Notes under the pieces: model-generated
Told to the model about the DNA's origin: nothing
The model's database searches: none
What the model saw: the letters and a program-made list of their open reading frames with translations, nothing else
Assembly: GCF_036227565.1 (NCBI RefSeq)
Contig: NZ_CP109460.1
Coordinates: 3,658,001-3,722,000 of the forward strand
Direction: 5' to 3'
Length of the DNA stretch: 64,000 bases
DNA from: Streptomyces sp. NBC_01454
GTDB taxonomy: Bacteria > Actinomycetota > Actinomycetes > Streptomycetales > Streptomycetaceae
Shown: positions 1 through 64,000 of the stretch, one piece after another
Layout: every line of letters begins with the position of its first letter
Numbering within the stretch: the first letter of the stretch is position 1
Made by a program: the position numbers and the translations under genes

Positions 1-894
1 TACGAGGAACGCAAGATCGCGGTGGCTCCGGCGTCGGACGGCGCGGCGCTCCGGGTCGCCGCCGGGACCGGGTCCGGTGGCGAGGCACCCCGGGGCGGCG
101 GCAGACGCGCGGGCGGCGAGGTCCACGCCCTCGCCATCGATGCCGAACGCGCCCTTCTGGACTACCTCCAGATGTTCTACAAGCTCGGCAGCGCGGGCCG
201 GGCGCTGAAGAAGCTCGGCGCGATCGACTTCGCCACGACCATCGCGCCGGGCCTGCGGGACGTCCTGCTGACCGGCAAGGCGTGCGAGGCCGTCCGCCGC
301 AAGGACAAGAACGGCAGGTTCGTCTACGACGCCGTGGTGATGGACGCCCCGCCGACCGGCCGCATCACCCGCTTCCTGAACGTCAACGACGAGGTGGCCG
401 GCCTGGCGAAGATCGGGCCGATCCACAATCAGGCGCAGGCCGTGATGCGCGTCCTCAAATCACCGGAGACCGCGGTGCATCTGGTGACGCTCCTGGAGGA
501 GATGCCGGTCCAGGAGACCGCGGACGGCGTCGCGGAGCTGCGCGCCGCCGGCATCCCCGTGGGCGGCATCGTCATCAACATGACCCGCCCGGCGCTGCTG
601 GACAACGGCGACCTCGACATCGCCGCCCGCGGCGCCCGTGCGGGCGTCGCCAAGGCACTCTCCCAGGCCGGTCTGGGCGGCGCCCGCCGCGGCGGGCTGG
701 CGGACCGGCTGATCGACCCCCTGCTGGAGCAGGCGCGCGAACACGCCGAGCGGGTGGAGCTGGAGCGCGCCGAGTACGCCGAACTGACCGCAATCGGCCT
801 GCCCACCTACGAGTTGGAGCTGCTCCCCGAGGGAGTGGACCTCGCCGGGCTCTACCACCTGGCGAGAGACCTGCGGAAACAGGGGCCCATATGA
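1..894 (+). CDS. ArsA-like ATPase, first gene of pair (5' end outside window)
   Basis: The frame is open from base 1, so the N-terminus with the expected P-loop lies upstream of the window. What remains reads as an ArsA/GET3-type ATPase: the switch segment VVMDAPPTGRITRF and the long helical region that follows are typical. It ends with TGA overlapping the ATG of the next ArsA-like gene by 4 bases (ATGA), so the two are translationally coupled and may form a heterodimer. In other Streptomyces this pair sits beside wblA, as here. Codons 9-39 form a Gly/Ala/Arg-rich low-complexity stretch that looks like an insert relative to the family. The transported substrate, if any, is unknown; anion export is only the family label. 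Confidence 0.85.
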   Translation, partial: YEERKIAVAPASDGAALRVAAGTGSGGEAPRGGGRRAGGEVHALAIDAERALLDYLQMFYKLGSAGRALKKLGAIDFATTIAPGLRDVLLTGKACEAVRRKDKNGRFVYDAVVMDAPPTGRITRFLNVNDEVAGLAKIGPIHNQAQAVMRVLKSPETAVHLVTLLEEMPVQETADGVAELRAAGIPVGGIVINMTRPALLDNGDLDIAARGARAGVAKALSQAGLGGARRGGLADRLIDPLLEQAREHAERVELERAEYAELTAIGLPTYELELLPEGVDLAGLYHLARDLRKQGPI

Positions 895-2249
895 CCGCGG
901 ACACCACGACGCTGGACGCCTCGGCCCCGCGGCTCGAGGTCGATGCCCTGATCGACGACCCGCACACCCGCATCGTGGTGTGCTGCGGCTCGGGCGGTGT
1001 CGGCAAGACGACGACCGCCGCGGCGCTGGGCGTGCGCGCCGCCGAGCGCGGCCGCAGGGTCGTCGTGCTGACCATCGACCCGGCCCGGCGGCTGGCCCAG
1101 TCCATGGGCATCTCCGAGCTGGACAACGTCCCGCGCCAGGTCAAGGGCGTCGACGAGTCCACGGGCGGCGAACTCCACGCGATGATGCTGGACATGAAGC
1201 GCACCTTCGACGAGATCGTCGAGGGCCATGCGGACGCCGACCGGTCCCGCGCGATCCTGGAGAACCCCTTCTACCAGTCCCTGTCGGCCGGTTTCGCGGG
1301 CACGCAGGAGTACATGGCCATGGAGAAGCTCGGCCAGCTCCGCGCGAACGACGAGTGGGATCTGATCATCGTCGACACCCCGCCGAGCCGCTCCGCGCTG
1401 GACTTCCTGGACGCTCCCAAGCGCCTCGGCTCCTTCCTGGACGGCAAGTTCATCCGGGTGCTGATGGCCCCGGCGAAGGTCGGCGGCCGGGCCGGCATGA
1501 AGTTCCTCAACGTCGGCATGTCGATGATGACCGGCACCCTCAGCAAGCTCATGGGCGGCCAACTCCTGCGGGATGTACAGACGTTCGTGGCCGCCATGGA
1601 CACCATGTTCGGCGGCTTTCGCACCCGCGCGGACGCGACGTACCGGCTGCTGCAGGCTCCCGGCACCGCGTTCCTCGTGGTCGCCGCGCCGGAGCGGGAC
1701 GCGCTGCGCGAGGCGGCGTACTTCGTCGAGCGGCTGGCCGCAGAGCAGATGCCGCTGGCCGGCCTGGTGCTGAACCGCGTGCACGGCAGCGGCGCGTCCC
1801 AACTCAGCGCCGAGCGCGCACTGGCCGCCGCGGAGGCACTGACGGACCAGCGGGCCGAGGACACCCATGCGGATGGCGCGGACGCCGGGGACACCCCCAC
1901 ACCGTCCGCCGCCCACGCAGAAAATAATCTTGAAGCCGAGGGCATTGTGGATCTCGACGGCGGGAAGGCTGGACCACGTACCGCCGGCGGCCCCTCCCCC
2001 GCCGCGGCGGAGCATGTGACACCCACCTCGGCCTCGGCAGCGCAACTGGCCGCCGGGCTGCTCCGACTGCACGCGGAACGCATGCAGGTACTCGCACGCG
2101 AACGGCGCACGCGGGACCGCTTCACCGCGCTGCATCCCGAGGTTCCGGTGACGGAGGTCGCCGCGCTGCCCGGCGACGTCCATGACCTCGCGGGACTGCG
2201 TGCCATCGGCGACCGTCTGGCGCTGAACCTCACGGACACCGATGACTGA
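891..2249 (+). CDS. ArsA-like ATPase, second gene of pair
   Basis: I chose the ATG at 891 because it overlaps the upstream TGA; an open frame continues further upstream in the same phase but is a shadow. The 452-residue product has a clear P-loop near residues 33-41 (GSGGVGKTT), the LTIDPARRLA switch I region and the DTPPSR switch II motif, all diagnostic of the ArsA/GET3 family of dimeric ATPases. A linker of about 60 residues rich in Asp/Ala/Pro splits the C-terminal part (around codons 310-385), which probably explains the larger size. Cytosolic. It forms an operon with the preceding homologue and ends just before short tandem repeats. Function beyond ATP hydrolysis is not known. Confidence 0.88.
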   Translation: MTADTTTLDASAPRLEVDALIDDPHTRIVVCCGSGGVGKTTTAAALGVRAAERGRRVVVLTIDPARRLAQSMGISELDNVPRQVKGVDESTGGELHAMMLDMKRTFDEIVEGHADADRSRAILENPFYQSLSAGFAGTQEYMAMEKLGQLRANDEWDLIIVDTPPSRSALDFLDAPKRLGSFLDGKFIRVLMAPAKVGGRAGMKFLNVGMSMMTGTLSKLMGGQLLRDVQTFVAAMDTMFGGFRTRADATYRLLQAPGTAFLVVAAPERDALREAAYFVERLAAEQMPLAGLVLNRVHGSGASQLSAERALAAAEALTDQRAEDTHADGADAGDTPTPSAAHAENNLEAEGIVDLDGGKAGPRTAGGPSPAAAEHVTPTSASAAQLAAGLLRLHAERMQVLARERRTRDRFTALHPEVPVTEVAALPGDVHDLAGLRAIGDRLALNLTDTDD

Positions 2250-2308
2250 ACGGCGCCGACGACTGAACGGCGCCGACGACTGAACGACAGCGACGACTCA
2301 ACGCCGCT
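2241..2308. repeat. 17-bp tandem repeat across the stop codon
   Basis: Four consecutive 17-base units run from the last codons of the ArsA-like gene into the intergenic region. They vary around GACGACTGAACGGCGCC; units 1 and 2 differ by one base, units 3 and 4 by several. Degenerate pieces continue to about 2350. Each unit carries an in-frame-looking stop, consistent with duplication of the gene end by slippage. Confidence 0.7.
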
Positions 2309-2509
2309 GCCTCAACGACATCGAGGGCTCAACGACGCCGACGACTGAGCCGTACGTACGCCGGCTCAGCCACCCACCCCTTCAACCGCTCGCCCACCAC
2401 CGGGCCCAACGACCGGACCGAGCCATCAGCCGAACGTTCTCGGCCAAGTTCAACCGGCTCTCCCCGTTCTCCCGGTGCTCCCGGTTTCCCGGTTTCCCGG
2501 CCGGCGCCG

Positions 2510-2851
2510 CTACCCGACCGCGGCGAACTCGTCGAACATCTCGTCCTCACAGTCCACGGACAGGATGCCCGTGCTGCGCTCGTACTCCGTACGCGCTGTC
2601 TCCAGCAGCCGGCGCCATGACGTCACGGTCGGGCGGCGACGCAGCAGCGCCCTCCGCTCGCGTTCGGTCATCCCGCCCCACACTCCGAACTCCACCCGGT
2701 TGTCCAGGGCGTCGGCCAGGCACTCCGTGCGCACCGGGCATCCGGTGCACACCGCCTTGGCGCGGTTCTGCGCCGCTCCCTGAACGAACAGTTCATCCGG
2801 ATCGGTAGTGCGGCAGGCTGCCTGTGCACTCCAGTCGGTTACCCAGCTCAT
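2510..2851 (-). CDS. wblA: WhiB-family regulator WblA
   Basis: The 113-residue product carries the WhiB signature: cysteines at 13, 35, 38 and 44 (C-x21-C-x2-C-x5-C) that bind a 4Fe-4S cluster, then the GVWGG turn and the basic segment RERRALLRRRP used for DNA or sigma-factor contact. The start at MSWVTDWSAQ gives the usual length; an upstream in-frame start would add 15 unsupported residues. Location between the ArsA-like pair and a penicillin-binding protein matches the wblA locus I know from other Streptomyces, where WblA is a global regulator that promotes sporulation and represses antibiotic production and oxidative-stress genes. It is transcribed toward the ArsA genes, with a long upstream region shared with the divergent penicillin-binding protein gene. 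Confidence 0.93.
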   Translation of the reverse strand: MSWVTDWSAQAACRTTDPDELFVQGAAQNRAKAVCTGCPVRTECLADALDNRVEFGVWGGMTERERRALLRRRPTVTSWRRLLETARTEYERSTGILSVDCEDEMFDEFAAVG

Positions 2852-3233
2852 GCTGGCGCCGTCCTCTCCCGAATCGAGGCTCCCCCACGGCGGCAAGCGG
2901 CATATTCACCGTTGCCAGTTGAGGACGTTACGGAAGGCAGGCAGGGCGCAACACCCCCTTCGGGCCCAATCTTGAATGGCCCGAACGGACTATGCGTATG
3001 CGGCAGATCACCCAACGGAGTGACCGCAGGGCATACCTCACTTTGCGCCCAAGGCGGGACAGTTCACCGCCCTGACACGGGAGATTTACCGTCATACGGG
3101 GACACGTGGAGATGCGGTCCGCGAGGAGTGGGGGTTGACGAACTCACGCGTAACCGTTCAGCTGGGCAGCCGAGAACAGGCTAAACGAACAGGTGCACCC
3201 CTGTCCGGCGGATTGAGAACGTAGGGTGCCCTC
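2852..3233. promoter_or_regulatory. Divergent intergenic region wblA / penicillin-binding protein
   Basis: These 382 bases have no credible gene; the open frames in them lack Streptomyces codon bias. They must hold the promoters of both divergent genes. A TTGACG hexamer at 3135-3140 could be a -35 box toward the penicillin-binding protein gene, but I see no convincing -10 partner, so no promoter is assigned. Confidence 0.5.
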
Positions 3234-5429
3234 ATGCCTAAGAAGCGCGATGGCGGAGGTCTGTCCAAGACGCAGCAGGCCGCCAAGTTCCTCGGTGTCA
3301 GCGTCCTGGCCGGAGCGGTACTCGCCGGTCTCGCGCTCCCGGCGGCCGGGGCGCTCGGCCTCACCGCCAAGGGAACCGTCGAGGGCTTCGACGGCATCCC
3401 GGCGAACCTCAAGACCCCACCGCTCAGCCAGCGGACCAGGATTCTGGACGCCGACGGCGGTGAAATCGCCAAGGTCTACTCCCGTGACCGCACGGTCGTC
3501 GGCATCAAGGACATGTCGCCGTACATCCAGAAGGCGATCGTGGCGATCGAGGACGCGCGCTTCTACCAGCACGGTGCCATCGACCTGAAGGGCATCCTGC
3601 GGGCGGTCAACAAGAACGCCCAGTCGGGCGGTGTCTCCCAGGGCGCCTCGACGCTGACCCAGCAGTATGTGAAGAACGTCTTCATCGAGGAGGCGGGCGA
3701 CGACCCGGACAAGGTCGCGCAGGCCACCCAGCAGACCATCGGCCGCAAGATCAAAGAGCTCAAGTACGCGATCCAGGTCGAGAAAGAGCTCGGCAAGCGC
3801 AAGATCCTGCAGAACTACCTCAACATCACGTTCTTCGGGCAGCAGGCCTACGGCGTCGAGGCGGCCGCCCAGCGTTACTTCAGCAAGCACGCCAAGGACC
3901 TGAATCTGCAGGAGTCGGCGCTGCTGGCCGGCCTCGTCCAGTCGCCCAGCCGCTATGACCCGCTCAACGACCCGCAGGAGGCCACCCGGCGGCGGAACAC
4001 CGTCCTGCAGCGGATGGCCGACCTCAAGGACATCACCCAGGCGCAGGCCGACGCGGCCGCCAAGAAGCCGATCAAGCTGGCGGTCAGCCGCCCCAAGAAC
4101 GGCTGCATCACCGCCACCGACGGCGCCGGCTTCTTCTGCGACTACATCCGCAAGACCTTCCTCGGCGACAAGTCCTTCGGGAAGACCCGGAAGATCCGTG
4201 CGCAGCGCTGGAACGAGGGCGGCATGACCATCCGCACCACCCTCGATCCCCAGACCCAGAAGTCGATCCAGGCCTCGCTCGGCGAGCACGTCTACGACGA
4301 CGACCCGGTCGCCGGTGCCGCCAGCATCGTCGAGCCGGGCACCGGCAAGATCCTCGGCATGGGCCAGTCGCGCCCCTACGGCTTCGGTGCACACCAGACC
4401 GTGATCAACCTCTCGGTCGATCACCGCATGGGCGGGGGCGCCGGCTACCAGCCCGGCTCGACCTTCAAGCCGGTGATCGCGGCGGCCGCGCTGGAGCAGG
4501 GGACCAGCCCCGAGCAGGAGTACCCCTCGCCGTACCGGATGCCGTACCCGAGCCCGGTCCAGACCTGCGACGGCGAGTGGCAGGGCACCGACACCACGCA
4601 GAACGAGAACAAGGAAGAGGTCGGCCCGTACGGCATGAAGGAGGCGACCGCGAAGTCGGTCAACACCTACTTCGTGCAGCTGATCAGCGACATGGGCATC
4701 TGCCCCGCGGTGAAGATGGCGCAGAAGATGGGCATCGAGCGGGCGGACGGCAAGCCGCTCCAGCAGGTGCCGTCGATGACCCTCGGTGTGCAGGAGATGT
4801 CCCCGCTGACCATGGCCGCCGGCTACGCCGCCTTCGCCAACGGCGGTGAGTACTGCTCCCCCGTCGCCATCGAGTCGATCACCGATGCGCGGGGCCGGGC
4901 GATGAAGGTCCCGCAGACCAGCTGCCGCAGCGCGATGTCCAAGAAGACCGCGGACACGATAAACACCCTGCTCAAGGGCGTGGTCGAGGACGGCACCGGC
5001 AAGGAGGCCGGTCTCCACGGCCGGGACAGCGCCGGCAAGACCGGCACCAGCGACAGCCGCTACGCCGCCTGGTTCGTCGGCTACACCCCGAACGCGGCCG
5101 GTGCGGTCTGGGTCGGCGACCCGCAGCACAAGCGCAAGATGTACGACATCACCATCGGCGGCGTCCCCCACGACAAGGTCTACGGCGCCGACACCCCCGG
5201 CCCCATCTGGCGGGACGCGATGACCGGCGCCCTGGACGGCCGGCCGGCGCCCGCCCTGCCCACCGTCCCGATCGACGATCCCGTCAAGGACAAGAGCCAG
5301 GGCGACGACGGCGACAAGGGCCCCGGCAAGCACAAGCCCGGCCAGGGCGGCCACGGCAAGAAGCCGGGCGGCGGCTGGCACATCCCCGGCTTCCCGGACA
5401 TTCTGGGCGGCGGTAACGGCGGCTGGTAG
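3234..5429 (+). CDS. Class A penicillin-binding protein (transglycosylase/transpeptidase)
   Basis: This bifunctional enzyme polymerises lipid II into glycan strands and cross-links their peptides on the outer face of the membrane. Residues about 15-40 form one N-terminal membrane anchor. A GT51 transglycosylase domain follows, with the catalytic Glu near residue 106 in the motif EDARFYQHGAID and the downstream QGASTLTQQYVKN box. The penicillin-binding domain has all three active-site motifs: S409-T-F-K, S475-V-N and K602-T-G-T-S. The C-terminus is a Gly/Lys/Asp-rich tail of about 50 residues, common in streptomycete enzymes. Length (731) is normal. A strong hairpin terminator follows. It is divergent from wblA. 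Confidence 0.95.
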   Translation: MPKKRDGGGLSKTQQAAKFLGVSVLAGAVLAGLALPAAGALGLTAKGTVEGFDGIPANLKTPPLSQRTRILDADGGEIAKVYSRDRTVVGIKDMSPYIQKAIVAIEDARFYQHGAIDLKGILRAVNKNAQSGGVSQGASTLTQQYVKNVFIEEAGDDPDKVAQATQQTIGRKIKELKYAIQVEKELGKRKILQNYLNITFFGQQAYGVEAAAQRYFSKHAKDLNLQESALLAGLVQSPSRYDPLNDPQEATRRRNTVLQRMADLKDITQAQADAAAKKPIKLAVSRPKNGCITATDGAGFFCDYIRKTFLGDKSFGKTRKIRAQRWNEGGMTIRTTLDPQTQKSIQASLGEHVYDDDPVAGAASIVEPGTGKILGMGQSRPYGFGAHQTVINLSVDHRMGGGAGYQPGSTFKPVIAAAALEQGTSPEQEYPSPYRMPYPSPVQTCDGEWQGTDTTQNENKEEVGPYGMKEATAKSVNTYFVQLISDMGICPAVKMAQKMGIERADGKPLQQVPSMTLGVQEMSPLTMAAGYAAFANGGEYCSPVAIESITDARGRAMKVPQTSCRSAMSKKTADTINTLLKGVVEDGTGKEAGLHGRDSAGKTGTSDSRYAAWFVGYTPNAAGAVWVGDPQHKRKMYDITIGGVPHDKVYGADTPGPIWRDAMTGALDGRPAPALPTVPIDDPVKDKSQGDDGDKGPGKHKPGQGGHGKKPGGGWHIPGFPDILGGGNGGW

Positions 5430-5484
5430 ACGGCCGGTTGGCCCGTAGGACAGGCGCCGACGCCGGTTGGCGTACGGCACGCAG

Positions 5485-5522
5485 CGAGGGGCGCCCCCAC
5501 CACGGGGGCGCCCCTCGGCTTT
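5485..5522 (+). terminator. Intrinsic terminator after the penicillin-binding protein gene
   Basis: A 13-bp GC-rich inverted repeat (CGAGGGGCGCCCC and its complement) with a 6-base loop lies 55 bases after the stop codon. It also sits just beyond the convergent yqeY-like gene and could serve both. Confidence 0.75.
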
Positions 5523-5544
5523 CCGGCGGAACCGCCGCGGCCGC

Positions 5545-6009
5545 TCAGCCGGCCAGCAGCTTCTTCACCACCGCGGCCACCCGGCCACCCTCGGCGCGGC
5601 CGGCCACCTGGGGGTTGACGATCTTCATGACGGCACCCATCGCCCGCGGCCCCTCGGCGCCGCCGCCCTTGGCCTCCGCCACGGCGGCCGCGACCAGCCG
5701 CTCCAGCTCGTCGTCGGTCAGCTGCTGGGGCAGATACTCCGCGAGCACCTCGCCCTCGGCGCGCTCCCGCTCGGCCTGCTCGGCGCGGCCGGCCTGGGAA
5801 AAGGCGTCCGCGGCCTCCCGGCGCTTCTTCGCCTCCCGCGCGATGATCTTCTCGACCTCGTCGTCGGACAGCTCGCGTGCGACGGTGCCCGCGACCTCCT
5901 CCTTCTGGATCGCGGTCAGCGTGAGGCGGAGGGTGGAGGACCGCAGCTCATCGCGCGCCTTGATCGCGACGGTGAGGTCATCCCGCAACTTGGACTTGAG
6001 CGTGGTCAT
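5545..6009 (-). CDS. GatB/YqeY domain protein
   Basis: The 154-residue product is a typical stand-alone YqeY protein: an N-terminal helical part (MTTLKSKLRDDLTVAIKARDE...LRLTLTAI) and the C-terminal helical tail domain ending GGRVAAVVKKLLA. The family resembles the tRNA-binding tail of the GatB subunit of the amidotransferase, but the biochemical role of free YqeY is not established. I chose the ATG at 6009, giving the family's usual length; the open frame extends upstream without similarity. It is divergent from the metallophosphoesterase gene, with about 130 bases between. Confidence 0.9.
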   Translation of the reverse strand: MTTLKSKLRDDLTVAIKARDELRSSTLRLTLTAIQKEEVAGTVARELSDDEVEKIIAREAKKRREAADAFSQAGRAEQAERERAEGEVLAEYLPQQLTDDELERLVAAAVAEAKGGGAEGPRAMGAVMKIVNPQVAGRAEGGRVAAVVKKLLAG

Positions 6010-6142
6010 GCCGTCGAGTATGCCCCCACCCACCGACAACCGCCGCGCCTTTTCCCGCCGGGCGACCGCCCTACCCCCACCCGGCGGACCCCTCCCCGCC
6101 CGTGCGCTGCGCCCACCCCCGTCACTCTGCGACGATGGAACC

Positions 6143-7069
6143 ATGCGCGCGCGATACGGAGTACCCCTGGCCCTGACCGCAGTCGGCGCAGCCGGCCTGA
6201 CCTACGCCGCCGGCTTCGAAGTCCGCTCCTTCCGCCTGCGGCGCGTGACCGTGCCCGTACTGCCCCGTGGCATGCGGCCGTTGCGCGTCCTGCAGGTCTC
6301 CGACATCCACATGGTCAGCGGACAGCGCAAGAAGCAGCGCTGGCTGCAGTCGCTCGCCGGGCTGCGCCCCGACTTCGTCGTCAACACGGGCGACAACCTC
6401 TCCGACACGGAAGGCGTCCCCGAGACGCTGGACGCGCTGGGCCCGCTGATGGAGTTCCCCGGCGCCTACGTCTTCGGCTCCAACGACTACTACGGCCCCA
6501 AGCTGCGCAACCCCGCGCGCTATCTGGTCGAGCGGGTCAGGGGGCGGCACGGTCTCAACGGCAACGCGCCCGTCGTGGGGGCGGTCCACAACCCGTGGGA
6601 GGACCTGCGCGACGCGTTCGACGCGGCCGGCTGGGTCGGCCTGTCCAATTCCCGCGGCCGCCTCAAGCTGGAGGGCATCGAGATCGCCCTGACCGGCCTG
6701 GACGACCCGCACATCAAGCGTGACCACTACGCCGAGGTCGCCGGCGGCCCGGAATCCGGCGCCGACCTCTCCCTGGCCGTCGTCCACGCCCCCTATCTGC
6801 GCTCCCTGGACGCCTTCACCGCGGACGGCTACCCGCTGGTCCTGGCCGGCCACACCCACGGCGGCCAGCTCTGCATCCCCTTCTACGGGGCCCTTGTCAC
6901 CAATTGCGACATCGACACCGACCGGGTGAAGGGCCTATCCACCCACACCGCCGGCGGCCACACCTCCTACCTCCACGTCTCCGCCGGCTGCGGCACCAAC
7001 CGCTACACCCCGGTCCGCTTCGCCTGCCCCCCGGAGGCCACCCTGCTGACGCTGACGGAGCGGGCCTGA
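6143..7069 (+). CDS. Metallophosphoesterase, membrane-anchored
   Basis: The 308-residue protein has the calcineurin-like phosphoesterase motif series in order: VSDIHMV (D-x-H), NTGDNLSD (GD), GSNDYYG (G-N-D), and the C-terminal GHTHGGQL, which together bind two metal ions. An N-terminal hydrophobic segment (residues about 5-22) precedes the domain and probably anchors it to the membrane with the active site outside, as in YkuE/YaeI-type enzymes. The start at MRARYG is the first one with a plausible position after the divergent yqeY promoter; the longer open frame upstream runs antisense through yqeY. Substrate unknown; lipid or nucleotide phosphoesters are possible. Confidence 0.9.
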   Translation: MRARYGVPLALTAVGAAGLTYAAGFEVRSFRLRRVTVPVLPRGMRPLRVLQVSDIHMVSGQRKKQRWLQSLAGLRPDFVVNTGDNLSDTEGVPETLDALGPLMEFPGAYVFGSNDYYGPKLRNPARYLVERVRGRHGLNGNAPVVGAVHNPWEDLRDAFDAAGWVGLSNSRGRLKLEGIEIALTGLDDPHIKRDHYAEVAGGPESGADLSLAVVHAPYLRSLDAFTADGYPLVLAGHTHGGQLCIPFYGALVTNCDIDTDRVKGLSTHTAGGHTSYLHVSAGCGTNRYTPVRFACPPEATLLTLTERA

Positions 7070-7371
7070 GGGCCGGGGGAGGTAGGACGACGCCGGGATC
7101 GGCCAAGGTCAGAGCGGCGTGGGCGGTCGGTGAACGCGAGCGGCGCGGGCAAGTGACGCCGTACGGGCTGACACGGTCGGGGGACTGAGGCGGTCGGGGC
7201 GCTGACGCGGTCCGCCGGGGCGCTGACGCCGTCCGGGGCCCGGGAATCCACGCCCCTGCTCGTTCCGGCCCTTCCTCCGGAGGGCGAAGGGCCTGCCACG
7301 GGCTCCCCCGGACCGGAGTTTTGCCGGACGGGGGCTCCCCCGCTCGCTGATCATCGCCGTAACGTGGAGGA
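7070..7371. other. Intergenic region without gene
   Basis: About 300 bases with no supported gene. The stretch 7155-7240 contains several imperfect copies of GCTGACGC(G/C)GTC, which looks like decayed short tandem repeats. The promoter of the next gene must be near its right end, but I cannot pick out boxes. Confidence 0.5.
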
Positions 7372-8100
7372 ATGTCCGACCCCACCCGGACCTCGCAGTC
7401 CACGCGTCACGCCACCGGCCCCGCCGGCGCCGCCGCCCGTACCCCGGCGGCGGCCGTCGCCCCCAGGATCCGCCGCCCCCGGGCGGCCGCCTTCCGTGTC
7501 CTCCTCAGCGTGGCCGCCCTGACCGGCCCGTTCCTCGCGGCCGCCGGCGCCACCGCCCCGGCCGCGCTCCTCGCCCGCTTTCCCGTGCAGGCACACCTCG
7601 CCGCCGCTCTGGTCTTCGCCGGCTCGGCCCACCGCGCCTGGACCGGCCGCCGCGCGGTGAGCCCGCGTCTCACCGGCGCGCTGCTCCCCTTCCTCTTCCT
7701 CCCCGCCGTCCTCCACTACGCCTTCCCCGCCGCCGACTCCACGGCCTTCGCCCTGCCGCACGCCACCGCCCCCACCGTCCCCCAAGCCCTCGCGCACCAG
7801 CTCCTCTACGCCGTCATCCCTTTGGCCGCCCTCGCCGACTGGCTCCTGCTGACGGCGCCCCGCGGCTTCCGCGCGGCCTGCGCCTGGCAATGGCCGGCCT
7901 ACCCCCTGCTCTACCTCGCCTTCGCCCTCGCCTTCCCCGCCACCGCCGGAGCCCCGCCGCCCGGCGCCGCCCTCGCGCTCACCATCGGACTGGCCGGCTG
8001 CCTCCTCCCCTTGATCGTCATCGGGATCGACCAGGTCAGGCCCGCTCCCCGGCTCCGCGGGAACCGGATTTCACCTAAGGGGATCGGTCCGCTAAAGTAG
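7372..8100 (+). CDS. Integral membrane protein, Pr6Pr-like
   Basis: The 242-residue product has a disordered Ala/Pro/Arg-rich N-terminus (about 45 residues) followed by six hydrophobic segments, with conserved-looking stretches such as [26 protein letters not shown] and [10 protein letters not shown]. This pattern fits the Pr6Pr family of six-helix integral membrane proteins common in actinobacteria, whose function is unknown. I base the family name on the segment order and motifs only. The gene is the last chromosomal CDS before the tRNA-Pro integration site and reads toward it. Confidence 0.65.
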
Positions 8101-8112
8101 AGCTCGTTGCTT

Positions 8113-8186
8113 CGGGGTGTAGCGCAGCTTGGCAGCGCGCTTCGTTCGGGACGAAGAGGTCGTGGGTTCAAATCCCGCCACCCCGA
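8113..8186 (+). tRNA. tRNA-Pro (anticodon CGG)
   Basis: A full cloverleaf can be drawn: acceptor stem CGGGGTG/CACCCCG, D arm with GCGC stems, anticodon stem CTTCG/CGAAG around loop TTCGGGA (anticodon CGG), and T arm GTGGG/CCCGC with loop TTCAAAT. Discriminator base A; CCA is not encoded. The 3' portion from the anticodon stem onward is the left attachment site of the element, and it is regenerated intact after integration. tRNA-Pro is the known insertion target of pSAM2. Confidence 0.96.
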
Positions 8187-8190
8187 CTGA
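8144..8190 (+). repeat. attL, 47-bp core
   Basis: This covers the anticodon stem-loop and T arm of tRNA-Pro plus four bases beyond. It is identical to 56577-56623. The base on each side differs between the two copies, so 47 bp is the exact extent. The intact tRNA gene is at this end. Confidence 0.95.
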
Positions 8191-8199
8191 AGGAACACC

Positions 8200-8241
8200 A
8201 AGTCAGGTCCGGTTTCCGTTTAGGGAAACCGGACCTGACTT
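8200..8241 (+). terminator. Hairpin after tRNA-Pro
   Basis: A perfect 16-bp inverted repeat (AAGTCAGGTCCGGTTT and complement) with a 10-base loop lies 14 bases past the tRNA end. The chromosomal right end carries a related hairpin at 56633-56671 in the equivalent place, so the element has brought its own replacement tRNA terminator. Confidence 0.75.
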
Positions 8242-8260
8242 ACTTCCCGGGTCGCATCTG

Positions 8261-8282
8261 GGAGTGAGCGGGGAGTGGATCA
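8261..8282 (+). repeat. Subterminal 22-bp direct repeat, left copy
   Basis: The 22 bases beginning GGAGTGAGCGGGGAGTGGAT recur exactly at 56455-56476 in the same orientation, inside the other att site. Partial copies of GGGAGTGAG continue to 8320. Such subterminal repeats are candidates for arm-type binding sites of the integrase, but that is inference from position. Confidence 0.6.
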
Positions 8283-8370
8283 TGGAAATCCCACTCCCGG
8301 GAGTGAGGCGGGGAGTGAGCGGCCCACGTGGCCTCTGCGCCGAGTCAGCTCAGCCTCGGCCGCACAACGC

Positions 8371-8410
8371 AAAAAAAGGGGCCGTCCTCCCGAGGGAGAA
8401 CGGCCCTTTG
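8371..8410 (-). terminator. Intrinsic terminator of the integrase operon
   Basis: Read on the minus strand, the stem GGGCCGTTCTCCC/GGGAGGACGGCCC is followed by a run of seven T, a textbook factor-independent terminator 7-45 bases after the integrase stop. Confidence 0.85.
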
Positions 8411-8416
8411 TCGCGC

Positions 8417-9982
8417 CTACTGCAGACGCTTCCTCAGCAACTCATCGAGCGCCCCGACCGCCGACCGCGGATTCAGAGCAAGCCTCGCATCGAGCGCCTC
8501 CTCCCACTGTTCGGTGAGCGCCTCCAGAAGGCGCCGACGCATCCCTGCCGTGATGTGTGTGTACCGGGCCTGAACGGAACCGTCCTCGTGCCCGAGGCGC
8601 TCGTCCATGAGCTTCGGTGGCGTCCCCAGGTCCTCCATGACGGTCTTGTGGGTGTGCCGGAGGCCGTGTGGCGTAAGGCCCTTGGCGATTGGGAGCCAGC
8701 ACGCCTCGGCCCGTCCGGATGCGTTCCTGCCGCGGACGGGGAGCCCCGGCCACGGGCCTGCACTCACCGGTACCGAATGCGCTTCTTGCGGCGCCTTCTT
8801 CGGGTACCACCCCGTAGAGGCAGGTTGGAACAGCCACGTGGCGAACCCATTGCGCCTCCAATGCGGTGCGGGAGCGCCGGCGGGACCGCTTCGGACGTAG
8901 CCGAGCTCCGACATCGCCGTGACGACCTTGACCCGGGTCTCTTCCGCGACCGTCGCCGGCCGGTTGAGCACGTTGGACACCGTGCCCGTAGACACTCCCG
9001 CCAGACGGGCCACGTCTACGAGCTTGGGCCCGGTCTGGCGCACGGAGTGGTTGGACTCACGCAGGCCACGGAAAACGTACGTGAGCCCGTGGCAGGGACA
9101 CGGCTGCGGCTTGCTGCGGGTGATGTGCCCAGCAACCAGATCGAGCAGCCACGGCATCACGTCGATGTCCCGATACGAGTCCTCCTTGGGCGGGCATCGG
9201 TGCAACTCCCCGGAGTCGAGCTCGTAGAGCTGCCACTCGATCCGGAGCGTCTGGGCTCGCACGAACCTCTTCTCCAGGCCCACGATCTCGCCCCAGCGCA
9301 TGCCGGTGTAGCCCTTGAGGACCATCGCCACGAACTCGTCGTCCCGCCCCGCCAGGAGGGCGGCTCGCTCGGAGATGAGCAGGATGCCGAGGGCATCCGT
9401 CACCGCCTTCTCCGGAGCGCGGTTGCGCGATCTTCCCGCCCGCTTTCCACGTCCCCTACGTTTCGTCGCTGGGTTCTCGTCGCGGAGCCCTTCCTCGACC
9501 GCATCGGCAAGGATCGTGTGGAGCGTCCCCCGCCACGTCTTGATGCTCGATGCGGCGTAGGAGAGTTCGCGCTCCTTCCTCTCCCAGTTCGCGATGTCCG
9601 CGCGATCTATGTCCGAGATCGTCTTCTCCTCGAATGCCGGGAGAAGGTGCTCCTCGATGTGTCGCTTGTAGTTCTGCATGGTGGAGGCTGCGAGTTCCTG
9701 CGCCTCATACCAGCGGTTCACGTACTCGCCGAAGGTCTCCTTCCCGGTGTTAGGGTCCCTCCACTTCCCTTCCCTGACCTTCGCTTCGAGGTCGTTCGCT
9801 GCCTTTGCGGCTTCCCGCTTGGTCGTGAAGCGCACTGTCCTGCCGTCGGCATCCTGCACGGTCCGAAGGACACCCGGTCCAATCCAGTACCGCCCGCGAT
9901 ACCAAGTGCCCCGCTTCTCTCCGAAGCCCAACTCTCTTCTCCCTGCTCTCGGTTCAGGCCGCTGCGAAGGCGGGCTTGGCAC
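8417..9982 (-). CDS. int: Tyrosine recombinase (integrase) with inserted LacI-type HTH
   Basis: The 521-residue protein catalyses site-specific integration at tRNA-Pro. It has an N-terminal arm/core-binding part (about 50-150) and the catalytic domain with R229 (GYTGMRWGE), H439-x-x-R442 (TPHGLRHTH), H465 (GHEDG) and the nucleophile Y474 (ARYTH). Between the first Arg and the HxxR box, residues about 320-366 form a complete LacI-family helix-turn-helix, with the motif VDVARLAGVSTGTVSNVLNR, which is foreign to the usual fold. A TTG at 9931 with AGGGAG upstream is a plausible alternative start; the ATG-type start at 9982 would overlap the excisionase gene by 29 bases. A terminator follows directly. 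Adjacent excisionase and attL confirm the role. Confidence 0.95.
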   Translation of the reverse strand: MPSPPSQRPEPRAGRRELGFGEKRGTWYRGRYWIGPGVLRTVQDADGRTVRFTTKREAAKAANDLEAKVREGKWRDPNTGKETFGEYVNRWYEAQELAASTMQNYKRHIEEHLLPAFEEKTISDIDRADIANWERKERELSYAASSIKTWRGTLHTILADAVEEGLRDENPATKRRGRGKRAGRSRNRAPEKAVTDALGILLISERAALLAGRDDEFVAMVLKGYTGMRWGEIVGLEKRFVRAQTLRIEWQLYELDSGELHRCPPKEDSYRDIDVMPWLLDLVAGHITRSKPQPCPCHGLTYVFRGLRESNHSVRQTGPKLVDVARLAGVSTGTVSNVLNRPATVAEETRVKVVTAMSELGYVRSGPAGAPAPHWRRNGFATWLFQPASTGWYPKKAPQEAHSVPVSAGPWPGLPVRGRNASGRAEACWLPIAKGLTPHGLRHTHKTVMEDLGTPPKLMDERLGHEDGSVQARYTHITAGMRRRLLEALTEQWEEALDARLALNPRSAVGALDELLRKRLQ

Positions 9983-10316
9983 GGCGAGGACTCTTGGACC
10001 TCAGTCGGGTGGCCCCTGCGAGGCTCGCCTTCAGACGACGCGGGACCTGAGCGGGAACTGGTTCAGGAGCAGGTGCAGAAGCGCGGCGCGGGCGCTCTTC
10101 GAAGACGCTGATGATCTCGGCGTAGTGATCGGCGGTGAAGCGGTAGCCGCCGCCGAGGCGGGTGAAGGGAATGCGGCCCTTTCGGGCCTGCTCCTTCACC
10201 CACCACTCGGAGACACCGAGAGCCTCAGCAACCTCCGCCGGCCGGTACAGGTGCGGCAGCGGCGGGCCGTCCGTGACAGTGACTGCGGTGACACTGTGAC
10301 TGGTGTGACTCGTCAT
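9954..10316 (-). CDS. xis: Excisionase-like helix-turn-helix protein
   Basis: The 120-residue protein has a MerR/excisionase-type winged helix at residues about 22-70: LYRPAEVAEALGVSEWWVKEQARKGRIPFTRLGGGYRF is split across the two helices and wing. The C-terminal 45 residues are basic and Pro/Ala-rich. Its position directly upstream of and overlapping int is typical for AICE xis genes, where the protein bends att DNA so that Int excises the element. It overlaps the upstream ATPase gene by 4 bases, so expression is coupled to replication genes. Confidence 0.9.
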   Translation of the reverse strand: MTSHTSHSVTAVTVTDGPPLPHLYRPAEVAEALGVSEWWVKEQARKGRIPFTRLGGGYRFTADHYAEIISVFEERPRRASAPAPEPVPAQVPRRLKASLAGATRLRSKSPRRAKPAFAAA

Positions 10317-11341
10317 CCCTGTCCCCCGTTCTCGCTCGGTACGACGTACCCGCCGTCCTTGCGGATGAGCTGGACATCCTTCGCCATGCGCGAGCAGGTC
10401 TGCCGTACGAGGTCAGACACGAGCCCGGTCCCCTCGGCGATCTGCTTCGGTGCGGCTCCGGGGTTCTCGCGGACGTACCGCAGGATCGTCGCGCGACTGT
10501 CGCTGATCGTGTGGTCGGCGGCGGGGCCTTCGAGGAGCTGCCACGTACCCGCTTCCGCGTAGAAGCGGAGCGCATACTCGGCCTCGTCGACATCGCGGCC
10601 GGTGACGTGCAGGACGCCGTCCGCCTGGCCGCGCGAGCGCTTGAGGACGAGCGTCGCGTCCGCGGCGCCGGCGAGGCCGTTCGTGCCGGAGACCTCGGCG
10701 AGGAAGTCGTCCGAGCCGGCCTTGCGGACGTGGTGGACCAGGACCATCGCGATTCCGTAATAGTCCGCGATCCTCTTCGCGTGGCCGACGGCCGCGTAGT
10801 CGGCGTCGTACGCCGAGGAGCCCGGTGCCGACGTCCCGCGCATCTTCGCGAAGACGTCGATCACGATCATCCGGGCCTCCGGGTTCCGTGCGCACCACTG
10901 GGCGATCTGCTCGGCCCCGCCCTGCGGCAGCGGCGGACACGACGTCGCCAGGGTGAGCGTGGAAGGTGCCCGGTCGCCCCCGAGGACCTTCCGCATGCGG
11001 GTCTGCAGCCGGCGCGGAGTGTCCTCAAGGGCGAGGTACAGGACCGGCCCGCCCTCTACCGGGACGCTGTCCATGGCCTGTCCGCCAGCCGCGACCGAGA
11101 GGGCCAGACCGAGGGAGAGCCAGGACTTGCCTACCTTCGGCGGACCGGCCAGGAGGTTGACACCCTCGGAGAGGAGCCCGGGGACGGCCCACTTGGGCTC
11201 CGGGAACTCCATGCTCATCAGTTCGTCCGCAGTCCACGCCGTGCGGATGCGCTGCTGTGCGGGCTGGAGAGGGTGAGGTTCCGGTCCGGTCGGCTGTACC
11301 TGGAACGGAGCGTTCGTGCCGTAGTGGTCGTTCTGGGTCAC
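10313..11341 (-). CDS. RepA/RAD55-like AAA ATPase, probable replicative helicase
   Basis: I chose the GTG at 11341, which overlaps the upstream TGA (GTGA); the frame is open further upstream only as a shadow. The 342-residue product has a RecA-type fold signature: Walker A AGPPKVGKSW, Walker B RMIVIDVFAK, and the downstream motif VLVHHVRKAGSDD with SGTNGLAGAADATLVL, as in RepA-type hexameric helicases and AAA_25 ATPases. A C-terminal winged-helix-like region follows (about 270-335). With the neighbouring primase-polymerase it is the likely replication module of the excised element; no RepSA-type rolling-circle initiator is seen. Confidence 0.85.
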   Translation of the reverse strand: MTQNDHYGTNAPFQVQPTGPEPHPLQPAQQRIRTAWTADELMSMEFPEPKWAVPGLLSEGVNLLAGPPKVGKSWLSLGLALSVAAGGQAMDSVPVEGGPVLYLALEDTPRRLQTRMRKVLGGDRAPSTLTLATSCPPLPQGGAEQIAQWCARNPEARMIVIDVFAKMRGTSAPGSSAYDADYAAVGHAKRIADYYGIAMVLVHHVRKAGSDDFLAEVSGTNGLAGAADATLVLKRSRGQADGVLHVTGRDVDEAEYALRFYAEAGTWQLLEGPAADHTISDSRATILRYVRENPGAAPKQIAEGTGLVSDLVRQTCSRMAKDVQLIRKDGGYVVPSENGGQG

Positions 11342-11952
11342 GCCGTGCCGTCCTCGACGTCGTTGTGCTGTGCCGCGATCCACTTCGCTGCAGCGGCGAG
11401 AGAGCGGAGTCCTTCCTCCGCACGGCTCCACCGAATGCGGTCACGACCGTAGGCACTGCCGTACTGGCCATCCATGCCGGGCACCGCGCACGCGGCGTAC
11501 TGCGTGCCACCGCGTGCGCCGCGCACCTGGTGGATCTCCCCGACAGCGTCCGTGGGCGCGATCCGGTGCGGCTTGTCCAGCGTCACGAGCCACTGATGCG
11601 GCTCCTCGTCGAACCAGGGCTCACCGGGCCAGACGTACAGGCCGGCCTTTCGGCGAGGAATCTCGCCGATGCCGGTCGTCCTCGTCGTTGTGTGGTGCAT
11701 GCTGCGGGTCTCGCCGCAGACCAGGTGGGCCGCATGGCACGAAGCACAGATCAGGCGCACCGTCGTACGCGAGTAGGAGCTGCCGTGGTCGCAGTCTTCG
11801 TTGACGCACTCGTGCCGGACGGTCGCGCTCCCGTACGACGCGCGATAGGCGCTGCCCTCGCGCACCTCGGCGGTCCATGCCGGGCGAGCGCAGCCCTGCG
11901 TGTGCTGCAGTTCGGCCCAGCCGAAGTACGTCTCCTGGATGTCGAGATTCAT
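11338..11952 (-). CDS. Conserved AICE protein with zinc-binding cysteines
   Basis: The 204-residue product has no domain I can name. Four cysteines in the middle (HECVNEDCDHG ... LICASCHAAHLVC) form a likely zinc-binding site, resembling zinc-ribbon or HNH-like arrangements with neighbouring His residues, though no HNH catalytic triad is clear. The C-terminal helix (RAEEGLRSLAAAAKWIA) is amphipathic. It is coupled on both sides by 4-base overlaps to the primase-polymerase and the RepA-like gene, so a role in replication is likely but unproven. Confidence 0.8.
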   Translation of the reverse strand: MNLDIQETYFGWAELQHTQGCARPAWTAEVREGSAYRASYGSATVRHECVNEDCDHGSSYSRTTVRLICASCHAAHLVCGETRSMHHTTTRTTGIGEIPRRKAGLYVWPGEPWFDEEPHQWLVTLDKPHRIAPTDAVGEIHQVRGARGGTQYAACAVPGMDGQYGSAYGRDRIRWSRAEEGLRSLAAAAKWIAAQHNDVEDGTA

Positions 11953-12845
11953 GCCGCACTCCCCTGCTCGAACGTCCGCGGGCGCTTGGCACCGGCGCGG
12001 AAGCCGGAGGCGATGGTGCGACGGGCCTCGATCTCGCCGAGGCCGACGAGGAGCGCAGCCTGGGTCAGGTGCTCAGTGACGAAGGCCGTGCAGAGCTCAC
12101 CGCCCGCGACGAGCTGCCCGAGGGCGATCGAGGCTTCGTAGAGGGCGTTGTTGCGGTGCCCCTCGGGGGCGCCCGTGACCCGCTCACGCTCGGCGTTGAC
12201 GACGAAGGTCAAATACGCGCCCCGACGGCCTTCCGCAATCAACGGCACGCGGACGGGACGCTGAGGCGGCAGCGGGGCCGGTGCGAGGAGCTTCTTCAAC
12301 CACTCGGGAAGCGGGGCCACATCGGCATTGCTTGCGAGCGTGTACGCGGTGTCGGCAACCATGCTGCCGGTGCCGACTACGTAGCCGCCGCCCGCGCGCG
12401 TGTCGATCTTCCAGCCGAGGGTCCCAGCAGTGTTCCGCAGGCTCATGCTCTCCGGGGTCTCGAAGTAGAGGTGGGTGCCGCCGCTGGCCGTGCGGATGGT
12501 GTACGTGTCGCCGGGCCACGGCTGGCCGTGCTGCTCGGCGAGCTCGGCCAGGGCGTCAGCGCCGCTCGTCACGGTCGCCGGCGTGCCAGCGGGCGGCACG
12601 TCCTGGTCGTGCTTAGGCACGTCCAGGTCGACGACAACGAGCCGTGACGGGCCCGTCGCGATGCCGATGTTGTACGCGCCCGAAGTCCAGCAGCGGGCGA
12701 TACGGTCCGTGTCGGTCGTGGCGCGCTGTTCCCACGAGCGGACGGCCGGGCGCTTGGCACCCGGGACGAGGGGGAAGATGCGCCAGCCGCGCTCGGCCGC
12801 AGCGAGTGCGGCGTGACGCAGCGAGCCAGGGGAGTTGTAGGGCAT
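11949..12845 (-). CDS. Bifunctional primase-polymerase (Prim-pol)
   Basis: The start at 12845 is fixed by an AGGAGGT ribosome-binding site 8 bases upstream. The 298-residue protein shows the Prim-pol (AEP superfamily) pattern: an N-terminal helix HAALAAAERGWRIFPLVPGAKRP, the catalytic D73-L-D75 in LVVVDLDVPK, the later SGGTHLYF box with its His, and the GGYVVGTGS motif. Such enzymes prime and extend DNA and are a common replication protein of AICEs that lack RepSA. The C-terminal third has no recognisable helicase, which is supplied by the separate RepA-like gene downstream. A structured leader precedes the gene. Confidence 0.92.
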   Translation of the reverse strand: MPYNSPGSLRHAALAAAERGWRIFPLVPGAKRPAVRSWEQRATTDTDRIARCWTSGAYNIGIATGPSRLVVVDLDVPKHDQDVPPAGTPATVTSGADALAELAEQHGQPWPGDTYTIRTASGGTHLYFETPESMSLRNTAGTLGWKIDTRAGGGYVVGTGSMVADTAYTLASNADVAPLPEWLKKLLAPAPLPPQRPVRVPLIAEGRRGAYLTFVVNAERERVTGAPEGHRNNALYEASIALGQLVAGGELCTAFVTEHLTQAALLVGLGEIEARRTIASGFRAGAKRPRTFEQGSAA

Positions 12846-12932
12846 CCTGAGGACACCTCCTGATTCCTGGTTGGGATGGGAGGACCGGAGCAGCGGGCTT
12901 CGTTGACCCGTCGGCCGCTGCTCCGGGCACAT
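12846..12932 (-). promoter_or_regulatory. Structured 5' leader, copy A
   Basis: On the minus strand a hairpin (stem at 12887-12896 and 12915-12924) encloses the loop CCGACGGGTCAA...AGC and is followed by CCCATCCCAACCAGGA and the ribosome-binding site of the primase gene. Another copy precedes the gene starting at 18603 with a different but still paired stem, which suggests a conserved RNA element rather than chance. Confidence 0.55.
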
Positions 12933-13301
12933 TCATGCGGCCTGTGAGCGAATCCAGGCCAGGTACTCGGTACGGACGTAGTTCCGGTAGTCCTCGGAGA
13001 GGACCAGGTCCTGCCCCTTGCGGCTCAAGCCGCGGTGCCGGATGTCGTACTCGATGAGCCACTCGGCAGCGACCGTCGCGGCCTCGTCGGCGTCGGCCGC
13101 GGCGCGGGCATCGCCATGAGCGAGTTCCCGCAGCGCGACGCGGTCCAGGAGCGCGGCCTTGCGAAGCCGGAACTCGCGGTCCTTGCTGACGTCGGACGGA
13201 CGCGAGTCAGTGGCCTCCGCGATCAGGCAGAGCTCCTGGCAGATGGTCGGAGCGCTGGCGTAGGCGTCGTCGGGCAGAGGGCGGTGCGGATCAGCGATCA
13301 A
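12933..13301 (-). CDS. Small AICE protein, unknown function
   Basis: A 122-residue acidic, Ala-rich, helical protein without recognisable domain. It contains conserved-looking stretches DREFRLRKAALLDRVALRE and EAATVAAEWLIEYDIRH. The start overlaps the TGA of the upstream gene (ATGA), so the two are coupled. It belongs to the run of small genes between transfer and replication modules usual for AICEs; similar hypothetical proteins occur there, but no activity is known. Confidence 0.75.
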   Translation of the reverse strand: MIADPHRPLPDDAYASAPTICQELCLIAEATDSRPSDVSKDREFRLRKAALLDRVALRELAHGDARAAADADEAATVAAEWLIEYDIRHRGLSRKGQDLVLSEDYRNYVRTEYLAWIRSQAA

Positions 13302-13960
13302 CTGGCTTCCTCAGTGGTGCGGGGCGTCTTGGCGCCGATGAGTACGTAGTGGAGGGCGCGCTCGACCGCTTCGCCGTACTGGTACGCGGCGGCAGCCAGA
13401 CCGGCGGCGTATTCGGAGGCGTCGGTCAGTTCCGTGCTCTTGTAGTCCGACAGGTCCTCGTAGAAGGCGAAGTCTCGGACAGCGAGGTCGGCCCGCTGAT
13501 GCTCGGTGACGATCTCTCGGAGAGTGACGAGGTTCGGGCCGCCGATGTACTGGTCGAGCGCGCCTTGGAAGTCGGGCAGCAGGCCAGCTCGGATCTCGTA
13601 CATGCCGTCCCGGCGGCCGAGTTCGACATGTGTGGGCTGCTTCCCCCTGAGCACGGCGTTCACGGCGGCGGCCGTGCCGTACGCGTAGGCCAGGGAGGCG
13701 TTCTCGTACAGGTTCTTGGCCTCGGTCTCTACACGGTCGTGGAGGGCCTTGACCCTCATGACCGAGTCATCGTGCGGGCGGATGTAGTCGCGGCCAGCGA
13801 CGCTCATTGCGCCGGCTTGAGGGCAGAGGCGCGCCAGGTCGTAGGACCAGGCGCTGGACTGCGCAGCCTGGTGTGCCATGCGGTACTCACGAGCAGCAGC
13901 GCCAAGCGCGTGGACGCTGTCGGACAGACTGAGGAACCACGCGAGCGCGGGCTTGGGCAT
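13298..13960 (-). CDS. AICE protein, unknown function
   Basis: The ATG at 13960 gives a 220-residue protein beginning MPKPALAWFLSLSDSV; the longer open frame upstream lacks protein-like sequence. It is predicted all-helical with no membrane segment and no motif I recognise. The segment SVMRVKALHDRVETEAKNLYENASLAYAYG could form a coiled coil. It is coupled to the following gene by a 4-base overlap. Function unknown; it lies in the transfer half of the element. Confidence 0.75.
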   Translation of the reverse strand: MPKPALAWFLSLSDSVHALGAAAREYRMAHQAAQSSAWSYDLARLCPQAGAMSVAGRDYIRPHDDSVMRVKALHDRVETEAKNLYENASLAYAYGTAAAVNAVLRGKQPTHVELGRRDGMYEIRAGLLPDFQGALDQYIGGPNLVTLREIVTEHQRADLAVRDFAFYEDLSDYKSTELTDASEYAAGLAAAAYQYGEAVERALHYVLIGAKTPRTTEEAS

Positions 13961-14048
13961 GAAGTCCTCCACGGGTGAACGGGGCCGGGCTGTCCGTCCC
14001 TCTGCGCGGCCCCTCCAACCGGTGCCGGACGGGCAGCACAGGGAAGCG

Positions 14049-14291
14049 TCAGACCAACTTCGGCTTGCTGGCGGGAGGCTCAGCGGCAGCGAAAAGGAGT
14101 TCACGCAGGTCGCTGCCGATCACACCGGCAAGCCGGTGCTCGATGGCGTGCCAGGACTCGGTGTCGATGGCCATCAAGGCGGCGATGGCGGCAGGGCCCT
14201 TGCCTTCCTCGATCGCGGTCAGTGCGTCGCGGAGCTCGCCGGAGGCCATGAGCGATATGCGGGGCGGGGCCGAGGAGTTCGTGTGAGTCAT
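14049..14291 (-). CDS. Small hypothetical protein
   Basis: An 80-residue product with a disordered first dozen residues and two helices (SGELRDALTAIEEG ... ESWHAIEHRLAGVIGSDLRELLF). No domain recognised. It has Streptomyces-like third-position GC and stands in the same transcription unit as its neighbours, 89 bases upstream of the next gene. Confidence 0.65.
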   Translation of the reverse strand: MTHTNSSAPPRISLMASGELRDALTAIEEGKGPAAIAALMAIDTESWHAIEHRLAGVIGSDLRELLFAAAEPPASKPKLV

Positions 14292-14330
14292 GTGAGTTCC
14301 CCTGAGGTCGGTGTCGGGCGGAGCTGAGGG

Positions 14331-14540
14331 TCAAAAGCTGCCGAGGAAGTGGCCGAGCGACGCCATGAGTTCGTCGATGGCGGGGCTGGCCGGGCTGGCG
14401 GCGAGGTAGTAGCCGAACATCACGCCGACGAAGGCAGAGCCGGGCCCGACCGCCTTGAACTTGATCAGCACGGCGAGGAAGAGGCCGAAGAGGAGAAGGA
14501 GCGAAACGGAGAGAACCACTGGGTCTCCATTCGTGGTCAT
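14331..14540 (-). CDS. Small membrane protein, Spd-like
   Basis: A 69-residue protein with two hydrophobic segments (VVLSVSLLLLFGLFLAVLI and SAFVGVMFGYYLAA). The ATG at 14540 overlaps the stop of a tiny upstream frame (ATGA). Small membrane proteins in this position of AICEs and conjugative plasmids are often involved in intramycelial spreading (Spd proteins), but this assignment rests on context alone. Confidence 0.7.
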   Translation of the reverse strand: MTTNGDPVVLSVSLLLLFGLFLAVLIKFKAVGPGSAFVGVMFGYYLAASPASPAIDELMASLGHFLGSF

Positions 14541-14611
14541 CGGGTGGGATAGGAGGTGAGCAGCAGCGCTAGCGCGGCGCCGAGCAGGACGAGCCGAAGG
14601 AGCGCGCGCAT
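14537..14611 (-). CDS. Tiny membrane peptide, translationally coupled
   Basis: A 24-residue frame beginning MRALLRLVLLGAALALLL and ending in YPTR. It is coupled at both ends: its ATG overlaps the upstream stop as TGATG, and its TGA overlaps the next start as ATGA. The single hydrophobic helix and the perfect nesting between two genes of one operon make it a credible small gene. It could also be only a relay for translational coupling. Confidence 0.55.
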   Translation of the reverse strand: MRALLRLVLLGAALALLLTSYPTR

Positions 14612-14862
14612 CAGCGGGTGCCTTCACGGCGCAGGCGGGAGAAGGCGTTGTAGGCGCGCCGGCCTATGCGCAGGCGGTACCCGTAGCCGTCGCAGCGACG
14701 GCAGGACCTTCCCCGCTTGAGACGGCCGGAGAAGCGGCTGACCTTGACCTTCGAACCCCACCCCTTGCACTTGCGGCAGGAGCCGAACGGGCTTGCCGCA
14801 CAGACAGCCGCGTAACAGAGCGTGATGAAGAGAAGGCCGGGCAGGTACGAGAATGCGTGCAT
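14611..14862 (-). CDS. Small protein with membrane helix and two CxxC pairs
   Basis: The 83-residue product begins with a hydrophobic segment (LPGLLFITLCYAAVCAA) followed by CRKCKGWG and, 23 residues later, CRRCDGYGYR, then a basic tail. The paired CxxCxGxG motifs resemble DnaJ-type or rubredoxin-like zinc knuckles. Proteins like this recur next to traB in AICEs, where a role in transfer or spreading is assumed. Its stop overlaps the start of a tiny downstream frame (TGATG). Confidence 0.75.
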   Translation of the reverse strand: MHAFSYLPGLLFITLCYAAVCAASPFGSCRKCKGWGSKVKVSRFSGRLKRGRSCRRCDGYGYRLRIGRRAYNAFSRLRREGTR

Positions 14863-14910
14863 CGTGGAAAACCCCCCTCAGGGCAGGATTCGGGAAGTGC
14901 TGGAGAGATG

Positions 14911-14996
14911 GCGCTAGGAACTAGTTCGCAGGTCAGAAGCCGCGCGTGGAGCTAGCAGGGGTGCTAGACCTAGCGGGGGCGGCCGCTAGGTCTAGC
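14911..14996. promoter_or_regulatory. GCTAG-rich inverted repeats, candidate transfer locus
   Basis: A perfect 12-bp inverted repeat, GCTAGACCTAGC (14963-14974) and GCTAGGTCTAGC (14985-14996), lies just past the traB stop, with further CTAG-containing copies at 14912-14924 and 14951-14956. It could be a terminator, but there is no T run. Short repeats beside traB are where clt, the site bound by TraB during double-stranded DNA transfer, is found in related elements. Confidence 0.45.
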
Positions 14997-15007
14997 GGGC
15001 GGATCTA

Positions 15008-17206
15008 CTACGCGGCTTCGGCGCTTCCGTCACGTTCTGCGACCGCCTTGAGGAGATCGGCGCGCTTGATGCCACGCCGGTTGACGCCCTTGCCGTCCTC
15101 GGCCGTACCCCAGACCTGGCCGGTACGGATACCGTGCGGCTTGAGCCCGGCGGCGAGCTGTTCGAGCGTCCATTCCCCGTAGATCTCGGGGCGGAGCTCA
15201 GCGAGCCGGCCAAGGAGTGTCTCGGACCAGACCTTCGGCTCCTCAGCGGGAACGACGGCCAGGACGTCGCTGAGGACGTCGCTCGCGTGGACCGGCTCGA
15301 CGTCCGGCAGCTCGCCGAGCGCGTGGCCGGCGAGGGTACCGGCGCGCTCGCGCAGACCACGCGCGCGGAGGGCGATGCGGTCCGCTTCCACGGCGTCGAT
15401 GAAGGCCGAGCGGACGATGCGGGCGTCGGCTCCCTCGCCAAGGAAGTAGCAGATGCCCTTGTCGCCCCAGGCGAACATGTTGGCGCGGACGCCACGCTTG
15501 TAGGAGCCGGTGCCGAGCACCATGTCGTTCTCGATCTGGCCCATGACTTTGAGGCACCACCGGGCCGAGGCGTTGGCGCTGATCGCGGTCGGAATGGAGT
15601 CCTTGTCGGGGCGCTGCGTGGCCAGGAGAAGGACGATGCCGGTCGCCGGTCCGCGCTTGACCAGGTCGGTGCAGATTTCCTTGAACTCCGCACCGTATTT
15701 GGAGTGCTCGAACCAGATCTGACACTCGTCGACGCCGATGGCGATCGGGTGCAGGCCGAGCGACCTCCGGGAGGCGAGCTCCGTGGTCACCTTCGATTCC
15801 GGGCAGAGGTCGCGCGGCAACGAGCGGATCACTTTCGCGCGGCGGCGAAGCTCGCCCTGCAGCTCGCGCATGTCTGCAATGGCGTACTCGATGTCCTCAA
15901 TCTCCTCGCCAGCCCGGTGCCGGTAGGCCACTCGATCGCCGACGCTGTCGAGATCGCCGGTCCCCTTCAGGTCGTACGTGTGGATCTCGGCTCGGACGTC
16001 GAGTGCCGCGATCAGGAGAAGGAGGCGCAGGAGGAATGTCTTGCCCATGCGCGGGATGGCGCCGATGATGCCCGCGATGAACATCAGGGTGATGCCGACC
16101 CAGCGTCCCCGCTGGTCAGTCCCCCACTTGACGGGCTTGAAGAGGTCCACGCCGCCCGACGTGGCGAGCGGCCACTTCGCAGTGGTCGTCTGCGACATGT
16201 CCTGATCGCCGACCCAGAGCCGGAGTCGGCCGGTGTGCTCGTCGGGCACCGACTCAGGCCAGACACAGCCGAGCGGCCGGCGCAGGCCCGACGCGAGCTT
16301 CTCCCGACGGTCGGCCACGTCCGTCACCGTCACGCCGTACGGAAGGTCGCCTTCGGCCAGCCAGCCGGGGCCGTCCCGCGTGATCGGCGAGGTGAAGTTG
16401 AAGCCGTCCTCGCCCCGGGACTGCGCCTGATTGATGGCCGGGATGCCGAGCGATCCCAGCGCACGGAGCACGATGTCACTGGTGAGCTTCGTGGCCTTGG
16501 GGATCTCCACAGACCTGTGGACAACCGGAGCATCCGCAGGCTGGCCGAGCCAGCCGAGGGCGAGCGCCGCTGAGACGCCGACCGTGGCGAGGAGCCAGTC
16601 CGGGGCCAGGACGTACACGGCAAGCACGGTGGTCACGCCCATGATCGAGGCGGCGACCCCGACGGCCGTCCGCCAGCGGACGCGCCGGTCACGCTGCCGG
16701 GAGAGCTTCAGATAGCGGTCGATGTCCGCGTGTGCGGCCGCCTCCTTGCGGAAGACGTCGCCCTCCGCGTCCTTCATCCACCGCAGACTCTCGCCCACGA
16801 AGCGGGCGGCGCCGAGCGGAGACTGCAGCATGAGCCTCGTCGCGTACCACGGCGTGCGGATCGCGTGATATGAGGCGATGTGCCACGCGTACTTCAGGAC
16901 TCCCTGACCCGCCTGCTTGAACTCATCAACCGAGCGCGTCCACTTGGGGATGACTGGCCGACGCTTCGCGCCACTCACCCGGTCCATCAGGGTCGGGCCC
17001 GACGGACCGCCAGCGCGGTCGACGTTCACGACCTTGCTCGGGTCGGCCTCGGTCGGCTCAGGGTCGGGCTCTGTGCCGGAGTCCGGCTTCCCTGACCAAC
17101 GGTTGATGAAGTCGAACGCGGACCCGCCGGAGGCGGCGTCCTTCATCTCCTTCTCCAGATGCGCGAAAAGCTCGCGCTCCGAGCCGTCGTTGTCCTCGTG
17201 ATTCAC
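15008..17206 (-). CDS. traB: TraB/FtsK-type DNA translocase for conjugal transfer
   Basis: The GTG at 17206, with GGAAGGAAG upstream, gives a 732-residue protein. Residues about 190-230 hold two membrane segments (VGVAASIMGVTTVLAVYVLAP and the following LLATVGVSAALALGWLG). The FtsK/SpoIIIE motor domain shows Walker A GAIPRMGKT near residue 382, Walker B IAIGVDEC near 487 and the LLLATQRPDKDSIPTAI sensor segment. The C-terminus (last 60 residues, ending in a winged-helix-like part) would recognise the transfer locus. One such protein suffices in Streptomyces elements to pump double-stranded DNA into the recipient hypha. Confidence 0.93.
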   Translation of the reverse strand: MNHEDNDGSERELFAHLEKEMKDAASGGSAFDFINRWSGKPDSGTEPDPEPTEADPSKVVNVDRAGGPSGPTLMDRVSGAKRRPVIPKWTRSVDEFKQAGQGVLKYAWHIASYHAIRTPWYATRLMLQSPLGAARFVGESLRWMKDAEGDVFRKEAAAHADIDRYLKLSRQRDRRVRWRTAVGVAASIMGVTTVLAVYVLAPDWLLATVGVSAALALGWLGQPADAPVVHRSVEIPKATKLTSDIVLRALGSLGIPAINQAQSRGEDGFNFTSPITRDGPGWLAEGDLPYGVTVTDVADRREKLASGLRRPLGCVWPESVPDEHTGRLRLWVGDQDMSQTTTAKWPLATSGGVDLFKPVKWGTDQRGRWVGITLMFIAGIIGAIPRMGKTFLLRLLLLIAALDVRAEIHTYDLKGTGDLDSVGDRVAYRHRAGEEIEDIEYAIADMRELQGELRRRAKVIRSLPRDLCPESKVTTELASRRSLGLHPIAIGVDECQIWFEHSKYGAEFKEICTDLVKRGPATGIVLLLATQRPDKDSIPTAISANASARWCLKVMGQIENDMVLGTGSYKRGVRANMFAWGDKGICYFLGEGADARIVRSAFIDAVEADRIALRARGLRERAGTLAGHALGELPDVEPVHASDVLSDVLAVVPAEEPKVWSETLLGRLAELRPEIYGEWTLEQLAAGLKPHGIRTGQVWGTAEDGKGVNRRGIKRADLLKAVAERDGSAEAA

Positions 17207-17237
17207 TGGCACTTCCTTCCTGTACGGGAGGTATGGC

Positions 17238-17278
17238 CAGGGCCCGCCCCTACCCGCCAAAGCAGCGGGCGGGCCCTG
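17238..17278 (-). promoter_or_regulatory. Hairpin upstream of traB
   Basis: A 12-bp perfect stem (CAGGGCCCGCCC and complement) with a 17-base loop lies about 30 bases before the traB start. It may act as a terminator of the upstream gene or as part of the traB leader; there is no T run. Confidence 0.5.
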
Positions 17279-17305
17279 TGCTGAAAGCGAGCGAGCCGGT
17301 CCGGA

Positions 17306-18253
17306 TCAAGCGCCCAAGCTGGCGGTTTCCTCTGGCTCGCGCTCCGTCCGGAGGACGTCCCGAAGCTGTCGGGAGCGCTCCTGACTGCATCCGATGGCCT
17401 TGCGGATCGGCTCGGCGTCCAGACGCCCGTACGGCCAACCGGCCGTCTCCAAACGGGCTTTGTCGAGCGCCTGCTCCCACGTCATGCGCGGGTTGTTCCT
17501 GTCCTGGCGTGCGGGGCGGCGGCGCCTGGGCGTTTCCTGCCGGGGCCCCAGCTCATCGCCCGACTCTTGCTCGTCCTTCTCGTCGGGCGGGGCCATCCCG
17601 CCGGGCGTCAACGCACCCAATTTGAGGAGTACGAGATCCCGGCGCGGCGCCTTCCAGCGCCAGCCCGACCCGTAGGCCTGACGGAACTCGGCACGGAGGA
17701 GGAGTCGATCCTTCTCCAGGCTCAGGGCCTTGCGATAGTCGGTCAGCTCCCACAGGACCATGCGTCGCCACAGCATCGTCGTCGTCCAGGGAGCGATGAA
17801 CCACCGGGACCGCCGGATGCGCTCCATGCGCTTCCCGGTCGCGACGCCGATCCGTACCGCGTAGACATGCGCGGCGATCTCGCTCAGCCCCACCCAGATC
17901 AGCGGCATGGACCCATGCGCGATCTTCGCGGAGACGGAGTCGCCGGCAGCGACGTTCAGCCAGCACGTGACGAGAGTCAGCGCCCACGGAGCGAAGTGCA
18001 CCCACGCAAGCGGCATGCCGAGCCGGATCAGCAGTAGCCGGGCCGCCGTGAAAACAGGGATCGCGATGTCGATTCCGATCGGAAGCATCCACGGCTCCGA
18101 GAACCCCCATGACGAGGCGGCTCTGCCGACGGAGTTGTACGAGGACGCGAGCCCGAGAGCTCCCACCCCCGCTCCCGCGAGGATCACACCCCAGAGCAGC
18201 AGTCTCTCGCTTTGGCTCAATGGGTGCGCTTCGACGGTCTGCGCTGTCGTCAC
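17306..18253 (-). CDS. DUF2637 membrane protein, SpdB-like
   Basis: The 315-residue protein starts with four hydrophobic segments within the first 140 residues (LLLWGVILAGAGVGALGLA, WMLPIGIDIAIPVFTAARLLL, WVHFAPWALTLVTCWLNVAAG, MPLIWVGLSEIAAHVYAV), a pattern of the DUF2637 family found in AICEs as spread protein. The C-terminal half is charged and Pro/Arg-rich and ends with a HTH-like segment (RKAIGCSQERSRQLRDVL). It sits directly upstream of traB. Spd proteins help distribute the transferred DNA along the recipient hyphae; the exact function of this family is not established. Confidence 0.82.
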   Translation of the reverse strand: MTTAQTVEAHPLSQSERLLLWGVILAGAGVGALGLASSYNSVGRAASSWGFSEPWMLPIGIDIAIPVFTAARLLLIRLGMPLAWVHFAPWALTLVTCWLNVAAGDSVSAKIAHGSMPLIWVGLSEIAAHVYAVRIGVATGKRMERIRRSRWFIAPWTTTMLWRRMVLWELTDYRKALSLEKDRLLLRAEFRQAYGSGWRWKAPRRDLVLLKLGALTPGGMAPPDEKDEQESGDELGPRQETPRRRRPARQDRNNPRMTWEQALDKARLETAGWPYGRLDAEPIRKAIGCSQERSRQLRDVLRTEREPEETASLGA

Positions 18254-18255
18254 GC

Positions 18256-18603
18256 TCAGGCCGCCTTCCGCATCCTGCTCAGGCGCGCGCTCTTGGTCTG
18301 GTTCCGAAGGTTCGCGACGCAGACGAGCTGAGCCGCGTACGCGGCGTTCACCCGCTCAATCTCGTCGCCTCGGCCGGCCTCCAGGAGCTCGCCGAGGACG
18401 TCCTTGGCGGCGAGTTCGCGGGCCTTGCGGTCCTCGTCGGACTCGCCGGGCCAGCCCAGGAACAGATTCCGGAAGTCGTCCGTGCTGTCCTCACTGAAGA
18501 GCAGGTCCTGCAGTTCGTCGGGAAGGTCGGCGGCAATGCCACCGGCCAGCTCGACGAACTCGGCAGCGGTCGCGGCCTCCTGGTGGCCGATATAAATACG
18601 CAT
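18256..18603 (-). CDS. Small acidic hypothetical protein of the transfer operon
   Basis: A 115-residue, strongly acidic, helical protein; no domain recognised. The stop lies two bases before the start of the Spd-like gene, so they are cotranscribed. It is preceded by leader copy B, the same structured element that precedes the primase gene, suggesting common regulation. Confidence 0.7.
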   Translation of the reverse strand: MRIYIGHQEAATAAEFVELAGGIAADLPDELQDLLFSEDSTDDFRNLFLGWPGESDEDRKARELAAKDVLGELLEAGRGDEIERVNAAYAAQLVCVANLRNQTKSARLSRMRKAA

Positions 18604-18698
18604 GTATCTCTCCTGGCTCCTGGTCGGGATGGGGGAGCCAGCGCGGCGGGCTGATTTGACCCGTCGGCCGCCGCGGCCGGCTGAAGTGCTTGGTGGGA
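18604..18698 (-). promoter_or_regulatory. Structured 5' leader, copy B
   Basis: Minus-strand sequence repeats the plan of copy A at 12846-12932: stem GCGGCGG/CCGCCGC around a loop beginning CCGACGGGTCAA, then CCCATCCCGACCAGGAG and a ribosome-binding site. The stems differ in sequence between the copies but still pair, while the loop is nearly unchanged. Confidence 0.55.
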
Positions 18699-19067
18699 TC
18701 AGACGCGAAAGCGTCGGGGACCGGTCAGCCTCTGGTACCAGCGGAAGCCGATCTCGAAGAGCTCGTAGCCGCCGAGGGCTGCCAGCACCATCAACAGGCC
18801 GTTTCCGCCCAGCGCGTGGACGGAGTGGGCCGCGACGTACGCGGCGAGCAGCGCCAGAAGGAAGAAGAATGTGCCCATCAAGCGGAGGCGGTTCGTCGTC
18901 GGTGGCGTGTAGCGGCTGACAACGTCCAGGTCCTCGGAGAAGACGGCGCGCGGGACGCTGCCCGGCACCGTCAGGACGATGCGACGGTCCACGTTGTAGA
19001 CGCGGGCAACTATCCCGAGGGCCAGGTCTCTGCGGTCCCGAACGACGTCCCCAACAGCGAGGTACAT
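18699..19067 (-). CDS. Membrane protein with SH3-like N-terminus, unknown function
   Basis: I chose the ATG at 19067, 8 bases after AGGAGA. The 122-residue product has an N-terminal beta-rich part (YLAVGDVVRDRRDLALGIVARVYNVDRRIVLTVPG) that resembles a small barrel, then two hydrophobic segments (LMGTFFFLLALLAAYVA and GLLMVLAALGGYELFEI) and a basic end. Not recognised as a named family. It is probably the first substantial gene of the leftward transfer operon starting at the regulatory region near 19450. Confidence 0.75.
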   Translation of the reverse strand: MYLAVGDVVRDRRDLALGIVARVYNVDRRIVLTVPGSVPRAVFSEDLDVVSRYTPPTTNRLRLMGTFFFLLALLAAYVAAHSVHALGGNGLLMVLAALGGYELFEIGFRWYQRLTGPRRFRV

Positions 19068-19077
19068 CAAGGTCTCC

Positions 19078-19170
19078 TCATGGGAAGTAGGGGAATCCGG
19101 GCTTCGCCGCGTCTGCCGTTGGCACGGCAGACGCGGCCCCGAGCCGGAGGTTCGGGCGCGTCATCGTCAC
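19078..19170 (-). CDS. Possible 30-residue peptide
   Basis: A short frame from GTG 19170 reading MTMTRPNLRLGAAS and ending in PGFPYFP. No good ribosome-binding site is visible, and a 14-bp perfect hairpin (19106-19137) lies within it, so the sequence may instead be a structured leader of the next gene. I give it low weight. Confidence 0.3.
   Translation of the reverse strand: MTMTRPNLRLGAASAVPTADAAKPGFPYFP
19106..19137 (-). promoter_or_regulatory. Perfect 14-bp hairpin
   Basis: GCCGCGTCTGCCGT and its exact complement enclose TGGC. It lies about 40 bases before the start at 19067 on the minus strand and has no T run. Attenuator, leader structure or operator are all possible. Confidence 0.5.
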
Positions 19171-19416
19171 TGCTCTGACGCAAGCAGGGCGGCGCGAATC
19201 AGGTGGCGCCCCCGGGACTGACCTCCAGGAATGGAGGGTGATCCCCGGGACCGTTCTCCAGAGCTGACGCGCAGGAAGTGGCCGCCGGACGGTCCTCACC
19301 CGGCCGTCACGGGGACAGGGAGTCTCGCCCCGTCGAGTTGTCACGCTGTTGAGTTCTGAATCCACAGGTGCTTCCTCCGTACTCACCCCCTCGGGCTTTC
19401 CTTCGGGCACTCCTCT

Positions 19417-19502
19417 CCTAAAGAGGTCTTGATCTCAAGACCTCTTTAGGAGTTCCCATGACTATGGGGTACGACACCACCACTCGTCAAGACCTCTTTA
19501 GG
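19417..19502. promoter_or_regulatory. Triple operator of the KorSA-like repressor
   Basis: The 16-mer TCAAGACCTCTTTAGG occurs three times: inverted at 19417-19432, direct at 19435-19450 (together a 34-bp palindrome with centre TC) and direct again at 19487-19502. The third copy is 45 bases before the GntR gene and just ahead of a TATGCT that could be its -10 box (about 19508). Such an array between a repressor and the leftward transfer operon is what KorSA-type autoregulated repressors use. Confidence 0.85.
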
Positions 19503-19546
19503 AGCCGTATGCTGAGTGGCAGAGAACGACAGGACGGTGAGTTCGG

Positions 19547-20335
19547 ATGGCGAAGGCCTACGAGAAGATTGCGGACAACCTTCGCGAGCAGATTCGCGCA
19601 GGCCAGTACGGCCCTGGCGATCGCCTGCCCTCCGAGGCCGACCTCGTCAAGAGCAGCGGCCGGAGCGGGCCAACGGTCCAACAGGCCCTGCGCGTGCTCC
19701 AGGCCGAGGGGCTTATTGAGAAGCGCCACGGCATCGGCACGTTCGTGCGCCGGCCACGCACCCCCGTCCTCCGCGACAACGCGCGACACCAGTGGGAGAA
19801 GGAACGTGCCCTCGCTCCCGAGGAGCAACGCCTCGAAACAGGCGCGACTGAGCACGACACGGGCTTGGAAATCAACGACCTCGTCTTCCACGCCACCTAC
19901 CGCGACATCAAGGCCGCCAAGGAAGTCAGTAAGGCGATGGGTGTCGCCGAGGGCACACCGCTCGTGGAGCGCACCTACCGGACTCGGTACAGCGCCGAAC
20001 GCGAGCCCTTCAGCCTGGTGACCTCGTACTTGATTCGAAGCCTCGTCGAGTCCAACCCGGATCTCCTGGACGAGACGAAGGAGCCGTGGCCGGGCGGCAC
20101 GATGAACCAGCTCCACACCGTGGGCATCGAGATCGACCGCATCGAGGAGCGCATCACCGCCCGCCCCCCTACCTCCGAGGAAGCCGAGGAGCTCGGCCTG
20201 CCGCCGGGCACCGCGGTGCTTGTGCTCCGCAAGACGCAGTACGACACCAAAGACCGCGTCGTCGAGTTGTCGGACGTCACGTTTCCCGGGGACCGCACAG
20301 AAATGCTCTTCACGACTCACTTGGAAAGGTGGTGA
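19547..20335 (+). CDS. GntR/UTRA-family repressor, KorSA-like
   Basis: The 262-residue protein has an N-terminal GntR winged helix (residues about 1-70: YEKIADNLREQIRAGQYGPGDRLPSEADL, then the recognition helix SGPTVQQALRVLQAEGLI and the wing RHGIGTFVRR) and a C-terminal UTRA ligand-binding domain. In pSAM2 the GntR protein KorSA represses replication-transfer genes and its own gene; the triple operator just upstream supports the same role here. It is followed 3 bases later by a glycosyltransferase gene, an unusual partner. No ligand can be inferred. Confidence 0.9.
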   Translation: MAKAYEKIADNLREQIRAGQYGPGDRLPSEADLVKSSGRSGPTVQQALRVLQAEGLIEKRHGIGTFVRRPRTPVLRDNARHQWEKERALAPEEQRLETGATEHDTGLEINDLVFHATYRDIKAAKEVSKAMGVAEGTPLVERTYRTRYSAEREPFSLVTSYLIRSLVESNPDLLDETKEPWPGGTMNQLHTVGIEIDRIEERITARPPTSEEAEELGLPPGTAVLVLRKTQYDTKDRVVELSDVTFPGDRTEMLFTTHLERW

Positions 20336-20338
20336 GCC

Positions 20339-21100
20339 GTGAGCCGGCGCATCATTATCGTCACGGCCGTTCACGCCCCCTCGGCGCACTTTCTCCCCGA
20401 TGCATACAAGTCTCTGTGTGACCAGGAGCTACCTGAGGGGTGGGATTGGCACTGGCTGATCCAGGAAGACGGCCAGACAGAACAGGTCCGCCCGCACGTG
20501 CCTGACGACGAGCGGATCACCTTCCGTCAGGGACGCCATGGCGGGCCCGGCGTCGCACGCATGATGGCGCTCGCCAACGCCGATGGCGAGTATGTGAAGG
20601 TCCTGGACGCCGATGACCAACTCCCCCCGGGCGCGCTCGCGCGGGACCTGGCGGCGCTCGAAGCGGACCCCACCATCGGGTGGGCGACGTCCCGCGTACT
20701 GGATCTGATGCCGGACGGTTCAACCGTGGGGTTCCCCGGAGACCCCGAGCCCGGACCCATCGAGCGTCAGACTGTCATCGACTACTGGGCCGAGCACAGC
20801 TACCGAGCCTCGGTACACCCTGCGACCCTGTTCGTCCGGCGGGATCTACTCCTGGCGCTCGGCGGATGGATGGCCCTTCCGGCCTCCGAGGACACGGGCC
20901 TCCTCCTGGCCCTCAACTCTGTTGCCCGCGGCTGGTTCTCCTCCGAGGTCGGGCTTCTCTACCGCAAGTGGGAGGGGCAGGCGACCGGCCAGGACGCGCA
21001 CGTGGATGCCAGCGAGCGTGATGCCCGCATGGCCGTCGTGGAAGCGCGAGCCCGCGCCCTCGACTACTTCCAGTGGCGATACCCGGTCAGCTCCGATTGA
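20339..21100 (+). CDS. Family 2 (GT-A) glycosyltransferase
   Basis: The 253-residue protein begins at a GTG three bases after the repressor stop. It has the GT-A fold signature: an N-terminal beta strand RIIIVTAVHAPS, the acidic loop IQEDGQ, a helix region GPGVARMMALANADGEYVKVLDADDQ containing the D-A-D metal-binding motif, and the ASEDTGLLLAL segment near 180 where the catalytic base is expected. No signal or membrane segment, so it is cytosolic. The acceptor is unknown. A glycosyltransferase in an operon with a KorSA-like repressor is not part of the classic pSAM2 set; I have no functional explanation. Confidence 0.85.
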   Translation: MSRRIIIVTAVHAPSAHFLPDAYKSLCDQELPEGWDWHWLIQEDGQTEQVRPHVPDDERITFRQGRHGGPGVARMMALANADGEYVKVLDADDQLPPGALARDLAALEADPTIGWATSRVLDLMPDGSTVGFPGDPEPGPIERQTVIDYWAEHSYRASVHPATLFVRRDLLLALGGWMALPASEDTGLLLALNSVARGWFSSEVGLLYRKWEGQATGQDAHVDASERDARMAVVEARARALDYFQWRYPVSSD

Positions 21101-21845
21101 CAGGAAGCTCGTACACGATCTCACAGAGCACGGACGGGACGACGATGTCCGCTGTCTCAACGGCCCGCCCGTCATCGCTGTAGAAGGACCGCTCGATGCG
21201 AGTGCAGGGCGTGCCGCGCTGAACGCCGAGGAGGTGCGCCTCCTCGGCGTTCGTCGTTCCTGGCTCGGAGCGCTCCTGTGTGCGTGTGACCGAGATGCCG
21301 AGTTCGGCCATGCGCCGCACCACACCGGCGCCGGCCAGCGGGCCGCCGTCAGGCAGTACCACGAGTGAGCCCTTCGTGACGTCGTACGGCTCCCAACTCG
21401 TCGTCAGGTACACGGGCTTGTCGTCAACCAGGTGCTCATAGGCCGTCCGGACGCAGTAGGCGCCCTCGTCGACGCCGAGGCGCGCAGCGATCTCCGCCGG
21501 AGCTGGCGTCATGACATCGCTGCGCCCTTCCCAGGTTTCCCCCTCGCCAAGCACTCCCAGGTCAGGTCCCCTGTAGCCCGCTCCCGCCTGATATGTCGTC
21601 TGGAAGCGGGCCATGCGGCAGCGCTTCCGTTGCGCGGCTACGTACGTTCCTGAGCCTGCACGGCCCTCCAGCACTCCATCCGTGATGAGGGCTTCCTGAG
21701 CCCGCCGGATGATCGCGCCGCTGACGCCGAATTCCCGAGCGAGCGCCGCTCGCGACGGCAGCTGCTCGCCCGAAGCCCACTCTTGATCGGCAATGCGCCG
21801 ACGGAGGTCGTCGGCGATCCGAAGGTAAGACGCCTGCTCTCGCAT
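21087..21845 (-). CDS. GntR/UTRA-family regulator
   Basis: A second GntR protein, 252 residues, convergent with the glycosyltransferase gene and overlapping its end by 14 bases. N-terminal winged helix (YLRIADDLRRRIADQEWASGEQLPSRAAL, recognition helix SGAIIRRAQEALITDGVLE, wing GSGTYV) and UTRA domain. Upstream palindromes of the type CTAGACGTCTAG within 60 bases of the start suggest autoregulation and control of the divergent small genes. Only about as similar to its two GntR neighbours as to the family generally, so not a recent duplication. Confidence 0.88.
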   Translation of the reverse strand: MREQASYLRIADDLRRRIADQEWASGEQLPSRAALAREFGVSGAIIRRAQEALITDGVLEGRAGSGTYVAAQRKRCRMARFQTTYQAGAGYRGPDLGVLGEGETWEGRSDVMTPAPAEIAARLGVDEGAYCVRTAYEHLVDDKPVYLTTSWEPYDVTKGSLVVLPDGGPLAGAGVVRRMAELGISVTRTQERSEPGTTNAEEAHLLGVQRGTPCTRIERSFYSDDGRAVETADIVVPSVLCEIVYELPVNRS

Positions 21846-21853
21846 ATGGAAAA

Positions 21854-21904
21854 TCTAGACCACTACCTCTAATCTAGACGTCTAGCTATAGGCTGGACGT
21901 CTAG
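21854..21904. promoter_or_regulatory. Palindromic operators between divergent genes
   Basis: CTAGACGTCTAG at 21874-21885 (perfect palindrome) and CTGGACGTCTAG at 21893-21904 are spaced 19 bp, with a half-site TCTAGAC at 21854-21860. They lie between the GntR gene (start 21845) and the rightward gene at 21943, the expected position for an autoregulated operator. Confidence 0.75.
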
Positions 21905-21942
21905 GTAAGTTAGTGGGATCCAGCGGCACCGGAGGAACGCCC

Positions 21943-22236
21943 TTGTGCACTGCAGATGCACGAGCAGACGAACTGATGGCGAGCCTCAGCGCCGCCGGAT
22001 TCAGCCCACATCGGTACGACCACGGCGAGTACGTCGTCGTGGAGATGGAGGTCAGAAGGCCACTGCCGGCCGAGGACTGGAATCAGCTCTACGAGCTTCT
22101 GGGGATGGTCGCCGGCTGGGGCGGCAGGTGGGGGCTCGTCAGCAAAAAGAACGGCCTCACCGCCCACGCCTCCATCAGAAAGACCCCCGCGACACACGAG
22201 TGTCCGGGGGCATGGCCTTCAGCTTTAGGGAGCTAA
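21943..22236 (+). CDS. Small hypothetical protein, TTG start
   Basis: A TTG at 21943 lies 8 bases after GGAGG and gives a 97-residue product; no better start exists. The core (residues about 8-75) reads as an alpha/beta domain: DELMASLSAAGFSPHRYDHGEYVVVEMEVRR is followed by an amphipathic helix DWNQLYELLGMVAGWGG. No family recognised. It is divergent from the GntR gene and shares its operators. Confidence 0.65.
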   Translation: MCTADARADELMASLSAAGFSPHRYDHGEYVVVEMEVRRPLPAEDWNQLYELLGMVAGWGGRWGLVSKKNGLTAHASIRKTPATHECPGAWPSALGS

Positions 22237-22325
22237 TCAGCGTGTTCAACGCTATCTGCCGTGTTGCACCACTGACCAGACGGCAAGGGATACAGACAAC
22301 TCGGCGCAACGGATGGGGGTGAACG

Positions 22326-22493
22326 GTGACCGCTGTTCAGCGCCGCGTTCACGTGTATCACTCGGCAGCCTGCCGGATCGGTCAGCACGAGACCTGCGAT
22401 GAATCGACCGCACTGTCCCACCCGCCCGGCGCGTGCCACCTGCGCCCTGTTCCCTCTCAGGTCGGCGGAACGGCGAGGGGGGAGACGGCATGA
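22326..22493 (+). CDS. Small Cys/His-containing protein
   Basis: A 55-residue frame from GTG 22326 whose TGA overlaps the ATG of the next gene (ATGA). It contains C-x7-C and C-H pairs (SAACRIGQHETCDES, GACHL) that could bind a metal. The coupling is the best support; no ribosome-binding site is strong, and I recognise no family. Confidence 0.45.
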   Translation: MTAVQRRVHVYHSAACRIGQHETCDESTALSHPPGACHLRPVPSQVGGTARGETA

Positions 22494-22711
22494 CGCCCCC
22501 CAAGGCCGGAGTCGTCGGCCAGACGACCGAAGTCACGTCCGGCACGATCCGCCCCGGCGACGTCCTGCACATCGGCGGCCAGGCGTTCCAGGTCCTGAAC
22601 CTCATCGAGTTGCACGCCCAGGACAAGGCATTGCGCTTCACCACGGGCGAGGTCCTGAACATGCACTCCAAGACTCGGCTGACCGTGGTCCGGGCAGCCA
22701 GAAGGTGGTGA
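22490..22711 (+). CDS. Small beta-rich hypothetical protein
   Basis: A 73-residue product with alternating beta pattern (TIRPGDVLHIGGQAFQVLNL, LRFTTGEVLNM, TRLTVVRA), resembling a small barrel. The ATG overlaps the preceding stop, and the next gene, a GntR regulator, begins 7 bases after its stop. Proteins like this often precede GntR genes in AICEs; function unknown. Confidence 0.7.
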   Translation: MTPPKAGVVGQTTEVTSGTIRPGDVLHIGGQAFQVLNLIELHAQDKALRFTTGEVLNMHSKTRLTVVRAARRW

Positions 22712-22717
22712 CTGCCG

Positions 22718-23455
22718 ATGGCCCAGAACCGTCACGTGCACATCGCGAATGACCTGCGCCGCAGCATCAAGCGCGGCACCTACGCCCCTGGTACTCCGAT
22801 CCCTCCGGAGACCGCATTGATGGAGCAGTACCGGGCCAGCCGGCCCACGGTCCGGATCGCTCTGGCCCAGATCGAGAACGAGGGGCTGCTGATCCGTCTT
22901 CACGGACGTGGGAACTTCGTCCGGCATCAGTCGGGGCTCATCGCCTACAGCGCCGGAAGCCGCACGGCGGACCGCATCGCCGACACGAATGCCGCGCTGC
23001 AGGTCAGTGTCAGCCAGCGGAACGTGAACGCCAGTGACGACCAGGCCGCGCTTCTCGGGCTGCCAGTCGGCAGTGCCCTGGCCGAGTACCGCTACCAGGG
23101 GCACTACCGAACTGACCCCTGCAGCCTGACGTTGATCTACGTGCCCCACTCGGTCGGCACGATCGATATCTCCGTACACGACGCTACCCCGACCGGCGAG
23201 GACGTACGGGAGGCACTCGCGCAGGTAGGCGTTCATATCGCCGAGACGCGAACGCGTGTGGCCTCTCGTCTCCCGAGCCCGGAAGAGACGAGGACCCTGG
23301 CCATCGGATCCGGTGCACCGGTCATGGAGATCGAGCGGGTCTCCCTCGATGCCGAGGCCCGCGTCGTCGAGCTCGCTCGCATCGTCCTTCCGGGGTTCAA
23401 CGCCGAGGTGCACTTCGACGATCGGGCACCGGCGCCCAAGTTGGAGGCAGCGTGA
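22718..23455 (+). CDS. GntR/UTRA-family regulator (third)
   Basis: A 245-residue GntR protein: winged helix at 1-70 (HIANDLRRSIKRGTYAPGTPIPPETALM, recognition helix SRPTVRIALAQIENEGLL, wing GRGNFV), then a UTRA domain ending MEIERVSLDAEARVVELARIVLPG. It lies in an operon of five small genes (22326-24068) and overlaps the next gene by GTGA. No operator stands out directly upstream. With the genes at 19547 and 21087 it makes three GntR/UTRA regulators within 4 kb. Confidence 0.87.
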   Translation: MAQNRHVHIANDLRRSIKRGTYAPGTPIPPETALMEQYRASRPTVRIALAQIENEGLLIRLHGRGNFVRHQSGLIAYSAGSRTADRIADTNAALQVSVSQRNVNASDDQAALLGLPVGSALAEYRYQGHYRTDPCSLTLIYVPHSVGTIDISVHDATPTGEDVREALAQVGVHIAETRTRVASRLPSPEETRTLAIGSGAPVMEIERVSLDAEARVVELARIVLPGFNAEVHFDDRAPAPKLEAA

Positions 23456-23850
23456 CCAGTCACGAGGACGAGAACGGCCCACAGGCGTGGCCAAAGGCTG
23501 CTGCGACCACGGACAGTCTGCGGCTGCTGACGTGGCACAGCCCCAGTGGCAATCGCTGCTACCTCAGCACTGACGACGCCAACAGCAACGTGGCGCGACT
23601 GGCGGACAATATCGAGAAGGTTCAGACCGACGCAGCCGAGCAAGTCCTGGACGCCGCAATGGCGGTATTGGAGGATCCGCACGCCGACGCACAATCGCTG
23701 CGGTTCGCCCTGAGGCGGATGCGTGAGGCTCTTGTCGACGTGCTGCTCGTCGCAGAAAGCCGTGGGGGGCGGCTTCCCATTCTGCGGGATAAGGAGGAGG
23801 GCCAGGATCCCGAAGAAGAAGGCCCGAAGCTCCCCCCGGAGTCGTTCTGA
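23452..23850 (+). CDS. Hypothetical helical protein
   Basis: A 132-residue product from the GTG that overlaps the GntR stop. The middle (about 40-100) is helical and could form a coiled coil (NVARLADNIEKVQTDAAEQVLDAAMAVL, LRFALRRMREALVDVLLVAES); the end is acidic. No family recognised. Its stop overlaps the next start by one base (TGATG). Confidence 0.7.
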   Translation: MTSHEDENGPQAWPKAAATTDSLRLLTWHSPSGNRCYLSTDDANSNVARLADNIEKVQTDAAEQVLDAAMAVLEDPHADAQSLRFALRRMREALVDVLLVAESRGGRLPILRDKEEGQDPEEEGPKLPPESF

Positions 23851-24068
23851 TGGCCACGCCGACGAGTCTGAACCGAGTCGGTGGAGGGGCCACCCGGCAG
23901 GCCGCCCTCCGCGCCGGCCACTCGGAAATCTGCGGCCTCTGCGCCGGCCACCGGGAAGTCTGGTGCCCCGAGTGCTTCGGCTTCGACGGCTGCTACCCAT
24001 GCCGGCACACCCGGCGCGTTCGGTGCCCGGAGTGCGCGGGTGGGCAACTCTACCCGTTGCGTTGGTGA
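23850..24068 (+). CDS. Small zinc-ribbon protein
   Basis: A 72-residue protein with eight cysteines, mostly paired: CGLCAGH, CPECFGFDGCYPCRH and CPECAGG, reminiscent of DnaJ-type zinc fingers. It ends the five-gene operon and is followed by a hairpin terminator. Probably a metal-binding, nucleic-acid or protein-interacting factor; function unknown. Confidence 0.7.
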   Translation: MATPTSLNRVGGGATRQAALRAGHSEICGLCAGHREVWCPECFGFDGCYPCRHTRRVRCPECAGGQLYPLRW

Positions 24069-24129
24069 TCGGCTGACGCGGTAACTGCCCTGCTGAGAAC
24101 GGCGACCTCGGACAGCTTGATGCTGCCCT

Positions 24130-24165
24130 GTGGCCCGGTTCCTGATCCGTCAGGGACCGGGCCAC
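24130..24165 (+). terminator. Hairpin terminator ending the AICE core
   Basis: GTGGCCCGGT and its complement flank TCCTGATCCGTCAGGG, which can extend the stem. It is 60 bases after the last rightward gene of the core. Between here and 24328 I see no gene. Confidence 0.65.
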
Positions 24166-24328
24166 TTCGCGTCAGCTGACGTGCGGCAGCGGCGGGGCTG
24201 GGGTTTCGCTCCGGCGATTCGCCCCTGGCTCTGGCTCCTCCTGTCGTCAGCTCATTCCGATCTGCAGCCCGATCCTGCCGGATCGTGGCTCGCGGTTGGC
24301 CGGATCCCAGAGAACCAGGTCAGGCAGG

Positions 24329-25243
24329 TCAGCGCAGCATCTCGGCATCGACTCGCGAGAAGATCAGCTCCGTCTCCCCCAGGATCCGATCTCGCCAACG
24401 AATGGGAGGCACGGGGTGGCGGATCGCGCGGGGGTAGCTGACAGGCGAGTAGTCGGTGGGGAGTCGGTACATGTGGAAGCCGTGCTTGCGCATGGTCTCC
24501 AGCAGCTCCTCGGCCGAGTCGCCGAGCAGTTCCATCCGGTCCGGGGTGATCTCCAGGGCGATCTCGACATCCGTCCGAAGCTCGCCGAGTAGCGGCTCCA
24601 GGCCGCGGACGACGCTCCCCTCTGCACCCTCGACGTCAATCTTGATCACACGGGCCCTGGCGACCTCGTCCGGCGTCAGAACGTCGGCTATGGAGAACGC
24701 CTCCATCTCGAAGCTGGACTCTGCCGACCCGTCGTACGGGACGATCGAGTTGGCACCCATGTTGTTCGAGCTGGCCAGCACGAAGGTCAGTGTCTTGCGC
24801 TCGTCGGAGACCGCCACATTGGCCGCGCGGATGTTCTCGCAGTGGTTGAGCTCTGCATGCTGAAGCACCCGGCGGTGGAAGGTGGGGGACGCTTCGATCG
24901 CCACCACGCTGCCGGTGCTGCCGACGAGGCGGGAGCCGAGCACGGAAAAGACGCCGATGTTGGCCCCGACGTCCACAAAGACGTCGCCCGGCTCCAGTCG
25001 GGTCTCCAGCCAGTGGGACATGTGCGGCTCCCACACCCCGAAGAGGTAGAGGTACCGCTGAATCAGGTCCTTGGTGTCGACGGCGAAGGCGTCCCCAGCC
25101 GCAGACCGGACGACCCGGCGCCGAGGGTGTTCTCGAAGGCGCGGGTTGAGCCAGTGCTCTGCCATCTGGGCCTTCGCCAGCGACAGCGGCGCATTACGCA
25201 CATAGCGGGCCCCTAGGGTGGTCAGCACATCCGAGGGAGACAT
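24329..25243 (-). CDS. FkbM-family methyltransferase
   Basis: A SAM-dependent methyltransferase of about 304 residues. Motif I is VFVDVGANIGVFS, motif II VVAIEASPTFHRRV, and the family signature VIKIDVEGAEGSVVRGL is present near residue 205. FkbM enzymes O-methylate sugars and polyketides. I took the ATG at 25243; a GTG further upstream would add 16 residues. It is the first gene beyond the AICE core and reads leftward against it. It may belong with a glycosylated product (there is a glycosyltransferase at 20339), but nothing proves a link. Confidence 0.88.
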   Translation of the reverse strand: MSPSDVLTTLGARYVRNAPLSLAKAQMAEHWLNPRLREHPRRRVVRSAAGDAFAVDTKDLIQRYLYLFGVWEPHMSHWLETRLEPGDVFVDVGANIGVFSVLGSRLVGSTGSVVAIEASPTFHRRVLQHAELNHCENIRAANVAVSDERKTLTFVLASSNNMGANSIVPYDGSAESSFEMEAFSIADVLTPDEVARARVIKIDVEGAEGSVVRGLEPLLGELRTDVEIALEITPDRMELLGDSAEELLETMRKHGFHMYRLPTDYSPVSYPRAIRHPVPPIRWRDRILGETELIFSRVDAEMLR

Positions 25244-25388
25244 GATCACGCGCCCGCCTTCCGTAGAGTCCACGGACACGCTATCCCTCACCCCCGCTGC
25301 GCAGCAGCGAAGAGATCAGCGTCCCGGGAACCGCGCCACCGCGGTACGCCAGGAGCTGCCTCGCACCCTGATACGGGGGCCCGTCCTA

Positions 25389-25868
25389 TCAGCGACCGTG
25401 CTGCAGGACGGTGTCGGGGCGACACACCAGACACGACACGGTGACGTCCGGCCCGGCGAGTGCCTCCAGCGCCTCCTGGTCGGTCACCATGCCACCCGAC
25501 GACTGCGCCTGCGCGCAGTCGGGGCGGTGGAGGCAGGCGTCAGCCCAGGAATCGCCGGGGGGCGGCGGGGACAGGCGCCAGCGCTTGCGCTCCTCGGGCG
25601 GCGGGAGATCGAGGCTGCTGTAGTCCTCCCCCTCAATCCGCTGGACGACGGGGTACGGGGCGCAGAAGGTGACCGTGCGCGATGTCAGGGCCGGCCCGTG
25701 GCGGCGGTCGACTCGGTCGGGCAGCTCGATTTCCAGGTCGTACCACCACACGCCCGAGCGGTCCCGGCGCCGGCGGACCACCGCCGCCTGCAGGTGCTGG
25801 CCATTCGGGAGCGTGACGTCTGCCTGGGGGCGCGAGACGTCGGGCGTGAAGTCGCCCTTGTCATTCAT
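25389..25868 (-). CDS. DUF6233-like protein
   Basis: A 159-residue protein with an N-terminal part rich in Arg/Pro and the C-terminal pattern CLHRPDC...EALAGPDVTVSCLVCRPDTVL, which I recognise from the streptomycete DUF6233 family (unknown function; the two cysteine pairs may bind zinc). The ATG overlaps the end of the upstream gene by 8 bases, so the two are coupled. Confidence 0.6.
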   Translation of the reverse strand: MNDKGDFTPDVSRPQADVTLPNGQHLQAAVVRRRRDRSGVWWYDLEIELPDRVDRRHGPALTSRTVTFCAPYPVVQRIEGEDYSSLDLPPPEERKRWRLSPPPPGDSWADACLHRPDCAQAQSSGGMVTDQEALEALAGPDVTVSCLVCRPDTVLQHGR

Positions 25869-26211
25869 CTCGGTTCGACGGTGCCGGTTCCGAGACGTGC
25901 TTGAGTGCGGAGCGCGCGGTGACCGGGTCCGGGCACGAGGCCCAGAAGCCGTGGACGAAGATATGGGTGACGAGCTGCATCTGACGAGCACGCAAGTCGC
26001 TGACCTGCTGCTTTTCCTCGTCGGTCCAGCCTGAGGAGTCCGGGCGCTTGGACTCGCAGTAGCGGCCGCCCTCCCTGGTATGCGTCCACCTCGGCAGAGG
26101 CACCACCGACCACGGCAAGCGCTTGTACAGGGCGGACAGCTCCGACTGCACGCTGCGCAGCTCCAGCTGGGCGTCCACCAGGTCACGCGGAAAATCGAAC
26201 ATCTTTGCCAT
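25861..26211 (-). CDS. Small hypothetical protein
   Basis: A 116-residue product with an N-terminal helical heptad pattern (LVDAQLELRSVQSELSALYKRL) and a second helix EEKQQVSDLRARQMQLVTHIF. The first stretch resembles the N-terminal helix usually fused to the DUF6233 tail, so this and the following gene may together equal one longer protein in other strains. No function known. Confidence 0.6.
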   Translation of the reverse strand: MAKMFDFPRDLVDAQLELRSVQSELSALYKRLPWSVVPLPRWTHTREGGRYCESKRPDSSGWTDEEKQQVSDLRARQMQLVTHIFVHGFWASCPDPVTARSALKHVSEPAPSNRDE

Positions 26212-26599
26212 TGCGGCTCGATCCTACAGCCGCCCCACTGCGCAGCCCCGGCTGCTGGGCGGCGATCCGCTCCGGCAGGGCGTGGCTGATAGGGAAGAGC
26301 GGGCGAGTCGAGGACGGCCCGGACTCGTGGATGACGATCGAGACCGCCGAGCAGAGCCAGCTGGCTGTTGAACCTGCCCGGCACGATGGCCGAGGCACGC
26401 TGGTCGAGGGCACCTCACTGCCGTCTGACCAGCCCGGCCCCTTACCGCGCCCAGATCGCACACCGCTCCACCGCCAGCTGCTGACGGCGTGCAAAACGCC
26501 TGCCATTCCAGTGGGACGGCGTCGATGGCCCTGGGATGAATGCTGGAGGCCGTCACCATCAGGTGACGGCCTGTTCCAGCAGCAGCACGCCCGGGCGGG
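26212..26599. other. Gene-poor region with terminator
   Basis: No supported gene. A perfect hairpin at 26547-26572 (AGGCCGTCACC and complement, then TGTT) looks like a terminator. The open frames here lack codon bias and overlap in all phases, as expected for decayed coding sequence next to the pseudogene at 26600. Confidence 0.55.
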
Positions 26600-26973
26600 T
26601 CACGACAGGTAGTCCTCGAAGCCGCCGGCGCGGTGTGTGGGTGAAGCAGTGGAACCCACCCCCGAACAACCCCCTGTGCCGGTGGCGTACGGGCGCCACG
26701 TCGAGGCCCTCGGTCTCCAGGAGCTTGGCCAGGCCGGTGCACTCCTCGTGCGTTCGTCGCAGAGAGCACGTTGAGGTCGATGCAGGGGCTGGTGAGGACC
26801 AGGTCCTCGTAGTCGTCGTGGACCGGGAACGCGCCCGCGTCCGGCTCCGGCGGCACGATGTAGCGCCACGAGCGCAGCGGTTCGGGCATCAGGTCCCGGA
26901 TGCCGTCGTGCCGGGCCAGGAGCACGCCGGGGCGCAGGGCGAGCACCATGCTGTCGATGTGGTTGTCCGCCAT
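26600..26973 (-). pseudogene. Amidinotransferase remnant, truncated and frameshifted
   Basis: The minus strand begins an intact-looking frame with HDGIRDLMPEPLRSWRYI and VLTSPCIDLNVLS, matching the region of glycine/inosamine-phosphate amidinotransferases where the substrate lid is found. After about 65 codons the phase changes: the catalytic Cys motif GGFHC followed by FTHTP appears in another frame, and the end AGGFEDYLS in a third. The N-terminal two thirds of the enzyme are absent. At least two frameshifts plus truncation make it non-functional. It probably derives from an antibiotic or toxin cluster. Confidence 0.75.
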
Positions 26974-27005
26974 CGGGCTCGATCGGCGGGACTGGGTAGC
27001 TCACG

Positions 27006-28373
27006 TCAGGCGCTGGCGAGGAAGTCGATGGCGCGTTCGTCTAGTTCGGCTGTGCAGCGTACGCCGCGGGTGCGGAAGCGGGCGAGGTCGCCGCGCATGC
27101 GGGTGACGGCCTTACGGGTGCGAACGGACCGTACGCCGTCCATGTGGTCCAGGGCCCGGTTCCAGGTGGCGCACGCTTGCTCGATCTGGCCGCGCTTGAG
27201 CTGCATTTCGGCGCCGGCGACCAGGTCCAGGGCGACGATCCTCGCGTAGGTACCGGCGGGGCGGGCGGCGGCGGCGTGGCCGTACTGCTCGGCGGCGGTC
27301 CGGTGATCGCCGAGCGTTTCGTAGACCTTGGCGTTGCGCGAGTACACCGAGGCGGCCGGAGGTCCCCAGGCCAGGGCCCAGAACGGCACTGCGTCGCCGG
27401 GGCCGGCGGTCAGCAGGGCGCTCGCGCGCTCGGCTTCGGCGAGGGCGGTCGTGCGCTGTCCGGCCTTGGCCAGGGTGTGGGCGTGGACGACACGGAAGAG
27501 GGATTCCGTCTGGGTATCGACTTTGCCCTTGGCGCGATTGAGTCCTGTCTCGGCCAGGCCGAGGCAGTGTTCGGGCCGGTGCAGCTTGAGCCCTTGCATG
27601 GCCATCGTGCGCATCACGAACCCGTCGTGCCCGGTGACGTCGGATTCGACGGCGAGTGCGTAGGACTGAAGGTAATAGCGCTGCGCGAGTCCTTGCTGGC
27701 CTGCGTCGTAGGACTTCCAGCCCAGCAGGTGCACGCCGCGGGAGGCGGCGGAGAGCATGTGCTGGCGGATTTCCCCTGTGCGGAAGCGCCCCCGGCACAG
27801 GGGGGCGACGTCGTCGCGCAGGTACTGCACGAGCGCGCTGCGGCCGTGTTGACCGCCGTGGCGTTCGTCCATCTCGGAGAAGACGCGCACCATGTCGCGC
27901 ACGGCGGCGACTTCGGCCATGCCGACGGCCTGACCGGAGCGGGCCGCAGCGGTGCGGTCGGCGATCTCCTGCACGTAGGTCAGGGGCAGAGCAGCGGCGG
28001 CCACCGAGTACGCGGAGGATGTGAGGAAACGGCGCCGGTCCAACTCGAACCTCCACATCGGCAGCAGGGCGTCGATCGGGTCGGCCCCGAGGGCCAGCCC
28101 GATGCTGTCATCCTCCTCAGGCTCAGCTAATCCGAGGTCGGCCGGGGTGAGCAGGCGGCCGAGGCGCCTGGACAACGCGACGGCGAGGTAACGGCCGGTG
28201 TCGCCCTGGGGGGTAACGCCGGCGATCCAGTGCTCGACGGTCGACTTGTTGGTCCGTAAAGACGTGCCGCATTCGGCGGCCACCGCGCGCACCGCCTTGG
28301 CCACGGCTGCATAGGTCAAGCCGGACTCGGCGACGAGCCCTTTGAGCTGCTGGTTTGGCGTGCGCGTGGCCAT
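27006..28373 (-). CDS. XRE-type regulator with TPR-like C-terminus
   Basis: The ATG at 28373 gives a 455-residue protein. The N-terminal 75 residues (NQQLKGLVAESGLTYAAVAKAVRAVAAE, then TNKSTVEHWIAGVTP) form a helix-turn-helix of the kind common in streptomycete regulators; the remaining 380 residues are TPR-like helical repeats (for example AEAERASALLTAG, YSRNAKVYETLGDHRTAAEQYGHAAAA). It is divergent from the lasso peptide genes, so it is the likely regulator of that cluster. Such proteins may bind peptides or signal molecules through the TPR part. Confidence 0.85.
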   Translation of the reverse strand: MATRTPNQQLKGLVAESGLTYAAVAKAVRAVAAECGTSLRTNKSTVEHWIAGVTPQGDTGRYLAVALSRRLGRLLTPADLGLAEPEEDDSIGLALGADPIDALLPMWRFELDRRRFLTSSAYSVAAAALPLTYVQEIADRTAAARSGQAVGMAEVAAVRDMVRVFSEMDERHGGQHGRSALVQYLRDDVAPLCRGRFRTGEIRQHMLSAASRGVHLLGWKSYDAGQQGLAQRYYLQSYALAVESDVTGHDGFVMRTMAMQGLKLHRPEHCLGLAETGLNRAKGKVDTQTESLFRVVHAHTLAKAGQRTTALAEAERASALLTAGPGDAVPFWALAWGPPAASVYSRNAKVYETLGDHRTAAEQYGHAAAARPAGTYARIVALDLVAGAEMQLKRGQIEQACATWNRALDHMDGVRSVRTRKAVTRMRGDLARFRTRGVRCTAELDERAIDFLASA

Positions 28374-28387
28374 GGGAGCACCTGCCC

Positions 28388-28402
28388 GTATACCCGATAT
28401 AC
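28388..28402. promoter_or_regulatory. Candidate operator between regulator and lasso genes
   Basis: GTATACCCGATATAC is an imperfect inverted repeat (GTATA/TATAC with a 5-base centre) 15 bases upstream of the regulator start, in the 200-base divergent region. Autorepressor site is a guess from position. Confidence 0.4.
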
Positions 28403-28575
28403 CGCTTGCCCTGCCCGCCACCGTACCGCCCTACCCGTGCCATGGGTTGACTGTTCATCAGGCCGAGCGGCGGGGGCCAAAGCGGTTTCCCCGGCCCTGC
28501 CGTTCCGCCCGGTACGGCCGTCTGCCTCGCGCCCACTGGAGGGCGCGGGGGACACAAAACCTGGAGGTTTCGATC

Positions 28576-28701
28576 ATGGAGCAGAACACCACCCCCGTCT
28601 ACAGCACGCCGGTCGTCCTGGACGCCGGCGACGTCGTCGAGGTGACGCTGGGCACCAACACCTTCGACACCGCCGACGACACCCAGTACAAGAACGCCTG
28701 A
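28576..28701 (+). CDS. Lasso peptide precursor (A protein)
   Basis: A 41-residue precursor with TGGAGG upstream. The leader holds the Y-x-x-P box (VYSTPVVLDAGD) bound by the RRE protein, and ends with Thr at position -2 and Leu at -1, both typical of lasso leaders. The predicted core is GTNTFDTADDTQYKNA: Gly1 would form the isopeptide bond with Asp9 (9-residue ring), leaving a 7-residue tail. Asp6-Thr7 within the ring is a good aspartimide site for the methyltransferase encoded at 31466. Cyclase, RRE and peptidase genes follow at once. Ring size and modification are predictions. Confidence 0.93.
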   Translation: MEQNTTPVYSTPVVLDAGDVVEVTLGTNTFDTADDTQYKNA

Positions 28702-28852
28702 GTCCGCGGACTGCCGGGGCCGGCAGGCAATGAGCGCCACGGCCGGCCCCGGCACCAGGAGGCGCCGGGCCTGTCCGTTCCTGTGCTGGGGCACGGGAAG
28801 GGGCGGCCCGGCGCCTCCGCCTTTCGACGAACGCGTAGATGGGAGAGGCCCG

Positions 28853-30679
28853 ATGAGGTGGAGCGCGGGATGGTACGGCGGCACCGGGCACGACCGGCTG
28901 CCAGCCGGGGGCCGGGCGGTGCCGGGTCTGGACGGAGCATGGGCGGTCGGGTGGCCGGGGGCACGGGTCCGCGCCGTGGGCCAAGGCCCCGTCGCGCTCG
29001 CGGTGATCGGCGAATGCGGAGCCGACAAAGACCAGTTGGAGCGTGCCCTGCCGGTGGCGCGGGCGAAAGAATGGCGAGCGCTGACCCGCTGGCCCGGCTC
29101 CTACCTGACGATCGCCCGCAGCGGCGAGGTGCTGGCGGTGATCGGTGACCTGGCCGGTCAGCACCCGGTGTACTGGCGGACCGACGGCGCCGGGACATGG
29201 TGGTCGACCTCCGCCGCAGCTTTAGCGGCGCTGGACGGGGCTCCGCCCGATCCCACTGCGCTGGCAGCCCACCTGGCCCTGGCCCAGCCGGATGTCCTGG
29301 GGCAGTGGAGCCTGTTCCGGTCGGTGAGCCGGGTGCCGACCGGGCACCTGCTGCTGATCACCCCGGAAGGCGCGTGCGCCGTTCGGTACGAGCCGGCCGA
29401 GTACGAGCTGGTGGATCTGCGCGATGCCGCGCCGACGGTGCGGGCCGCACTCACCGAGGCCGTCGGCACACGGTGTGACGGCCGGCCGGTCAGCGCGGAT
29501 CTGGCGGGGCTGGACTCCACCGCTCTGGCCTGCCTGGCCGCCCAGCGCGGGCCAGTGACCGCGGTGACGTTCGCCGACGCACGCCTGCGGGACGACGACC
29601 TGGCCTACGCGGTCCGCACCGCGGCCGCGGTGCCGGGCCTCGCCCACCGTACGGTGCCCGGGAGCCCGGACACCGTCTACTACGCCGGCCTTGAGGACCT
29701 CTCGGCGCTGCCGGTCACCGACGTCCCGAACGCGTACGTGGTGACGGCCGCCATCAAGCGCACCGTCCTGGACACCGTCGCCGCACGTCAGCCCGCGGGC
29801 GTGCATCTGACCGGGGCGGCCGGGGACGCGGTACTGTCCGCGCCTTCGGCGTATCTGGCCGACCTGCTGCGCGAGCGGCAGCACCGCCGCGCCTGGCAAC
29901 ACGCGCAGGCCCACGCCCGGCTGCGGCACACCTCCGCCCTGGCCCTGCTGCGGCGGGCCCGCCCGGCAGCCCGTACGGGCCTGGCCGGGGCCTGGCGGCA
30001 GACAGCTGCCGAACTTCGGCGTCCTTCGCGCCCGTGGGTGCCGCAGGCAGAGCGGCCGGTGGCCTGGACGCCGCTGCTGGCAACCGCCGACTGGATGAGC
30101 CCCGATGTCCGCGACCGCCTCGCGAGCGCCCTCGATGTCGCCGCCGAACTGACCGACGGACCCGCCCGGCTGGCGGCATGGGCGGACCGCCAGGACCTCG
30201 CGCGGGTCGGGTCGGACACCACCGGATGGCGTGACATCGCGTTCGCCGGGCGCGGCATCGAGGTCGCCGCCCCGTTCCTGGACAACGAGGTCATCCGGGC
30301 CTGCCTGGCCGTGCCTGCCGATCAGCGCGGCGCCCCGGGCCGCTACAAACCGCTGCTGGGTGAAGCGTTCGCCCAGGCCGGCGTGCTGCCGCCCTTCGTT
30401 CTGTCGCGGGTGACGAAGGGCGGCTTCAACGCCCTCGCCTACGCCGGCCTGCGCGAACACGCCTCCGTGTTACGGGATTTGCTCGGCCCCTCCTCGCGGC
30501 TGGCCGCAGCCGGCCTGGTCACCGAGACGCCGGTGACCTCGATGCTCCAGCGGGCCGCGCTCGGACAGCCCACCGCCCAGGGCGCCCTGCACCTCGCTGT
30601 CGCCGCCGAAGTGTGGCTGCGGCAGCTGGAGACCGCCCCGGCCTGGTGGGAGGTGAACTCCCATGTGGCGACTGCGTGA
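28853..30679 (+). CDS. Lasso cyclase (asparagine synthetase-like C protein)
   Basis: The ATG at 28853 follows GGGAGAGG and gives 608 residues. The N-terminal 190 residues resemble the glutamine amidotransferase-like domain without a catalytic Cys2. The synthetase domain has the ATP-pyrophosphatase loop in the variant form DLAGLDSTAL (usual SGGxDS), then VHLTGAAGDAVLS and GRGIEVAAPFLDNEVI. The enzyme adenylates the ring Asp side chain (Asp9) and closes it with the N-terminal amine of Gly1. The order A-C-B1-B2 is standard for actinobacterial lasso clusters. It overlaps the RRE gene by 17 bases. Confidence 0.93.
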   Translation: MRWSAGWYGGTGHDRLPAGGRAVPGLDGAWAVGWPGARVRAVGQGPVALAVIGECGADKDQLERALPVARAKEWRALTRWPGSYLTIARSGEVLAVIGDLAGQHPVYWRTDGAGTWWSTSAAALAALDGAPPDPTALAAHLALAQPDVLGQWSLFRSVSRVPTGHLLLITPEGACAVRYEPAEYELVDLRDAAPTVRAALTEAVGTRCDGRPVSADLAGLDSTALACLAAQRGPVTAVTFADARLRDDDLAYAVRTAAAVPGLAHRTVPGSPDTVYYAGLEDLSALPVTDVPNAYVVTAAIKRTVLDTVAARQPAGVHLTGAAGDAVLSAPSAYLADLLRERQHRRAWQHAQAHARLRHTSALALLRRARPAARTGLAGAWRQTAAELRRPSRPWVPQAERPVAWTPLLATADWMSPDVRDRLASALDVAAELTDGPARLAAWADRQDLARVGSDTTGWRDIAFAGRGIEVAAPFLDNEVIRACLAVPADQRGAPGRYKPLLGEAFAQAGVLPPFVLSRVTKGGFNALAYAGLREHASVLRDLLGPSSRLAAAGLVTETPVTSMLQRAALGQPTAQGALHLAVAAEVWLRQLETAPAWWEVNSHVATA

Positions 30680-30959
30680 GAGCACCCATCCGGTCCTCAC
30701 CGACGAGGGCGGCGCCCTCCTGGACGAGCGCACCGGACGCTGGACGCACCTGACCCCGACCGCGTCCGCCGCCGTGATGCTCCTGCTGGCGGGCGCCACC
30801 GAAGCAGAGGCCGCCCGGCAGTACGCCACCCGCTACGGCATCGGCTTCGAGCAGGCCGCCGCAGACGTCCGTACTGTCGCCGCCGCGCTCACCGCGCAGG
30901 GCCTCGCCGCCACGGAATCTCCGCGCCGCGGTCGCCACTGGTGCAGGTGGTGGCGATGA
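30663..30959 (+). CDS. Lasso RRE protein (B1, PqqD-like)
   Basis: A 98-residue PqqD-like recognition element: a beta hairpin (GGALLDERTGRWTHLTPTAS) with the conserved Asp/Gly/Leu pattern, followed by three helices. It binds the leader's YxxP box and presents the precursor to the peptidase. The C-terminus is extended and basic. Start overlaps the cyclase gene; its TGA overlaps the ATG of the peptidase gene (ATGA). Confidence 0.92.
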   Translation: MWRLRESTHPVLTDEGGALLDERTGRWTHLTPTASAAVMLLLAGATEAEAARQYATRYGIGFEQAAADVRTVAAALTAQGLAATESPRRGRHWCRWWR

Positions 30960-31378
30960 CGAGCATGGAGGCGTACTCCACCATCCGCATCGGCACCTTC
31001 CTCGAACGCTGCGCTGCAGCGGCCGGCCTCGCACTGGCCCTGGTGCTGCTGCGGCTGCCCTTCCGCCACACCCTCCGCACCGTGCGCTGGGCCCGGCGGG
31101 CAGGACGCCGCCCGCTGACCGCAGCGCAGGCGGAGGCTCTGGTCGAAGCGGCGCGGCACACCAGCCGGCTGTGGCCGGGACGCGCTGCCTGCATGGAGAC
31201 CTCGCTCGGCGCGGTCCTGGCCGCCGCCCTTCTCGGGCGCCGCCTGCACTGGTGCGTGGGAGTGCGGTTCGCCCCGCCGCCGGTGGAATACCACGCCTGG
31301 GCCGAACTGCCCGAAGACGGCCCGGTGGGCGAGTACACCGAGGCCGGCTGGCACCACCACACCGCCCTGACGGTCTGA
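30956..31378 (+). CDS. Lasso leader peptidase (B2, transglutaminase-like)
   Basis: I take the ATG at 30956 that overlaps the RRE stop; another start 15 bases upstream is possible. The 140-residue protein has the cysteine-protease motif RAACMETSLGAVLAA with catalytic Cys and the later EYHAWAEL with catalytic His, as in McjB-type C-terminal domains. An N-terminal hydrophobic stretch (AAAAGLALALVLLRL) may contact the membrane. It removes the leader after Leu -1 to free Gly1 for cyclisation. Confidence 0.92.
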   Translation: MTSMEAYSTIRIGTFLERCAAAAGLALALVLLRLPFRHTLRTVRWARRAGRRPLTAAQAEALVEAARHTSRLWPGRAACMETSLGAVLAAALLGRRLHWCVGVRFAPPPVEYHAWAELPEDGPVGEYTEAGWHHHTALTV

Positions 31379-31465
31379 CCCCAGCCCCGCCCTCCGGCGC
31401 CGTGTCCTTCACCCGTCCGGGCCAGTTGTCGCATACGCGTACCCAACCCAGTAAGGAGCCGAACC

Positions 31466-32497
31466 GTGAACACCGTCGCCTTGGCCGCCGAGCAAGTCCC
31501 CGAGCGCCACTACACCCACCACGAGGGCCGCGGGCCCACCCCGCACCGCTCCAACCCCGTCGTCATCCACCGCGAACTCACGACCCTCGACCTCCGACAG
31601 CACATGCGCGTCGCCGAGTACGGCACAGGCTCCGGCTACTCCGGCGGGCTCATCTCCCAACTCGTCGGCCCCGAAGGTGAAGTGACCAGCCTCGACATCG
31701 ACCACTACCTGACCCGCTGGGCCAACGTCATCCACCACGAACGGGGCCTGGAGAACATCCGGTGCCACACTGCCGACGGCACAGCCGGCTTCCTTGAGCG
31801 AGCCCCGTACGACCGGGTGGTGGCCTGGTGCACCCCACCGCTGCTGCCGAAAGCATGGACGGACCAGGTCGCCGACGACGGACTGATCGTCGCGCCGCTG
31901 CCGATCGCCGACGTGCCCAACATGACGGTGGTCGCCAAGGTCCGCGTCCGCGACGGCGAGCCCGTGGTGGAGGCGGTGTTCACCGGGGGGTATATCGAGG
32001 CGACCGCCTCCCCCAAGGGCGACCTCGACCTTCCCGGCCGGTGGGTGGACTGGGAGCACCGCGTCCCCGGCCCCTCCTGGATCTCCCTCGCCTGGCGCGC
32101 ACAGGACGACCGGCTGCACACCGGTGCCCGCACCGCCCTGGACAGGCTCCTGAACGCCGAGCACACCGAGCCGTACGAGGGCGGAGACGTTGACGTCGAC
32201 TGGCCCAGCTGGCGCACCTTCGCCGCCGCCCTGGGCAACCCACAGCTCACGATGGCCGGGCTCCGACCGGACCTGTGGGCCATCGGCCACTCCACAAACG
32301 AGAGCGCCGCAGTGATCCAGCAGGACGGCGTGATCCTCGCCGACAGCTCGAACTCCCCCTCGCTTTTCGCCCTGCGGGACTGGCTCACAGCCTGGGACAA
32401 GGCCGGCCGCCCGGCCCCTGAGACCTATACCCCAGCCCTCGTCCCCGCAGGCGACGGCCAGGGCCCGGCTGGCTGGCACCTGCGCCTGTCCCCCTAA
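31466..32497 (+). CDS. Protein-L-isoaspartate methyltransferase homologue for RiPP modification
   Basis: GTG start with AAGGAG upstream; 343 residues. The first 210 residues match PIMT: SAM motif I RVAEYGTGSGYSGGL, motif post I VTSLDID, and the substrate segment DGTAGFLERAPYDRVVA. The remaining 130 residues are an extra C-terminal domain seen in RiPP-associated PIMTs, not in housekeeping enzymes. In known aspartimidylated lasso peptides (cellulonodin-2, lihuanodin) such an enzyme methylates a ring Asp that then collapses to aspartimide. Here the target would be Asp6 (Asp-Thr) of the core. No ABC transporter gene is found in the cluster. Confidence 0.9.
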   Translation: MNTVALAAEQVPERHYTHHEGRGPTPHRSNPVVIHRELTTLDLRQHMRVAEYGTGSGYSGGLISQLVGPEGEVTSLDIDHYLTRWANVIHHERGLENIRCHTADGTAGFLERAPYDRVVAWCTPPLLPKAWTDQVADDGLIVAPLPIADVPNMTVVAKVRVRDGEPVVEAVFTGGYIEATASPKGDLDLPGRWVDWEHRVPGPSWISLAWRAQDDRLHTGARTALDRLLNAEHTEPYEGGDVDVDWPSWRTFAAALGNPQLTMAGLRPDLWAIGHSTNESAAVIQQDGVILADSSNSPSLFALRDWLTAWDKAGRPAPETYTPALVPAGDGQGPAGWHLRLSP

Positions 32498-32521
32498 GAC
32501 CGATCACCGAGGAGGCAGGCG

Positions 32522-32704
32522 GTGCCGCGCATCGAAATCACCGATGACAAGGGAGACCGGCCATGGCCGCGCAGACCACCGCCACCACACGGCGCCGAGC
32601 ACCGGCGGCTTCGCGCCGCAGGTCAGCACCCACCAGGTGCCCCCATCACCCTGGGCCGCCAGGTGTTCAACGACTCGGACAAGTCCAACTACTTCGAGGG
32701 CTGA
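32522..32704 (+). CDS. Putative second lasso precursor, probably frameshifted
   Basis: The GTG at 32522 has GAGGAGG six bases upstream and encodes 60 residues ending PITLGRQVFNDSDKSNYFEG. The last 16 residues align with the first lasso core at Gly1, Phe5, Asp9 and Tyr13, and the preceding Thr-Leu is the same leader end. In this frame the leader has no YxxP box. In another frame the sequence GGFAPQVSTHQVP lies directly before a run of five C (32640-32644), and a change of one or two bases there would join it to ITLG. So either the gene is decayed, or the run length is a sequence error, or the leader is atypical. Confidence 0.55.
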   Translation: MPRIEITDDKGDRPWPRRPPPPHGAEHRRLRAAGQHPPGAPITLGRQVFNDSDKSNYFEG

Positions 32705-32940
32705 CAAGCCCAGGACCTCACGGAGCACCCCGGGTGCCGGCCGCATGACGGTCGGCCCCCGGTCGCGTCACAGGGCTGATCGAAGGGGAGGCAAGCAGGG
32801 CGACCTGGCCGGCATCCGGGCCGTCTGAAGAACTCAGTCACAACGAGACACGTGATGGCCGAAATTACTCCCACAGCAAGATCGAACACGTGTTAGAATC
32901 ATGCCCGCCGTAAAGACGGTGTAAAGAATCGGGGGGAATT
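32705..32940 (+). promoter_or_regulatory. Promoter region of the secreted-protein gene
   Basis: The last 120 bases are AT-richer than the surroundings. AACACGTGTT (32885-32894) is a perfect palindrome running into TTAGAAT, a plausible -10 box, followed by GGGGGGAATT as ribosome-binding site before the GTG at 32941. No gene in this stretch. Confidence 0.5.
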
Positions 32941-33381
32941 GTGAACTCGCGCTATCGCGTGGCAGCTGCCATTGCGTCTGTCGTTACTCTTGTGCCTTTC
33001 ATGACCGCCGCCAGCGCAAGTGCCGCAGAGGCAAAGCCGGGAATGGCTAAGGCGTCCGCCTCGTCCTACAGCTGCCCGCACGACGGGTACATCACGAACT
33101 GGGACGTGTGTACGTCGCTCGGTAATGGCGTTCTGCTCATGAACTCGACGAGCAAGGGAACCTACATCGACGTCTCATACGACAAGACGGCAGGCGGTTC
33201 CGTTTCCTGCAAGGTCGGCTATCTCCGGAGTGGTTCAAACCACTGGAGTGGGACCAAGACTTGCAGCACTTCGCTGATCGCCTCGGCGCATTGGTCCCCT
33301 TCAGCGTCTTGCAGCCCTGACGTTGGCCTTCTCCTTTCCGGTGGAACCACTTATCAGACCCCTCCCACCAGGAAGTGCTGA
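32941..33381 (+). CDS. Small secreted cysteine-rich protein
   Basis: A 146-residue product from GTG. Residues 1-29 form a Sec signal peptide with an Arg-containing start, hydrophobic core VAAAIASVVTLVPFM and a likely cleavage after ASASA. The mature protein has six cysteines (three possible disulfides) spread over about 100 residues and many Ser/Thr/Gly, compatible with a small extracellular beta protein. No family recognised. Codon use is less GC-biased than in neighbours, suggesting separate acquisition. Confidence 0.7.
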   Translation: MNSRYRVAAAIASVVTLVPFMTAASASAAEAKPGMAKASASSYSCPHDGYITNWDVCTSLGNGVLLMNSTSKGTYIDVSYDKTAGGSVSCKVGYLRSGSNHWSGTKTCSTSLIASAHWSPSASCSPDVGLLLSGGTTYQTPPTRKC

Positions 33382-33532
33382 CGTTTTTCATGCTGGTACG
33401 GACCATTCTCATTGAGGGTTAGTCGGCCAGCTCAAGGTTTCACGGGACTGCGCCGTGATGCCTAACGCGCCCCCTTGCGGAAATCGCCGGGGGGCGCCGC
33501 ACGTTCACAGAACCATCCCAGGGGAGCTGTCC

Positions 33533-34855
33533 ATGCTTGAAGCCGTCTTCAAAGGCCATACAGCATTCACCCTTACCGCCACCGCTATTTGCCTGGTCTT
33601 CTTTATGGTGGTCCTTCTCGCCTCGAAGAAGAGAACGGATCGCCCGCTTTCACTGGCGCTCTGGTGCACTTCGATGCTGAGTGTGAGTCTCTTGACGCTG
33701 TGGACCACGGGCGGCAGCCAAGGGTCAGGCAGGTGCGTTGTAAATCTCAAGCTCCTCGAACCCTTCGGTACCGAGCAGGGCATATTGAACTGCCTCATGT
33801 TCGCGCCAGTGGGCTTCATGGGCGTACTCGTAGCGCGCAGGTTCCTTCCCCCCTTCGCCTGCGGAGTGGCCCTCTCAGCCGTGATCGAGACCACGCAAGG
33901 CGCGCTGCCCGCCATCGGAAGAGCATGCGACACCAGCGACTTCGTATCTAATTCTACTGGTAGCTTGCTGGGTGCGTTTATAGCGTTCCTTATCGTGCGA
34001 TTTCAGAAAAGCGACGCGCCCCCCTGGCGAATTCGTGGCCTGGGGGCAGCAATCACGTGCGTGACCTTCTCTGTGATTCTTGGGGCAGTCTGGGTGACCT
34101 CTATCCAGCCGCATTCTGTGAAAGCTACTGAGGCGGTAGGGGCAGCGGCCGGCGATCAGCGCAATGCCGTTGCCAAGGCCGTCCACGAGGCATTCGGAAA
34201 TCACTACGCGGTTGGCAACGTGCAATTCTCATCCTCCCCAGATTCTGACAGTGGAACTGTCATGGCGAGTCTGCCAGTGGGGTTCGTCCAAATAAATTGG
34301 CCAGAACGCAATGAGATCACGGCCAGCCTGGACATGTCGAACAGTGGGAAGCCGTCCGGTTTTCCAGTACCCGGAGCGCCAGCGCAGGTCACAAATTCGA
34401 TGCAGGCGAAGCAGACTGCTACCATATACGCCGAGGCGCATTTCCCGTGGGCTATTCGAGACAGTGAAATCGAAATCTCGCCAGTCGGCGACAAGGCCGC
34501 CCTGGGCTGGCTCGTTAGTTGGCGGAGGCATCGAGATGCCGTACTCATGCCTATGCGACTGGACGTCCAGATCGATCGCACGGGGCACGTGTCTCAACTC
34601 TCGACGCGCAAAGCATCCGATGTCTCGGTCCCTCCCACTCACATCAACAAGCAAAAGGCACTCAAGCTCGCCAAGAGTTCTGTGCCAGGATGCCAAAAGG
34701 TCGAAGTGGGCGAATTGATGGCTGTGCAAAAAGGCTCGAACTGGCATGCCGTTTGGCGCATCATGGTCACCTGCGAGCGATCAAGCGTGCTCGTCCATAT
34801 CAATGCATCTTCCGGCGCCGTGGAGATGAAGGAAAAGCACCAAAATCCGGCCTGA
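33533..34855 (+). CDS. VanZ-like membrane protein with PepSY-like extracellular part
   Basis: The ATG at 33533 follows AGGGGAG; the protein has 440 residues. The first 200 contain five hydrophobic segments and the VanZ-like pattern NLKLLEPFG...GILNCLMFAPVGFMGV...VALSAVIETTQGALPAIGRACDTSDFVSNSTGSLLGA. The C-terminal 240 residues are probably extracytoplasmic and include two segments resembling PepSY domains (ALKLAKSSVPGCQKVEVGELMAV...WHAVWRIMV). VanZ gives low-level teicoplanin resistance, but most VanZ-like proteins are uncharacterised. GC is visibly lower than in the core genes. A terminator follows. Confidence 0.75.
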   Translation: MLEAVFKGHTAFTLTATAICLVFFMVVLLASKKRTDRPLSLALWCTSMLSVSLLTLWTTGGSQGSGRCVVNLKLLEPFGTEQGILNCLMFAPVGFMGVLVARRFLPPFACGVALSAVIETTQGALPAIGRACDTSDFVSNSTGSLLGAFIAFLIVRFQKSDAPPWRIRGLGAAITCVTFSVILGAVWVTSIQPHSVKATEAVGAAAGDQRNAVAKAVHEAFGNHYAVGNVQFSSSPDSDSGTVMASLPVGFVQINWPERNEITASLDMSNSGKPSGFPVPGAPAQVTNSMQAKQTATIYAEAHFPWAIRDSEIEISPVGDKAALGWLVSWRRHRDAVLMPMRLDVQIDRTGHVSQLSTRKASDVSVPPTHINKQKALKLAKSSVPGCQKVEVGELMAVQKGSNWHAVWRIMVTCERSSVLVHINASSGAVEMKEKHQNPA

Positions 34856-34891
34856 CGAACGAGCTCCGGGCGGCTCCGCAGCCCGGCCAGC

Positions 34892-34930
34892 AGAAGTCCC
34901 CGCACCCCGGAGTGGTGCGGGGACTTCTTT
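34892..34930 (+). terminator. Intrinsic terminator after the VanZ-like gene
   Basis: AGAAGTCCCCGCACC and its complement form a perfect 15-bp stem with a 7-9 base loop, followed by TTT. It lies 37 bases after the stop codon. Confidence 0.85.
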
Positions 34931-35217
34931 GCATCGTTCGGCGGCAGCCTGTCAGAGCCGGCGTACGGCAGAGGGCGCGGGAAGCAAACCAGGGGGCGCA
35001 TGGTGAAGCCCCGCGGGGGGCCACGCCGCCGACCACCTGGCTTCACCGCCGCTCGCGAGCGTGCCAACTCCCACGCCGACGGACTCGTCACCGCCGGCCG
35101 CTGCGAGCTCGTGGCAGTGTCGTCGAAGGACATCAACGCAGCCGCGTCCCCCGGGAACTGTGAGACGGGCCTGTTAGAGGCGGTGCCGCGCATCGGAGGC
35201 GTTCTCGTGGACCGCCT
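34931..35217. other. Gap without supported gene
   Basis: About 290 bases between two convergent units. Open frames on both strands here lack ribosome-binding sites and codon bias. I see nothing definite. Confidence 0.45.
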
Positions 35218-35703
35218 TCAACCAAGCCCGGCCTCGACCTCCAGGTAGCGGCGGCCGCCGGGGCCACGGACCTCCACAGTCTCGAAGCCCCAGCTGCGCA
35301 GCACCGCCTGGCAGCGCTGGAGCTGCTCCTGTTCCTGGTAGCGGGCGCCACTCCCCCGCGGTCCCACCCAGCGCACCTGGACCTGCCCGGCCTGGTCGCC
35401 TTCGCTGGTGCGGTATCCGGTCCGCACCGGCTCGCCGGCCCGGTCGACGGCCGACGGGGGAAGGCCTTCGGCTTCCAGCAGCAGGCTCACCGTGCGCAGC
35501 AGCCGGCGCTGCTCCCACTCGGCGGGGCGCGCACCCGGGTCGGATCCGAGGTTGGTGAGGTTGCGGATGCTGCGGATGCCGTCAAGCGCGGATCGCAGCT
35601 CAGCTGACCGCGCCCCGGTCTGCCCCATCTCCGCCTCGTCAGGAGGTTCAGCACCGGTGTGTACTCGCAGGCGGCCCGCCTGGCTGTGCTGGTCCTTCAT
35701 CAT
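35218..35703 (-). CDS. Hypothetical protein
   Basis: A 161-residue product from ATG 35703 (or the adjacent ATG at 35700). Mostly helical N-terminus (ARSAELRSALDGIRSIRNLTNLG, EQRRLLRTVSLLLEAEGLP) and a C-terminal beta-rich end (QVQVRWVGPRG, AVLRSWGFETVEVRGPGGRRYLEVE). No domain recognised. The open frame continues upstream for over 100 codons but that part has no protein-like composition. Confidence 0.6.
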   Translation of the reverse strand: MMKDQHSQAGRLRVHTGAEPPDEAEMGQTGARSAELRSALDGIRSIRNLTNLGSDPGARPAEWEQRRLLRTVSLLLEAEGLPPSAVDRAGEPVRTGYRTSEGDQAGQVQVRWVGPRGSGARYQEQEQLQRCQAVLRSWGFETVEVRGPGGRRYLEVEAGLG

Positions 35704-35798
35704 TACCCCGACCTGGTTCGGCTCTCTCTGGTAACGACGGTACGGCGCCGTGTCTGGCGTGGTGCCCGTCGGCGAGGCCTGGTCGGTGCGGGAGCTGG

Positions 35799-36025
35799 TC
35801 ACTCCCGGATCCCGGGTGTGACCTGGTCGGAGAGGAAGACGCCGCGGATGGCTTCCATCCGGTGCACCACGGTGAGCGGGCGAGGTCTCGCGGTAGGGCT
35901 CGTGCGGCTGCGGGTACACACTGCCCCCGGCGCCATTGTCCCGAGGTGACGCGCACCTCTTCGATGACGGCGGGCCAGCAGGGCAGTAGTGCCCGGCTGG
36001 CCCGCCACACCACCTGCTCAGCCAT
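35799..36025 (-). pseudogene. Possible small frameshifted gene
   Basis: The ATG at 36025 overlaps the upstream stop by 8 bases and begins MAEQVVWRASRALLPCWPAVIEE, but the frame then becomes Arg/Ser/Pro-rich. In a neighbouring frame the end TVVHRMEAIRGVFLSDQVTPGIRE reads like the natural C-terminus. One frameshift near 35940 would join them into about 75 residues. Low confidence. Confidence 0.3.
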
Positions 36026-36653
36026 TGGTGACGTGGCGTCGCCACTGCTCCGCTTCCTCGTCCCAGTAGATGGTCACGGTTCCGCTGGCCTCGGCAGGGG
36101 CCGCTAGGGCTTCGAGATCGGTTGAGGCCAGGGCAGCTAACGCAGTGTCGGGGAGACGCGGTGGCACGATGAAGCGCAGACCAGCAGCCGTCTCTTCGAC
36201 GACCACCTGCGCCCTCCGGTGGATGGCAGGGGCATCGGCTGCATACCGGCTAATCATGCGGCGGCTGGTCGCCCGTGCTGCTTCGAACGCTCGCTGGCCG
36301 GCCTGTGTGGCGAGCGATTGCAGGAAAGGTAGAACCGCGGCGGTCACGGTCATCCCTGCAACGGTTGCCGCCGCGGTGATGATTCCCGTGTTGTTGGGTC
36401 CCCCGAAGACCCGGATCTGGAAGACAGCGTGCGTGCCAACTTCATGCCAATCCGGGTCCATGCCGGGGGCGGTCAGATGGTCCAGGAGCTCCTGCAGGAG
36501 GAGGGTGCTCTCGGTCGAGCGGGGCTCGCCGGCGGCCTTCGCCCGATCCAGCCACTCCCAGACGTCTACACAGGTAGGTGAGCCCGTCAGAAACTCCGCA
36601 TAGATCGACAGGACATCCCCCCGCTGAGCCAGAGCTTTCTGGTCGCTCGTCAT
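36018..36653 (-). CDS. Hypothetical protein with central hydrophobic segment
   Basis: A 211-residue protein. The middle (about 92-115, TGIITAAATVAGMTVTAAVLPFLQSLA) is hydrophobic and could span the membrane; the N-terminal part is helical and the C-terminal part mixed (GLRFIVPPRLPDTALAALAS). Not recognised. It seems to head a short leftward unit with the genes down to 35218. Confidence 0.6.
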   Translation of the reverse strand: MTSDQKALAQRGDVLSIYAEFLTGSPTCVDVWEWLDRAKAAGEPRSTESTLLLQELLDHLTAPGMDPDWHEVGTHAVFQIRVFGGPNNTGIITAAATVAGMTVTAAVLPFLQSLATQAGQRAFEAARATSRRMISRYAADAPAIHRRAQVVVEETAAGLRFIVPPRLPDTALAALASTDLEALAAPAEASGTVTIYWDEEAEQWRRHVTNG

Positions 36654-36732
36654 GATTCCCCTCTCTTGACTGCGGCACCGAGCTCCAATGGTGCCGAGTC
36701 AAGCGAACGGCCGATACACCGTCGGGGCCTGC

Positions 36733-36894
36733 TCACCCGAGCCTTGTAGGCCACCCGTCAATACACCAAAGTTCGACGCGGCCGTAGCGGGCGATGGTCT
36801 TGTTCAGCTGCTTCTCGTCGGCGGCCTCAACGAGCTCGTTCACCAGTTTCGTGGCGAGCGTGTAGCGATCCATCCAGGCGAACGCCTTGGCCAT
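36733..36894 (-). pseudogene. IstB (IS21-family) ATPase fragment
   Basis: The 53 codons beginning MAKAFAWMDRYTLATKLVNE and including ADEKQLNKTIARYGRV and LWCIDGW match the part of IstB helper proteins just before Walker B (normally LLCIDELGY). Everything before and after is missing, and IstA is absent. It is a scar of an IS21-like insertion within the cargo region. Confidence 0.7.
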
Positions 36895-37003
36895 CACGCA
36901 CAGGAGGGCGCCGTCACGACCTGGACGAAGATGTTCGACCCCCATCCGCTGTTCGCGTTCGTCGACCACGGCCGCGTGGGCGCTGGCGTGATCGGGGCGG
37001 GTG

Positions 37004-37525
37004 TCAGCGGATGCCGACCTTGGCCAGGGCGGTGGTCCAGTCGGTGGCAATGGCGCTGCGCGCGGCGTCGAGTTTGACGGTGCCGTTGCACACGGCAACC
37101 TTCAGCTTGTTCTCCACGGAGTCCTTGCTGGCGGCCGGCTGCTTGCCGTAGCGGGGCTCTGGCCACAGGTTCTTCGGGTCGCGGGGTGCGCCGCCCAGTT
37201 CGAGGGGGACGAGGTGGTCTTCCTCGTAGTCGGCGGTGTTGGTGTCGGAGTAGCCGTACTCGCCGATCTGCTTGATTTTCAGCGGGGTGGTGTAGGAGAC
37301 CGGCGGTCGGACGGTCTTGGTCCAGCCTGGCACGCAGATCGTCGATTTGATCGTGGACTGGGTGACGTTGGGGTTGTAGGCACCGGGCTGGCAGGTGGCG
37401 TCGGGCAGCGGCAGGTGGGACTGGGAGCAGGTGGCGGCGTGGGCGCTGCCGGTGGTGAGGATGAGTCCTGCGGCGGTCAGCGCGATGGCGGTGGCCGCGG
37501 AGGCGAGTCGGTGTGTCGATCGCAT
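37004..37525 (-). CDS. Secreted HNH-nuclease-like protein
   Basis: The 173-residue protein has a clear Sec signal peptide (MRSTHRLASAATAIALTAAG, then TGSAHA before ATCS). The mature part carries YEEDHLVPLELGG and, 7 residues later, PKNLWPEPR, the D-H...N arrangement of HNH/His-Me finger nucleases of the DUF1524 type. Two cysteines near the N-terminus may pair. Extracellular nuclease activity (nutrient, competition or DNA release) is inferred from the motif only. This type is common as a lone secreted protein in Streptomyces. Confidence 0.82.
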   Translation of the reverse strand: MRSTHRLASAATAIALTAAGLILTTGSAHAATCSQSHLPLPDATCQPGAYNPNVTQSTIKSTICVPGWTKTVRPPVSYTTPLKIKQIGEYGYSDTNTADYEEDHLVPLELGGAPRDPKNLWPEPRYGKQPAASKDSVENKLKVAVCNGTVKLDAARSAIATDWTTALAKVGIR

Positions 37526-37646
37526 GGGGGGTCTCCGTGGTTGGGCCCGGCGGAATCCCAGGCACTTGACGCCATGTCACCAGCGCGGGGTCTATGCGGG
37601 TAGAAGCAAGCGGTGAACAACAGGTGTCCATGCCCACTTCTGACCC

Positions 37647-37796
37647 TCAGGCGGGCTGCTCTTGGCCAACTCGTGGGCTGTCGAGGGGATTGAATATCCC
37701 CGGCGCCCCCGCGGGGAGGTCCTGAGCCCCCTCCCGGCACAGCTTGCACAGACCGTCGACCAAGGCCCAGCGCTCGGGAAGATCCGGCAACCGCAC
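37647..37796 (-). CDS. Possible small CxxC protein
   Basis: A 49-residue frame from GTG 37796 reading MRLPDLPERWALVDGLCKLC and ending in VGQEQPA. It reads like protein, but there is no clear ribosome-binding site and the start is uncertain. The surrounding 37526-37646 stretch holds nothing I can support. Confidence 0.35.
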   Translation of the reverse strand: MRLPDLPERWALVDGLCKLCREGAQDLPAGAPGIFNPLDSPRVGQEQPA

Positions 37797-37840
37797 TGCA
37801 GCAGGGCCCGCGCGGCAGGTCTTCCACTGTCGCTGCGCTC

Positions 37841-38782
37841 CTACCTCCTGTGGCTCGGCCGGCGCTCGTAGCGGACGCGGGGGGCGGCGGGGCCGGCGTC
37901 GCGGTAGAGCTGACGGATGTCGCGGACGATGTCGTCGTGGTCGCTCAGGTCGATATAACTGGGGTCGACGGCGTGTCCGATGAGGCCGAAGAGCATGTGC
38001 ATCCGCTTCTGCTCCGCGGGGGTCGGCGAAGCCGCGTCGGTGCGGTCCCTCAGGCACTCTGCGAGCAGGCCAGGCCAGGGCATACGGACGGGCGCCGGAA
38101 GGGGCGTGCCGGCCTTCTCGGCGAGTTCGGCAGCCCGAGCGTTGGCGCTCGCCGCGTTGGCGGACCGGTCGGCGCGCTGCTGCAGATCGGGGACGGCCAG
38201 GAGCCGGGCGGCCAGGGCGACGATCTCGTCCTGGTGCCGGTCGGCCCACAGGGCCTCGGCGCGGCGGTCGCGCTGGGACCGGTAGTAATCCACGCGATCG
38301 GCCTGGTTCAGGGAGTCGCCGTAGGAGTCGTCGAGGTCGGTGCGCAGTTGCAGGTAACGGCGCTCGGCGGACTGGCGGGTGCGCATCTCCAGCGCGGTGG
38401 CCACCCGCGCCCATGTGACCTTCTTGGCGCGCACCGCGCCGATGATGCGTCCCTCATCGAGCTGCAGCTTGTCGCGCAGCGTCCGAAGCACCAGGAGCGC
38501 GGCGAGCAGGTCCGTCTCCGTGGCCTCGTCCGCAGCGTGGCGCTCGATGAGCCGGGTGACGTGGTCGTACTTGGCCGCCACGTCGCTCAGGAGCCCGCTG
38601 GTGCGGAGTGTGGTGACGGTTCTGGCCAGCTCGCCGGCCCACTCGTCCTCTGGCGGAGGCTGCAGGGTTCGCAGGTGCTGCCAGGCGTAATGGCGATTGG
38701 ATTCTGCTTCGGGATGTTCGGGCGGTGTCGTCTGCCGGATGACGCTCTTTGTCGTCTCTCGGACGACTTTCTCTGAAGACAT
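37841..38782 (-). CDS. Hypothetical helical protein with HTH-like segment
   Basis: A 313-residue protein from ATG 38782. The segment RTLRDKLQLDEGRIIGAVRAKKVTWARVATALEMRTRQSAERRY is split into helices that look like a helix-turn-helix; streptomycete relatives are often annotated as HSP18 or type III effector-like regulators without experimental basis. The rest is helical and charged. It is followed by no terminator that I can see. DNA binding is a guess. Confidence 0.65.
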   Translation of the reverse strand: MSSEKVVRETTKSVIRQTTPPEHPEAESNRHYAWQHLRTLQPPPEDEWAGELARTVTTLRTSGLLSDVAAKYDHVTRLIERHAADEATETDLLAALLVLRTLRDKLQLDEGRIIGAVRAKKVTWARVATALEMRTRQSAERRYLQLRTDLDDSYGDSLNQADRVDYYRSQRDRRAEALWADRHQDEIVALAARLLAVPDLQQRADRSANAASANARAAELAEKAGTPLPAPVRMPWPGLLAECLRDRTDAASPTPAEQKRMHMLFGLIGHAVDPSYIDLSDHDDIVRDIRQLYRDAGPAAPRVRYERRPSHRR

Positions 38783-38826
38783 CAAAGTTACTGCTCCGGA
38801 AACTGGAAAACGGAAACAAGAAATAG

Positions 38827-38988
38827 CTACTCGCTGCTCTGGTCAGGGATCTGCGGCAGTTCGGACGCGGGGCGCCGTCGGCGCCGGCGCCGCACCGCCG
38901 TGGCGGCCTGGGTGACGATCCAGATGGTCGTTGCGACGCCGAGACCGGCGATGTACTCGGGCCAAGCCTGTGTCAGAAAGTGAATCAT
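38827..38988 (-). CDS. Small single-span membrane protein
   Basis: A 53-residue protein starting MIHFLTQAWPEYIAGLGVAT, with one membrane helix (about 12-32) followed by seven consecutive Arg and a polar tail, so the C-terminus should face the cytoplasm. Such small proteins occur next to the preceding HTH-like gene in other Streptomyces loci in my memory, but I cannot name a function. Confidence 0.55.
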   Translation of the reverse strand: MIHFLTQAWPEYIAGLGVATTIWIVTQAATAVRRRRRRRPASELPQIPDQSSE

Positions 38989-39267
38989 TGCAGGTCAACG
39001 CACACTTCGGCTTCGGTGTGCGCCGCGCTCCTTTGCGCTCGTGTCAGGCAGAACGGGAGCTGCCCGGCATCGGGGCAGCCGGATGGGGCACCACGCCACA
39101 GCCATCCGATGAACATTCTTATGGCATGTGCCCGCGCATAACGGCCGCTTTCCTGCGCCCATGGGATTCGCCAGGGTTCGCCACCCTGCGCCGCATGCGA
39201 GATGCGCCAATTACGCGGATTGAAAGAAATCGAACAAAAGCGGAATAGACGCTTCGCGGGAATTCTG
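38989..39267. other. Gap without supported gene
   Basis: About 280 bases, AT-richer near 39220-39270. No gene or clear signal seen; it must contain the promoter for the gene ending at 38827. Confidence 0.4.
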
Positions 39268-40044
39268 CTAACCGTGGCTCCCGTTGCGGGCGCGCCGGGT
39301 GTCGCGCACGGATTCCTCCAGCGCGGCCATCAGGTCCACCGGCGGCTGCGGCTCAAGCAGCGGCTCTGCCCTGTGGCCGGCGGCGAGGGTGTCCACAAGG
39401 AGGTTCAGCGCCTGGGCATAGTCGTCGCGCAGCTCGCCGAGGTCGACACCCGCCATCTCGGTCATCAGCAGCTCGGCGATCTCCAGCTCCCGCTCGGTAG
39501 TCGGTGCCGGGCTGGACAGGTCGCCGGGGTCACGGATCTCCTCAGGCCAGTGCAGCGTGTGCAGCACCAGGATCCCGGTCCGCGGCCGCAGGACGGCCAG
39601 CCGCTCCCGGGACCTCAAGGCCACCTTGCACACCGCGAGCCGGCCGGACCGGGCCAGGGCTTCGACCAGCAGGGCATACGGTCGCTGGGCTCCGGGGCCG
39701 TGGGCGCCCACCCAGTACGGGCGGGCGTACAGCAGTGGGTCGACCTCAGCGTCGTCGACGAAACCCAGGACATCGATCACTCGCTTTGTGGGCAGCGGTA
39801 GAGCTTCCAGGTCGGCGTCTTGGATGACCACTGTGCGGCCATCGGGTGCCTCCCAGCCGCGGGCGGTCTCCTCCGGCCCGACTTCACGGCCGTCCAGCTC
39901 GCACACCCGACGGTGGCGGATGCGACCGCCGTCGGCGGCATGCACGAGATGGAGGCCAGGGCCGTGGTCTTCGGTTGCCGCGAACAGGTTCACGGGCAGT
40001 GCGACCAGGCCGAAGGAGACCGTTCCCTGCCAGAGCGATCGCAT
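39268..40044 (-). CDS. ku: Ku protein (DNA end binding, NHEJ)
   Basis: The 258-residue protein matches prokaryotic Ku: MRSLWQGTVSFGLVALPVNLFAAT at the start, HLVHAADGGRIRHRRVCELDGREV, and the barrel/core region PLPTKRVIDVLGFVDDAEVDPLLYARPYWVG. The C-terminal tail is short. Ku homodimers thread onto broken DNA ends and recruit ligase LigD; no ligD gene is in the window. Streptomyces genomes usually hold several ku genes. A Ku on a mobile element could help circularise or repair transferred linear DNA, or protect against breaks, but that is inference. Confidence 0.93.
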   Translation of the reverse strand: MRSLWQGTVSFGLVALPVNLFAATEDHGPGLHLVHAADGGRIRHRRVCELDGREVGPEETARGWEAPDGRTVVIQDADLEALPLPTKRVIDVLGFVDDAEVDPLLYARPYWVGAHGPGAQRPYALLVEALARSGRLAVCKVALRSRERLAVLRPRTGILVLHTLHWPEEIRDPGDLSSPAPTTERELEIAELLMTEMAGVDLGELRDDYAQALNLLVDTLAAGHRAEPLLEPQPPVDLMAALEESVRDTRRARNGSHG

Positions 40045-40225
40045 GACTCGACGGTATGCACAGACCACTCAGGGCGCCGCCCCTCAGCATCCGTCCGGGG
40101 CGGGGTGTGGTGGCCGCCGCCGTCGAACTCGGGCACACCAGCCCGGTGCGCCTACACCCGGCCGCCTCGCACCCCGCTGCACCAACACCTCCACCGCGGC
40201 CAGCCCGCACCGTCTGGCCAACGAA

Positions 40226-40260
40226 AATGCTGCCCGGACCTGCGAGGTCCGGGCAGCATT
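40226..40260. terminator. Bidirectional hairpin terminator
   Basis: ATGCTGCCCGGACC and its complement around TGCGA, preceded by AAAA and followed by TT, so it can work in both directions. It lies after the leftward gene at 40328 and upstream of ku. No gene between 40045 and 40327. Confidence 0.75.
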
Positions 40261-40327
40261 CTGTATCCGTTGGGATCAGCTCGTCATCCGGTACGCGGTG
40301 ACGCCCGTACCGACCACGAAAAGATGA

Positions 40328-40648
40328 TCAGTTCTCGTTCGGATCCTTGCCGACCAGGGCGGTCAGTAGCTCGACGATCTGGGCCTGGTTTCGGTCGATC
40401 TTGGCGTTCAAGCCTCGCATCTCTTCGGCGAGCTGGCTCACCTTCTCGTCCAGGCCGCCCACCTTTTGGTCCAGGTTCCCCACCTGGAGCCGCACCGCGG
40501 TGAGATCCGACTTGACGATCCCGAACTCACGGTCTGCGGTCTCCTGACCCTGCTCGAAACGACGGGTGAGAGCGGAGATCTCGCTCTGCGCGATCGGGTC
40601 CTCAGCCACGCGGGGCACTCCTGCCAGATCATGGAAATCAGCGGTCAT
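40328..40648 (-). CDS. Small coiled-coil protein
   Basis: I prefer the ATG at 40648, preceded by TGGAG at 6 bases, giving 106 residues. From residue 18 on it is a long heptad-patterned helix (EISALTRRFEQGQETADREF, VGNLDQKVGGLDEKVSQLAE, EMRGLNAKIDRNQAQIVEL). No catalytic domain. It lies between the first CRISPR array and the terminator, transcribed leftward away from the array; read-through from the array is possible. Confidence 0.65.
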   Translation of the reverse strand: MTADFHDLAGVPRVAEDPIAQSEISALTRRFEQGQETADREFGIVKSDLTAVRLQVGNLDQKVGGLDEKVSQLAEEMRGLNAKIDRNQAQIVELLTALVGKDPNEN

Positions 40649-40782
40649 CAGGCGCTCCACGATATCGCGCCGACTGGGAACCGCGCTCACCCGTTCGGCC
40701 CCGCCCTCGAAGGTGCGCGTCGACGGCAGCACGGCACGTGCGGATCCCGTTCCCGGTCAGTGATGGGGACCGTGTTGCGTAC

Positions 40783-41666
40783 GGGACCATCCCCGCGGGC
40801 GCGGGGAGCAGCCGGGTAACCTCGCCGGTGTTGTGCTCGACGCGGGACCATCCCCGCGCGTGCGGGGAGCAGGCCATTCACCAGCTGCACCGCCCGGCCA
40901 AGGAGGGTCCATCCCCGCGTGTGCGGGGGGCAGGCCGCCTCCTCGAGACCGGCAGCCCATCCATCGGGTCCATCCCCGCGCGTGCGGGAAGCAGCTGGCC
41001 AGGTTGTCGGCCTTGGTCAGCGCCGTGGGTCCATCCCCGCGCGTGCGGGGAGCAGTGCCCCTTGATTTTCGGGTCGAGGAGTGCGGGGGTCCATCCCCGC
41101 GCGTGCGGGGAGCAGACTCACAGGGATACCCAAGAGCACTCCGAAGCGGGGTCCATCCCCGCGCGTGCGGGGAGCAGGCCACCACCCCTTGTTGCGGCAC
41201 CTGGCCGGGGGGGGCCATCCCCGCGGGTGCGGGGAGCAGCGGTGGCAGGTCGGGCGGCCGAGCCACCACTCGGGTCCATCCCCGCGCGTGCGGGGAGCAG
41301 TGGGCGGCCCAGTGGGAGACGTGCTCGATGTGGGGTCCATCCCCGCGCGTGCGGGGAGCAGTGCTTGGCCAGGGCCTTGTCGCTCGTCTGCGCGGGTCCA
41401 TCCCCGCGCGTGCGGGGAGCAGCTTTCGCCGCTCTCCAGGGTGATCCATTTGTCGGGTCCATCCCCGCGCGTGCGGGGAGCAGTCATCAACAGCCATCGG
41501 TGCACGGCTTCCGGGGGGTCCATCCCCGCGCGTGCGAGGAGCAGGCGGCGGTGATGCGGACCGCGCCCAGGGCCTGGGGTCCATCCCCGCGCGTGCGGGG
41601 AGCAGATGACGTCGGTGTTCTTGCTGGACTTGTAGTGGGGTCCATCCCCGCGCGTGCGGGGAGCAG
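40783..41666 (-). CRISPR. CRISPR array L1, type I-E, 15 repeats
   Basis: Fifteen 29-base repeats (plus-strand form GGGTCCATCCCCGCGCGTG then CGGGGAGCAG) separated by 14 unique spacers of 31-33 bases. In crRNA orientation the repeat reads CTGCTCCCCGCACGCGCGGG then GATGGACCC, so the array is transcribed leftward. Repeats near 40783 and 40905 and at 41211 show single changes, fitting the leader-distal end being on the left. The leader lies at 41667-41797. Confidence 0.97.
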
Positions 41667-41797
41667 TCTTCGTGACCTGCATCGTTACACGCGAGCGACA
41701 CGTTTTTGAACCACTTTCACCAACTCCGGCATTCATGACATTCGCGTCGTTCCATTTCAGCTGGGCGCTCTTAACCGCGCACCGCCAGCCTGGAGCT
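41667..41797 (-). promoter_or_regulatory. CRISPR leader copy (left)
   Basis: The reverse complement of these 131 bases closely matches the four leaders on the right side (51740, 52083, 52670, 53684), ending GTGTAACGATGCAGGTCACG and AAGA directly before the first repeat. It contains a stretch GTGAAAGTGGTTCAAA shared by most copies. It should drive array L1 leftward. Confidence 0.9.
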
Positions 41798-42180
41798 CGG
41801 GCGATCCCCGCGGGCGTGGGGATCGGTTATCGGACCGCGTGTACCAGCCGAAGGGCACGGGAACATCCCCGCGGGCGCGAGGAGCAGTTAGCGCGTTCGA
41901 GCCAGTGGTTCAGCAGCTCGGGACCATCCCCGCGGGCGCGGGGAGCAGCATGGGAGACCGGCCCCAGGAAACCGGCCCGAGGGACCATCCCCGCGCGTGC
42001 GGGGAGCAGTTGCTTTGCGCATCGTACGAAATGACCTCGGCGGGACCATCCCCGCGGGCGCGGGGAGCAGACGCGGCGCTCCCGCTTGATGCGGATGTAC
42101 TCGGGATCATCCCCGCGGGTGCGAGGAACATGGACCGAATGAGAAGTATTCTGGTCCATCCCCATTGACATGGGGATCAG
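41798..42180 (-). CRISPR. CRISPR array L2, type I-E, about 7 repeats
   Basis: Repeats begin at 41798 (degenerate, same end variant as at the right-side junctions), 41859, 41920, 41981, 42042 and 42103, with a decayed copy at 42152. The central bases are GCGGGCG rather than GCGCGTG as in L1. Spacers are 32 bases. No recognisable leader lies between this array and cas3 (42181-42268). Confidence 0.92.
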
Positions 42181-42268
42181 TCGTTTCTGACTGCGGGGCT
42201 GGAGTTTACTTGTCAGTCAGGTGTGGTCGGAGGCCAGGGTGCTGCGACGCACTGGGGGCTGCTTGATG

Positions 42269-45200
42269 CTAGATCTGTTCGAGTCCAGTCATGGGGCTGT
42301 ATCGGATGCCCAGTGGTCCGCTGAGGCACGTGCCGTCCGGAGCCAGGATGGCTACCGGGGACCGGCGTACTGGCGGGTGGTCAAGGATGGGCCAGGTCCG
42401 GGGTGGGGGGAGGGACTTCTTTCCGGTGAACCAGTGTGCCGGTATCGGCAATGTGTTGAGCATGAGGTCGGTCTGCTGCTTTCGGTAGAGCGTCTTCTCC
42501 CTCATGGTTCGTTGGGCGCCTCGGTATCGCAGGTCGGTGGCCTGCTGTCCCTTGGGGTCGTAGGTGAGGGTGTCGTCGGGCTGCTGGTAGAGCGCGATCG
42601 CGTTGATCGTCGGTTCGCCGAGTCGTGAAAGGGCCTTGATGCCCCGCAGCCCGGCCCCTTCGGTTTCTCCGTCCCCGATGTCTTCGCCGCTTGCCAGTTG
42701 ACTCATCCTGACCGGCGTGCCGTCCGCGTCGTAGGGGGCGATGATGCGGGCTTGGGCTTCCTGGTCCTCGTCGGTGAGGTTGGCTTGCCACGCGGCCCAG
42801 GCACGGTCCAGCAGCTGGCCTGCCGTCCCGGCGGAGATCTGCCGCTCGCCGTAGACGGCTTCGATCAGCTCCGCGCTATCCGCTGGGGTGTTGAGGATCG
42901 TGAGGCCGTTCGCGCCTTGCTTGTGCTTGATGACGCGCCAGCTGGCCAGGAGCGGATAGGGGCTGTAGACGAGTCCGTCCAGGTTCGCCGGGGCCGTCCT
43001 TCCCTTCTCCGGGGGCTCGACGACGGGCAGGCCGTCGATGCCCGGCTTCCACAGCACCTGCATCTTCGGCATGTGCAGTGGCGTGCCGTCGTGGAGCAGC
43101 TGCTCGTGCCAGCACCAGCTGGGGCGCTGTTCGTCATTTGGCTTGTGCCGGTGGACGCGTCCGCGGCGCTGGATCAGGAGGTCGGTGGGGGCGAGGTCGG
43201 TGATCAGGAGATCGAAGTCGATGTCCAGGGACTGCTCGATGACCTGGGTGGCGATGACGATCATTCGCTTGGGGCGGCTGGGATTCGGCTTCGCCTTGTT
43301 GTCGGGATTCGGGCCGAGCTTTCCCTCGATCGTTTGTTCCAGAGGCTGCCTGTCCCGGGGCATGAAGCGACTGTGCAGGAGCACCACCTCGTGCGGGTCC
43401 CAGCCGCGCGCGGCGGTCTTCTTCCGGACCAGTTCGAAGAGCTCCACGCAGGGATCAACCCGCGTACGCAGCACGGCCAGTACGCCTCCGTGCTCTACTC
43501 GGGAGATGATGTCCTCGGCCAGAGCCTCGGGGCCGGGATCCGGCTGCAGGTCAATTGCTGTCCACAATGACGGCACCGCCTCCGTGGGACCGGTGCGGGT
43601 CACGAAGCCTTGGGCGTCGATGACGGTGATCGGGCCGGCTGCCCCACTGTCGGTTGCCTTCACCCGGTGCCCCTTGCACCAGGCCTCGGTCAGCGAAGTG
43701 CGGATCACCGTTGGCAACGTGGCGGACAGCACCACCACCGACGTGCCGGCATCCGCCAGCCACGCGACGGCGGCATCCAGCAGGCGCTGTTGATATAGCT
43801 CATAGGCGTGGGCTTCGTCGATGATGACGGTCTTCGTGCACAGCCCAAACAACCGCACCGCCCAGTGCTTGGAGCGCTGCGACCCCAGCACGATCTGGTC
43901 AACGGTTCCCACCGCGAACGGGGACACCAGCCCGAGCCACCGGCGCAGGTACCACTCGTCCAGCACCGCGCTCCCTCGTTCTGGCTCGGACTCCCCGCTC
44001 ATGGCCAGCCCCATGAATGACGTCAGATCGAACAGGTCGGTCTCGGCCTCTGCTTTTGCCTTCTCGCCGGCGTCGAGCAGCGCGTGGACTCTGCTGTCCG
44101 CCTTGGCGGTCCCGTGAACTACCGCGAGGGGCGCTTTCACGCCCGGTGGCAGAGCGAAGCGCAGGAAGTCCTCCAACACGCCAGCGACTTGACCGGCTGA
44201 GGCTCGGGTGGGCATGGCTTGATACACCCCACCGGCGCCGGTCACCTGTGCCACGTGGTGCGCCGCGGCGAGCGCGAGCTTGGTCTTGCCCGATCCGGTG
44301 TCCGATTCGACGAGCATCATCACCGGGCCCGTCGTCGGGAGTGCGGCGAGTCCGGCGGCCTGGAACGGACGCGGCGTCGGGGTGTCGGGGAATAGCTCGG
44401 GCCAGCCGCCGGGCGCCGTCGGCCACGCCTTGAGACGCAGGTCGTCGATCGCCTGGTGGGCCTGATCCCGTGCGGTCTTCCACCAGCCGGAGCAAGCGGT
44501 GCCGAGCCGGCGGTAGGGGAACCGGGTCTCGTCGGAGGCGAGCCAGTCAGAGATCACGATCAGCCCGAGAGCCAGGGGTATCGCCGAGGGCCGCTGCGGC
44601 CGCAGCACTGCTGCGAACTCGTCGCGGCCGATCCCGATGGTCTCCAGCACCGCGTCGACCAGGTCCTGGTGCACCGGCTCCCAGCCGTCGCCGGCCGTCT
44701 CGGCGGCCGTGGCCGGGTAGGCGCTTTGCACCGTCGCCGGGTTCGGGATGTGCCCGTGGTGCCCGCCGAGGATGTCCGCGGCAGCGTGCAGGCCCTTCGC
44801 AGCGTTGTTGTAGCGGCCGGCCCCGCCGCATCGGCGCCGGCACTCGCAGCCCAGGATCCGCGGAAGAGCTTCGGCGGTGATGTGTTCGTGCCGCGCCCAC
44901 GGCGCTCCGGCCATCTGGGCGTCATCGGGGAGGGGCAGGCCCGCGGCGCGGGCCTGCCGTCGCCAGTCCTGGCTGGCCTGGTCGAGTTCGGGGTCTTCGC
45001 CCCGGTAGGAGTCGCCGACCATGCGGAGGAAACAGGGTGCGGCCTTGCCCAGGTCGTGCAGGGCGGCGAGGACCATCACCACCTTCTTCGCCAGAGCCTC
45101 CTCTCCGCCGCCGAAGGCTTCGGCGAGCCTGGTGCGGGTGAAGGGCGGCAGGTAGTGGTCCCACAGGGCCTCCGCGCAGGCCGCGGTATCCAGCATGTGG

Positions 45201-45313
45201 GCGAACAGCGGATTCCACAGGGGACCGCCCGTCGCGCGGCTGGCTCGGCGGAGGTCGGTCTTGCCGACGACCCACAGCCACGGCTTCGGAGCATTCTTTT
45301 GAGTTCGATCCAC
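42269..45313 (-). CDS. cas3: Cas3 helicase-nuclease, type I-E
   Basis: I chose the GTG at 45313 with AGGAG 6 bases upstream; the frame is open 97 codons further but that part is not protein-like. The 1014 residues comprise an N-terminal HD nuclease (HMLDTAACAEALWDHY, ALHDLGKAAP), Walker A SDTGSGKTK near 334, the DEAH box IDEAHAYELY near 498 and motif VI LLIQRRGRVHRH near 720. Recruited by Cascade to an R-loop, it unwinds and degrades target DNA. Divergent from the Cascade operon across about 87 bases. Confidence 0.96.
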   Translation of the reverse strand: MDRTQKNAPKPWLWVVGKTDLRRASRATGGPLWNPLFAHMLDTAACAEALWDHYLPPFTRTRLAEAFGGGEEALAKKVVMVLAALHDLGKAAPCFLRMVGDSYRGEDPELDQASQDWRRQARAAGLPLPDDAQMAGAPWARHEHITAEALPRILGCECRRRCGGAGRYNNAAKGLHAAADILGGHHGHIPNPATVQSAYPATAAETAGDGWEPVHQDLVDAVLETIGIGRDEFAAVLRPQRPSAIPLALGLIVISDWLASDETRFPYRRLGTACSGWWKTARDQAHQAIDDLRLKAWPTAPGGWPELFPDTPTPRPFQAAGLAALPTTGPVMMLVESDTGSGKTKLALAAAHHVAQVTGAGGVYQAMPTRASAGQVAGVLEDFLRFALPPGVKAPLAVVHGTAKADSRVHALLDAGEKAKAEAETDLFDLTSFMGLAMSGESEPERGSAVLDEWYLRRWLGLVSPFAVGTVDQIVLGSQRSKHWAVRLFGLCTKTVIIDEAHAYELYQQRLLDAAVAWLADAGTSVVVLSATLPTVIRTSLTEAWCKGHRVKATDSGAAGPITVIDAQGFVTRTGPTEAVPSLWTAIDLQPDPGPEALAEDIISRVEHGGVLAVLRTRVDPCVELFELVRKKTAARGWDPHEVVLLHSRFMPRDRQPLEQTIEGKLGPNPDNKAKPNPSRPKRMIVIATQVIEQSLDIDFDLLITDLAPTDLLIQRRGRVHRHKPNDEQRPSWCWHEQLLHDGTPLHMPKMQVLWKPGIDGLPVVEPPEKGRTAPANLDGLVYSPYPLLASWRVIKHKQGANGLTILNTPADSAELIEAVYGERQISAGTAGQLLDRAWAAWQANLTDEDQEAQARIIAPYDADGTPVRMSQLASGEDIGDGETEGAGLRGIKALSRLGEPTINAIALYQQPDDTLTYDPKGQQATDLRYRGAQRTMREKTLYRKQQTDLMLNTLPIPAHWFTGKKSLPPPRTWPILDHPPVRRSPVAILAPDGTCLSGPLGIRYSPMTGLEQI

Positions 45314-45400
45314 CCCAACTCCTTTGCTGCTGTACGGTTTTGGCGCCGACGCTACATGAGTCCAACGAATACTTCTCTTTAAAACGGAAGGAGGTGGAGG
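45314..45400. promoter_or_regulatory. Divergent promoter region cas3 / Cascade operon
   Basis: Only 87 bases separate the two start codons, so promoters must overlap or face each other. The right end holds GGAAGGAGGTGGAG, a strong ribosome-binding site for cse1. A relatively AT-rich stretch (45362-45385) could contain -10 elements, but none is convincing. Confidence 0.6.
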
Positions 45401-46969
45401 GTGCAGACAGCACGACGTCCCTGGGACCCGCGGACCACAGCATGCATCCCGGCACTGACAACCGACCGAGTCCAACCGCAACTGATGAATCTGGTCCAAG
45501 TTCTGACCGAAGCCGACCGGATCAAGGCGATTTGCGGCTCGACGCCCGGCGAGACCATCGCGATCATCGAATACCTGCTCGGCATCATCCACGCGTTTGA
45601 GCACTGCCCCGCCGACGAGGACGAGTGGTGCGACTGGGTAGAGGGCCAGACCTCACTGGCCCCGGCCGCCGCGCGGCTGGCCGAGGACCCTGCCGACAGG
45701 TGGGACCTGTTCCACCCCAAGCGGCCCCTGGGCCAGAACAGGCTCCTCGCCCCCTGGATGAACTCCCATGGCGTCGGCCCCGCTCAGCTCGTGATCGAGC
45801 ACGCCGCGGACTACAACCAGCTCTTCGACCACCGGCACCTGCACGCCGCACAGCCCCTGCCCGTAGACCAGGCCTTCCGAGCGATGCTCACCCAGCACGC
45901 CTACGGGCTCGGCGGAAAGGCAAAAGCCAAAGCAGACTGGCTCGGCCCCGCCCTGCCCAACCAGGCAGTCGGCCGACTCAACGCCCGTGTAAGGGTCCTG
46001 GCCTGCGGCGACACCCTCGCCGACACCCTGCGCCTAAACCTCACCCCCACCCCGAAAGACAAGCAGGGGAACCTGAACTACTCCTGGACCGACGGCCGCC
46101 CCCGGCGCGCCTTCACCGGCACCAAGGACAAGGCGATGCGAGCCGTCGACGGCCCTGCCGACCTGCACACCGTCCTCGGCCGCTCCATCCTCCTGCACCC
46201 CGTCGACCGCGAAGACGGAACGATCGCCGTCGACCGGGTCCTGGTCGCCGCCGGCGAGCTCCTCAAGGACCTCCCCGCCCAGCATCTGCAAGACGCCATC
46301 GTGGAGGAGAAAGCCACCAAGGACGGCACGACCTACCGCACCTTCCTCAAGGCCAGCGAGACGCGAGCCCTATGGCGCGAGGCCCACGCCCTCTACGCGG
46401 CCGTCGCACCGAAGGAGAAGGGCACCGACCTCTACAGCCGCCTCGCCCAACTCGGCAACTACCGCACCAGCCTGTGGGCCGTCGGCATCGTCGCCCGCCA
46501 GACCAAGGCCATGTGCTGGCTCAGCGACACCTTCCCCCTCATCCCCGCACGCCAGGCGGCACTCCACCACGCCTCCACCACCGGCTCCCAAGTCGCCGAA
46601 CACGCCGCCAAGGCCCTCTACGCCGCCGCGAGCACCGCCCGCGAGATCGCTTACCCCAACCCCAAACCAGCCGACAAGCCGGCCCAGCTCGCCCGCTTCA
46701 ACGGCTCCCCACTCCTCTACGCCGAAGCTGGCGACCTCTTCCACACCCTCATGGACGACGTCGCCAACGGCACCACGGCATCAGAGGCCCTCACCACCTA
46801 CGCACGAGCCATCACCACCACGAGCCGACGCGTACTGGCCGAACGGCTGCGCTCCATGCCCTCGTCCGCGACCGCCCGGCAGGCGAGAGCAGAAGCCACC
46901 AAGCGCCTGCAAACGGTCCTCACCAACAAGACAGCCCCCCTCGTGCTCAAGGAGGCCGCCCATGCCTGA
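45401..46969 (+). CDS. cse1: Cse1 (Cas8e/CasA), large subunit of Cascade
   Basis: 522 residues, close to E. coli CasA (502). The start motif RPWDPRTTACIPALTTDR and the segments DRWDLFHPKRPLGQNR and NQLFDHRHLHAAQPLPVDQAFRAML are typical of actinobacterial Cse1. It reads the PAM and recruits Cas3. It starts at a GTG directly after a strong ribosome-binding site and overlaps cse2 by 8 bases. Confidence 0.95.
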   Translation: MQTARRPWDPRTTACIPALTTDRVQPQLMNLVQVLTEADRIKAICGSTPGETIAIIEYLLGIIHAFEHCPADEDEWCDWVEGQTSLAPAAARLAEDPADRWDLFHPKRPLGQNRLLAPWMNSHGVGPAQLVIEHAADYNQLFDHRHLHAAQPLPVDQAFRAMLTQHAYGLGGKAKAKADWLGPALPNQAVGRLNARVRVLACGDTLADTLRLNLTPTPKDKQGNLNYSWTDGRPRRAFTGTKDKAMRAVDGPADLHTVLGRSILLHPVDREDGTIAVDRVLVAAGELLKDLPAQHLQDAIVEEKATKDGTTYRTFLKASETRALWREAHALYAAVAPKEKGTDLYSRLAQLGNYRTSLWAVGIVARQTKAMCWLSDTFPLIPARQAALHHASTTGSQVAEHAAKALYAAASTAREIAYPNPKPADKPAQLARFNGSPLLYAEAGDLFHTLMDDVANGTTASEALTTYARAITTTSRRVLAERLRSMPSSATARQARAEATKRLQTVLTNKTAPLVLKEAAHA

Positions 46970-47582
46970 CGAACCGCCCGCCCTGTTCGACCTCGACGAG
47001 CCCCTCGCCCCGCCGAGCGCGGAATCCGAAGACGAGCGGGCCCCCGCCAAGCAGCTCTCCGACTGGCTCACCAGCCTCGTCCGAGGCAACCAGAACGGCC
47101 CCCTGGCCGACCTCCGCCGCCCCAAGGCCCGCACCGTACCCGGCATGATCGCCGCCAGCTTCTCGGGCCCCGACGCCACGCGCGACCAGCGCGACGTCTA
47201 CCGCCAGGTCGCCTTCCTCTTCGCCGTTTACCACCGCGGCTCCACCCGCGACAAAGCCATGCCGGGCCTCGGCACCATGGGCGCCGCCTGCGCCCGCATC
47301 GGCACCGCCGCCGGCCGAGGACGCAAGAACGAAGGCGCCGTCCGCATCATGCACCGCCTCCTCGCCTCCTCCCGCCGCATCCCCTGGCGCCACCTCCAAC
47401 ACGCCGTCGAACGCCTCCGCTCCTGCGACGCCGCCGCCCCCAACTGGCAACGGCTCGCCGACGACCTCACCGCCTGGCTGACCGACCCCGACCCGATCGC
47501 AGACCAGTGGGGGGCCGACTTCTTCACCCCCACCTACACGTCCAACAAGGCCAAGACCACCGAGAACGGAGCCGCAAAGTGA
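46962..47582 (+). CDS. cse2: Cse2 (CasB), small subunit of Cascade
   Basis: A 206-residue, Arg/Ala-rich helical protein with the family segment LRRPKARTVPGMIAASFSG reduced to DLRRPKARTVPG and the later HRLLASSRRIPWRHLQHAVERLRS. Two copies line the belly of Cascade and stabilise the R-loop. The TGA overlaps the GTG of cas7 (GTGA). Confidence 0.93.
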   Translation: MPDEPPALFDLDEPLAPPSAESEDERAPAKQLSDWLTSLVRGNQNGPLADLRRPKARTVPGMIAASFSGPDATRDQRDVYRQVAFLFAVYHRGSTRDKAMPGLGTMGAACARIGTAAGRGRKNEGAVRIMHRLLASSRRIPWRHLQHAVERLRSCDAAAPNWQRLADDLTAWLTDPDPIADQWGADFFTPTYTSNKAKTTENGAAK

Positions 47583-48931
47583 CCACCACCATCCCCGCGA
47601 CCTTCGCTGGACACCAATACCTGTCCATGCACGCGCTCATCCCCCTCGTCGCCGTCCTCCCCGTCCGCGACGAAAACGGAATGCCCAAGGAGATCGTCTA
47701 CGGCGGCGAGGCCCGCAACCTCATCACCTCCCAGGCCGAACGCCGCGCCGACCGCACCCATGCCCGCGACCGCGCCAACACCGGCGAAGGACACCTCGCC
47801 GGCTACACCATGGGCGTCCGCACCCGCGAATGGGGCCGCCTCACCCGCAACCAGCTCGCCACCACCCACGGCTGGGACCGCACCGAAGCGATGAACTACG
47901 CGCGCGCCGTCCTGACCGCGACCGGCCTGAAGTTCGGCGACAAGGACACCACCAGGGACCTCACCCAAGTCCTTCTCTTCGCCCCCCAGGACGCGGACCA
48001 CCACATCGCAGTCCTCATCAACACCCACCGCGACACCCTCACCCCGTGGTACGCCGAGTTCACCCAGGCCGAAGAAGCAGCCAAGAAGCCGGCCAAGGGC
48101 CGGAAGAAGAAGACCGACCCCGATGAGACCCCCGAGGCCACCGACTCCAAGGAGACGGAAGGAACCAAGTTCCCGCCCCTCCCCGGCGACCTCCGCGCCC
48201 AGGTCCTCACCGCCCTCGCCCCCCGCGACGCCATCGACATCGCCCTCTACGGCCGCTTCCTCGCCGAGATCGCCGACTCCCCGAATGTCGACGGCGCCAT
48301 CCAGACCGCCCACACCTTCACCGTCCACGCCGCAGAGCAGACCGACGACTTCTACGCCGCAGCCGACGACGCCAAGCTCATCCGCAAGGAGAACGCCACC
48401 GCTCTCGACTACCTCGACGCCGCCGACAACGCAGGCGCCGGCATGACGGGCTACCAGGCACTGATCTCCGGCGTCTTCTACCGCCACACCGTCCTCGACC
48501 GCCGCAAGCTCCGCCTCAGCCTCGCAGCCGCCGGCATGGCCCCAGAATCCTGCGAAACCGCAGCTCAGGCAGCTGAGAAGGAACTGATCGACGCCTTCGT
48601 CAACGCGATGCCGCAGGCAAAGAGGAACTCCACGGCGAGCACAGGCGCCCTCCCGTCCATCACCCTCGTCTTCGACGGCAAGCGCCCCTTCAACTACAGC
48701 GGAGCCTTCTGCAAGGCCATCGACGAGAAAGTCGACGGGACCGCAACCATCGCCGCAGCCAAGCGCCTCCTCGCCCACCACCGGCTCATCACAAGCCGCC
48801 GCGACGACGCCAACCCCGGCCGCATCCTCTCCTACGACCTCGACATCGACGAGCTGATCGACGAGCTCACCCAGGCCGGAAAACTGACGGGAATCCCCGT
48901 CAACCGCATCGACGAGCTGCCCACCAACTAG
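47579..48931 (+). CDS. cas7: Cas7e (Cse4/CasC), backbone of Cascade
   Basis: GTG at 47579 overlapping the cse2 stop. The 450-residue protein starts with FAGHQYLSMHALIPLVAVLP and contains the backbone segments DAIDIALYGRFLAEIADSPNVDGAIQTAHTFTVH, which contacts crRNA. It is about 90 residues longer than the E. coli protein, with a charged Lys/Asp/Glu-rich insert (KKPAKGRKKKTDPDETPE) near residues 165-195, presumably a surface loop. Six copies coat the spacer. 164 non-coding bases precede cas5. Confidence 0.94.
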   Translation: MTTTIPATFAGHQYLSMHALIPLVAVLPVRDENGMPKEIVYGGEARNLITSQAERRADRTHARDRANTGEGHLAGYTMGVRTREWGRLTRNQLATTHGWDRTEAMNYARAVLTATGLKFGDKDTTRDLTQVLLFAPQDADHHIAVLINTHRDTLTPWYAEFTQAEEAAKKPAKGRKKKTDPDETPEATDSKETEGTKFPPLPGDLRAQVLTALAPRDAIDIALYGRFLAEIADSPNVDGAIQTAHTFTVHAAEQTDDFYAAADDAKLIRKENATALDYLDAADNAGAGMTGYQALISGVFYRHTVLDRRKLRLSLAAAGMAPESCETAAQAAEKELIDAFVNAMPQAKRNSTASTGALPSITLVFDGKRPFNYSGAFCKAIDEKVDGTATIAAAKRLLAHHRLITSRRDDANPGRILSYDLDIDELIDELTQAGKLTGIPVNRIDELPTN

Positions 48932-49095
48932 TCATCACACCTCCCTGCCTCCGTAGGGACGACCCCGCCCTCGCCCACAAGCCCCGTGGATGGCGCACAC
49001 CCCCGCTCCCCGCTCAGTGGGGAAGCCCAGCCCCGACTGCCCGAAGGAGGAAAGGCGCGCCCCGGCATCAACCACCGGACCGTGCCCCATCACCC

Positions 49096-49986
49096 ATGGC
49101 CACCATCCACACACTCCTCTTGCGCCTGGCAGGCCCGCTCCAAGCCTGGGGTGACTCCTCCAGGTTCGACCGCCGCGACACCCACAGCCACCCCACCAAG
49201 TCCGGTGTCATCGGACTGTGCGCCGCTGCCCTCGGCCTCGACCGCACCGCCCCCCTCGGCAAACTGGCTGAACTCCGCTACGGCGTCCGTATTGACCGGC
49301 CTGGCACGATGATCAGCGACTACCACGTCACCGGGGCCGGCTCATATCCCCTTCGCCCCCGAGACCTCATCACCGACCCCACCCGCGCAGCGAAGCACGC
49401 ATCCAAACTCCCCGACCTTGACGAAACGACCAGCACCCACCCCTTCGGCCACGACGTCGCCGTGGCGCTCACCGGCTGGTACGGGGCCCCCAAAGGCATC
49501 GCCCCCACCCGCGGCGGGGCACTGGTCGCCGGGGCTGTCGACCGCTCAGCAGTGCTGTCCACCCGCTGGTACCTGTCCGACGCGGTATTCCTCGCCGCCC
49601 TCGAACACCCCGACCACGACCTCCTTCAGGACCTGGCCGCGGCCCTCGAAGCCCCCGAGCGACTTCTCTGGCTCGGCCGCAAATCCTGCCCCCCAACCGG
49701 CAGCATCGCTGCCGGCGTACACCCCGGAACGATCCTCGAGGCCCTCACCGCCGCCAGCCCCACACCCAACCCCGCCGCCTACGACCCCACCCAGCCCCAC
49801 CGCACCGCTCCCTTGCCGCCGACGAGGCTGACGGCCTGGATCGAAGCCGAACCACACACCCCAGGCGCCACCCGCCTCAACGACCAGCCCGTCGACTACG
49901 CGCTCCGCACCCACGCCCCCCGCTGGGAAACCCGCACCCCCATCACCACCACCAACACGATTAGCCTCGAGGACTTGCTGCCGTGA
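49096..49986 (+). CDS. cas5: Cas5e (CasD)
   Basis: A 296-residue RAMP protein starting with TLLLRLAGPLQAWGDSSRF, the Cas5 hallmark, and containing FDRRDTHSHPTKSGVIGLCAAALG and the thumb region. It binds the 5' handle of the crRNA. It has a Pro/His/Thr-rich linker near the C-terminus. Start is 164 bases after cas7; its TGA overlaps the cas6e GTG (GTGA). Confidence 0.94.
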   Translation: MATIHTLLLRLAGPLQAWGDSSRFDRRDTHSHPTKSGVIGLCAAALGLDRTAPLGKLAELRYGVRIDRPGTMISDYHVTGAGSYPLRPRDLITDPTRAAKHASKLPDLDETTSTHPFGHDVAVALTGWYGAPKGIAPTRGGALVAGAVDRSAVLSTRWYLSDAVFLAALEHPDHDLLQDLAAALEAPERLLWLGRKSCPPTGSIAAGVHPGTILEALTAASPTPNPAAYDPTQPHRTAPLPPTRLTAWIEAEPHTPGATRLNDQPVDYALRTHAPRWETRTPITTTNTISLEDLLP

Positions 49987-50705
49987 CCGACAACAACACC
50001 CCCCAGGACGCCCGATTCGTCGCCCACCACAGCATCCTCCAGTTCGACACCCAGCACCCCTTCGCCCTCAAATCGATGCTCGACGTCCACGAGATGCACC
50101 GCACCGTCATGTGCGGCTTCTACGGCTGGGTTCCCATCGAAGAGCAGGGCCCCCGCGCCGCGATGGGCGTCCTCTCCACCTGGACCGTCGACCTCAAGAA
50201 CGATCGCCTCGTTCTTGTCGTCCAACACCGCACACCCGCCGACTGGTCACAAATCCCCACCGATGCCCTCGTCGACAAGCCCAAAACCCTCCCCGTCGAC
50301 ATGACCATCCGCGCCGGCGACACCTACGGCTTCCGCACCGTCGTCAACCCCATCCACCACCGCCCCGGCAACAAAACCCCCGACGGACGCTCCCGCCGCT
50401 TGGCCCACAAGACCCCCACCCACGTCAGCAAGTGGTTCACCGACCGCCTACAAGCCCCTGGGCAACCCCCGACCGCCCCCAACGGCATCACCCGCATCGG
50501 CGCCACCACCGACTCCACCAAACTTGCCGTACGCATGCTCCCCACCATCGGCTCAGCACACCCCAAACGCCGCAACCTCAAAGTCGCCCGCGCCGAAATC
50601 GCCGGCCAACTCACCGTCACCGACCCGACCGCCCTGACCTCCACCCTCGCTGCTGGCATCGGCAAAGCCCGTGCCTACTCCACCGGCCTGCTGCTTCTGC
50701 GGTAA
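49983..50705 (+). CDS. cas6e: Cas6e (CasE), crRNA-processing endonuclease
   Basis: 240 residues, two ferredoxin-like halves, with the C-terminal Gly-rich signature AAGIGKARAYSTGLLLLR that binds the repeat hairpin. His residues near the N-terminus (VAHHSI, HEMHRTVM) are candidates for the catalytic His. It cuts the repeat 3' of the hairpin and stays bound. Array R1 begins 36 bases after its stop; cas1 and cas2, which usually come next in type I-E operons, are absent. Confidence 0.94.
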   Translation: MTDNNTPQDARFVAHHSILQFDTQHPFALKSMLDVHEMHRTVMCGFYGWVPIEEQGPRAAMGVLSTWTVDLKNDRLVLVVQHRTPADWSQIPTDALVDKPKTLPVDMTIRAGDTYGFRTVVNPIHHRPGNKTPDGRSRRLAHKTPTHVSKWFTDRLQAPGQPPTAPNGITRIGATTDSTKLAVRMLPTIGSAHPKRRNLKVARAEIAGQLTVTDPTALTSTLAAGIGKARAYSTGLLLLR

Positions 50706-50741
50706 CGTCCGTCGTCGCGTCCGCCGCAGACAGGTCAGCGG

Positions 50742-51739
50742 CTGCTCCCCGCACCCGCGGGGATGTTCCCGGGGAACAGCGCCACGCTGGCCGAGGTCCC
50801 GGCTGCTCCCCGCGCCCGCCGGGATGTTCCCGTCGCGCAACGCCTGTCCGTGGCCCTGGTGCACTGCTCCCGCGCCCGGGATGTTCCCGCGGTGTGGCGT
50901 ACGTATGTCGCAACCCCGTGCTGCTCCCCGCGCCCGCGGGGCCCCTCCGACCGCCGACGGCCGGAGGTCGACGCGTTCTGCTCCCCACCCGCGCGGGGAT
51001 GGTCCCTGGAAGGCGAAGATGCCTGTCGCCACGTTGGGCTGCTCCCCGCCCGCGCGGGGATGGTCCCGTCACGATGCCAGGTGGAATCCTCTCGAGCATC
51101 TGCTCGCCGCATGTGCGGGGATGGTCCCGGCAATCGCTACGATCCGACCGCCAAACTGCTCTGCTCCCCGTGCCCGCGGGGATGGTCCCACCGTCACGCT
51201 GCCCCGCTCGAAGAGTGCGGGCTGCTCCCCGCGCCTACGGGGATGGTCCCATCGTCCGGCGCAACGAGTGGAGCGAGGTGACCTGCTCCCCGCACGCGCG
51301 GGGATGGTCCCCGGCTCAGGTCCATCGCGAGCTCCAGGCCCCACTGCTCCCCGCTCCCGCGGGGATGTTCCCAACCACCTGCAGTGGTTCGTGTCGTGGA
51401 TCGCCCTGCTCCCCGCGCCCGCGGGGATGTTCCCCCGGCCGGGTAGGCAACCGACCACGGGCGCCCCTGCTCCCCGTGCCCGCGGGGATGAACCCACCGC
51501 GCGCACAGGAGCGCGTCGGCTGCTCACCTGCTCCCCGCACGCGCGGGGGTGGACCCTGCGGAGGCTGGCGTCAGCATGCGCAAGTAGCCTGCTCCCCGCG
51601 CCCGCGGGGATGTTCCCGGTCCGGCCAGGGACTGCTCCTGGTGGACGAGCTGTTCCCCGCCCGCGCGGGGATGGCCCCATCCGGTGTGGGATCAGCACGG
51701 TCCTCTCCGCCTGCTCCCCGCGCCCGCGGGGATCGCCCG
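50742..51739 (+). CRISPR. CRISPR array R1, about 17 repeats
   Basis: Repeats of the form CTGCTCCCCGCGCCCGCGGG then GATG(G/T)TCCC, spaced 61 bases, transcribed rightward. The first is 36 bases after cas6e with no leader between. Repeats 3-5 (50864, 50921, 50978) are decayed: one is only 25 bases and one has lost the 3' half. The last (51711) ends GATCGCCCG, the degenerate form found at every junction to a leader. Confidence 0.95.
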
Positions 51740-51870
51740 AGCTCCACGCCGGCGGTGCGCCGTTAAAGGCGCCCAGCTGAAATGGAACGACGCGAATGTC
51801 ATGAATGTTGGAGTTGGTGAAAGTGGTTCAAATCCGCGTTGTGCGCGTGTAACGATGCAGGTCACGAAGA
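51740..51870 (+). promoter_or_regulatory. CRISPR leader copy 1 (right)
   Basis: 131 bases between array R1 and R2, starting AGCTCCACGCC and ending GTCACGAAGA. It is the reference for the other four copies; most differences among them lie in the middle third, while the 40 bases next to the repeat are almost invariant. Confidence 0.9.
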
Positions 51871-52082
51871 CTGCTCCCCGCACCCGCGGGGATGTTCCCT
51901 CCACCTTCCCCGGCATCCCGATCGGTCGTTCCTGCTCCCCGCATCCGCGGGGATGGCCCCATCCGCACCTACGGCGGCGGCGTCCTCGACGACTGCTCCC
52001 CGCGCCCGCGGGGATGGTCCCGACAAGGTGGCCGCGGCCGCCGTCATCCGCGACTGCTGCCCGCGCCCGCGGGGATCGCCCG
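51871..52082 (+). CRISPR. CRISPR array R2, 4 repeats
   Basis: Repeats at 51871, 51932, 51993 and 52054; the last has CTGCTGCCC and the GATCGCCCG end. Three unique spacers of 32 bases. Confidence 0.93.
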
Positions 52083-52213
52083 AGCTCCACGCCGGCGGTG
52101 CGCCGTTAAGAGCGCCCAGCTGAGCTGGAACGACGTGAATGTCATGGATTCCGGAGTTGGTGAAAGTGGTTCAAATCCGCGTTGTGCGCGTGTAACGATG
52201 CAGGTCACGAAGA
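52083..52213 (+). promoter_or_regulatory. CRISPR leader copy 2 (right)
   Basis: 131 bases, same length and same final 45 bases as copy 1; small differences such as GTTAAGAGCGCC against GTTAAAGGCGCC. Confidence 0.9.
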
Positions 52214-52669
52214 CTGCTCCCCGCACGCGCGGGGATGGTCCCTGGTGGGCGGTGATGGCGGCTTGCTTGCTGGCCTGCTCCCCGCACGCGCGGGGATGGT
52301 CCTTCGATGCACGCCGACCCTCGCACGGTGCACCGCTGCTCCCCGCGCCCGCGGGGATGGTCCCGCGTCGGTGCGGTTGCCATGAGTCCGTGTTGTCTGC
52401 TCCCCGCGCCCGCGGGGTTGGTCCCGTCTGGCTTCAGGCTGCGAACGTTGTCCTCACCTGCTCCCCGCACCCGCGGGGATGTTCCCATCTGGGGATCGGT
52501 CGAGAAGAGCGACCCGACCTGCTCCCCGCGGCCGCGGGGATGTTCCCGCGGCTTGGTGGTCGGCCTCGCCTCGGCCGTCCTGCTCCCCGCGTCCGCGGGG
52601 ATGGTCCGAGGTCCAGCACCAGGCACGTCACGATCGCCGCTTGCTCCCCGCGCCCGCGGGGATCGCTCG
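52214..52669 (+). CRISPR. CRISPR array R3, 8 repeats
   Basis: Eight repeats at 61-base intervals from 52214 to 52641; the last begins TTGCTCC and ends GATCGCTCG. Centre of repeats varies (CACGCGCG, CGCCCGCG, CGGCCGCG) while pairing of the hairpin is kept. Confidence 0.95.
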
Positions 52670-52800
52670 AGCTCCACGCTGGCAGTGCGCTGTTGAGAGC
52701 GCCCAACTGGACTGGAACAACGTGAATGTCATGAATGCCGGAGTCGGTGGAAGTGGTTCAAATCCGTGTCGTGCGCGTGTAACGATGCAGGTCACGAAGT
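52670..52800 (+). promoter_or_regulatory. CRISPR leader copy 3 (right)
   Basis: 131 bases; the most diverged copy, with about a dozen differences to copy 1, including GAGTCGGTGGAAG for GAGTTGGTGAAAG and T as the last base before the repeat. Confidence 0.9.
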
Positions 52801-53683
52801 CTGCTCCCCGCATGCGCGGGGATGGTCCCGTCGGGGTAGAGATCGGACTCGTCCAGAGCCTCTGCTCCCCGCATGCGCGGGGATGGTCCCGTCGGGGTAG
52901 AGATCGGACTCGTCCAGAGCCTCTGCTCCCCGCATGCGCGGGGATGGTCCCGCCCGAGGCAAGCTGCCGCGCGCTGGCACAGGCTGCTCCCCGCATGCGC
53001 GGGGATGGTCCCTCTTCGTCTGGTGGCGGGGGCGGTTCGGGTGTCTGCTCCCCGCATGCGCGGGGATGGTCCCTCGGCGCAGTACGAGAGGTCGCCCTTG
53101 AAGTTCTGCTCCCCGCACCCGCGGGGATGGTCCCCAGTTCCAGCTCCCGGGCCCGCAGCTCCTCAACTGCTCCCCGCGCCCGCGGGGATGTTCCCGACTA
53201 CGAGACCTACCTCGATCTCGACCCTGACTGCTCCCCGCGTCCGCGGGGATGGTCCCGGTGAGCGATGTGAAGAACTCGGGCTTGATGGCTGCTCCCCGCG
53301 TCCGCGGGGATGGTCCCTGGACGGCTGCGGCGCTCTGCCGGGTGGCGGTCTGCTCCCCGCGCCCGCGGGGATGGTCCCAACGCCGACGGCATCGCGATGA
53401 GGAGCGGCGCCTGCTCCCCGCGTCCGCCGGGATGGTCCCCCCGAGCCGTCCGTTCGCTTCAAGGTCCTGCACTGCTCCCCGCACCCGCGGGGATGTTCCC
53501 GCCATCCTCACCGCCCAGGCGACCGGCGCCGACTGCTCCCCGCACGTGCGGGGATGGTCCCGCCGACCGCAGAGACAGAAACGCGCCCATCGTCTGCTCC
53601 CTGCACGCGCGGGGATGGTCCCAGCTTCGACGAGTTCACGCGGCTCGACGAGGTCTGCTCCCCGCGCCCGCGGGGATCGCCAG
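52801..53683 (+). CRISPR. CRISPR array R4, 15 repeats, duplicated spacer
   Basis: Fifteen repeats from 52801 to 53655. The first two spacers (52830-52861 and 52891-52922), leader-proximal, are identical. The first five repeats share the form CCCCGCATGCGCGGGG. The last repeat ends GATCGCCAG. Confidence 0.95.
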
Positions 53684-53814
53684 AGCTCCACGCCGGCAGT
53701 GCGCGGTTAAGAGCGCCCAGACGAACTGGAACGACGTGGATGCCCTGAATGTCGGAGTTGGTGAAAGTGGTTCAAAACCGTGTCGTGCGCGTGTAACGAT
53801 GCAGGTCACGAAGA
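53684..53814 (+). promoter_or_regulatory. CRISPR leader copy 4 (right)
   Basis: 131 bases with GTTCAAAACCGTGTCGTGCG, which is closer to the left-side leader (GTTCAAAAACGTGTCG) than to copies 1 and 2. Confidence 0.9.
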
Positions 53815-54881
53815 CTGCTCCCCGCGTCCGCGGGGATGGTCCCACCAGCACGAGCACCCCCGTTCTCGAAGTCGACTGCTCCCCGCGTCCGCGGGGATGG
53901 TCCCCGCTCCAGCTGCCTGACGATGCCGGCCTTGCCCTGCTCCCCGCGTCCGCGGGGATGGTCCCTGGGGTTGAGCCGCCGCGCATAGTCCTGGGCGCTG
54001 CTCCCCGCGCCCGCGGGGATGGTCCCTGCGCCGCGCTCATCCGAATGTCCTGCACTTCCTGCTCCCCGCGCCCGCGGGGATGGTCCCTCGTTCTGGCCGG
54101 TGTCGGGGTTGTAGACCGGCTGCTCCCCGCGCCCGCGGGGATGGTCCCGCCTTGGCGACCTCGGCGACCTCGGCGGTGATCTGCTCCCCGCGCCCGCGGG
54201 GATGTTCCCAGCCTTGCCCTGGGCGGGCTCGGGTCGGGCAACTGCTCCCCGCGCCTGCGGGATGGTCCCCCTGCACAGTGACCGGAGTTGCGTGCGGCCG
54301 GCTGCTCCCCGTGCCCGCGGGGATGGTCCCGTCCACCTCAACAGGAATAACCTGGTCGTGATCTGTTTCCCCGCGCCCGCGGTGGATGGTCCCACCGCGT
54401 CGATCCGACCGCCCAGGGCGCCGGCCTGCTCCCCGCACACGCGGGGATGGTCCCAGGACGCCCTGGGTGGAGTTGCCGAAGTCCCGCTGCTCCCCGCGTC
54501 CGCGGGGATGATCCCGGCGCCAATCCCCGCGCCGTGGAGTTCGACCCCTGCTCCCCGCGTCCGCGGGGATGGTCCCACCGACGGCGGGGACCGGGACTCT
54601 CTGGGGCTCTGCTCCCCGCACGCGCGGGGAGGGTCCCGTGGTGTCGGTGTCCCACTCGGTGACGATGTCCTGCTCCCCGCACGCGCGGGGATGGTCCCGC
54701 ACCGCGGGTCGGGTCGTCCGGCTAAGACCGCTGCTCCCCGCGTCCGCGGAGATGGTCCCGGTCTCGGCGGGGGTGGCAAGGCCTACCCCGGCTGCTCCCC
54801 GCGTCCGCGGGGATGGTCCCGAACCACGACAGTCGCCACCACCCCGGTGGTACTGCTCCCCGCACACGCGGGGGTGCTCCC
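53815..54881 (+). CRISPR. CRISPR array R5, about 18 repeats
   Basis: About 18 repeats from 53815 to 54853. Leader-proximal repeats are uniform (CCGCGTCCGCGG). Toward the distal end repeats decay: one lacks a base (54243), one begins TTTCCCC with an extra base (54363), and the last (54853) reads GGGGGTGCTCCC. The sequence after the last repeat resembles a chromosomal amidohydrolase gene. Confidence 0.95.
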
Positions 54882-54922
54882 CAAGAACGAACTGCACGCC
54901 GCTGAACAGGAAGTCCATCATC
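54882..54922 (+). other. Post-array segment resembling an amidohydrolase gene
   Basis: Bases 54896-54922 match 62084-62110 of the amidohydrolase gene in this window at 26 of 27 positions. On the minus strand both encode MMDFLFSGV. The match runs past the 32-base length of a spacer, so it may be a gene remnant rather than, or as well as, a terminal spacer. Nothing else is seen up to 55103. Confidence 0.55.
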
Positions 54923-55103
54923 AGATGCTGAAACATTGGGGCCTGTCACACCGGTCACAGCGTCACAGACCGCTTCGTTGAGCCGCAAACGACCGTGACC
55001 GGGAGTGACACCCCCCTGTTTCAGGGTTCCTCCCCCGCCCCAACGCAGACGCCCGTACGATCGTGCAGTCATCTTCAGGAGTACGGCTGACCAGGGGGAA
55101 CCG

Positions 55104-55658
55104 GTGGACACGGGCGGCCAGCTCATCACGATCGCAGCTGTGCTGCTCGGCGCATTGAGCACTCACCTGACCACGTGGTTCATGGAGCGCAGCCGCAAGA
55201 AACACGAACGCTCCGTTCGCTGGGACGAACGGAAGCTGGCGGCCTACGAGAACTACATAGATGTTGTGCGCGCGTGCATCTTCCTGTCTGTGCAGCTCTA
55301 CGAGGCCAGGGAAGGCCTCCGTGAGAGCGACCAGACCGACCGCGAGATACTCGCCGAGTTGCATGATGCGGCCCGCCTCAGGGGTCGCGTCTTCGAACGC
55401 ATCATGCTCCTCGCCGGCGACAACGTCATTGAGGCAGCACACAAGCTGAACGAGGTGGCCCTGCAGCTGGACTGGCAGGCAAACGGCAAGGTCACCGGCA
55501 CCCTGGCCGAGTGGCGAGATCGAAACCGCATTGTCTTCGCAACGATCAACGCATTCCACGATGCCGCACGCGAAGACCTCGGAGTCAGCGGCAGCGTCAC
55601 GGGTGAACATCACCCTCAACGGGACCTCCTGCTCCCCCCGCAACAGCGGAACTCCTGA
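55104..55658 (+). CDS. Membrane-anchored hypothetical protein
   Basis: GTG at 55104 after AGGGGGAA; 184 residues. One N-terminal membrane helix (LITIAAVLLGALSTHLTTWFM) is followed by a charged cytoplasmic helical domain (ERSRKKHERSVRWDERKLAAYENYIDVVRAC). This topology is common in streptomycete orphan proteins of unknown function. No domain named. It is the first gene after the CRISPR block. Confidence 0.7.
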   Translation: MDTGGQLITIAAVLLGALSTHLTTWFMERSRKKHERSVRWDERKLAAYENYIDVVRACIFLSVQLYEAREGLRESDQTDREILAELHDAARLRGRVFERIMLLAGDNVIEAAHKLNEVALQLDWQANGKVTGTLAEWRDRNRIVFATINAFHDAAREDLGVSGSVTGEHHPQRDLLLPPQQRNS

Positions 55659-55818
55659 TTCCTTCCAGTGAAACACGCTGAACACCCGTGAATCTCTGGC
55701 CTATTGAGCGGCGAGCTGCCACCCTGCCAGACGCCTCGTCGACCCCTTCGGCAAATGCGCCTGCGCGCGGGGTACCGGCATTCAGCGGGCTGTCCGATGA
55801 CAGACAGGGAGTAGGCCG

Positions 55819-56370
55819 ATGACTGAGCGCAACGAAGGCGAACAGCAGGCAGCGGCTGCGGCCCTCAGGAAGGGCCATGCCGCGCGCGCGGAGAGCGCTG
55901 CGGCTCGGGCGGCGGCACTCAGCCGGTACGTCGAGCAGCACGCATCCGACGGTCACGCAGACGCAGTCTGGAAAGCCGCCCACGCTGCTCGTGTGGCAGC
56001 TCAAGCCCTTGCGGTGTTCGCCGAGAACTCCGCCGACGCAGCAGCAGAATCGCGTTGCGCCAGGAATGCGGCCGCGGCCGCCGCGCAGGCCTCCCAGATG
56101 GGTCAACTCGTTGCAGCCGACACCGACCATGCCGGCGCCGCGCTTGAGCTTGCTCTGAAGGCTGCCTTCAAAGCGTCGCAAGCGGCGGGGGCAGCGGCAG
56201 GAGCACCCTATGGCGGGGCTCGCGAGGAACTGAACGCCGCTGCGGATGTGGCTGAGGCAGACGCCGTCTCCGCTGCTACGCAGGCAGGCTGGATCCGCCC
56301 GGGCGAGTCCGTGCCGAGCGTGGACATCGGCGTCCGAAGTAGTGAAGTGCTGTCGATGCTCCACTTCTGA
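55819..56370 (+). CDS. Ala-rich hypothetical protein
   Basis: A 183-residue protein, over a third Ala, predicted almost entirely helical in residues 1-140 (AAAALRKGHAARAESAAARAAALSRYVEQ and similar), with a distinct end VPSVDIGVRSSEVLSMLHF. No family recognised. It is the last gene of the element before attR. Composition resembles surface or stress-related helical proteins, which is not evidence of function. Confidence 0.6.
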   Translation: MTERNEGEQQAAAAALRKGHAARAESAAARAAALSRYVEQHASDGHADAVWKAAHAARVAAQALAVFAENSADAAAESRCARNAAAAAAQASQMGQLVAADTDHAGAALELALKAAFKASQAAGAAAGAPYGGAREELNAAADVAEADAVSAATQAGWIRPGESVPSVDIGVRSSEVLSMLHF

Positions 56371-56454
56371 CTGAGCCGTGCACTTCAGGTTCTGTGCGGC
56401 TGACGGCAGGCTCTTCGGTCCGCTGAGAGGGCGTCTTCGCCAGTGACTCCCCGG

Positions 56455-56476
56455 GGAGTGAGCGGGGAGTGGATCA
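56455..56476 (+). repeat. Subterminal 22-bp direct repeat, right copy
   Basis: Exact copy of 8261-8282 in the same orientation, 101 bases before attR. Candidate integrase arm-binding site or part of the ancestral att context. Confidence 0.6.
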
Positions 56477-56576
56477 AGAAAAGCGGTCCACCGGCCACTG
56501 CCCGAGACCAACGCAAAACAACGCCCTGACCTGCACCGGAGCAGAAACCGCCTGGTCACGACGTTGTCCGTACTTA

Positions 56577-56623
56577 GTTCGGGACGAAGAGGTCGTGGGT
56601 TCAAATCCCGCCACCCCGACTGA
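56577..56623 (+). repeat. attR, 47-bp core
   Basis: Exact copy of 8144-8190: the 3' part of tRNA-Pro without its 5' half, so it encodes no functional tRNA. The sequence following it (hairpin) should be the original chromosomal continuation of the tRNA gene. Confidence 0.95.
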
Positions 56624-56632
56624 GAAGTAGCA

Positions 56633-56671
56633 GATCAGGCCCGGTTTCCGGAAACGGAAACCGGGCCTGAT
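56633..56671 (+). terminator. Original hairpin terminator of tRNA-Pro
   Basis: GATCAGGCCCGGTTTCCG and its complement around GAAA. It differs in several paired positions from the hairpin at 8200-8241 but keeps the pairing, consistent with equivalent function. Confidence 0.75.
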
Positions 56672-57326
56672 GCGTTCTCCGCTCGGGTGGGGGAGAAGGC
56701 CGGGGAGAAGGTCTGGAAGAAGGCGGGGAGCGGAACGTGACATGCGCGCCCGCGAGCGCCACCCGCTGACGCTCCTTCAGGGGCTTTTCCTCGCGCGCCG
56801 GGCACGACATCGAAGTGATCCGCGCCACAGCCGGCAGGCGGAGACAACGCCGCCCGTCCGAGGAGCACTTGACCGCCACGGCGTCCGGGACCGCACGTCC
56901 TCCCCCACGCCGCGCCGTTCGGTGCCGGTCCCTCCCCTCGTGGGGACCGGTACCGAAGGGCGCGGCTGCGCCGATCCGCGCCCCCCGTACCGGCGCGGAT
57001 CGAGCATGGCGGGACCCGTGGTCGGCGCGGCGGCAGTCCCCGGGCGGGACCGGCGCGCCACGGGGTCGCACGCTCCTGCGCCGGGACCGTGACCGCCGGC
57101 GTCACTCCGGCGGAAGCTACGAGACCTCGCCCCAGGGGTTGTCTTTCCGAGCGCCGGGCTGTGGCCTGTGAGGGCGACGCCGCATTGTTGCGCTGCTGCG
57201 TCGTGATCCTGTCAGGTGTGGCTCCCCCCGAGGAGCTTCCGGCATCGGGCCGACGGCATCGTCGCAGGTCAGCCAGATAAGGTGAGTTTTCCGGTCCGGA
57301 TGTCCAGGCGCGGGGGGAAGTAAGGA
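56672..57326. other. Long gap without supported gene
   Basis: About 650 bases. Open frames exist on both strands but are Arg/Pro/Ser-rich, overlap one another and lack ribosome-binding sites, so I call none. Decayed sequence beside the integration site is likely. The promoter of the next gene should be near 57250-57300. Confidence 0.5.
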
Positions 57327-60300
57327 GTGGAGACCTTGAGTTCCGACTCAGGGGCACGCACGGCCTTCGCGGAACGTCTCGCGCTGCTGTACAAGGAGGC
57401 CGGCAACCCTCCCCTCAAGAAGGTGGCCGAAGCGGTCGTCCGGCTTCAACGGGTCGACGAACGAGGGCGGCCGGTGCGGGTGTCCGTGCAGCGGATCAGC
57501 GACTGGCGGCGGGCCAGGAACGTGCCTGCCCAGTTCGCCGCCCTCGCCGCGGTGCTGCACGTCCTGATCCCCCAGGCACGGCGTGTGCGACCCGCGCCGG
57601 TGTCCGCGGGCCTCTACGACCTGGCGCAGTGGCAGCTGTTGTGGGAGCGCGCGGTCGGCGACCGTGCCGCGTCCTCCGCGGAGGACGAGGCGCGCATCCC
57701 GGCCGAGGCCCCCGCCGTGCCCGGTGTGTGCCCCTACCGGGGGCTGGCCGCCTACCGTCAGCACGACGCCCGGTGGTTCTTCGGACGGGAGCGGAGTACC
57801 GCTGCCCTCGTTGCCCAGCTCCGCGCGGCGCAGGAGTCGGGCGGTCTGGTCATGCTCGTGGGCGCCTCGGGGGCGGGGAAGTCCTCGCTGTTGAACGCCG
57901 GCCTGGTGCCCGCCGTGCGAAGCGGCGCCCTGGGCGACGGGAACGGCCGGGCCAGGGAGGTCGTGCGGCTGGTGCCGGGCGCCGATCCGCTCGCGGAGCT
58001 GACCCGCCGGATACCGGAGCTGGCACCCGTCGCCACCGCCGCGCGGGAACCAGCGGGGAAGGAGTCCCGTACCCCGCACCGCGCGCAGGCGGTGCGGGAG
58101 GCCGCCGCGGCATGGGGGCGACGCGCCACGTCCTCCGGGGCCCGTCCGGTCCTCCTCGTGGATCAGTTCGAGGAGACCTTCACACTCTGCTCCGACGAGG
58201 CGAGCAGGCGCACGTTCATCCAGCTCCTGCACGCCGCGTGCACGCCCGCCGGCCCGGGTGACCCGGCCCCCGTCCTCGTCATCCTCGGCATCCGCGCCGA
58301 CTTCTACGAGCAGTGTCTGGGCTATCCCGAACTGGCCGATGCGCTGCAGCACCGGCACATGGTGCTCGGGCCGCTGACCGCCGCGGAGTTGCGCGAAGCG
58401 GTGACCGGTCCGGCCAAGGCGGTGGGACTGGAACTCGAACCGGGGCTGGCGGAGCTGATCGTCCGGGAGGTGAGCGCCGACGGAATCAGCGGCGCGCACG
58501 ACGCGGGGGCGCTGCCGCTCCTCTCCCACGCCCTGCTCGCCACCTGGCAGCGGCGCAAGGCCGGACGGCTGACGCTGGCCGGCTACCGCGCGGCGGGCGG
58601 CATCCAGGGAGCGGTGGCGGCGACCGCCGAGCGGGCCTGGTCCGGCCTCGACCCGGCCGCACGCACGGCCGCGAGACTGCTCCTGCTCCGACTGGTCCGG
58701 CTGAGCGAAGACACCCAGGCCACCCGCAGGCGGGGGACGCGGCGCCAACTGGCGGAGGAGTCCACGGACCCCCGCAAGACGGCGGAATCGCTCGAAGCGC
58801 TGGTGCACGCCCGGCTGGTGACCCTCGACGCGGAGGCCGTGGAGATCACCCATGAAGCGCTGCTGCACGCCTGGCCCCGTCTGCGCGACTGGATCGACGA
58901 GGACCGGAACGGCAACCTGCTGCGCCAGCGGCTGGAGGAGGACGGCAGGGCCTGGGAGGGCTCGCACCGCGACACCTCGCTGCTCTACCGGGGTTCGCGG
59001 CTGGAACAGGCCCGCACCTGGGCACAGTCCGCCGGTGACACCTTTTTGACCCGGAGCACGGTGGAATTCCTGGCCGCTTCGGTCAGGCTGCGCAGGCGCA
59101 CGGTCCGGATCAGCCGCGGTGCGGTGGCGGCACTGGCCGTCCTGGCGGTGGTGGCCGCCGGGGCGGCGGTGGTCGCGTGGCGGCAGCGGGACGACGCGGT
59201 GTTCGCGCAGGTGCTCGCCGAAGCCGATCGCGCCCAGTACACGGATCCGTCGTTGTCCGCCCGGCTCGACCTGGTGGCACACCATTTGCGGCCGGACGAC
59301 ACGGGCACCGACAACCGGTTGATCTCGACGGTGAACGCGCCGCTGGCCACGCCGCTTCTCGGCCACACCGGCGCCGTCTACCTCACCTCGTTCAGCCCGA
59401 ACGGTCGGATCCTGGCCACCGCGAGCTACGACCGCACCGTCAGGCTGTGGGACGTGGCGGACCCGGCTCGCCCCGAACCCCTGGGCAAGCCCCTGACCGG
59501 CCACACGAGCTGGGTGAGCACCGCGGTCTTCAGCCCGGACGGACACACCCTCGCCAGCGCTTCGGACGACGGCACGATCCGGCTGTGGGACGTGCGGGAC
59601 CCCGGCCACCCGCGCCCGGTCGGCGCGCCCCTGGCCGGCCACGGCGGCTCGGTCTACCTGCTCGCCTTCAGCCCGGACGGACGCACGCTGGCCGCCGCCG
59701 ACGAAGACCACACGGTCCGCCTGTGGGACATGAGCGGCCCGCACCGGCCGAGGCCGCTCGCCGTCCTGACCGGCCCCACCGACGCCGTGCGCTCCGTGGC
59801 GTTCAGCCCCGACGGACGGACGCTGGCGGCCGGTGGCGACGACGACACGATCAGGCTGTGGGACATGGCCGATCGGCGTCATCCGACACCGGTCGACCGG
59901 GTGTTGACGGGCCACGGGGGCACCGTGCACTCCGTGGCCTTCAGCCCCGACGGCCGCACCCTCGCCAGCGGCAGCGCGGACGACACCATCCGGCTCTGGG
60001 ACGTGGCCGCGCCACGGCGCGCGAAACCGCTCGGTGCGCCCCTGACCGGCCACACCGGCCCCGTGTGGTCGGTGTCCTTCAGCCCCGACGGAACGATGCT
60101 CGCCGCCGGCAGCGCGGACAGCACCGCGAGCGTGTGGAACGTCCGCAATCCGGCGTACCCGTCGCAGGTCGGCGAGCCGCTCGCGGGCAGCAGCGGCGAG
60201 ATGTACGCCGTGAGCTTCAGCCCCGACGGACGCACCCTCGCCACCGGGAGTGGCGACAACAAGGCCCGCCTGTGGTCGATACCGGCGTCGGACATGATCG

Positions 60301-61325
60301 GCCGCATCGGGGCGTTCCGCCCGGACGGGCGGGTGCTCGCCACGGCCGCGCGCGACGGCCGGGTGCGGCTGTGGAATGTGCGGGCTCCCCACCGGCCCGT
60401 CCTGCTGGGCGCACCGTTCACACCCGGGAAGGGTGGCGTGCGGTCAATGGCCTTCTCCCCCGACGGCCACACGCTCGCGGTGCTGACGGGAGACCACGCG
60501 GTGCGGCTGTGGAATGTCACCGACCCGGCCCGGCCCGGCCCCTGCGGGCCGCCCGTCGCGCTGCGGACGCGCTATGCGGGCGCCGGCGCGCTGGCCTACA
60601 GCCCGGACGGGCGCACGCTGGCAACCGCCCACGACGACCGCACCCTTCAGCTGTGGGACGTCAGCGCCCCGTCCCGCATGCGTCCGCTCGGCGCGCCGCT
60701 CGCCGGCCACACGGGCTACGTCAACTCCCTCGTCTTCAGTCCGGACGGCCGCACGCTCGCCAGCGGCAGCGCGGATGCCACGGTCCGGCTCTGGAGGGTG
60801 GCCGACCCGCGGCATGCCGCCCCGCTCGGCGCACCCCTCAAGGGGCACCTGGGACCCGTCAACATGCTCGCCTACAGTCCGGACGGCCACACCCTGGCCA
60901 GCGGCAGCGACGACAACACCGTCCGGCTCTGGAACGTCACCGACCCCCGCAAAGCCACCGGGCTCTCCACCCTCAAGGGCCACACCGAAGCCATCGTGTC
61001 GCTGACGTTCAGCCCGGACGGCCGCACCCTGGCCAGCGGCGGCAACGACGACCGGGTCCAGCTCTGGAACGTCACCCGCCCCTCCAGGGCCGCTCCCCTC
61101 GGCCCATCGATGAGCCCCGACGCCAAGACCGGCAGTTTCCTGTCGTTCAGCCCCACGACCCACCTGCTCGGGGTGTCGAGCGGCGCCGATTCCGTGCGGC
61201 TGTGGGACCTGGACTCCGACGAGGCGATCCGCCGCATCTGCTCGACCACCCGGGGCGTGCTGACACCGGAGAAATGGCACGAATACCTGCCCCGTCTCTC
61301 GTACGCGCCCCTGTGCGGCGGGTAA
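57327..61325 (+). CDS. HTH - STAND NTPase - WD40 repeat protein
   Basis: A 1332-residue signalling protein (a TTG at 57336, better spaced from AAGGAG, may be the true start). Domains in order: N-terminal helical, HTH-like region (about 20-90), a FWFGRERST-type entry into a STAND NTPase with Walker A VGASGAGKSSLLNAG near 180 and Walker B LLVDQFEE near 275, a membrane-spanning segment (ISRGAVAALAVLAVVAAGAAVVAW, about 595-618), and 12-13 WD40 repeats each with FSPDGRTLA and RLWDV-like ends. The WD40 part would sense a ligand outside or at the membrane and trigger the NTPase. Function unknown; related STAND proteins include immune sensors. Confidence 0.9.
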   Translation: METLSSDSGARTAFAERLALLYKEAGNPPLKKVAEAVVRLQRVDERGRPVRVSVQRISDWRRARNVPAQFAALAAVLHVLIPQARRVRPAPVSAGLYDLAQWQLLWERAVGDRAASSAEDEARIPAEAPAVPGVCPYRGLAAYRQHDARWFFGRERSTAALVAQLRAAQESGGLVMLVGASGAGKSSLLNAGLVPAVRSGALGDGNGRAREVVRLVPGADPLAELTRRIPELAPVATAAREPAGKESRTPHRAQAVREAAAAWGRRATSSGARPVLLVDQFEETFTLCSDEASRRTFIQLLHAACTPAGPGDPAPVLVILGIRADFYEQCLGYPELADALQHRHMVLGPLTAAELREAVTGPAKAVGLELEPGLAELIVREVSADGISGAHDAGALPLLSHALLATWQRRKAGRLTLAGYRAAGGIQGAVAATAERAWSGLDPAARTAARLLLLRLVRLSEDTQATRRRGTRRQLAEESTDPRKTAESLEALVHARLVTLDAEAVEITHEALLHAWPRLRDWIDEDRNGNLLRQRLEEDGRAWEGSHRDTSLLYRGSRLEQARTWAQSAGDTFLTRSTVEFLAASVRLRRRTVRISRGAVAALAVLAVVAAGAAVVAWRQRDDAVFAQVLAEADRAQYTDPSLSARLDLVAHHLRPDDTGTDNRLISTVNAPLATPLLGHTGAVYLTSFSPNGRILATASYDRTVRLWDVADPARPEPLGKPLTGHTSWVSTAVFSPDGHTLASASDDGTIRLWDVRDPGHPRPVGAPLAGHGGSVYLLAFSPDGRTLAAADEDHTVRLWDMSGPHRPRPLAVLTGPTDAVRSVAFSPDGRTLAAGGDDDTIRLWDMADRRHPTPVDRVLTGHGGTVHSVAFSPDGRTLASGSADDTIRLWDVAAPRRAKPLGAPLTGHTGPVWSVSFSPDGTMLAAGSADSTASVWNVRNPAYPSQVGEPLAGSSGEMYAVSFSPDGRTLATGSGDNKARLWSIPASDMIGRIGAFRPDGRVLATAARDGRVRLWNVRAPHRPVLLGAPFTPGKGGVRSMAFSPDGHTLAVLTGDHAVRLWNVTDPARPGPCGPPVALRTRYAGAGALAYSPDGRTLATAHDDRTLQLWDVSAPSRMRPLGAPLAGHTGYVNSLVFSPDGRTLASGSADATVRLWRVADPRHAAPLGAPLKGHLGPVNMLAYSPDGHTLASGSDDNTVRLWNVTDPRKATGLSTLKGHTEAIVSLTFSPDGRTLASGGNDDRVQLWNVTRPSRAAPLGPSMSPDAKTGSFLSFSPTTHLLGVSSGADSVRLWDLDSDEAIRRICSTTRGVLTPEKWHEYLPRLSYAPLCGG

Positions 61326-61695
61326 CCGGGCCGAGACACGGCCGAGGCCGGTTTGCGCCGGTACCGGACGGAATGATTCCGATCGCCGCCCCCTGTACGA
61401 CCCCTCGGCCCCTGTTTCCGACCCCCGAGGGGCCACGCCGCGTGATCCCGGTCACAACACGTCATTGCAGTTGGGAAGTTGGCTCCCGCCGCACAAGCAG
61501 CCTTGTTAGTGTTGCCCCCAGCCCGATCGCTGGTGCATCCCCCGTCGCCAGCGGTCGGGCATTTCTATGTCGTGCGCCGGTACCGGACTCGCCGATCCGA
61601 GGTGCGTTTCTTCCGGGAGATCGGGTGGGCATGGTGACGGACAGACCTCCCCCTGGACGCGACGCCGGACGGGGCCCCGCGCCCCGCCCGGCCGA
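61326..61695. other. Convergent intergenic region with terminator
   Basis: No gene. A hairpin at 61521-61560 (GCCCGATCGCTGG and a one-mismatch complement, then ATTTCT) is a plausible terminator between the two convergent genes. Confidence 0.6.
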
Positions 61696-62910
61696 TCACC
61701 CTTGATCGAAGGGCAGTTCCAGCATGCGGATCGCATTTCCGCGCAGGATTTTGTAGGTCACGTCCTCCGGGAGGCCCGTCACGTGCTCGGCGGCCACCTG
61801 CTTCGTGTGCGGCCAGGTCGAGTCGACGTGGGGGTAGTCGGTCTCGAACGTCGCATTGTTGACGCCCACGGTCTCGATCGCCTCGACGCCGTGCTTGTCC
61901 CGGAAGAAGCAGCAGAAGATCTGCCGGTAGTAGTACGACGACGGCGGCTCGGGGATCAGGTCCTTCACCCCGCCCCACGCCCGGTGCTGCTCCCAGACGT
62001 CGTCGGCGCGCTCCAGGGCGTACGGAATCCAGCCCATCTGCCCTTCGCTGTAGGCGAGCTTCAGCCGTGGGAACTTCACCAGGACGCCACTGAACAGGAA
62101 GTCCATCATCGACGCCATGGCGTTGTTGAAGCTCAGTGAGGCCTGCACCGCCGGAGGTGCGTCCGGCGAGGCCGCCGGCATCTGTGACGACGACCCGATG
62201 TGCATGTTCACGACGGTGCCGGTCTCCTCGCACGCGGCGAAGAACGGATCCCAGTACCCGCAATGGATGGACGGCAGCCCCAGATACGTAGGGATCTCGC
62301 TGAAGGTCACCGCCCGTACGCCGCGCGCCGCGTTGCGCCTGATCTCGGCGACGGCGAGGTCGATGTCCCACAGCGGGATGAGGCACAGCGGAATCAGCCG
62401 GCCGCCGCTGTCCCCGCACCACTCCTCCACCATCCAGTCGTTGTAGGCCCGGACGCAGGCGAGCCCGACCTCCTTGTCCTCGGCCTCGGCGAACGTCTGG
62501 CCGCAGAAGCGCGGAAACGTGGGAAAGCAGAGCGACGCCTCCACGTGGTTGAGGTCCATGTCCGCCAGCCGGGCCTTGGGGTCCCAGCATCCGCGGCGCA
62601 TCTGCTCCCGGGTGATCCCGTCCAGCGTCATCTCGTCGCGCGAGAAGCCCACGGCGGCGATGATGCGCTTGTACGGGAAGATCAGCCCCTCGTACTGCCA
62701 CCAGTCCGTGAGCTGGCCCTCGGGATCCGTGGTGAACCGGTACTTCCCCCCGACGTACGCCAGCTCCCCGATGCCGGCGGTGAAGGGCTTCGGCCCCTTG
62801 TCGCGGTACTTCTTCGGAAGCCAGGTCTCGAAGAGGTGCGCGGGCTCGATCACGTGATCGTCCACGCTGATGACCTTGGGTAGCTCCGCCGTGCCGCTGC
62901 TGCTGCTCAC
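61696..62910 (-). CDS. Amidohydrolase family 2 (PF04909-type) metal-dependent hydrolase
   Basis: A 404-residue protein with VISVDDHVIEPAHLFETW at the start (family D-x-H motif), then the central segment VVNMHIGSSSQMP with metal-binding His, SMMDFLFSGVLVKFPRLKLAYSEGQMGWIPY, and TDYPHVDSTWP near the C-terminus with the conserved Asp-x-x-His. Enzymes of this family decarboxylate or hydrolyse ring compounds (for example ACMSD, o-pyrocatechuate decarboxylase). Substrate unknown. Part of this gene (62084-62110) matches the segment after array R5. Confidence 0.9.
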   Translation of the reverse strand: MSSSSGTAELPKVISVDDHVIEPAHLFETWLPKKYRDKGPKPFTAGIGELAYVGGKYRFTTDPEGQLTDWWQYEGLIFPYKRIIAAVGFSRDEMTLDGITREQMRRGCWDPKARLADMDLNHVEASLCFPTFPRFCGQTFAEAEDKEVGLACVRAYNDWMVEEWCGDSGGRLIPLCLIPLWDIDLAVAEIRRNAARGVRAVTFSEIPTYLGLPSIHCGYWDPFFAACEETGTVVNMHIGSSSQMPAASPDAPPAVQASLSFNNAMASMMDFLFSGVLVKFPRLKLAYSEGQMGWIPYALERADDVWEQHRAWGGVKDLIPEPPSSYYYRQIFCCFFRDKHGVEAIETVGVNNATFETDYPHVDSTWPHTKQVAAEHVTGLPEDVTYKILRGNAIRMLELPFDQG

Positions 62911-63104
62911 GCTGTACCCCCAACTGCCCGCCGGCGCGTCACACCCTCACACTCCGGAACGATTTCTGACGGTCCATCAGTTCTGAGGTTATGGGCTGCC
63001 CCCTTCGACGACAAGGCGCGGCCGGGAACTCCACCCCTTGCGTGATCGCACGGTGTCCGCTGAACTGACACATCGTCAGTCAATGGGTGAGGCGAGGGGG
63101 CAGC

Positions 63105-63557
63105 ATGCACACGATCTGGCTCAGCGGTGCCGAGTGGTTCGCCGTCCTCCGTATCGGCCTCGGGCTGTGGTGGCTGGAGAGCTGGCGCCACAAGGACAAG
63201 AAGACCTGGTTCGCCGGTGGCGGCATCACCTGGGCGGCCGGCATCGCGGCGGATCACCGGTGGCCCGCGGTGCGCAGGAGCTTCGACCGCGTCGTGAAGC
63301 CCCACCCACGACTGATGGCATCTCTCGTCGCCTACGCGGAACTCGCTCTCGGCCTCGGGCTGATCGTGGGCTTCCTGACACCGATAGCCCTGGTCGCCGG
63401 GGCCGTGCTCAACCTGATCTACCTCGTGCTGATGATCCACGACTGGGCGGAGCAGGGGCAGAACCTGATGATGGGGCTGATCTCCCTCGCCGCGTTGCCG
63501 GCCATGAGCTGGCAGACCTGGTCACTCGACGGCGCCTGGGGACTGTTCCTGAACTAG
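63105..63557 (+). CDS. DoxX-like membrane protein
   Basis: The ATG at 63105 follows AGGGGGC and gives 150 residues with four hydrophobic segments (AEWFAVLRIGLGLWWLESW, ASLVAYAELALGLGLIVGFL, TPIALVAGAVLNLIYLVLM, MGLISLAALPAMSW). The first helix with RIGLGLWWLE and the polar loop HKDKKTWFAGG fit the DoxX/TQO subunit family. Divergent from the amidohydrolase gene, with which it may be functionally linked (oxidation of aromatic or quinone compounds), but that is speculation. Confidence 0.82.
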   Translation: MHTIWLSGAEWFAVLRIGLGLWWLESWRHKDKKTWFAGGGITWAAGIAADHRWPAVRRSFDRVVKPHPRLMASLVAYAELALGLGLIVGFLTPIALVAGAVLNLIYLVLMIHDWAEQGQNLMMGLISLAALPAMSWQTWSLDGAWGLFLN

Positions 63558-63767
63558 GGCGTGGCCGAAGCGTCCCGCCGGCACGAACGAGGTCACCGCA
63601 GTGGCACGACGCGCTGCCGGCCACCGAGGCGCGTCGCGGGACGTACCTCCGTGACGCGGCGGCCTCGGGGTGCTGTCAGCAGGCTGTCAGCAGGTACTTG
63701 GTCCAATGGGCGGTGTCTGTGGTGGCGGAGCCGAGAGTGGTCGGCGGTGACGGGCGGGAGGCTGTCC

Positions 63768-64000
63768 ATGGCCTGGACGGAATGCAGTGAGAACCGGCCG
63801 TTCGCCGCTCAGCGGCTGATCTGCTTCCCGCACGCGGGCGGCTCGTCGTTCTTCTTCCGGGAGTGGCGCAAGGGGCTGCCCGAGTTCGAGGTGCACGCGG
63901 TCTGCTACCCGGGGCGCGCGGACCGGTTCGGGGAGCCGGTGGCCACGGACCTGGTGGCGATGGCGGAGGAGATCGCGGAGGCGGTCCGGCCGCTGATGGA
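63768..64000 (+). CDS. Type II thioesterase (5' part, runs off window)
   Basis: The ATG at 63768 follows GGGAGG. The 77 visible residues contain RLICFPHAGGSSFFFREWRK and VHAVCYPGRADRFGEP, the N-terminal signature of type II thioesterases (oxyanion-hole FPHAGG and YPGR loop). The catalytic Ser, Asp and His lie beyond the window. Such enzymes remove wrong acyl groups from carrier proteins of polyketide or nonribosomal peptide synthetases, so a biosynthetic cluster probably begins here. Confidence 0.88.
   Translation, partial: MAWTECSENRPFAAQRLICFPHAGGSSFFFREWRKGLPEFEVHAVCYPGRADRFGEPVATDLVAMAEEIAEAVRPLM

Follow-up and report, generated by a model that had tools for sequence, protein, structure and literature searches.

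A type I-E CRISPR locus, in which a unit of 160 nt comprising a degenerate repeat and a 131-nt leader occurs five times, was identified in the window, that is, in the whole stretch of 64,000 nt from Streptomyces sp. NBC_01454 that was analysed. It is fairly probable that recombination between repeats multiplied this unit and that the copies then gained spacers of their own, with Cas1-Cas2 probably acting in trans and with growth probably ended by now. The locus is best classed with type I-E, as one whose arrays contain multiplied leaders. Repeats were placed by consensus and leaders were taken as the gaps of exactly 131 nt between repeats so located, of which there were five, each following a 29-nt degenerate repeat:

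51711-51739, plus strand: degenerate repeat of U1, which is the last repeat of segment A0, ending in CGCCCG
51740-51870, plus strand: leader of U1, 131 nt
52054-52082, plus strand: degenerate repeat of U2, ending in CGCCCG
52083-52213, plus strand: leader of U2, 131 nt
52641-52669, plus strand: degenerate repeat of U3, ending in CGCTCG
52670-52800, plus strand: leader of U3, 131 nt
53655-53683, plus strand: degenerate repeat of U4, ending in CGCCAG
53684-53814, plus strand: leader of U4, 131 nt
41798-41826, minus strand: degenerate repeat of M (left array), ending in CGCCCG
41797-41667, minus strand: leader of M (left array), 131 nt

The original prediction had placed five leaders of exactly 131 nt at these positions, each preceded by a repeat with an altered end, and both points were reproduced; the array consensus repeat ends in GGTCCC, as opposed to CGCCCG, CGCTCG or CGCCAG in the degenerate repeats. 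In the alignment that it had called for, the units were 139-150/160 identical in pairs (10-21 of the 160 positions differing, 87-94% identity), with the neighbours U1 and U2 (51711 and 52054) as the closest pair, and the tree built from them was poorly resolved (support 37-64). The leaders had also been described as most similar next to the first repeat, which agrees with the distribution of variable columns, namely 23/77 in the 5′ part versus 8/54 in the 3′ part (Fisher P 0.06) and 1/24 in the last 24 nt beside the repeat compared with the first 107 nt (P 0.015). This conserved sequence abutting the first repeat recurs in other leaders of the genus. The 19 nt ending one base before the first repeat had five exact occurrences in the window, while shuffled sequence gave a mean of 0.02 matches to this pattern even when 3 mismatches were allowed; in a genome contig collection the exact pattern was found at nine loci, none of which was followed by a CRISPR repeat. 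A search of the whole genome with the units recovered the same five and, beyond these arrays, nothing below E 0.4. Upstream of the degenerate repeat the identity between units dropped, save for a periodic signal of ordinary repeats, and the limit of homology coincided with the 5′ edge of the degenerate repeat, in agreement with the earlier view that degenerate repeat and leader had been multiplied as one module.

All effector genes of type I-E were present (cas8e, cse2, cas7e, cas5e and cas6e, together with cas3), with cas8e-cse2-cas7-cas5-cas6 diverging from the minus-strand cas3 between 42.3 and 50.7 kb:

42269-45604, minus strand: cas3, longest ORF, with its true start probably downstream of 45604
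45401-46969, plus strand: cas8e/cse1
46962-47582, plus strand: cse2/cas11e
47507-48931, plus strand: cas7e
49096-49986, plus strand: cas5e
49983-50705, plus strand: cas6e, followed by repeats and not by cas1-cas2

The ORF at 45625-47148 was rejected as cas8e, being in the wrong frame. Two arrays, both running outward, flanked the effector genes and were divided as follows:

50742-51710, plus strand: segment A0, starting 36 nt past cas6e and lacking a recognisable leader; 15 spacer intervals, in part decayed
51871-52053, plus strand: mini-array A1, 3 spacers
52214-52640, plus strand: mini-array A2, 7 spacers
52801-53654, plus strand: mini-array A3, 14 spacers, repeats 1-5 with the core ATGCG
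53815-54881, plus strand: mini-array A4, 17 spacers
40783-41666, minus strand: mini-array M1, 14 spacers
41827-42131, minus strand: segment M0, lying towards cas3 and lacking a recognisable leader; 5 spacers

Splitting into mini-arrays was found as predicted, but it was two oppositely oriented arrays, rather than one locus, that had been cut. In keeping with type I-E (29-nt repeat, 32-nt spacers), 66 of the 75 spacer intervals were exactly 32 nt long, and the single interval of 89 nt contained a decayed repeat. Leader matrices recognised no leader before A0 (from 50742) or M0 (from 42131); a putative leader remnant before A0 (CAGGTCA near the first repeat) was discarded, as the 24-nt end matrix scored -46 in register versus 40 for a real leader. 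No spacers, identical or similar, were common to different mini-arrays of the window, and A3 contained one identical pair, side by side.

Insertion of a new spacer in type I-E copies the leader-proximal repeat, and consecutive repeats of the same variant next to a leader therefore record acquisitions there. When the repeats were classed by their five-base core, A3 opened with five ATGCG repeats (P 0.0006), the only block that was significant individually; M1 opened with seven ACGCG repeats (P 0.12), A4 with three GTCCG repeats (P 0.07) and A2 with two ACGCG repeats (P 0.10), and no leader-end run of one core was present in A1. With the terminal degenerate repeats excluded, repeats within mini-arrays differed by a mean of 2.95 mismatches versus 3.38 with shuffled labels, and none of 2000 shuffles gave a value as low. 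For similarity of neighbouring repeats, low P values were limited to A3 (0.002) and A2 (0.04). Judging from these repeat patterns, it is well supported that one leader served separately as an entry point in the past, and further leaders likely did so as well.

Related leaders were widespread in Streptomyces. Blastn with the leader (query including repeats) returned 58 Streptomyces plasmid records, and the search of other genomes suggested earlier, carried out with a sequence model of the leaders, gave matches in 143 of 392 Streptomyces genomes. Among these 143, at least two matches were found in 86, at least three in 42 and at least five in 24, numbers that are lower bounds (no more than 10 candidates were scored in each genome) and do not necessarily refer to one array. 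The architecture had been called unusual, which holds against the textbook arrangement but not within the genus, given the 86 genomes with at least two matches. Gap-free alignment over 90 nt plus 12 nt of repeat was obtained for 25 leaders (five of the window, two of genome G064, two of an S. decoyicus plasmid, 12 of two S. anulatus plasmids and four of an S. atratus plasmid), partly by construction, since the set came from a scan with a fixed spacing of 54 nt; blastn without fixed spacing also gave equal-length matches to the S. anulatus and S. atratus leaders. The S. atratus plasmid carries the cas1-cas2 of another I-E family, and its leaders matched 90 nt of the leader end with no difference in length, a point in favour of Cas1-Cas2 supply in trans.

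Consecutive modules of leader plus mini-array on one strand, as in the window, were observed in genomes G339, G386 and G163 and in plasmids of S. anulatus and S. aurantiacus. The draft genome G339 had 16 leaders, which were distributed over two stretches and spaced 305-2999 bp apart, while two S. anulatus plasmids had six each, the S. aurantiacus plasmid had six and shorter trains occurred elsewhere; the regions read closely were chosen mostly for (several) leaders or for the Cas7 type, and these counts are not a frequency of trains. These other multi-leader arrays differed from those of the window in leader length and in the degenerate repeat, and in some of them spacers were shared between modules. 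A degenerate repeat preceded the leader at a constant distance in several copies in S. anulatus, the distance being 157 nt, and in the one copy of S. decoyicus, where it was 132 nt; repeat-like sequence lay about 85-119 nt before several leaders in G386 and G054; many other leaders in the regions read had no repeat-like sequence close upstream. The S. decoyicus plasmid (NZ_CP108348) possessed a single unit with a 132-nt leader, 131-135/160 identical to the five units of the window, which were closer to each other than to it. No recognised repeat was found directly upstream of this unit, and an annotated CDS ended 14 nt before it.

The cas1e-cas2e adaptation genes of a complete type I-E system were missing: no match to Cas1 (PF01867, TIGR03638) or Cas2e (PF09707) was obtained in the whole 9.46-Mb genome, the three models matching 9, 8 and 2 of 14 control genomes, respectively. 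Each leader had been proposed to be an entry point of its own, with a putative promoter; the entry point stands as past use for at least one leader and, from the repeat blocks, probably more, whereas entry of spacers at present is doubtful because the genome has no Cas1 or Cas2e match. The Cas7 type of the window was found in 26 of the 392 genomes (E up to 1e-60), 17 of which, the window genome included, had no Cas1e match. A Cas1e search covering 80 of the 143 genomes with related leaders (those with a best E of up to 1.9e-9) gave a match in 39, of which 35 exceeded the cut-off, and none in the other 41, again including the window genome. An increase of leader number with loss of Cas1 was considered and rejected, as the opposite was found, with at least two leader matches in 35 of the 39 Cas1-positive genomes versus 20 of the 41 Cas1-less genomes.

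The effector genes belong to a divergent I-E family, Cas3 and Cas7 being 46-50% and 54-59% identical, respectively, to those of plasmid loci resembling it in Cas3 and of G318, G234 and G339; the Cas3 shared 27-31% identity with that of the other kind of I-E locus, where cas1-cas2 is adjoining in most cases. Seven of eight plasmid loci picked by Cas3 likeness had neither cas1 nor cas2 within 27-31 kb, and the eighth, M54, had both, as did the locus of S. anulatus NBC_01516. In a tree built on Cas7, Cas5, Cas6 and Cse2 (without Cas8e, and leaving out G012), M54 and S. anulatus NBC_01516 grouped at one tip, beside the cas1-less S. globisporus, and their cas1e shared 74-95% identity with the cas1e of the other I-E family. 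These tip loci would appear to have captured cas1-cas2. In the window, spacers would have been acquired in trans or else cas1-cas2 would have been lost long ago, and the locus may once have had these genes in cis. Since most of the examined loci of this effector family are without Cas1-Cas2, it probably acted in trans. A partial cas1 with cas2 nearby was seen at the locus of G337, and in G201 cas1 was located on the same contig as cas7, 22 kb away.

The preferred origin starts from the leader being flanked on both sides by repeat sequence, the degenerate repeat before it and the first repeat after it. Unequal exchange or slippage between these repeats would duplicate the leader alone and leave a hybrid repeat, its 5′ part derived from the array and its 3′ part, CGCCCG, inherited from the former degenerate repeat. 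At every leader-repeat junction created in this way, spacers would then be taken up independently, with copying of the first repeat at that junction, and spacer gain would push the leader copies apart into mini-arrays. The integrase would probably be Cas1-Cas2 supplied in trans, and the mini-arrays are now probably stores that the effector could still read and that no longer grow. In the 5′ 23 nt of the degenerate repeat, U1 to U4 had 0-1 mismatch to the array consensus, M had three, the most of the five, and the S. decoyicus unit had three, as expected of hybrid repeats. We infer the exchange between repeats, the growth at each leader, the supply in trans and the present standstill. Two adjacent leaders without a spacer between them, the intermediate predicted by such an exchange, were not seen in the regions read.

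Alternatively, whole blocks, each made up of a leader and part of an array, could have been duplicated in tandem, with spacer turnover erasing the shared spacers and the 160 nt being the remnant. This origin is unlikely for the window, where no similar spacers were found across mini-arrays although the units are 87-94% alike, yet it retains some weight from other genomes. Similar spacer pairs across mini-arrays of one genome were detected in G339 (six), S. aurantiacus (two), WAC00288 (two) and S. anulatus NBC 01576 (one), and homology of two units of S. anulatus NBC_01516 continued past the degenerate repeat. The shared spacers in these 4 of 14 genome sets point to segmental duplication there, while the other 10 sets compared, including the window, had no similar spacers in different mini-arrays.

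An origin of the unit as a mobile cassette, or by Cas1-Cas2 integration in the manner of an over-long spacer, is improbable. The left and right arrays do carry the unit in opposite orientation, about 10 kb apart, and the S. decoyicus plasmid carries a single one, but no transposase was found in the 20 neighbouring ORFs scanned, all five copies in the genome lie inside arrays, and had it entered like a spacer, one would expect an ordinary repeat to have been duplicated rather than a degenerate one brought along. An assembly artefact, conceivable in so repetitive a sequence, is very improbable given copies that differ at 10-21/160 positions and enclose different spacers, and given that other genomes, and plasmids whose records are marked complete, contain trains of the same kind. 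Decay is common in the terminal repeats of CRISPR arrays, but independent decay of the repeats before the leaders can practically be dismissed, as all five share nearly the same six-base ending together with a continuous homology of 131 nt.

The usual reading of a CRISPR array as one time line from one leader does not apply to leader trains, in which the order of spacers is chronological only within each mini-array, and tools expecting one leader per array would misread them. Such trains raise the questions of parallel acquisition at several entry points in one locus and of whether another system lends its Cas1-Cas2 to I-E loci that have no Cas1. A wider proposal can be offered tentatively, with the balance somewhat against it: Streptomyces leaders would be duplicable parts, multiplied by repeat exchange into parallel entry points, and the I-E family without Cas1-Cas2 would keep its leaders because its arrays are filled in trans by Cas1-Cas2 from a co-resident system of the other family.

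Arrays on both sides of the cas genes have been described for the type I-E system of S. avermitilis, with CRISPR loci upstream and downstream, each with a leader (PMC4762764); in contrast to the window, that system has cas1-cas2 and one leader per locus, and no internal leaders are described in the portion of that paper available. Several arrays per I-E system, as in the window, also occur on pSHK1 of Streptomyces sp. HK1, where seven arrays accompany one system of eight cas genes (PMC12231136); two of them flank the cas genes and five are spread over the plasmid, the accessible text describing no duplicated unit of repeat and leader. Streptomycetaceae I-E loci with tnsB-tnsC and without cas1-cas2 (Faure 2019, as cited in PMC12231136 and PMC8730458) have in common with the window effector genes and arrays in the absence of cas1-cas2, but their spacer length is more varied than the nearly constant length seen here. 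Assignment to this variant was rejected, as no TnsB-type match (PF09299) was found near the locus (20 neighbouring ORFs scanned), the nearest lying about 3.6 Mb away on the same contig. Derived modules of type I-E that contain a STAND NTPase but no cas3 have also been reported from Streptomyces (Shmakov 2018, as cited in PMC12231136 and PMC8730458). The window differs from such minimal modules, which in the sections available of PMC12231136 have neither cas3 nor array, in possessing both, and resembles them in a STAND-WD40 gene located 2.4 kb beyond its array. Some relatives of the window's effector were without full cas3 and may be modules of this kind. Among the matches listed from the open PubMed Central subset, no description of duplicated repeat-leader units or of multiple, internal or tandem leaders was found.

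When the two arrays were compared with phages by blastn, no spacer was matched; one array had a weak match of 70% over 150 nt and the other none. Viral contigs were scanned exactly with spacer parts of 21 to 28 nt in eight scans, six of which yielded no match and two of which did, both extending to 32/32. The spacers concerned were the leader-adjacent spacer of M1 (41637-41606), whose protospacer is flanked by AAC, and a spacer of A4 (54088-54119), flanked by TAT. With 5′-AAN-3′ as the effective PAM in S. avermitilis, as given in the accessible part of PMC12231136, AAC fits and TAT does not, so that one of the two protospacers had a flank of this type. The ORF holding the M1 protospacer looks like a lysin, judged from its translation.

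The longest cas3 open reading frame, on the minus strand, and cas8e, on the plus strand, overlapped at nt 45401-45604 of the window. Since the cas3 alignments of most relatives began near residue 93-114, the true start of cas3 is probably located downstream of that of the longest open reading frame. Three features lay beside the cas genes and the arrays:

39268-40068, minus strand: Ku-type DNA end-binding gene, close to the left array
50706-50741: 36-nt gap between cas6e and the first repeat
57327-61325, plus strand: nSTAND1 NTPase gene with WD40 repeats, past the right array

Whereas other type I-E loci of the genus carry cas1-cas2 at the position of the 36-nt gap, the window had only this interval, which contained CAGGTCA but, scored as a leader, did not reach leader level. 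STAND NTPases adjoin derived Streptomyces I-E modules, according to reviews (PMC12231136, PMC8730458).

The draft Streptomyces genome G339 (regions L065, L066, and L099) possessed 16 leaders and had spacers in common between mini-arrays; with four internal stops in cas3 and one in cas7, its system is much duplicated yet decaying. Within the stretch read of each, many relatives of the window's effector (L144-L164) showed no full cas3 and few or no repeats.

In the right-array mini-array A3, the adjacent spacers at 52830-52861 and 52891-52922 were identical in sequence, as were their flanking repeats. The protospacer of the leader-adjacent spacer of M1, a left-array mini-array, was contained in a putative lysin-like open reading frame, so assigned by translation, of viral contig L107 (nt 2780-3523, minus strand).
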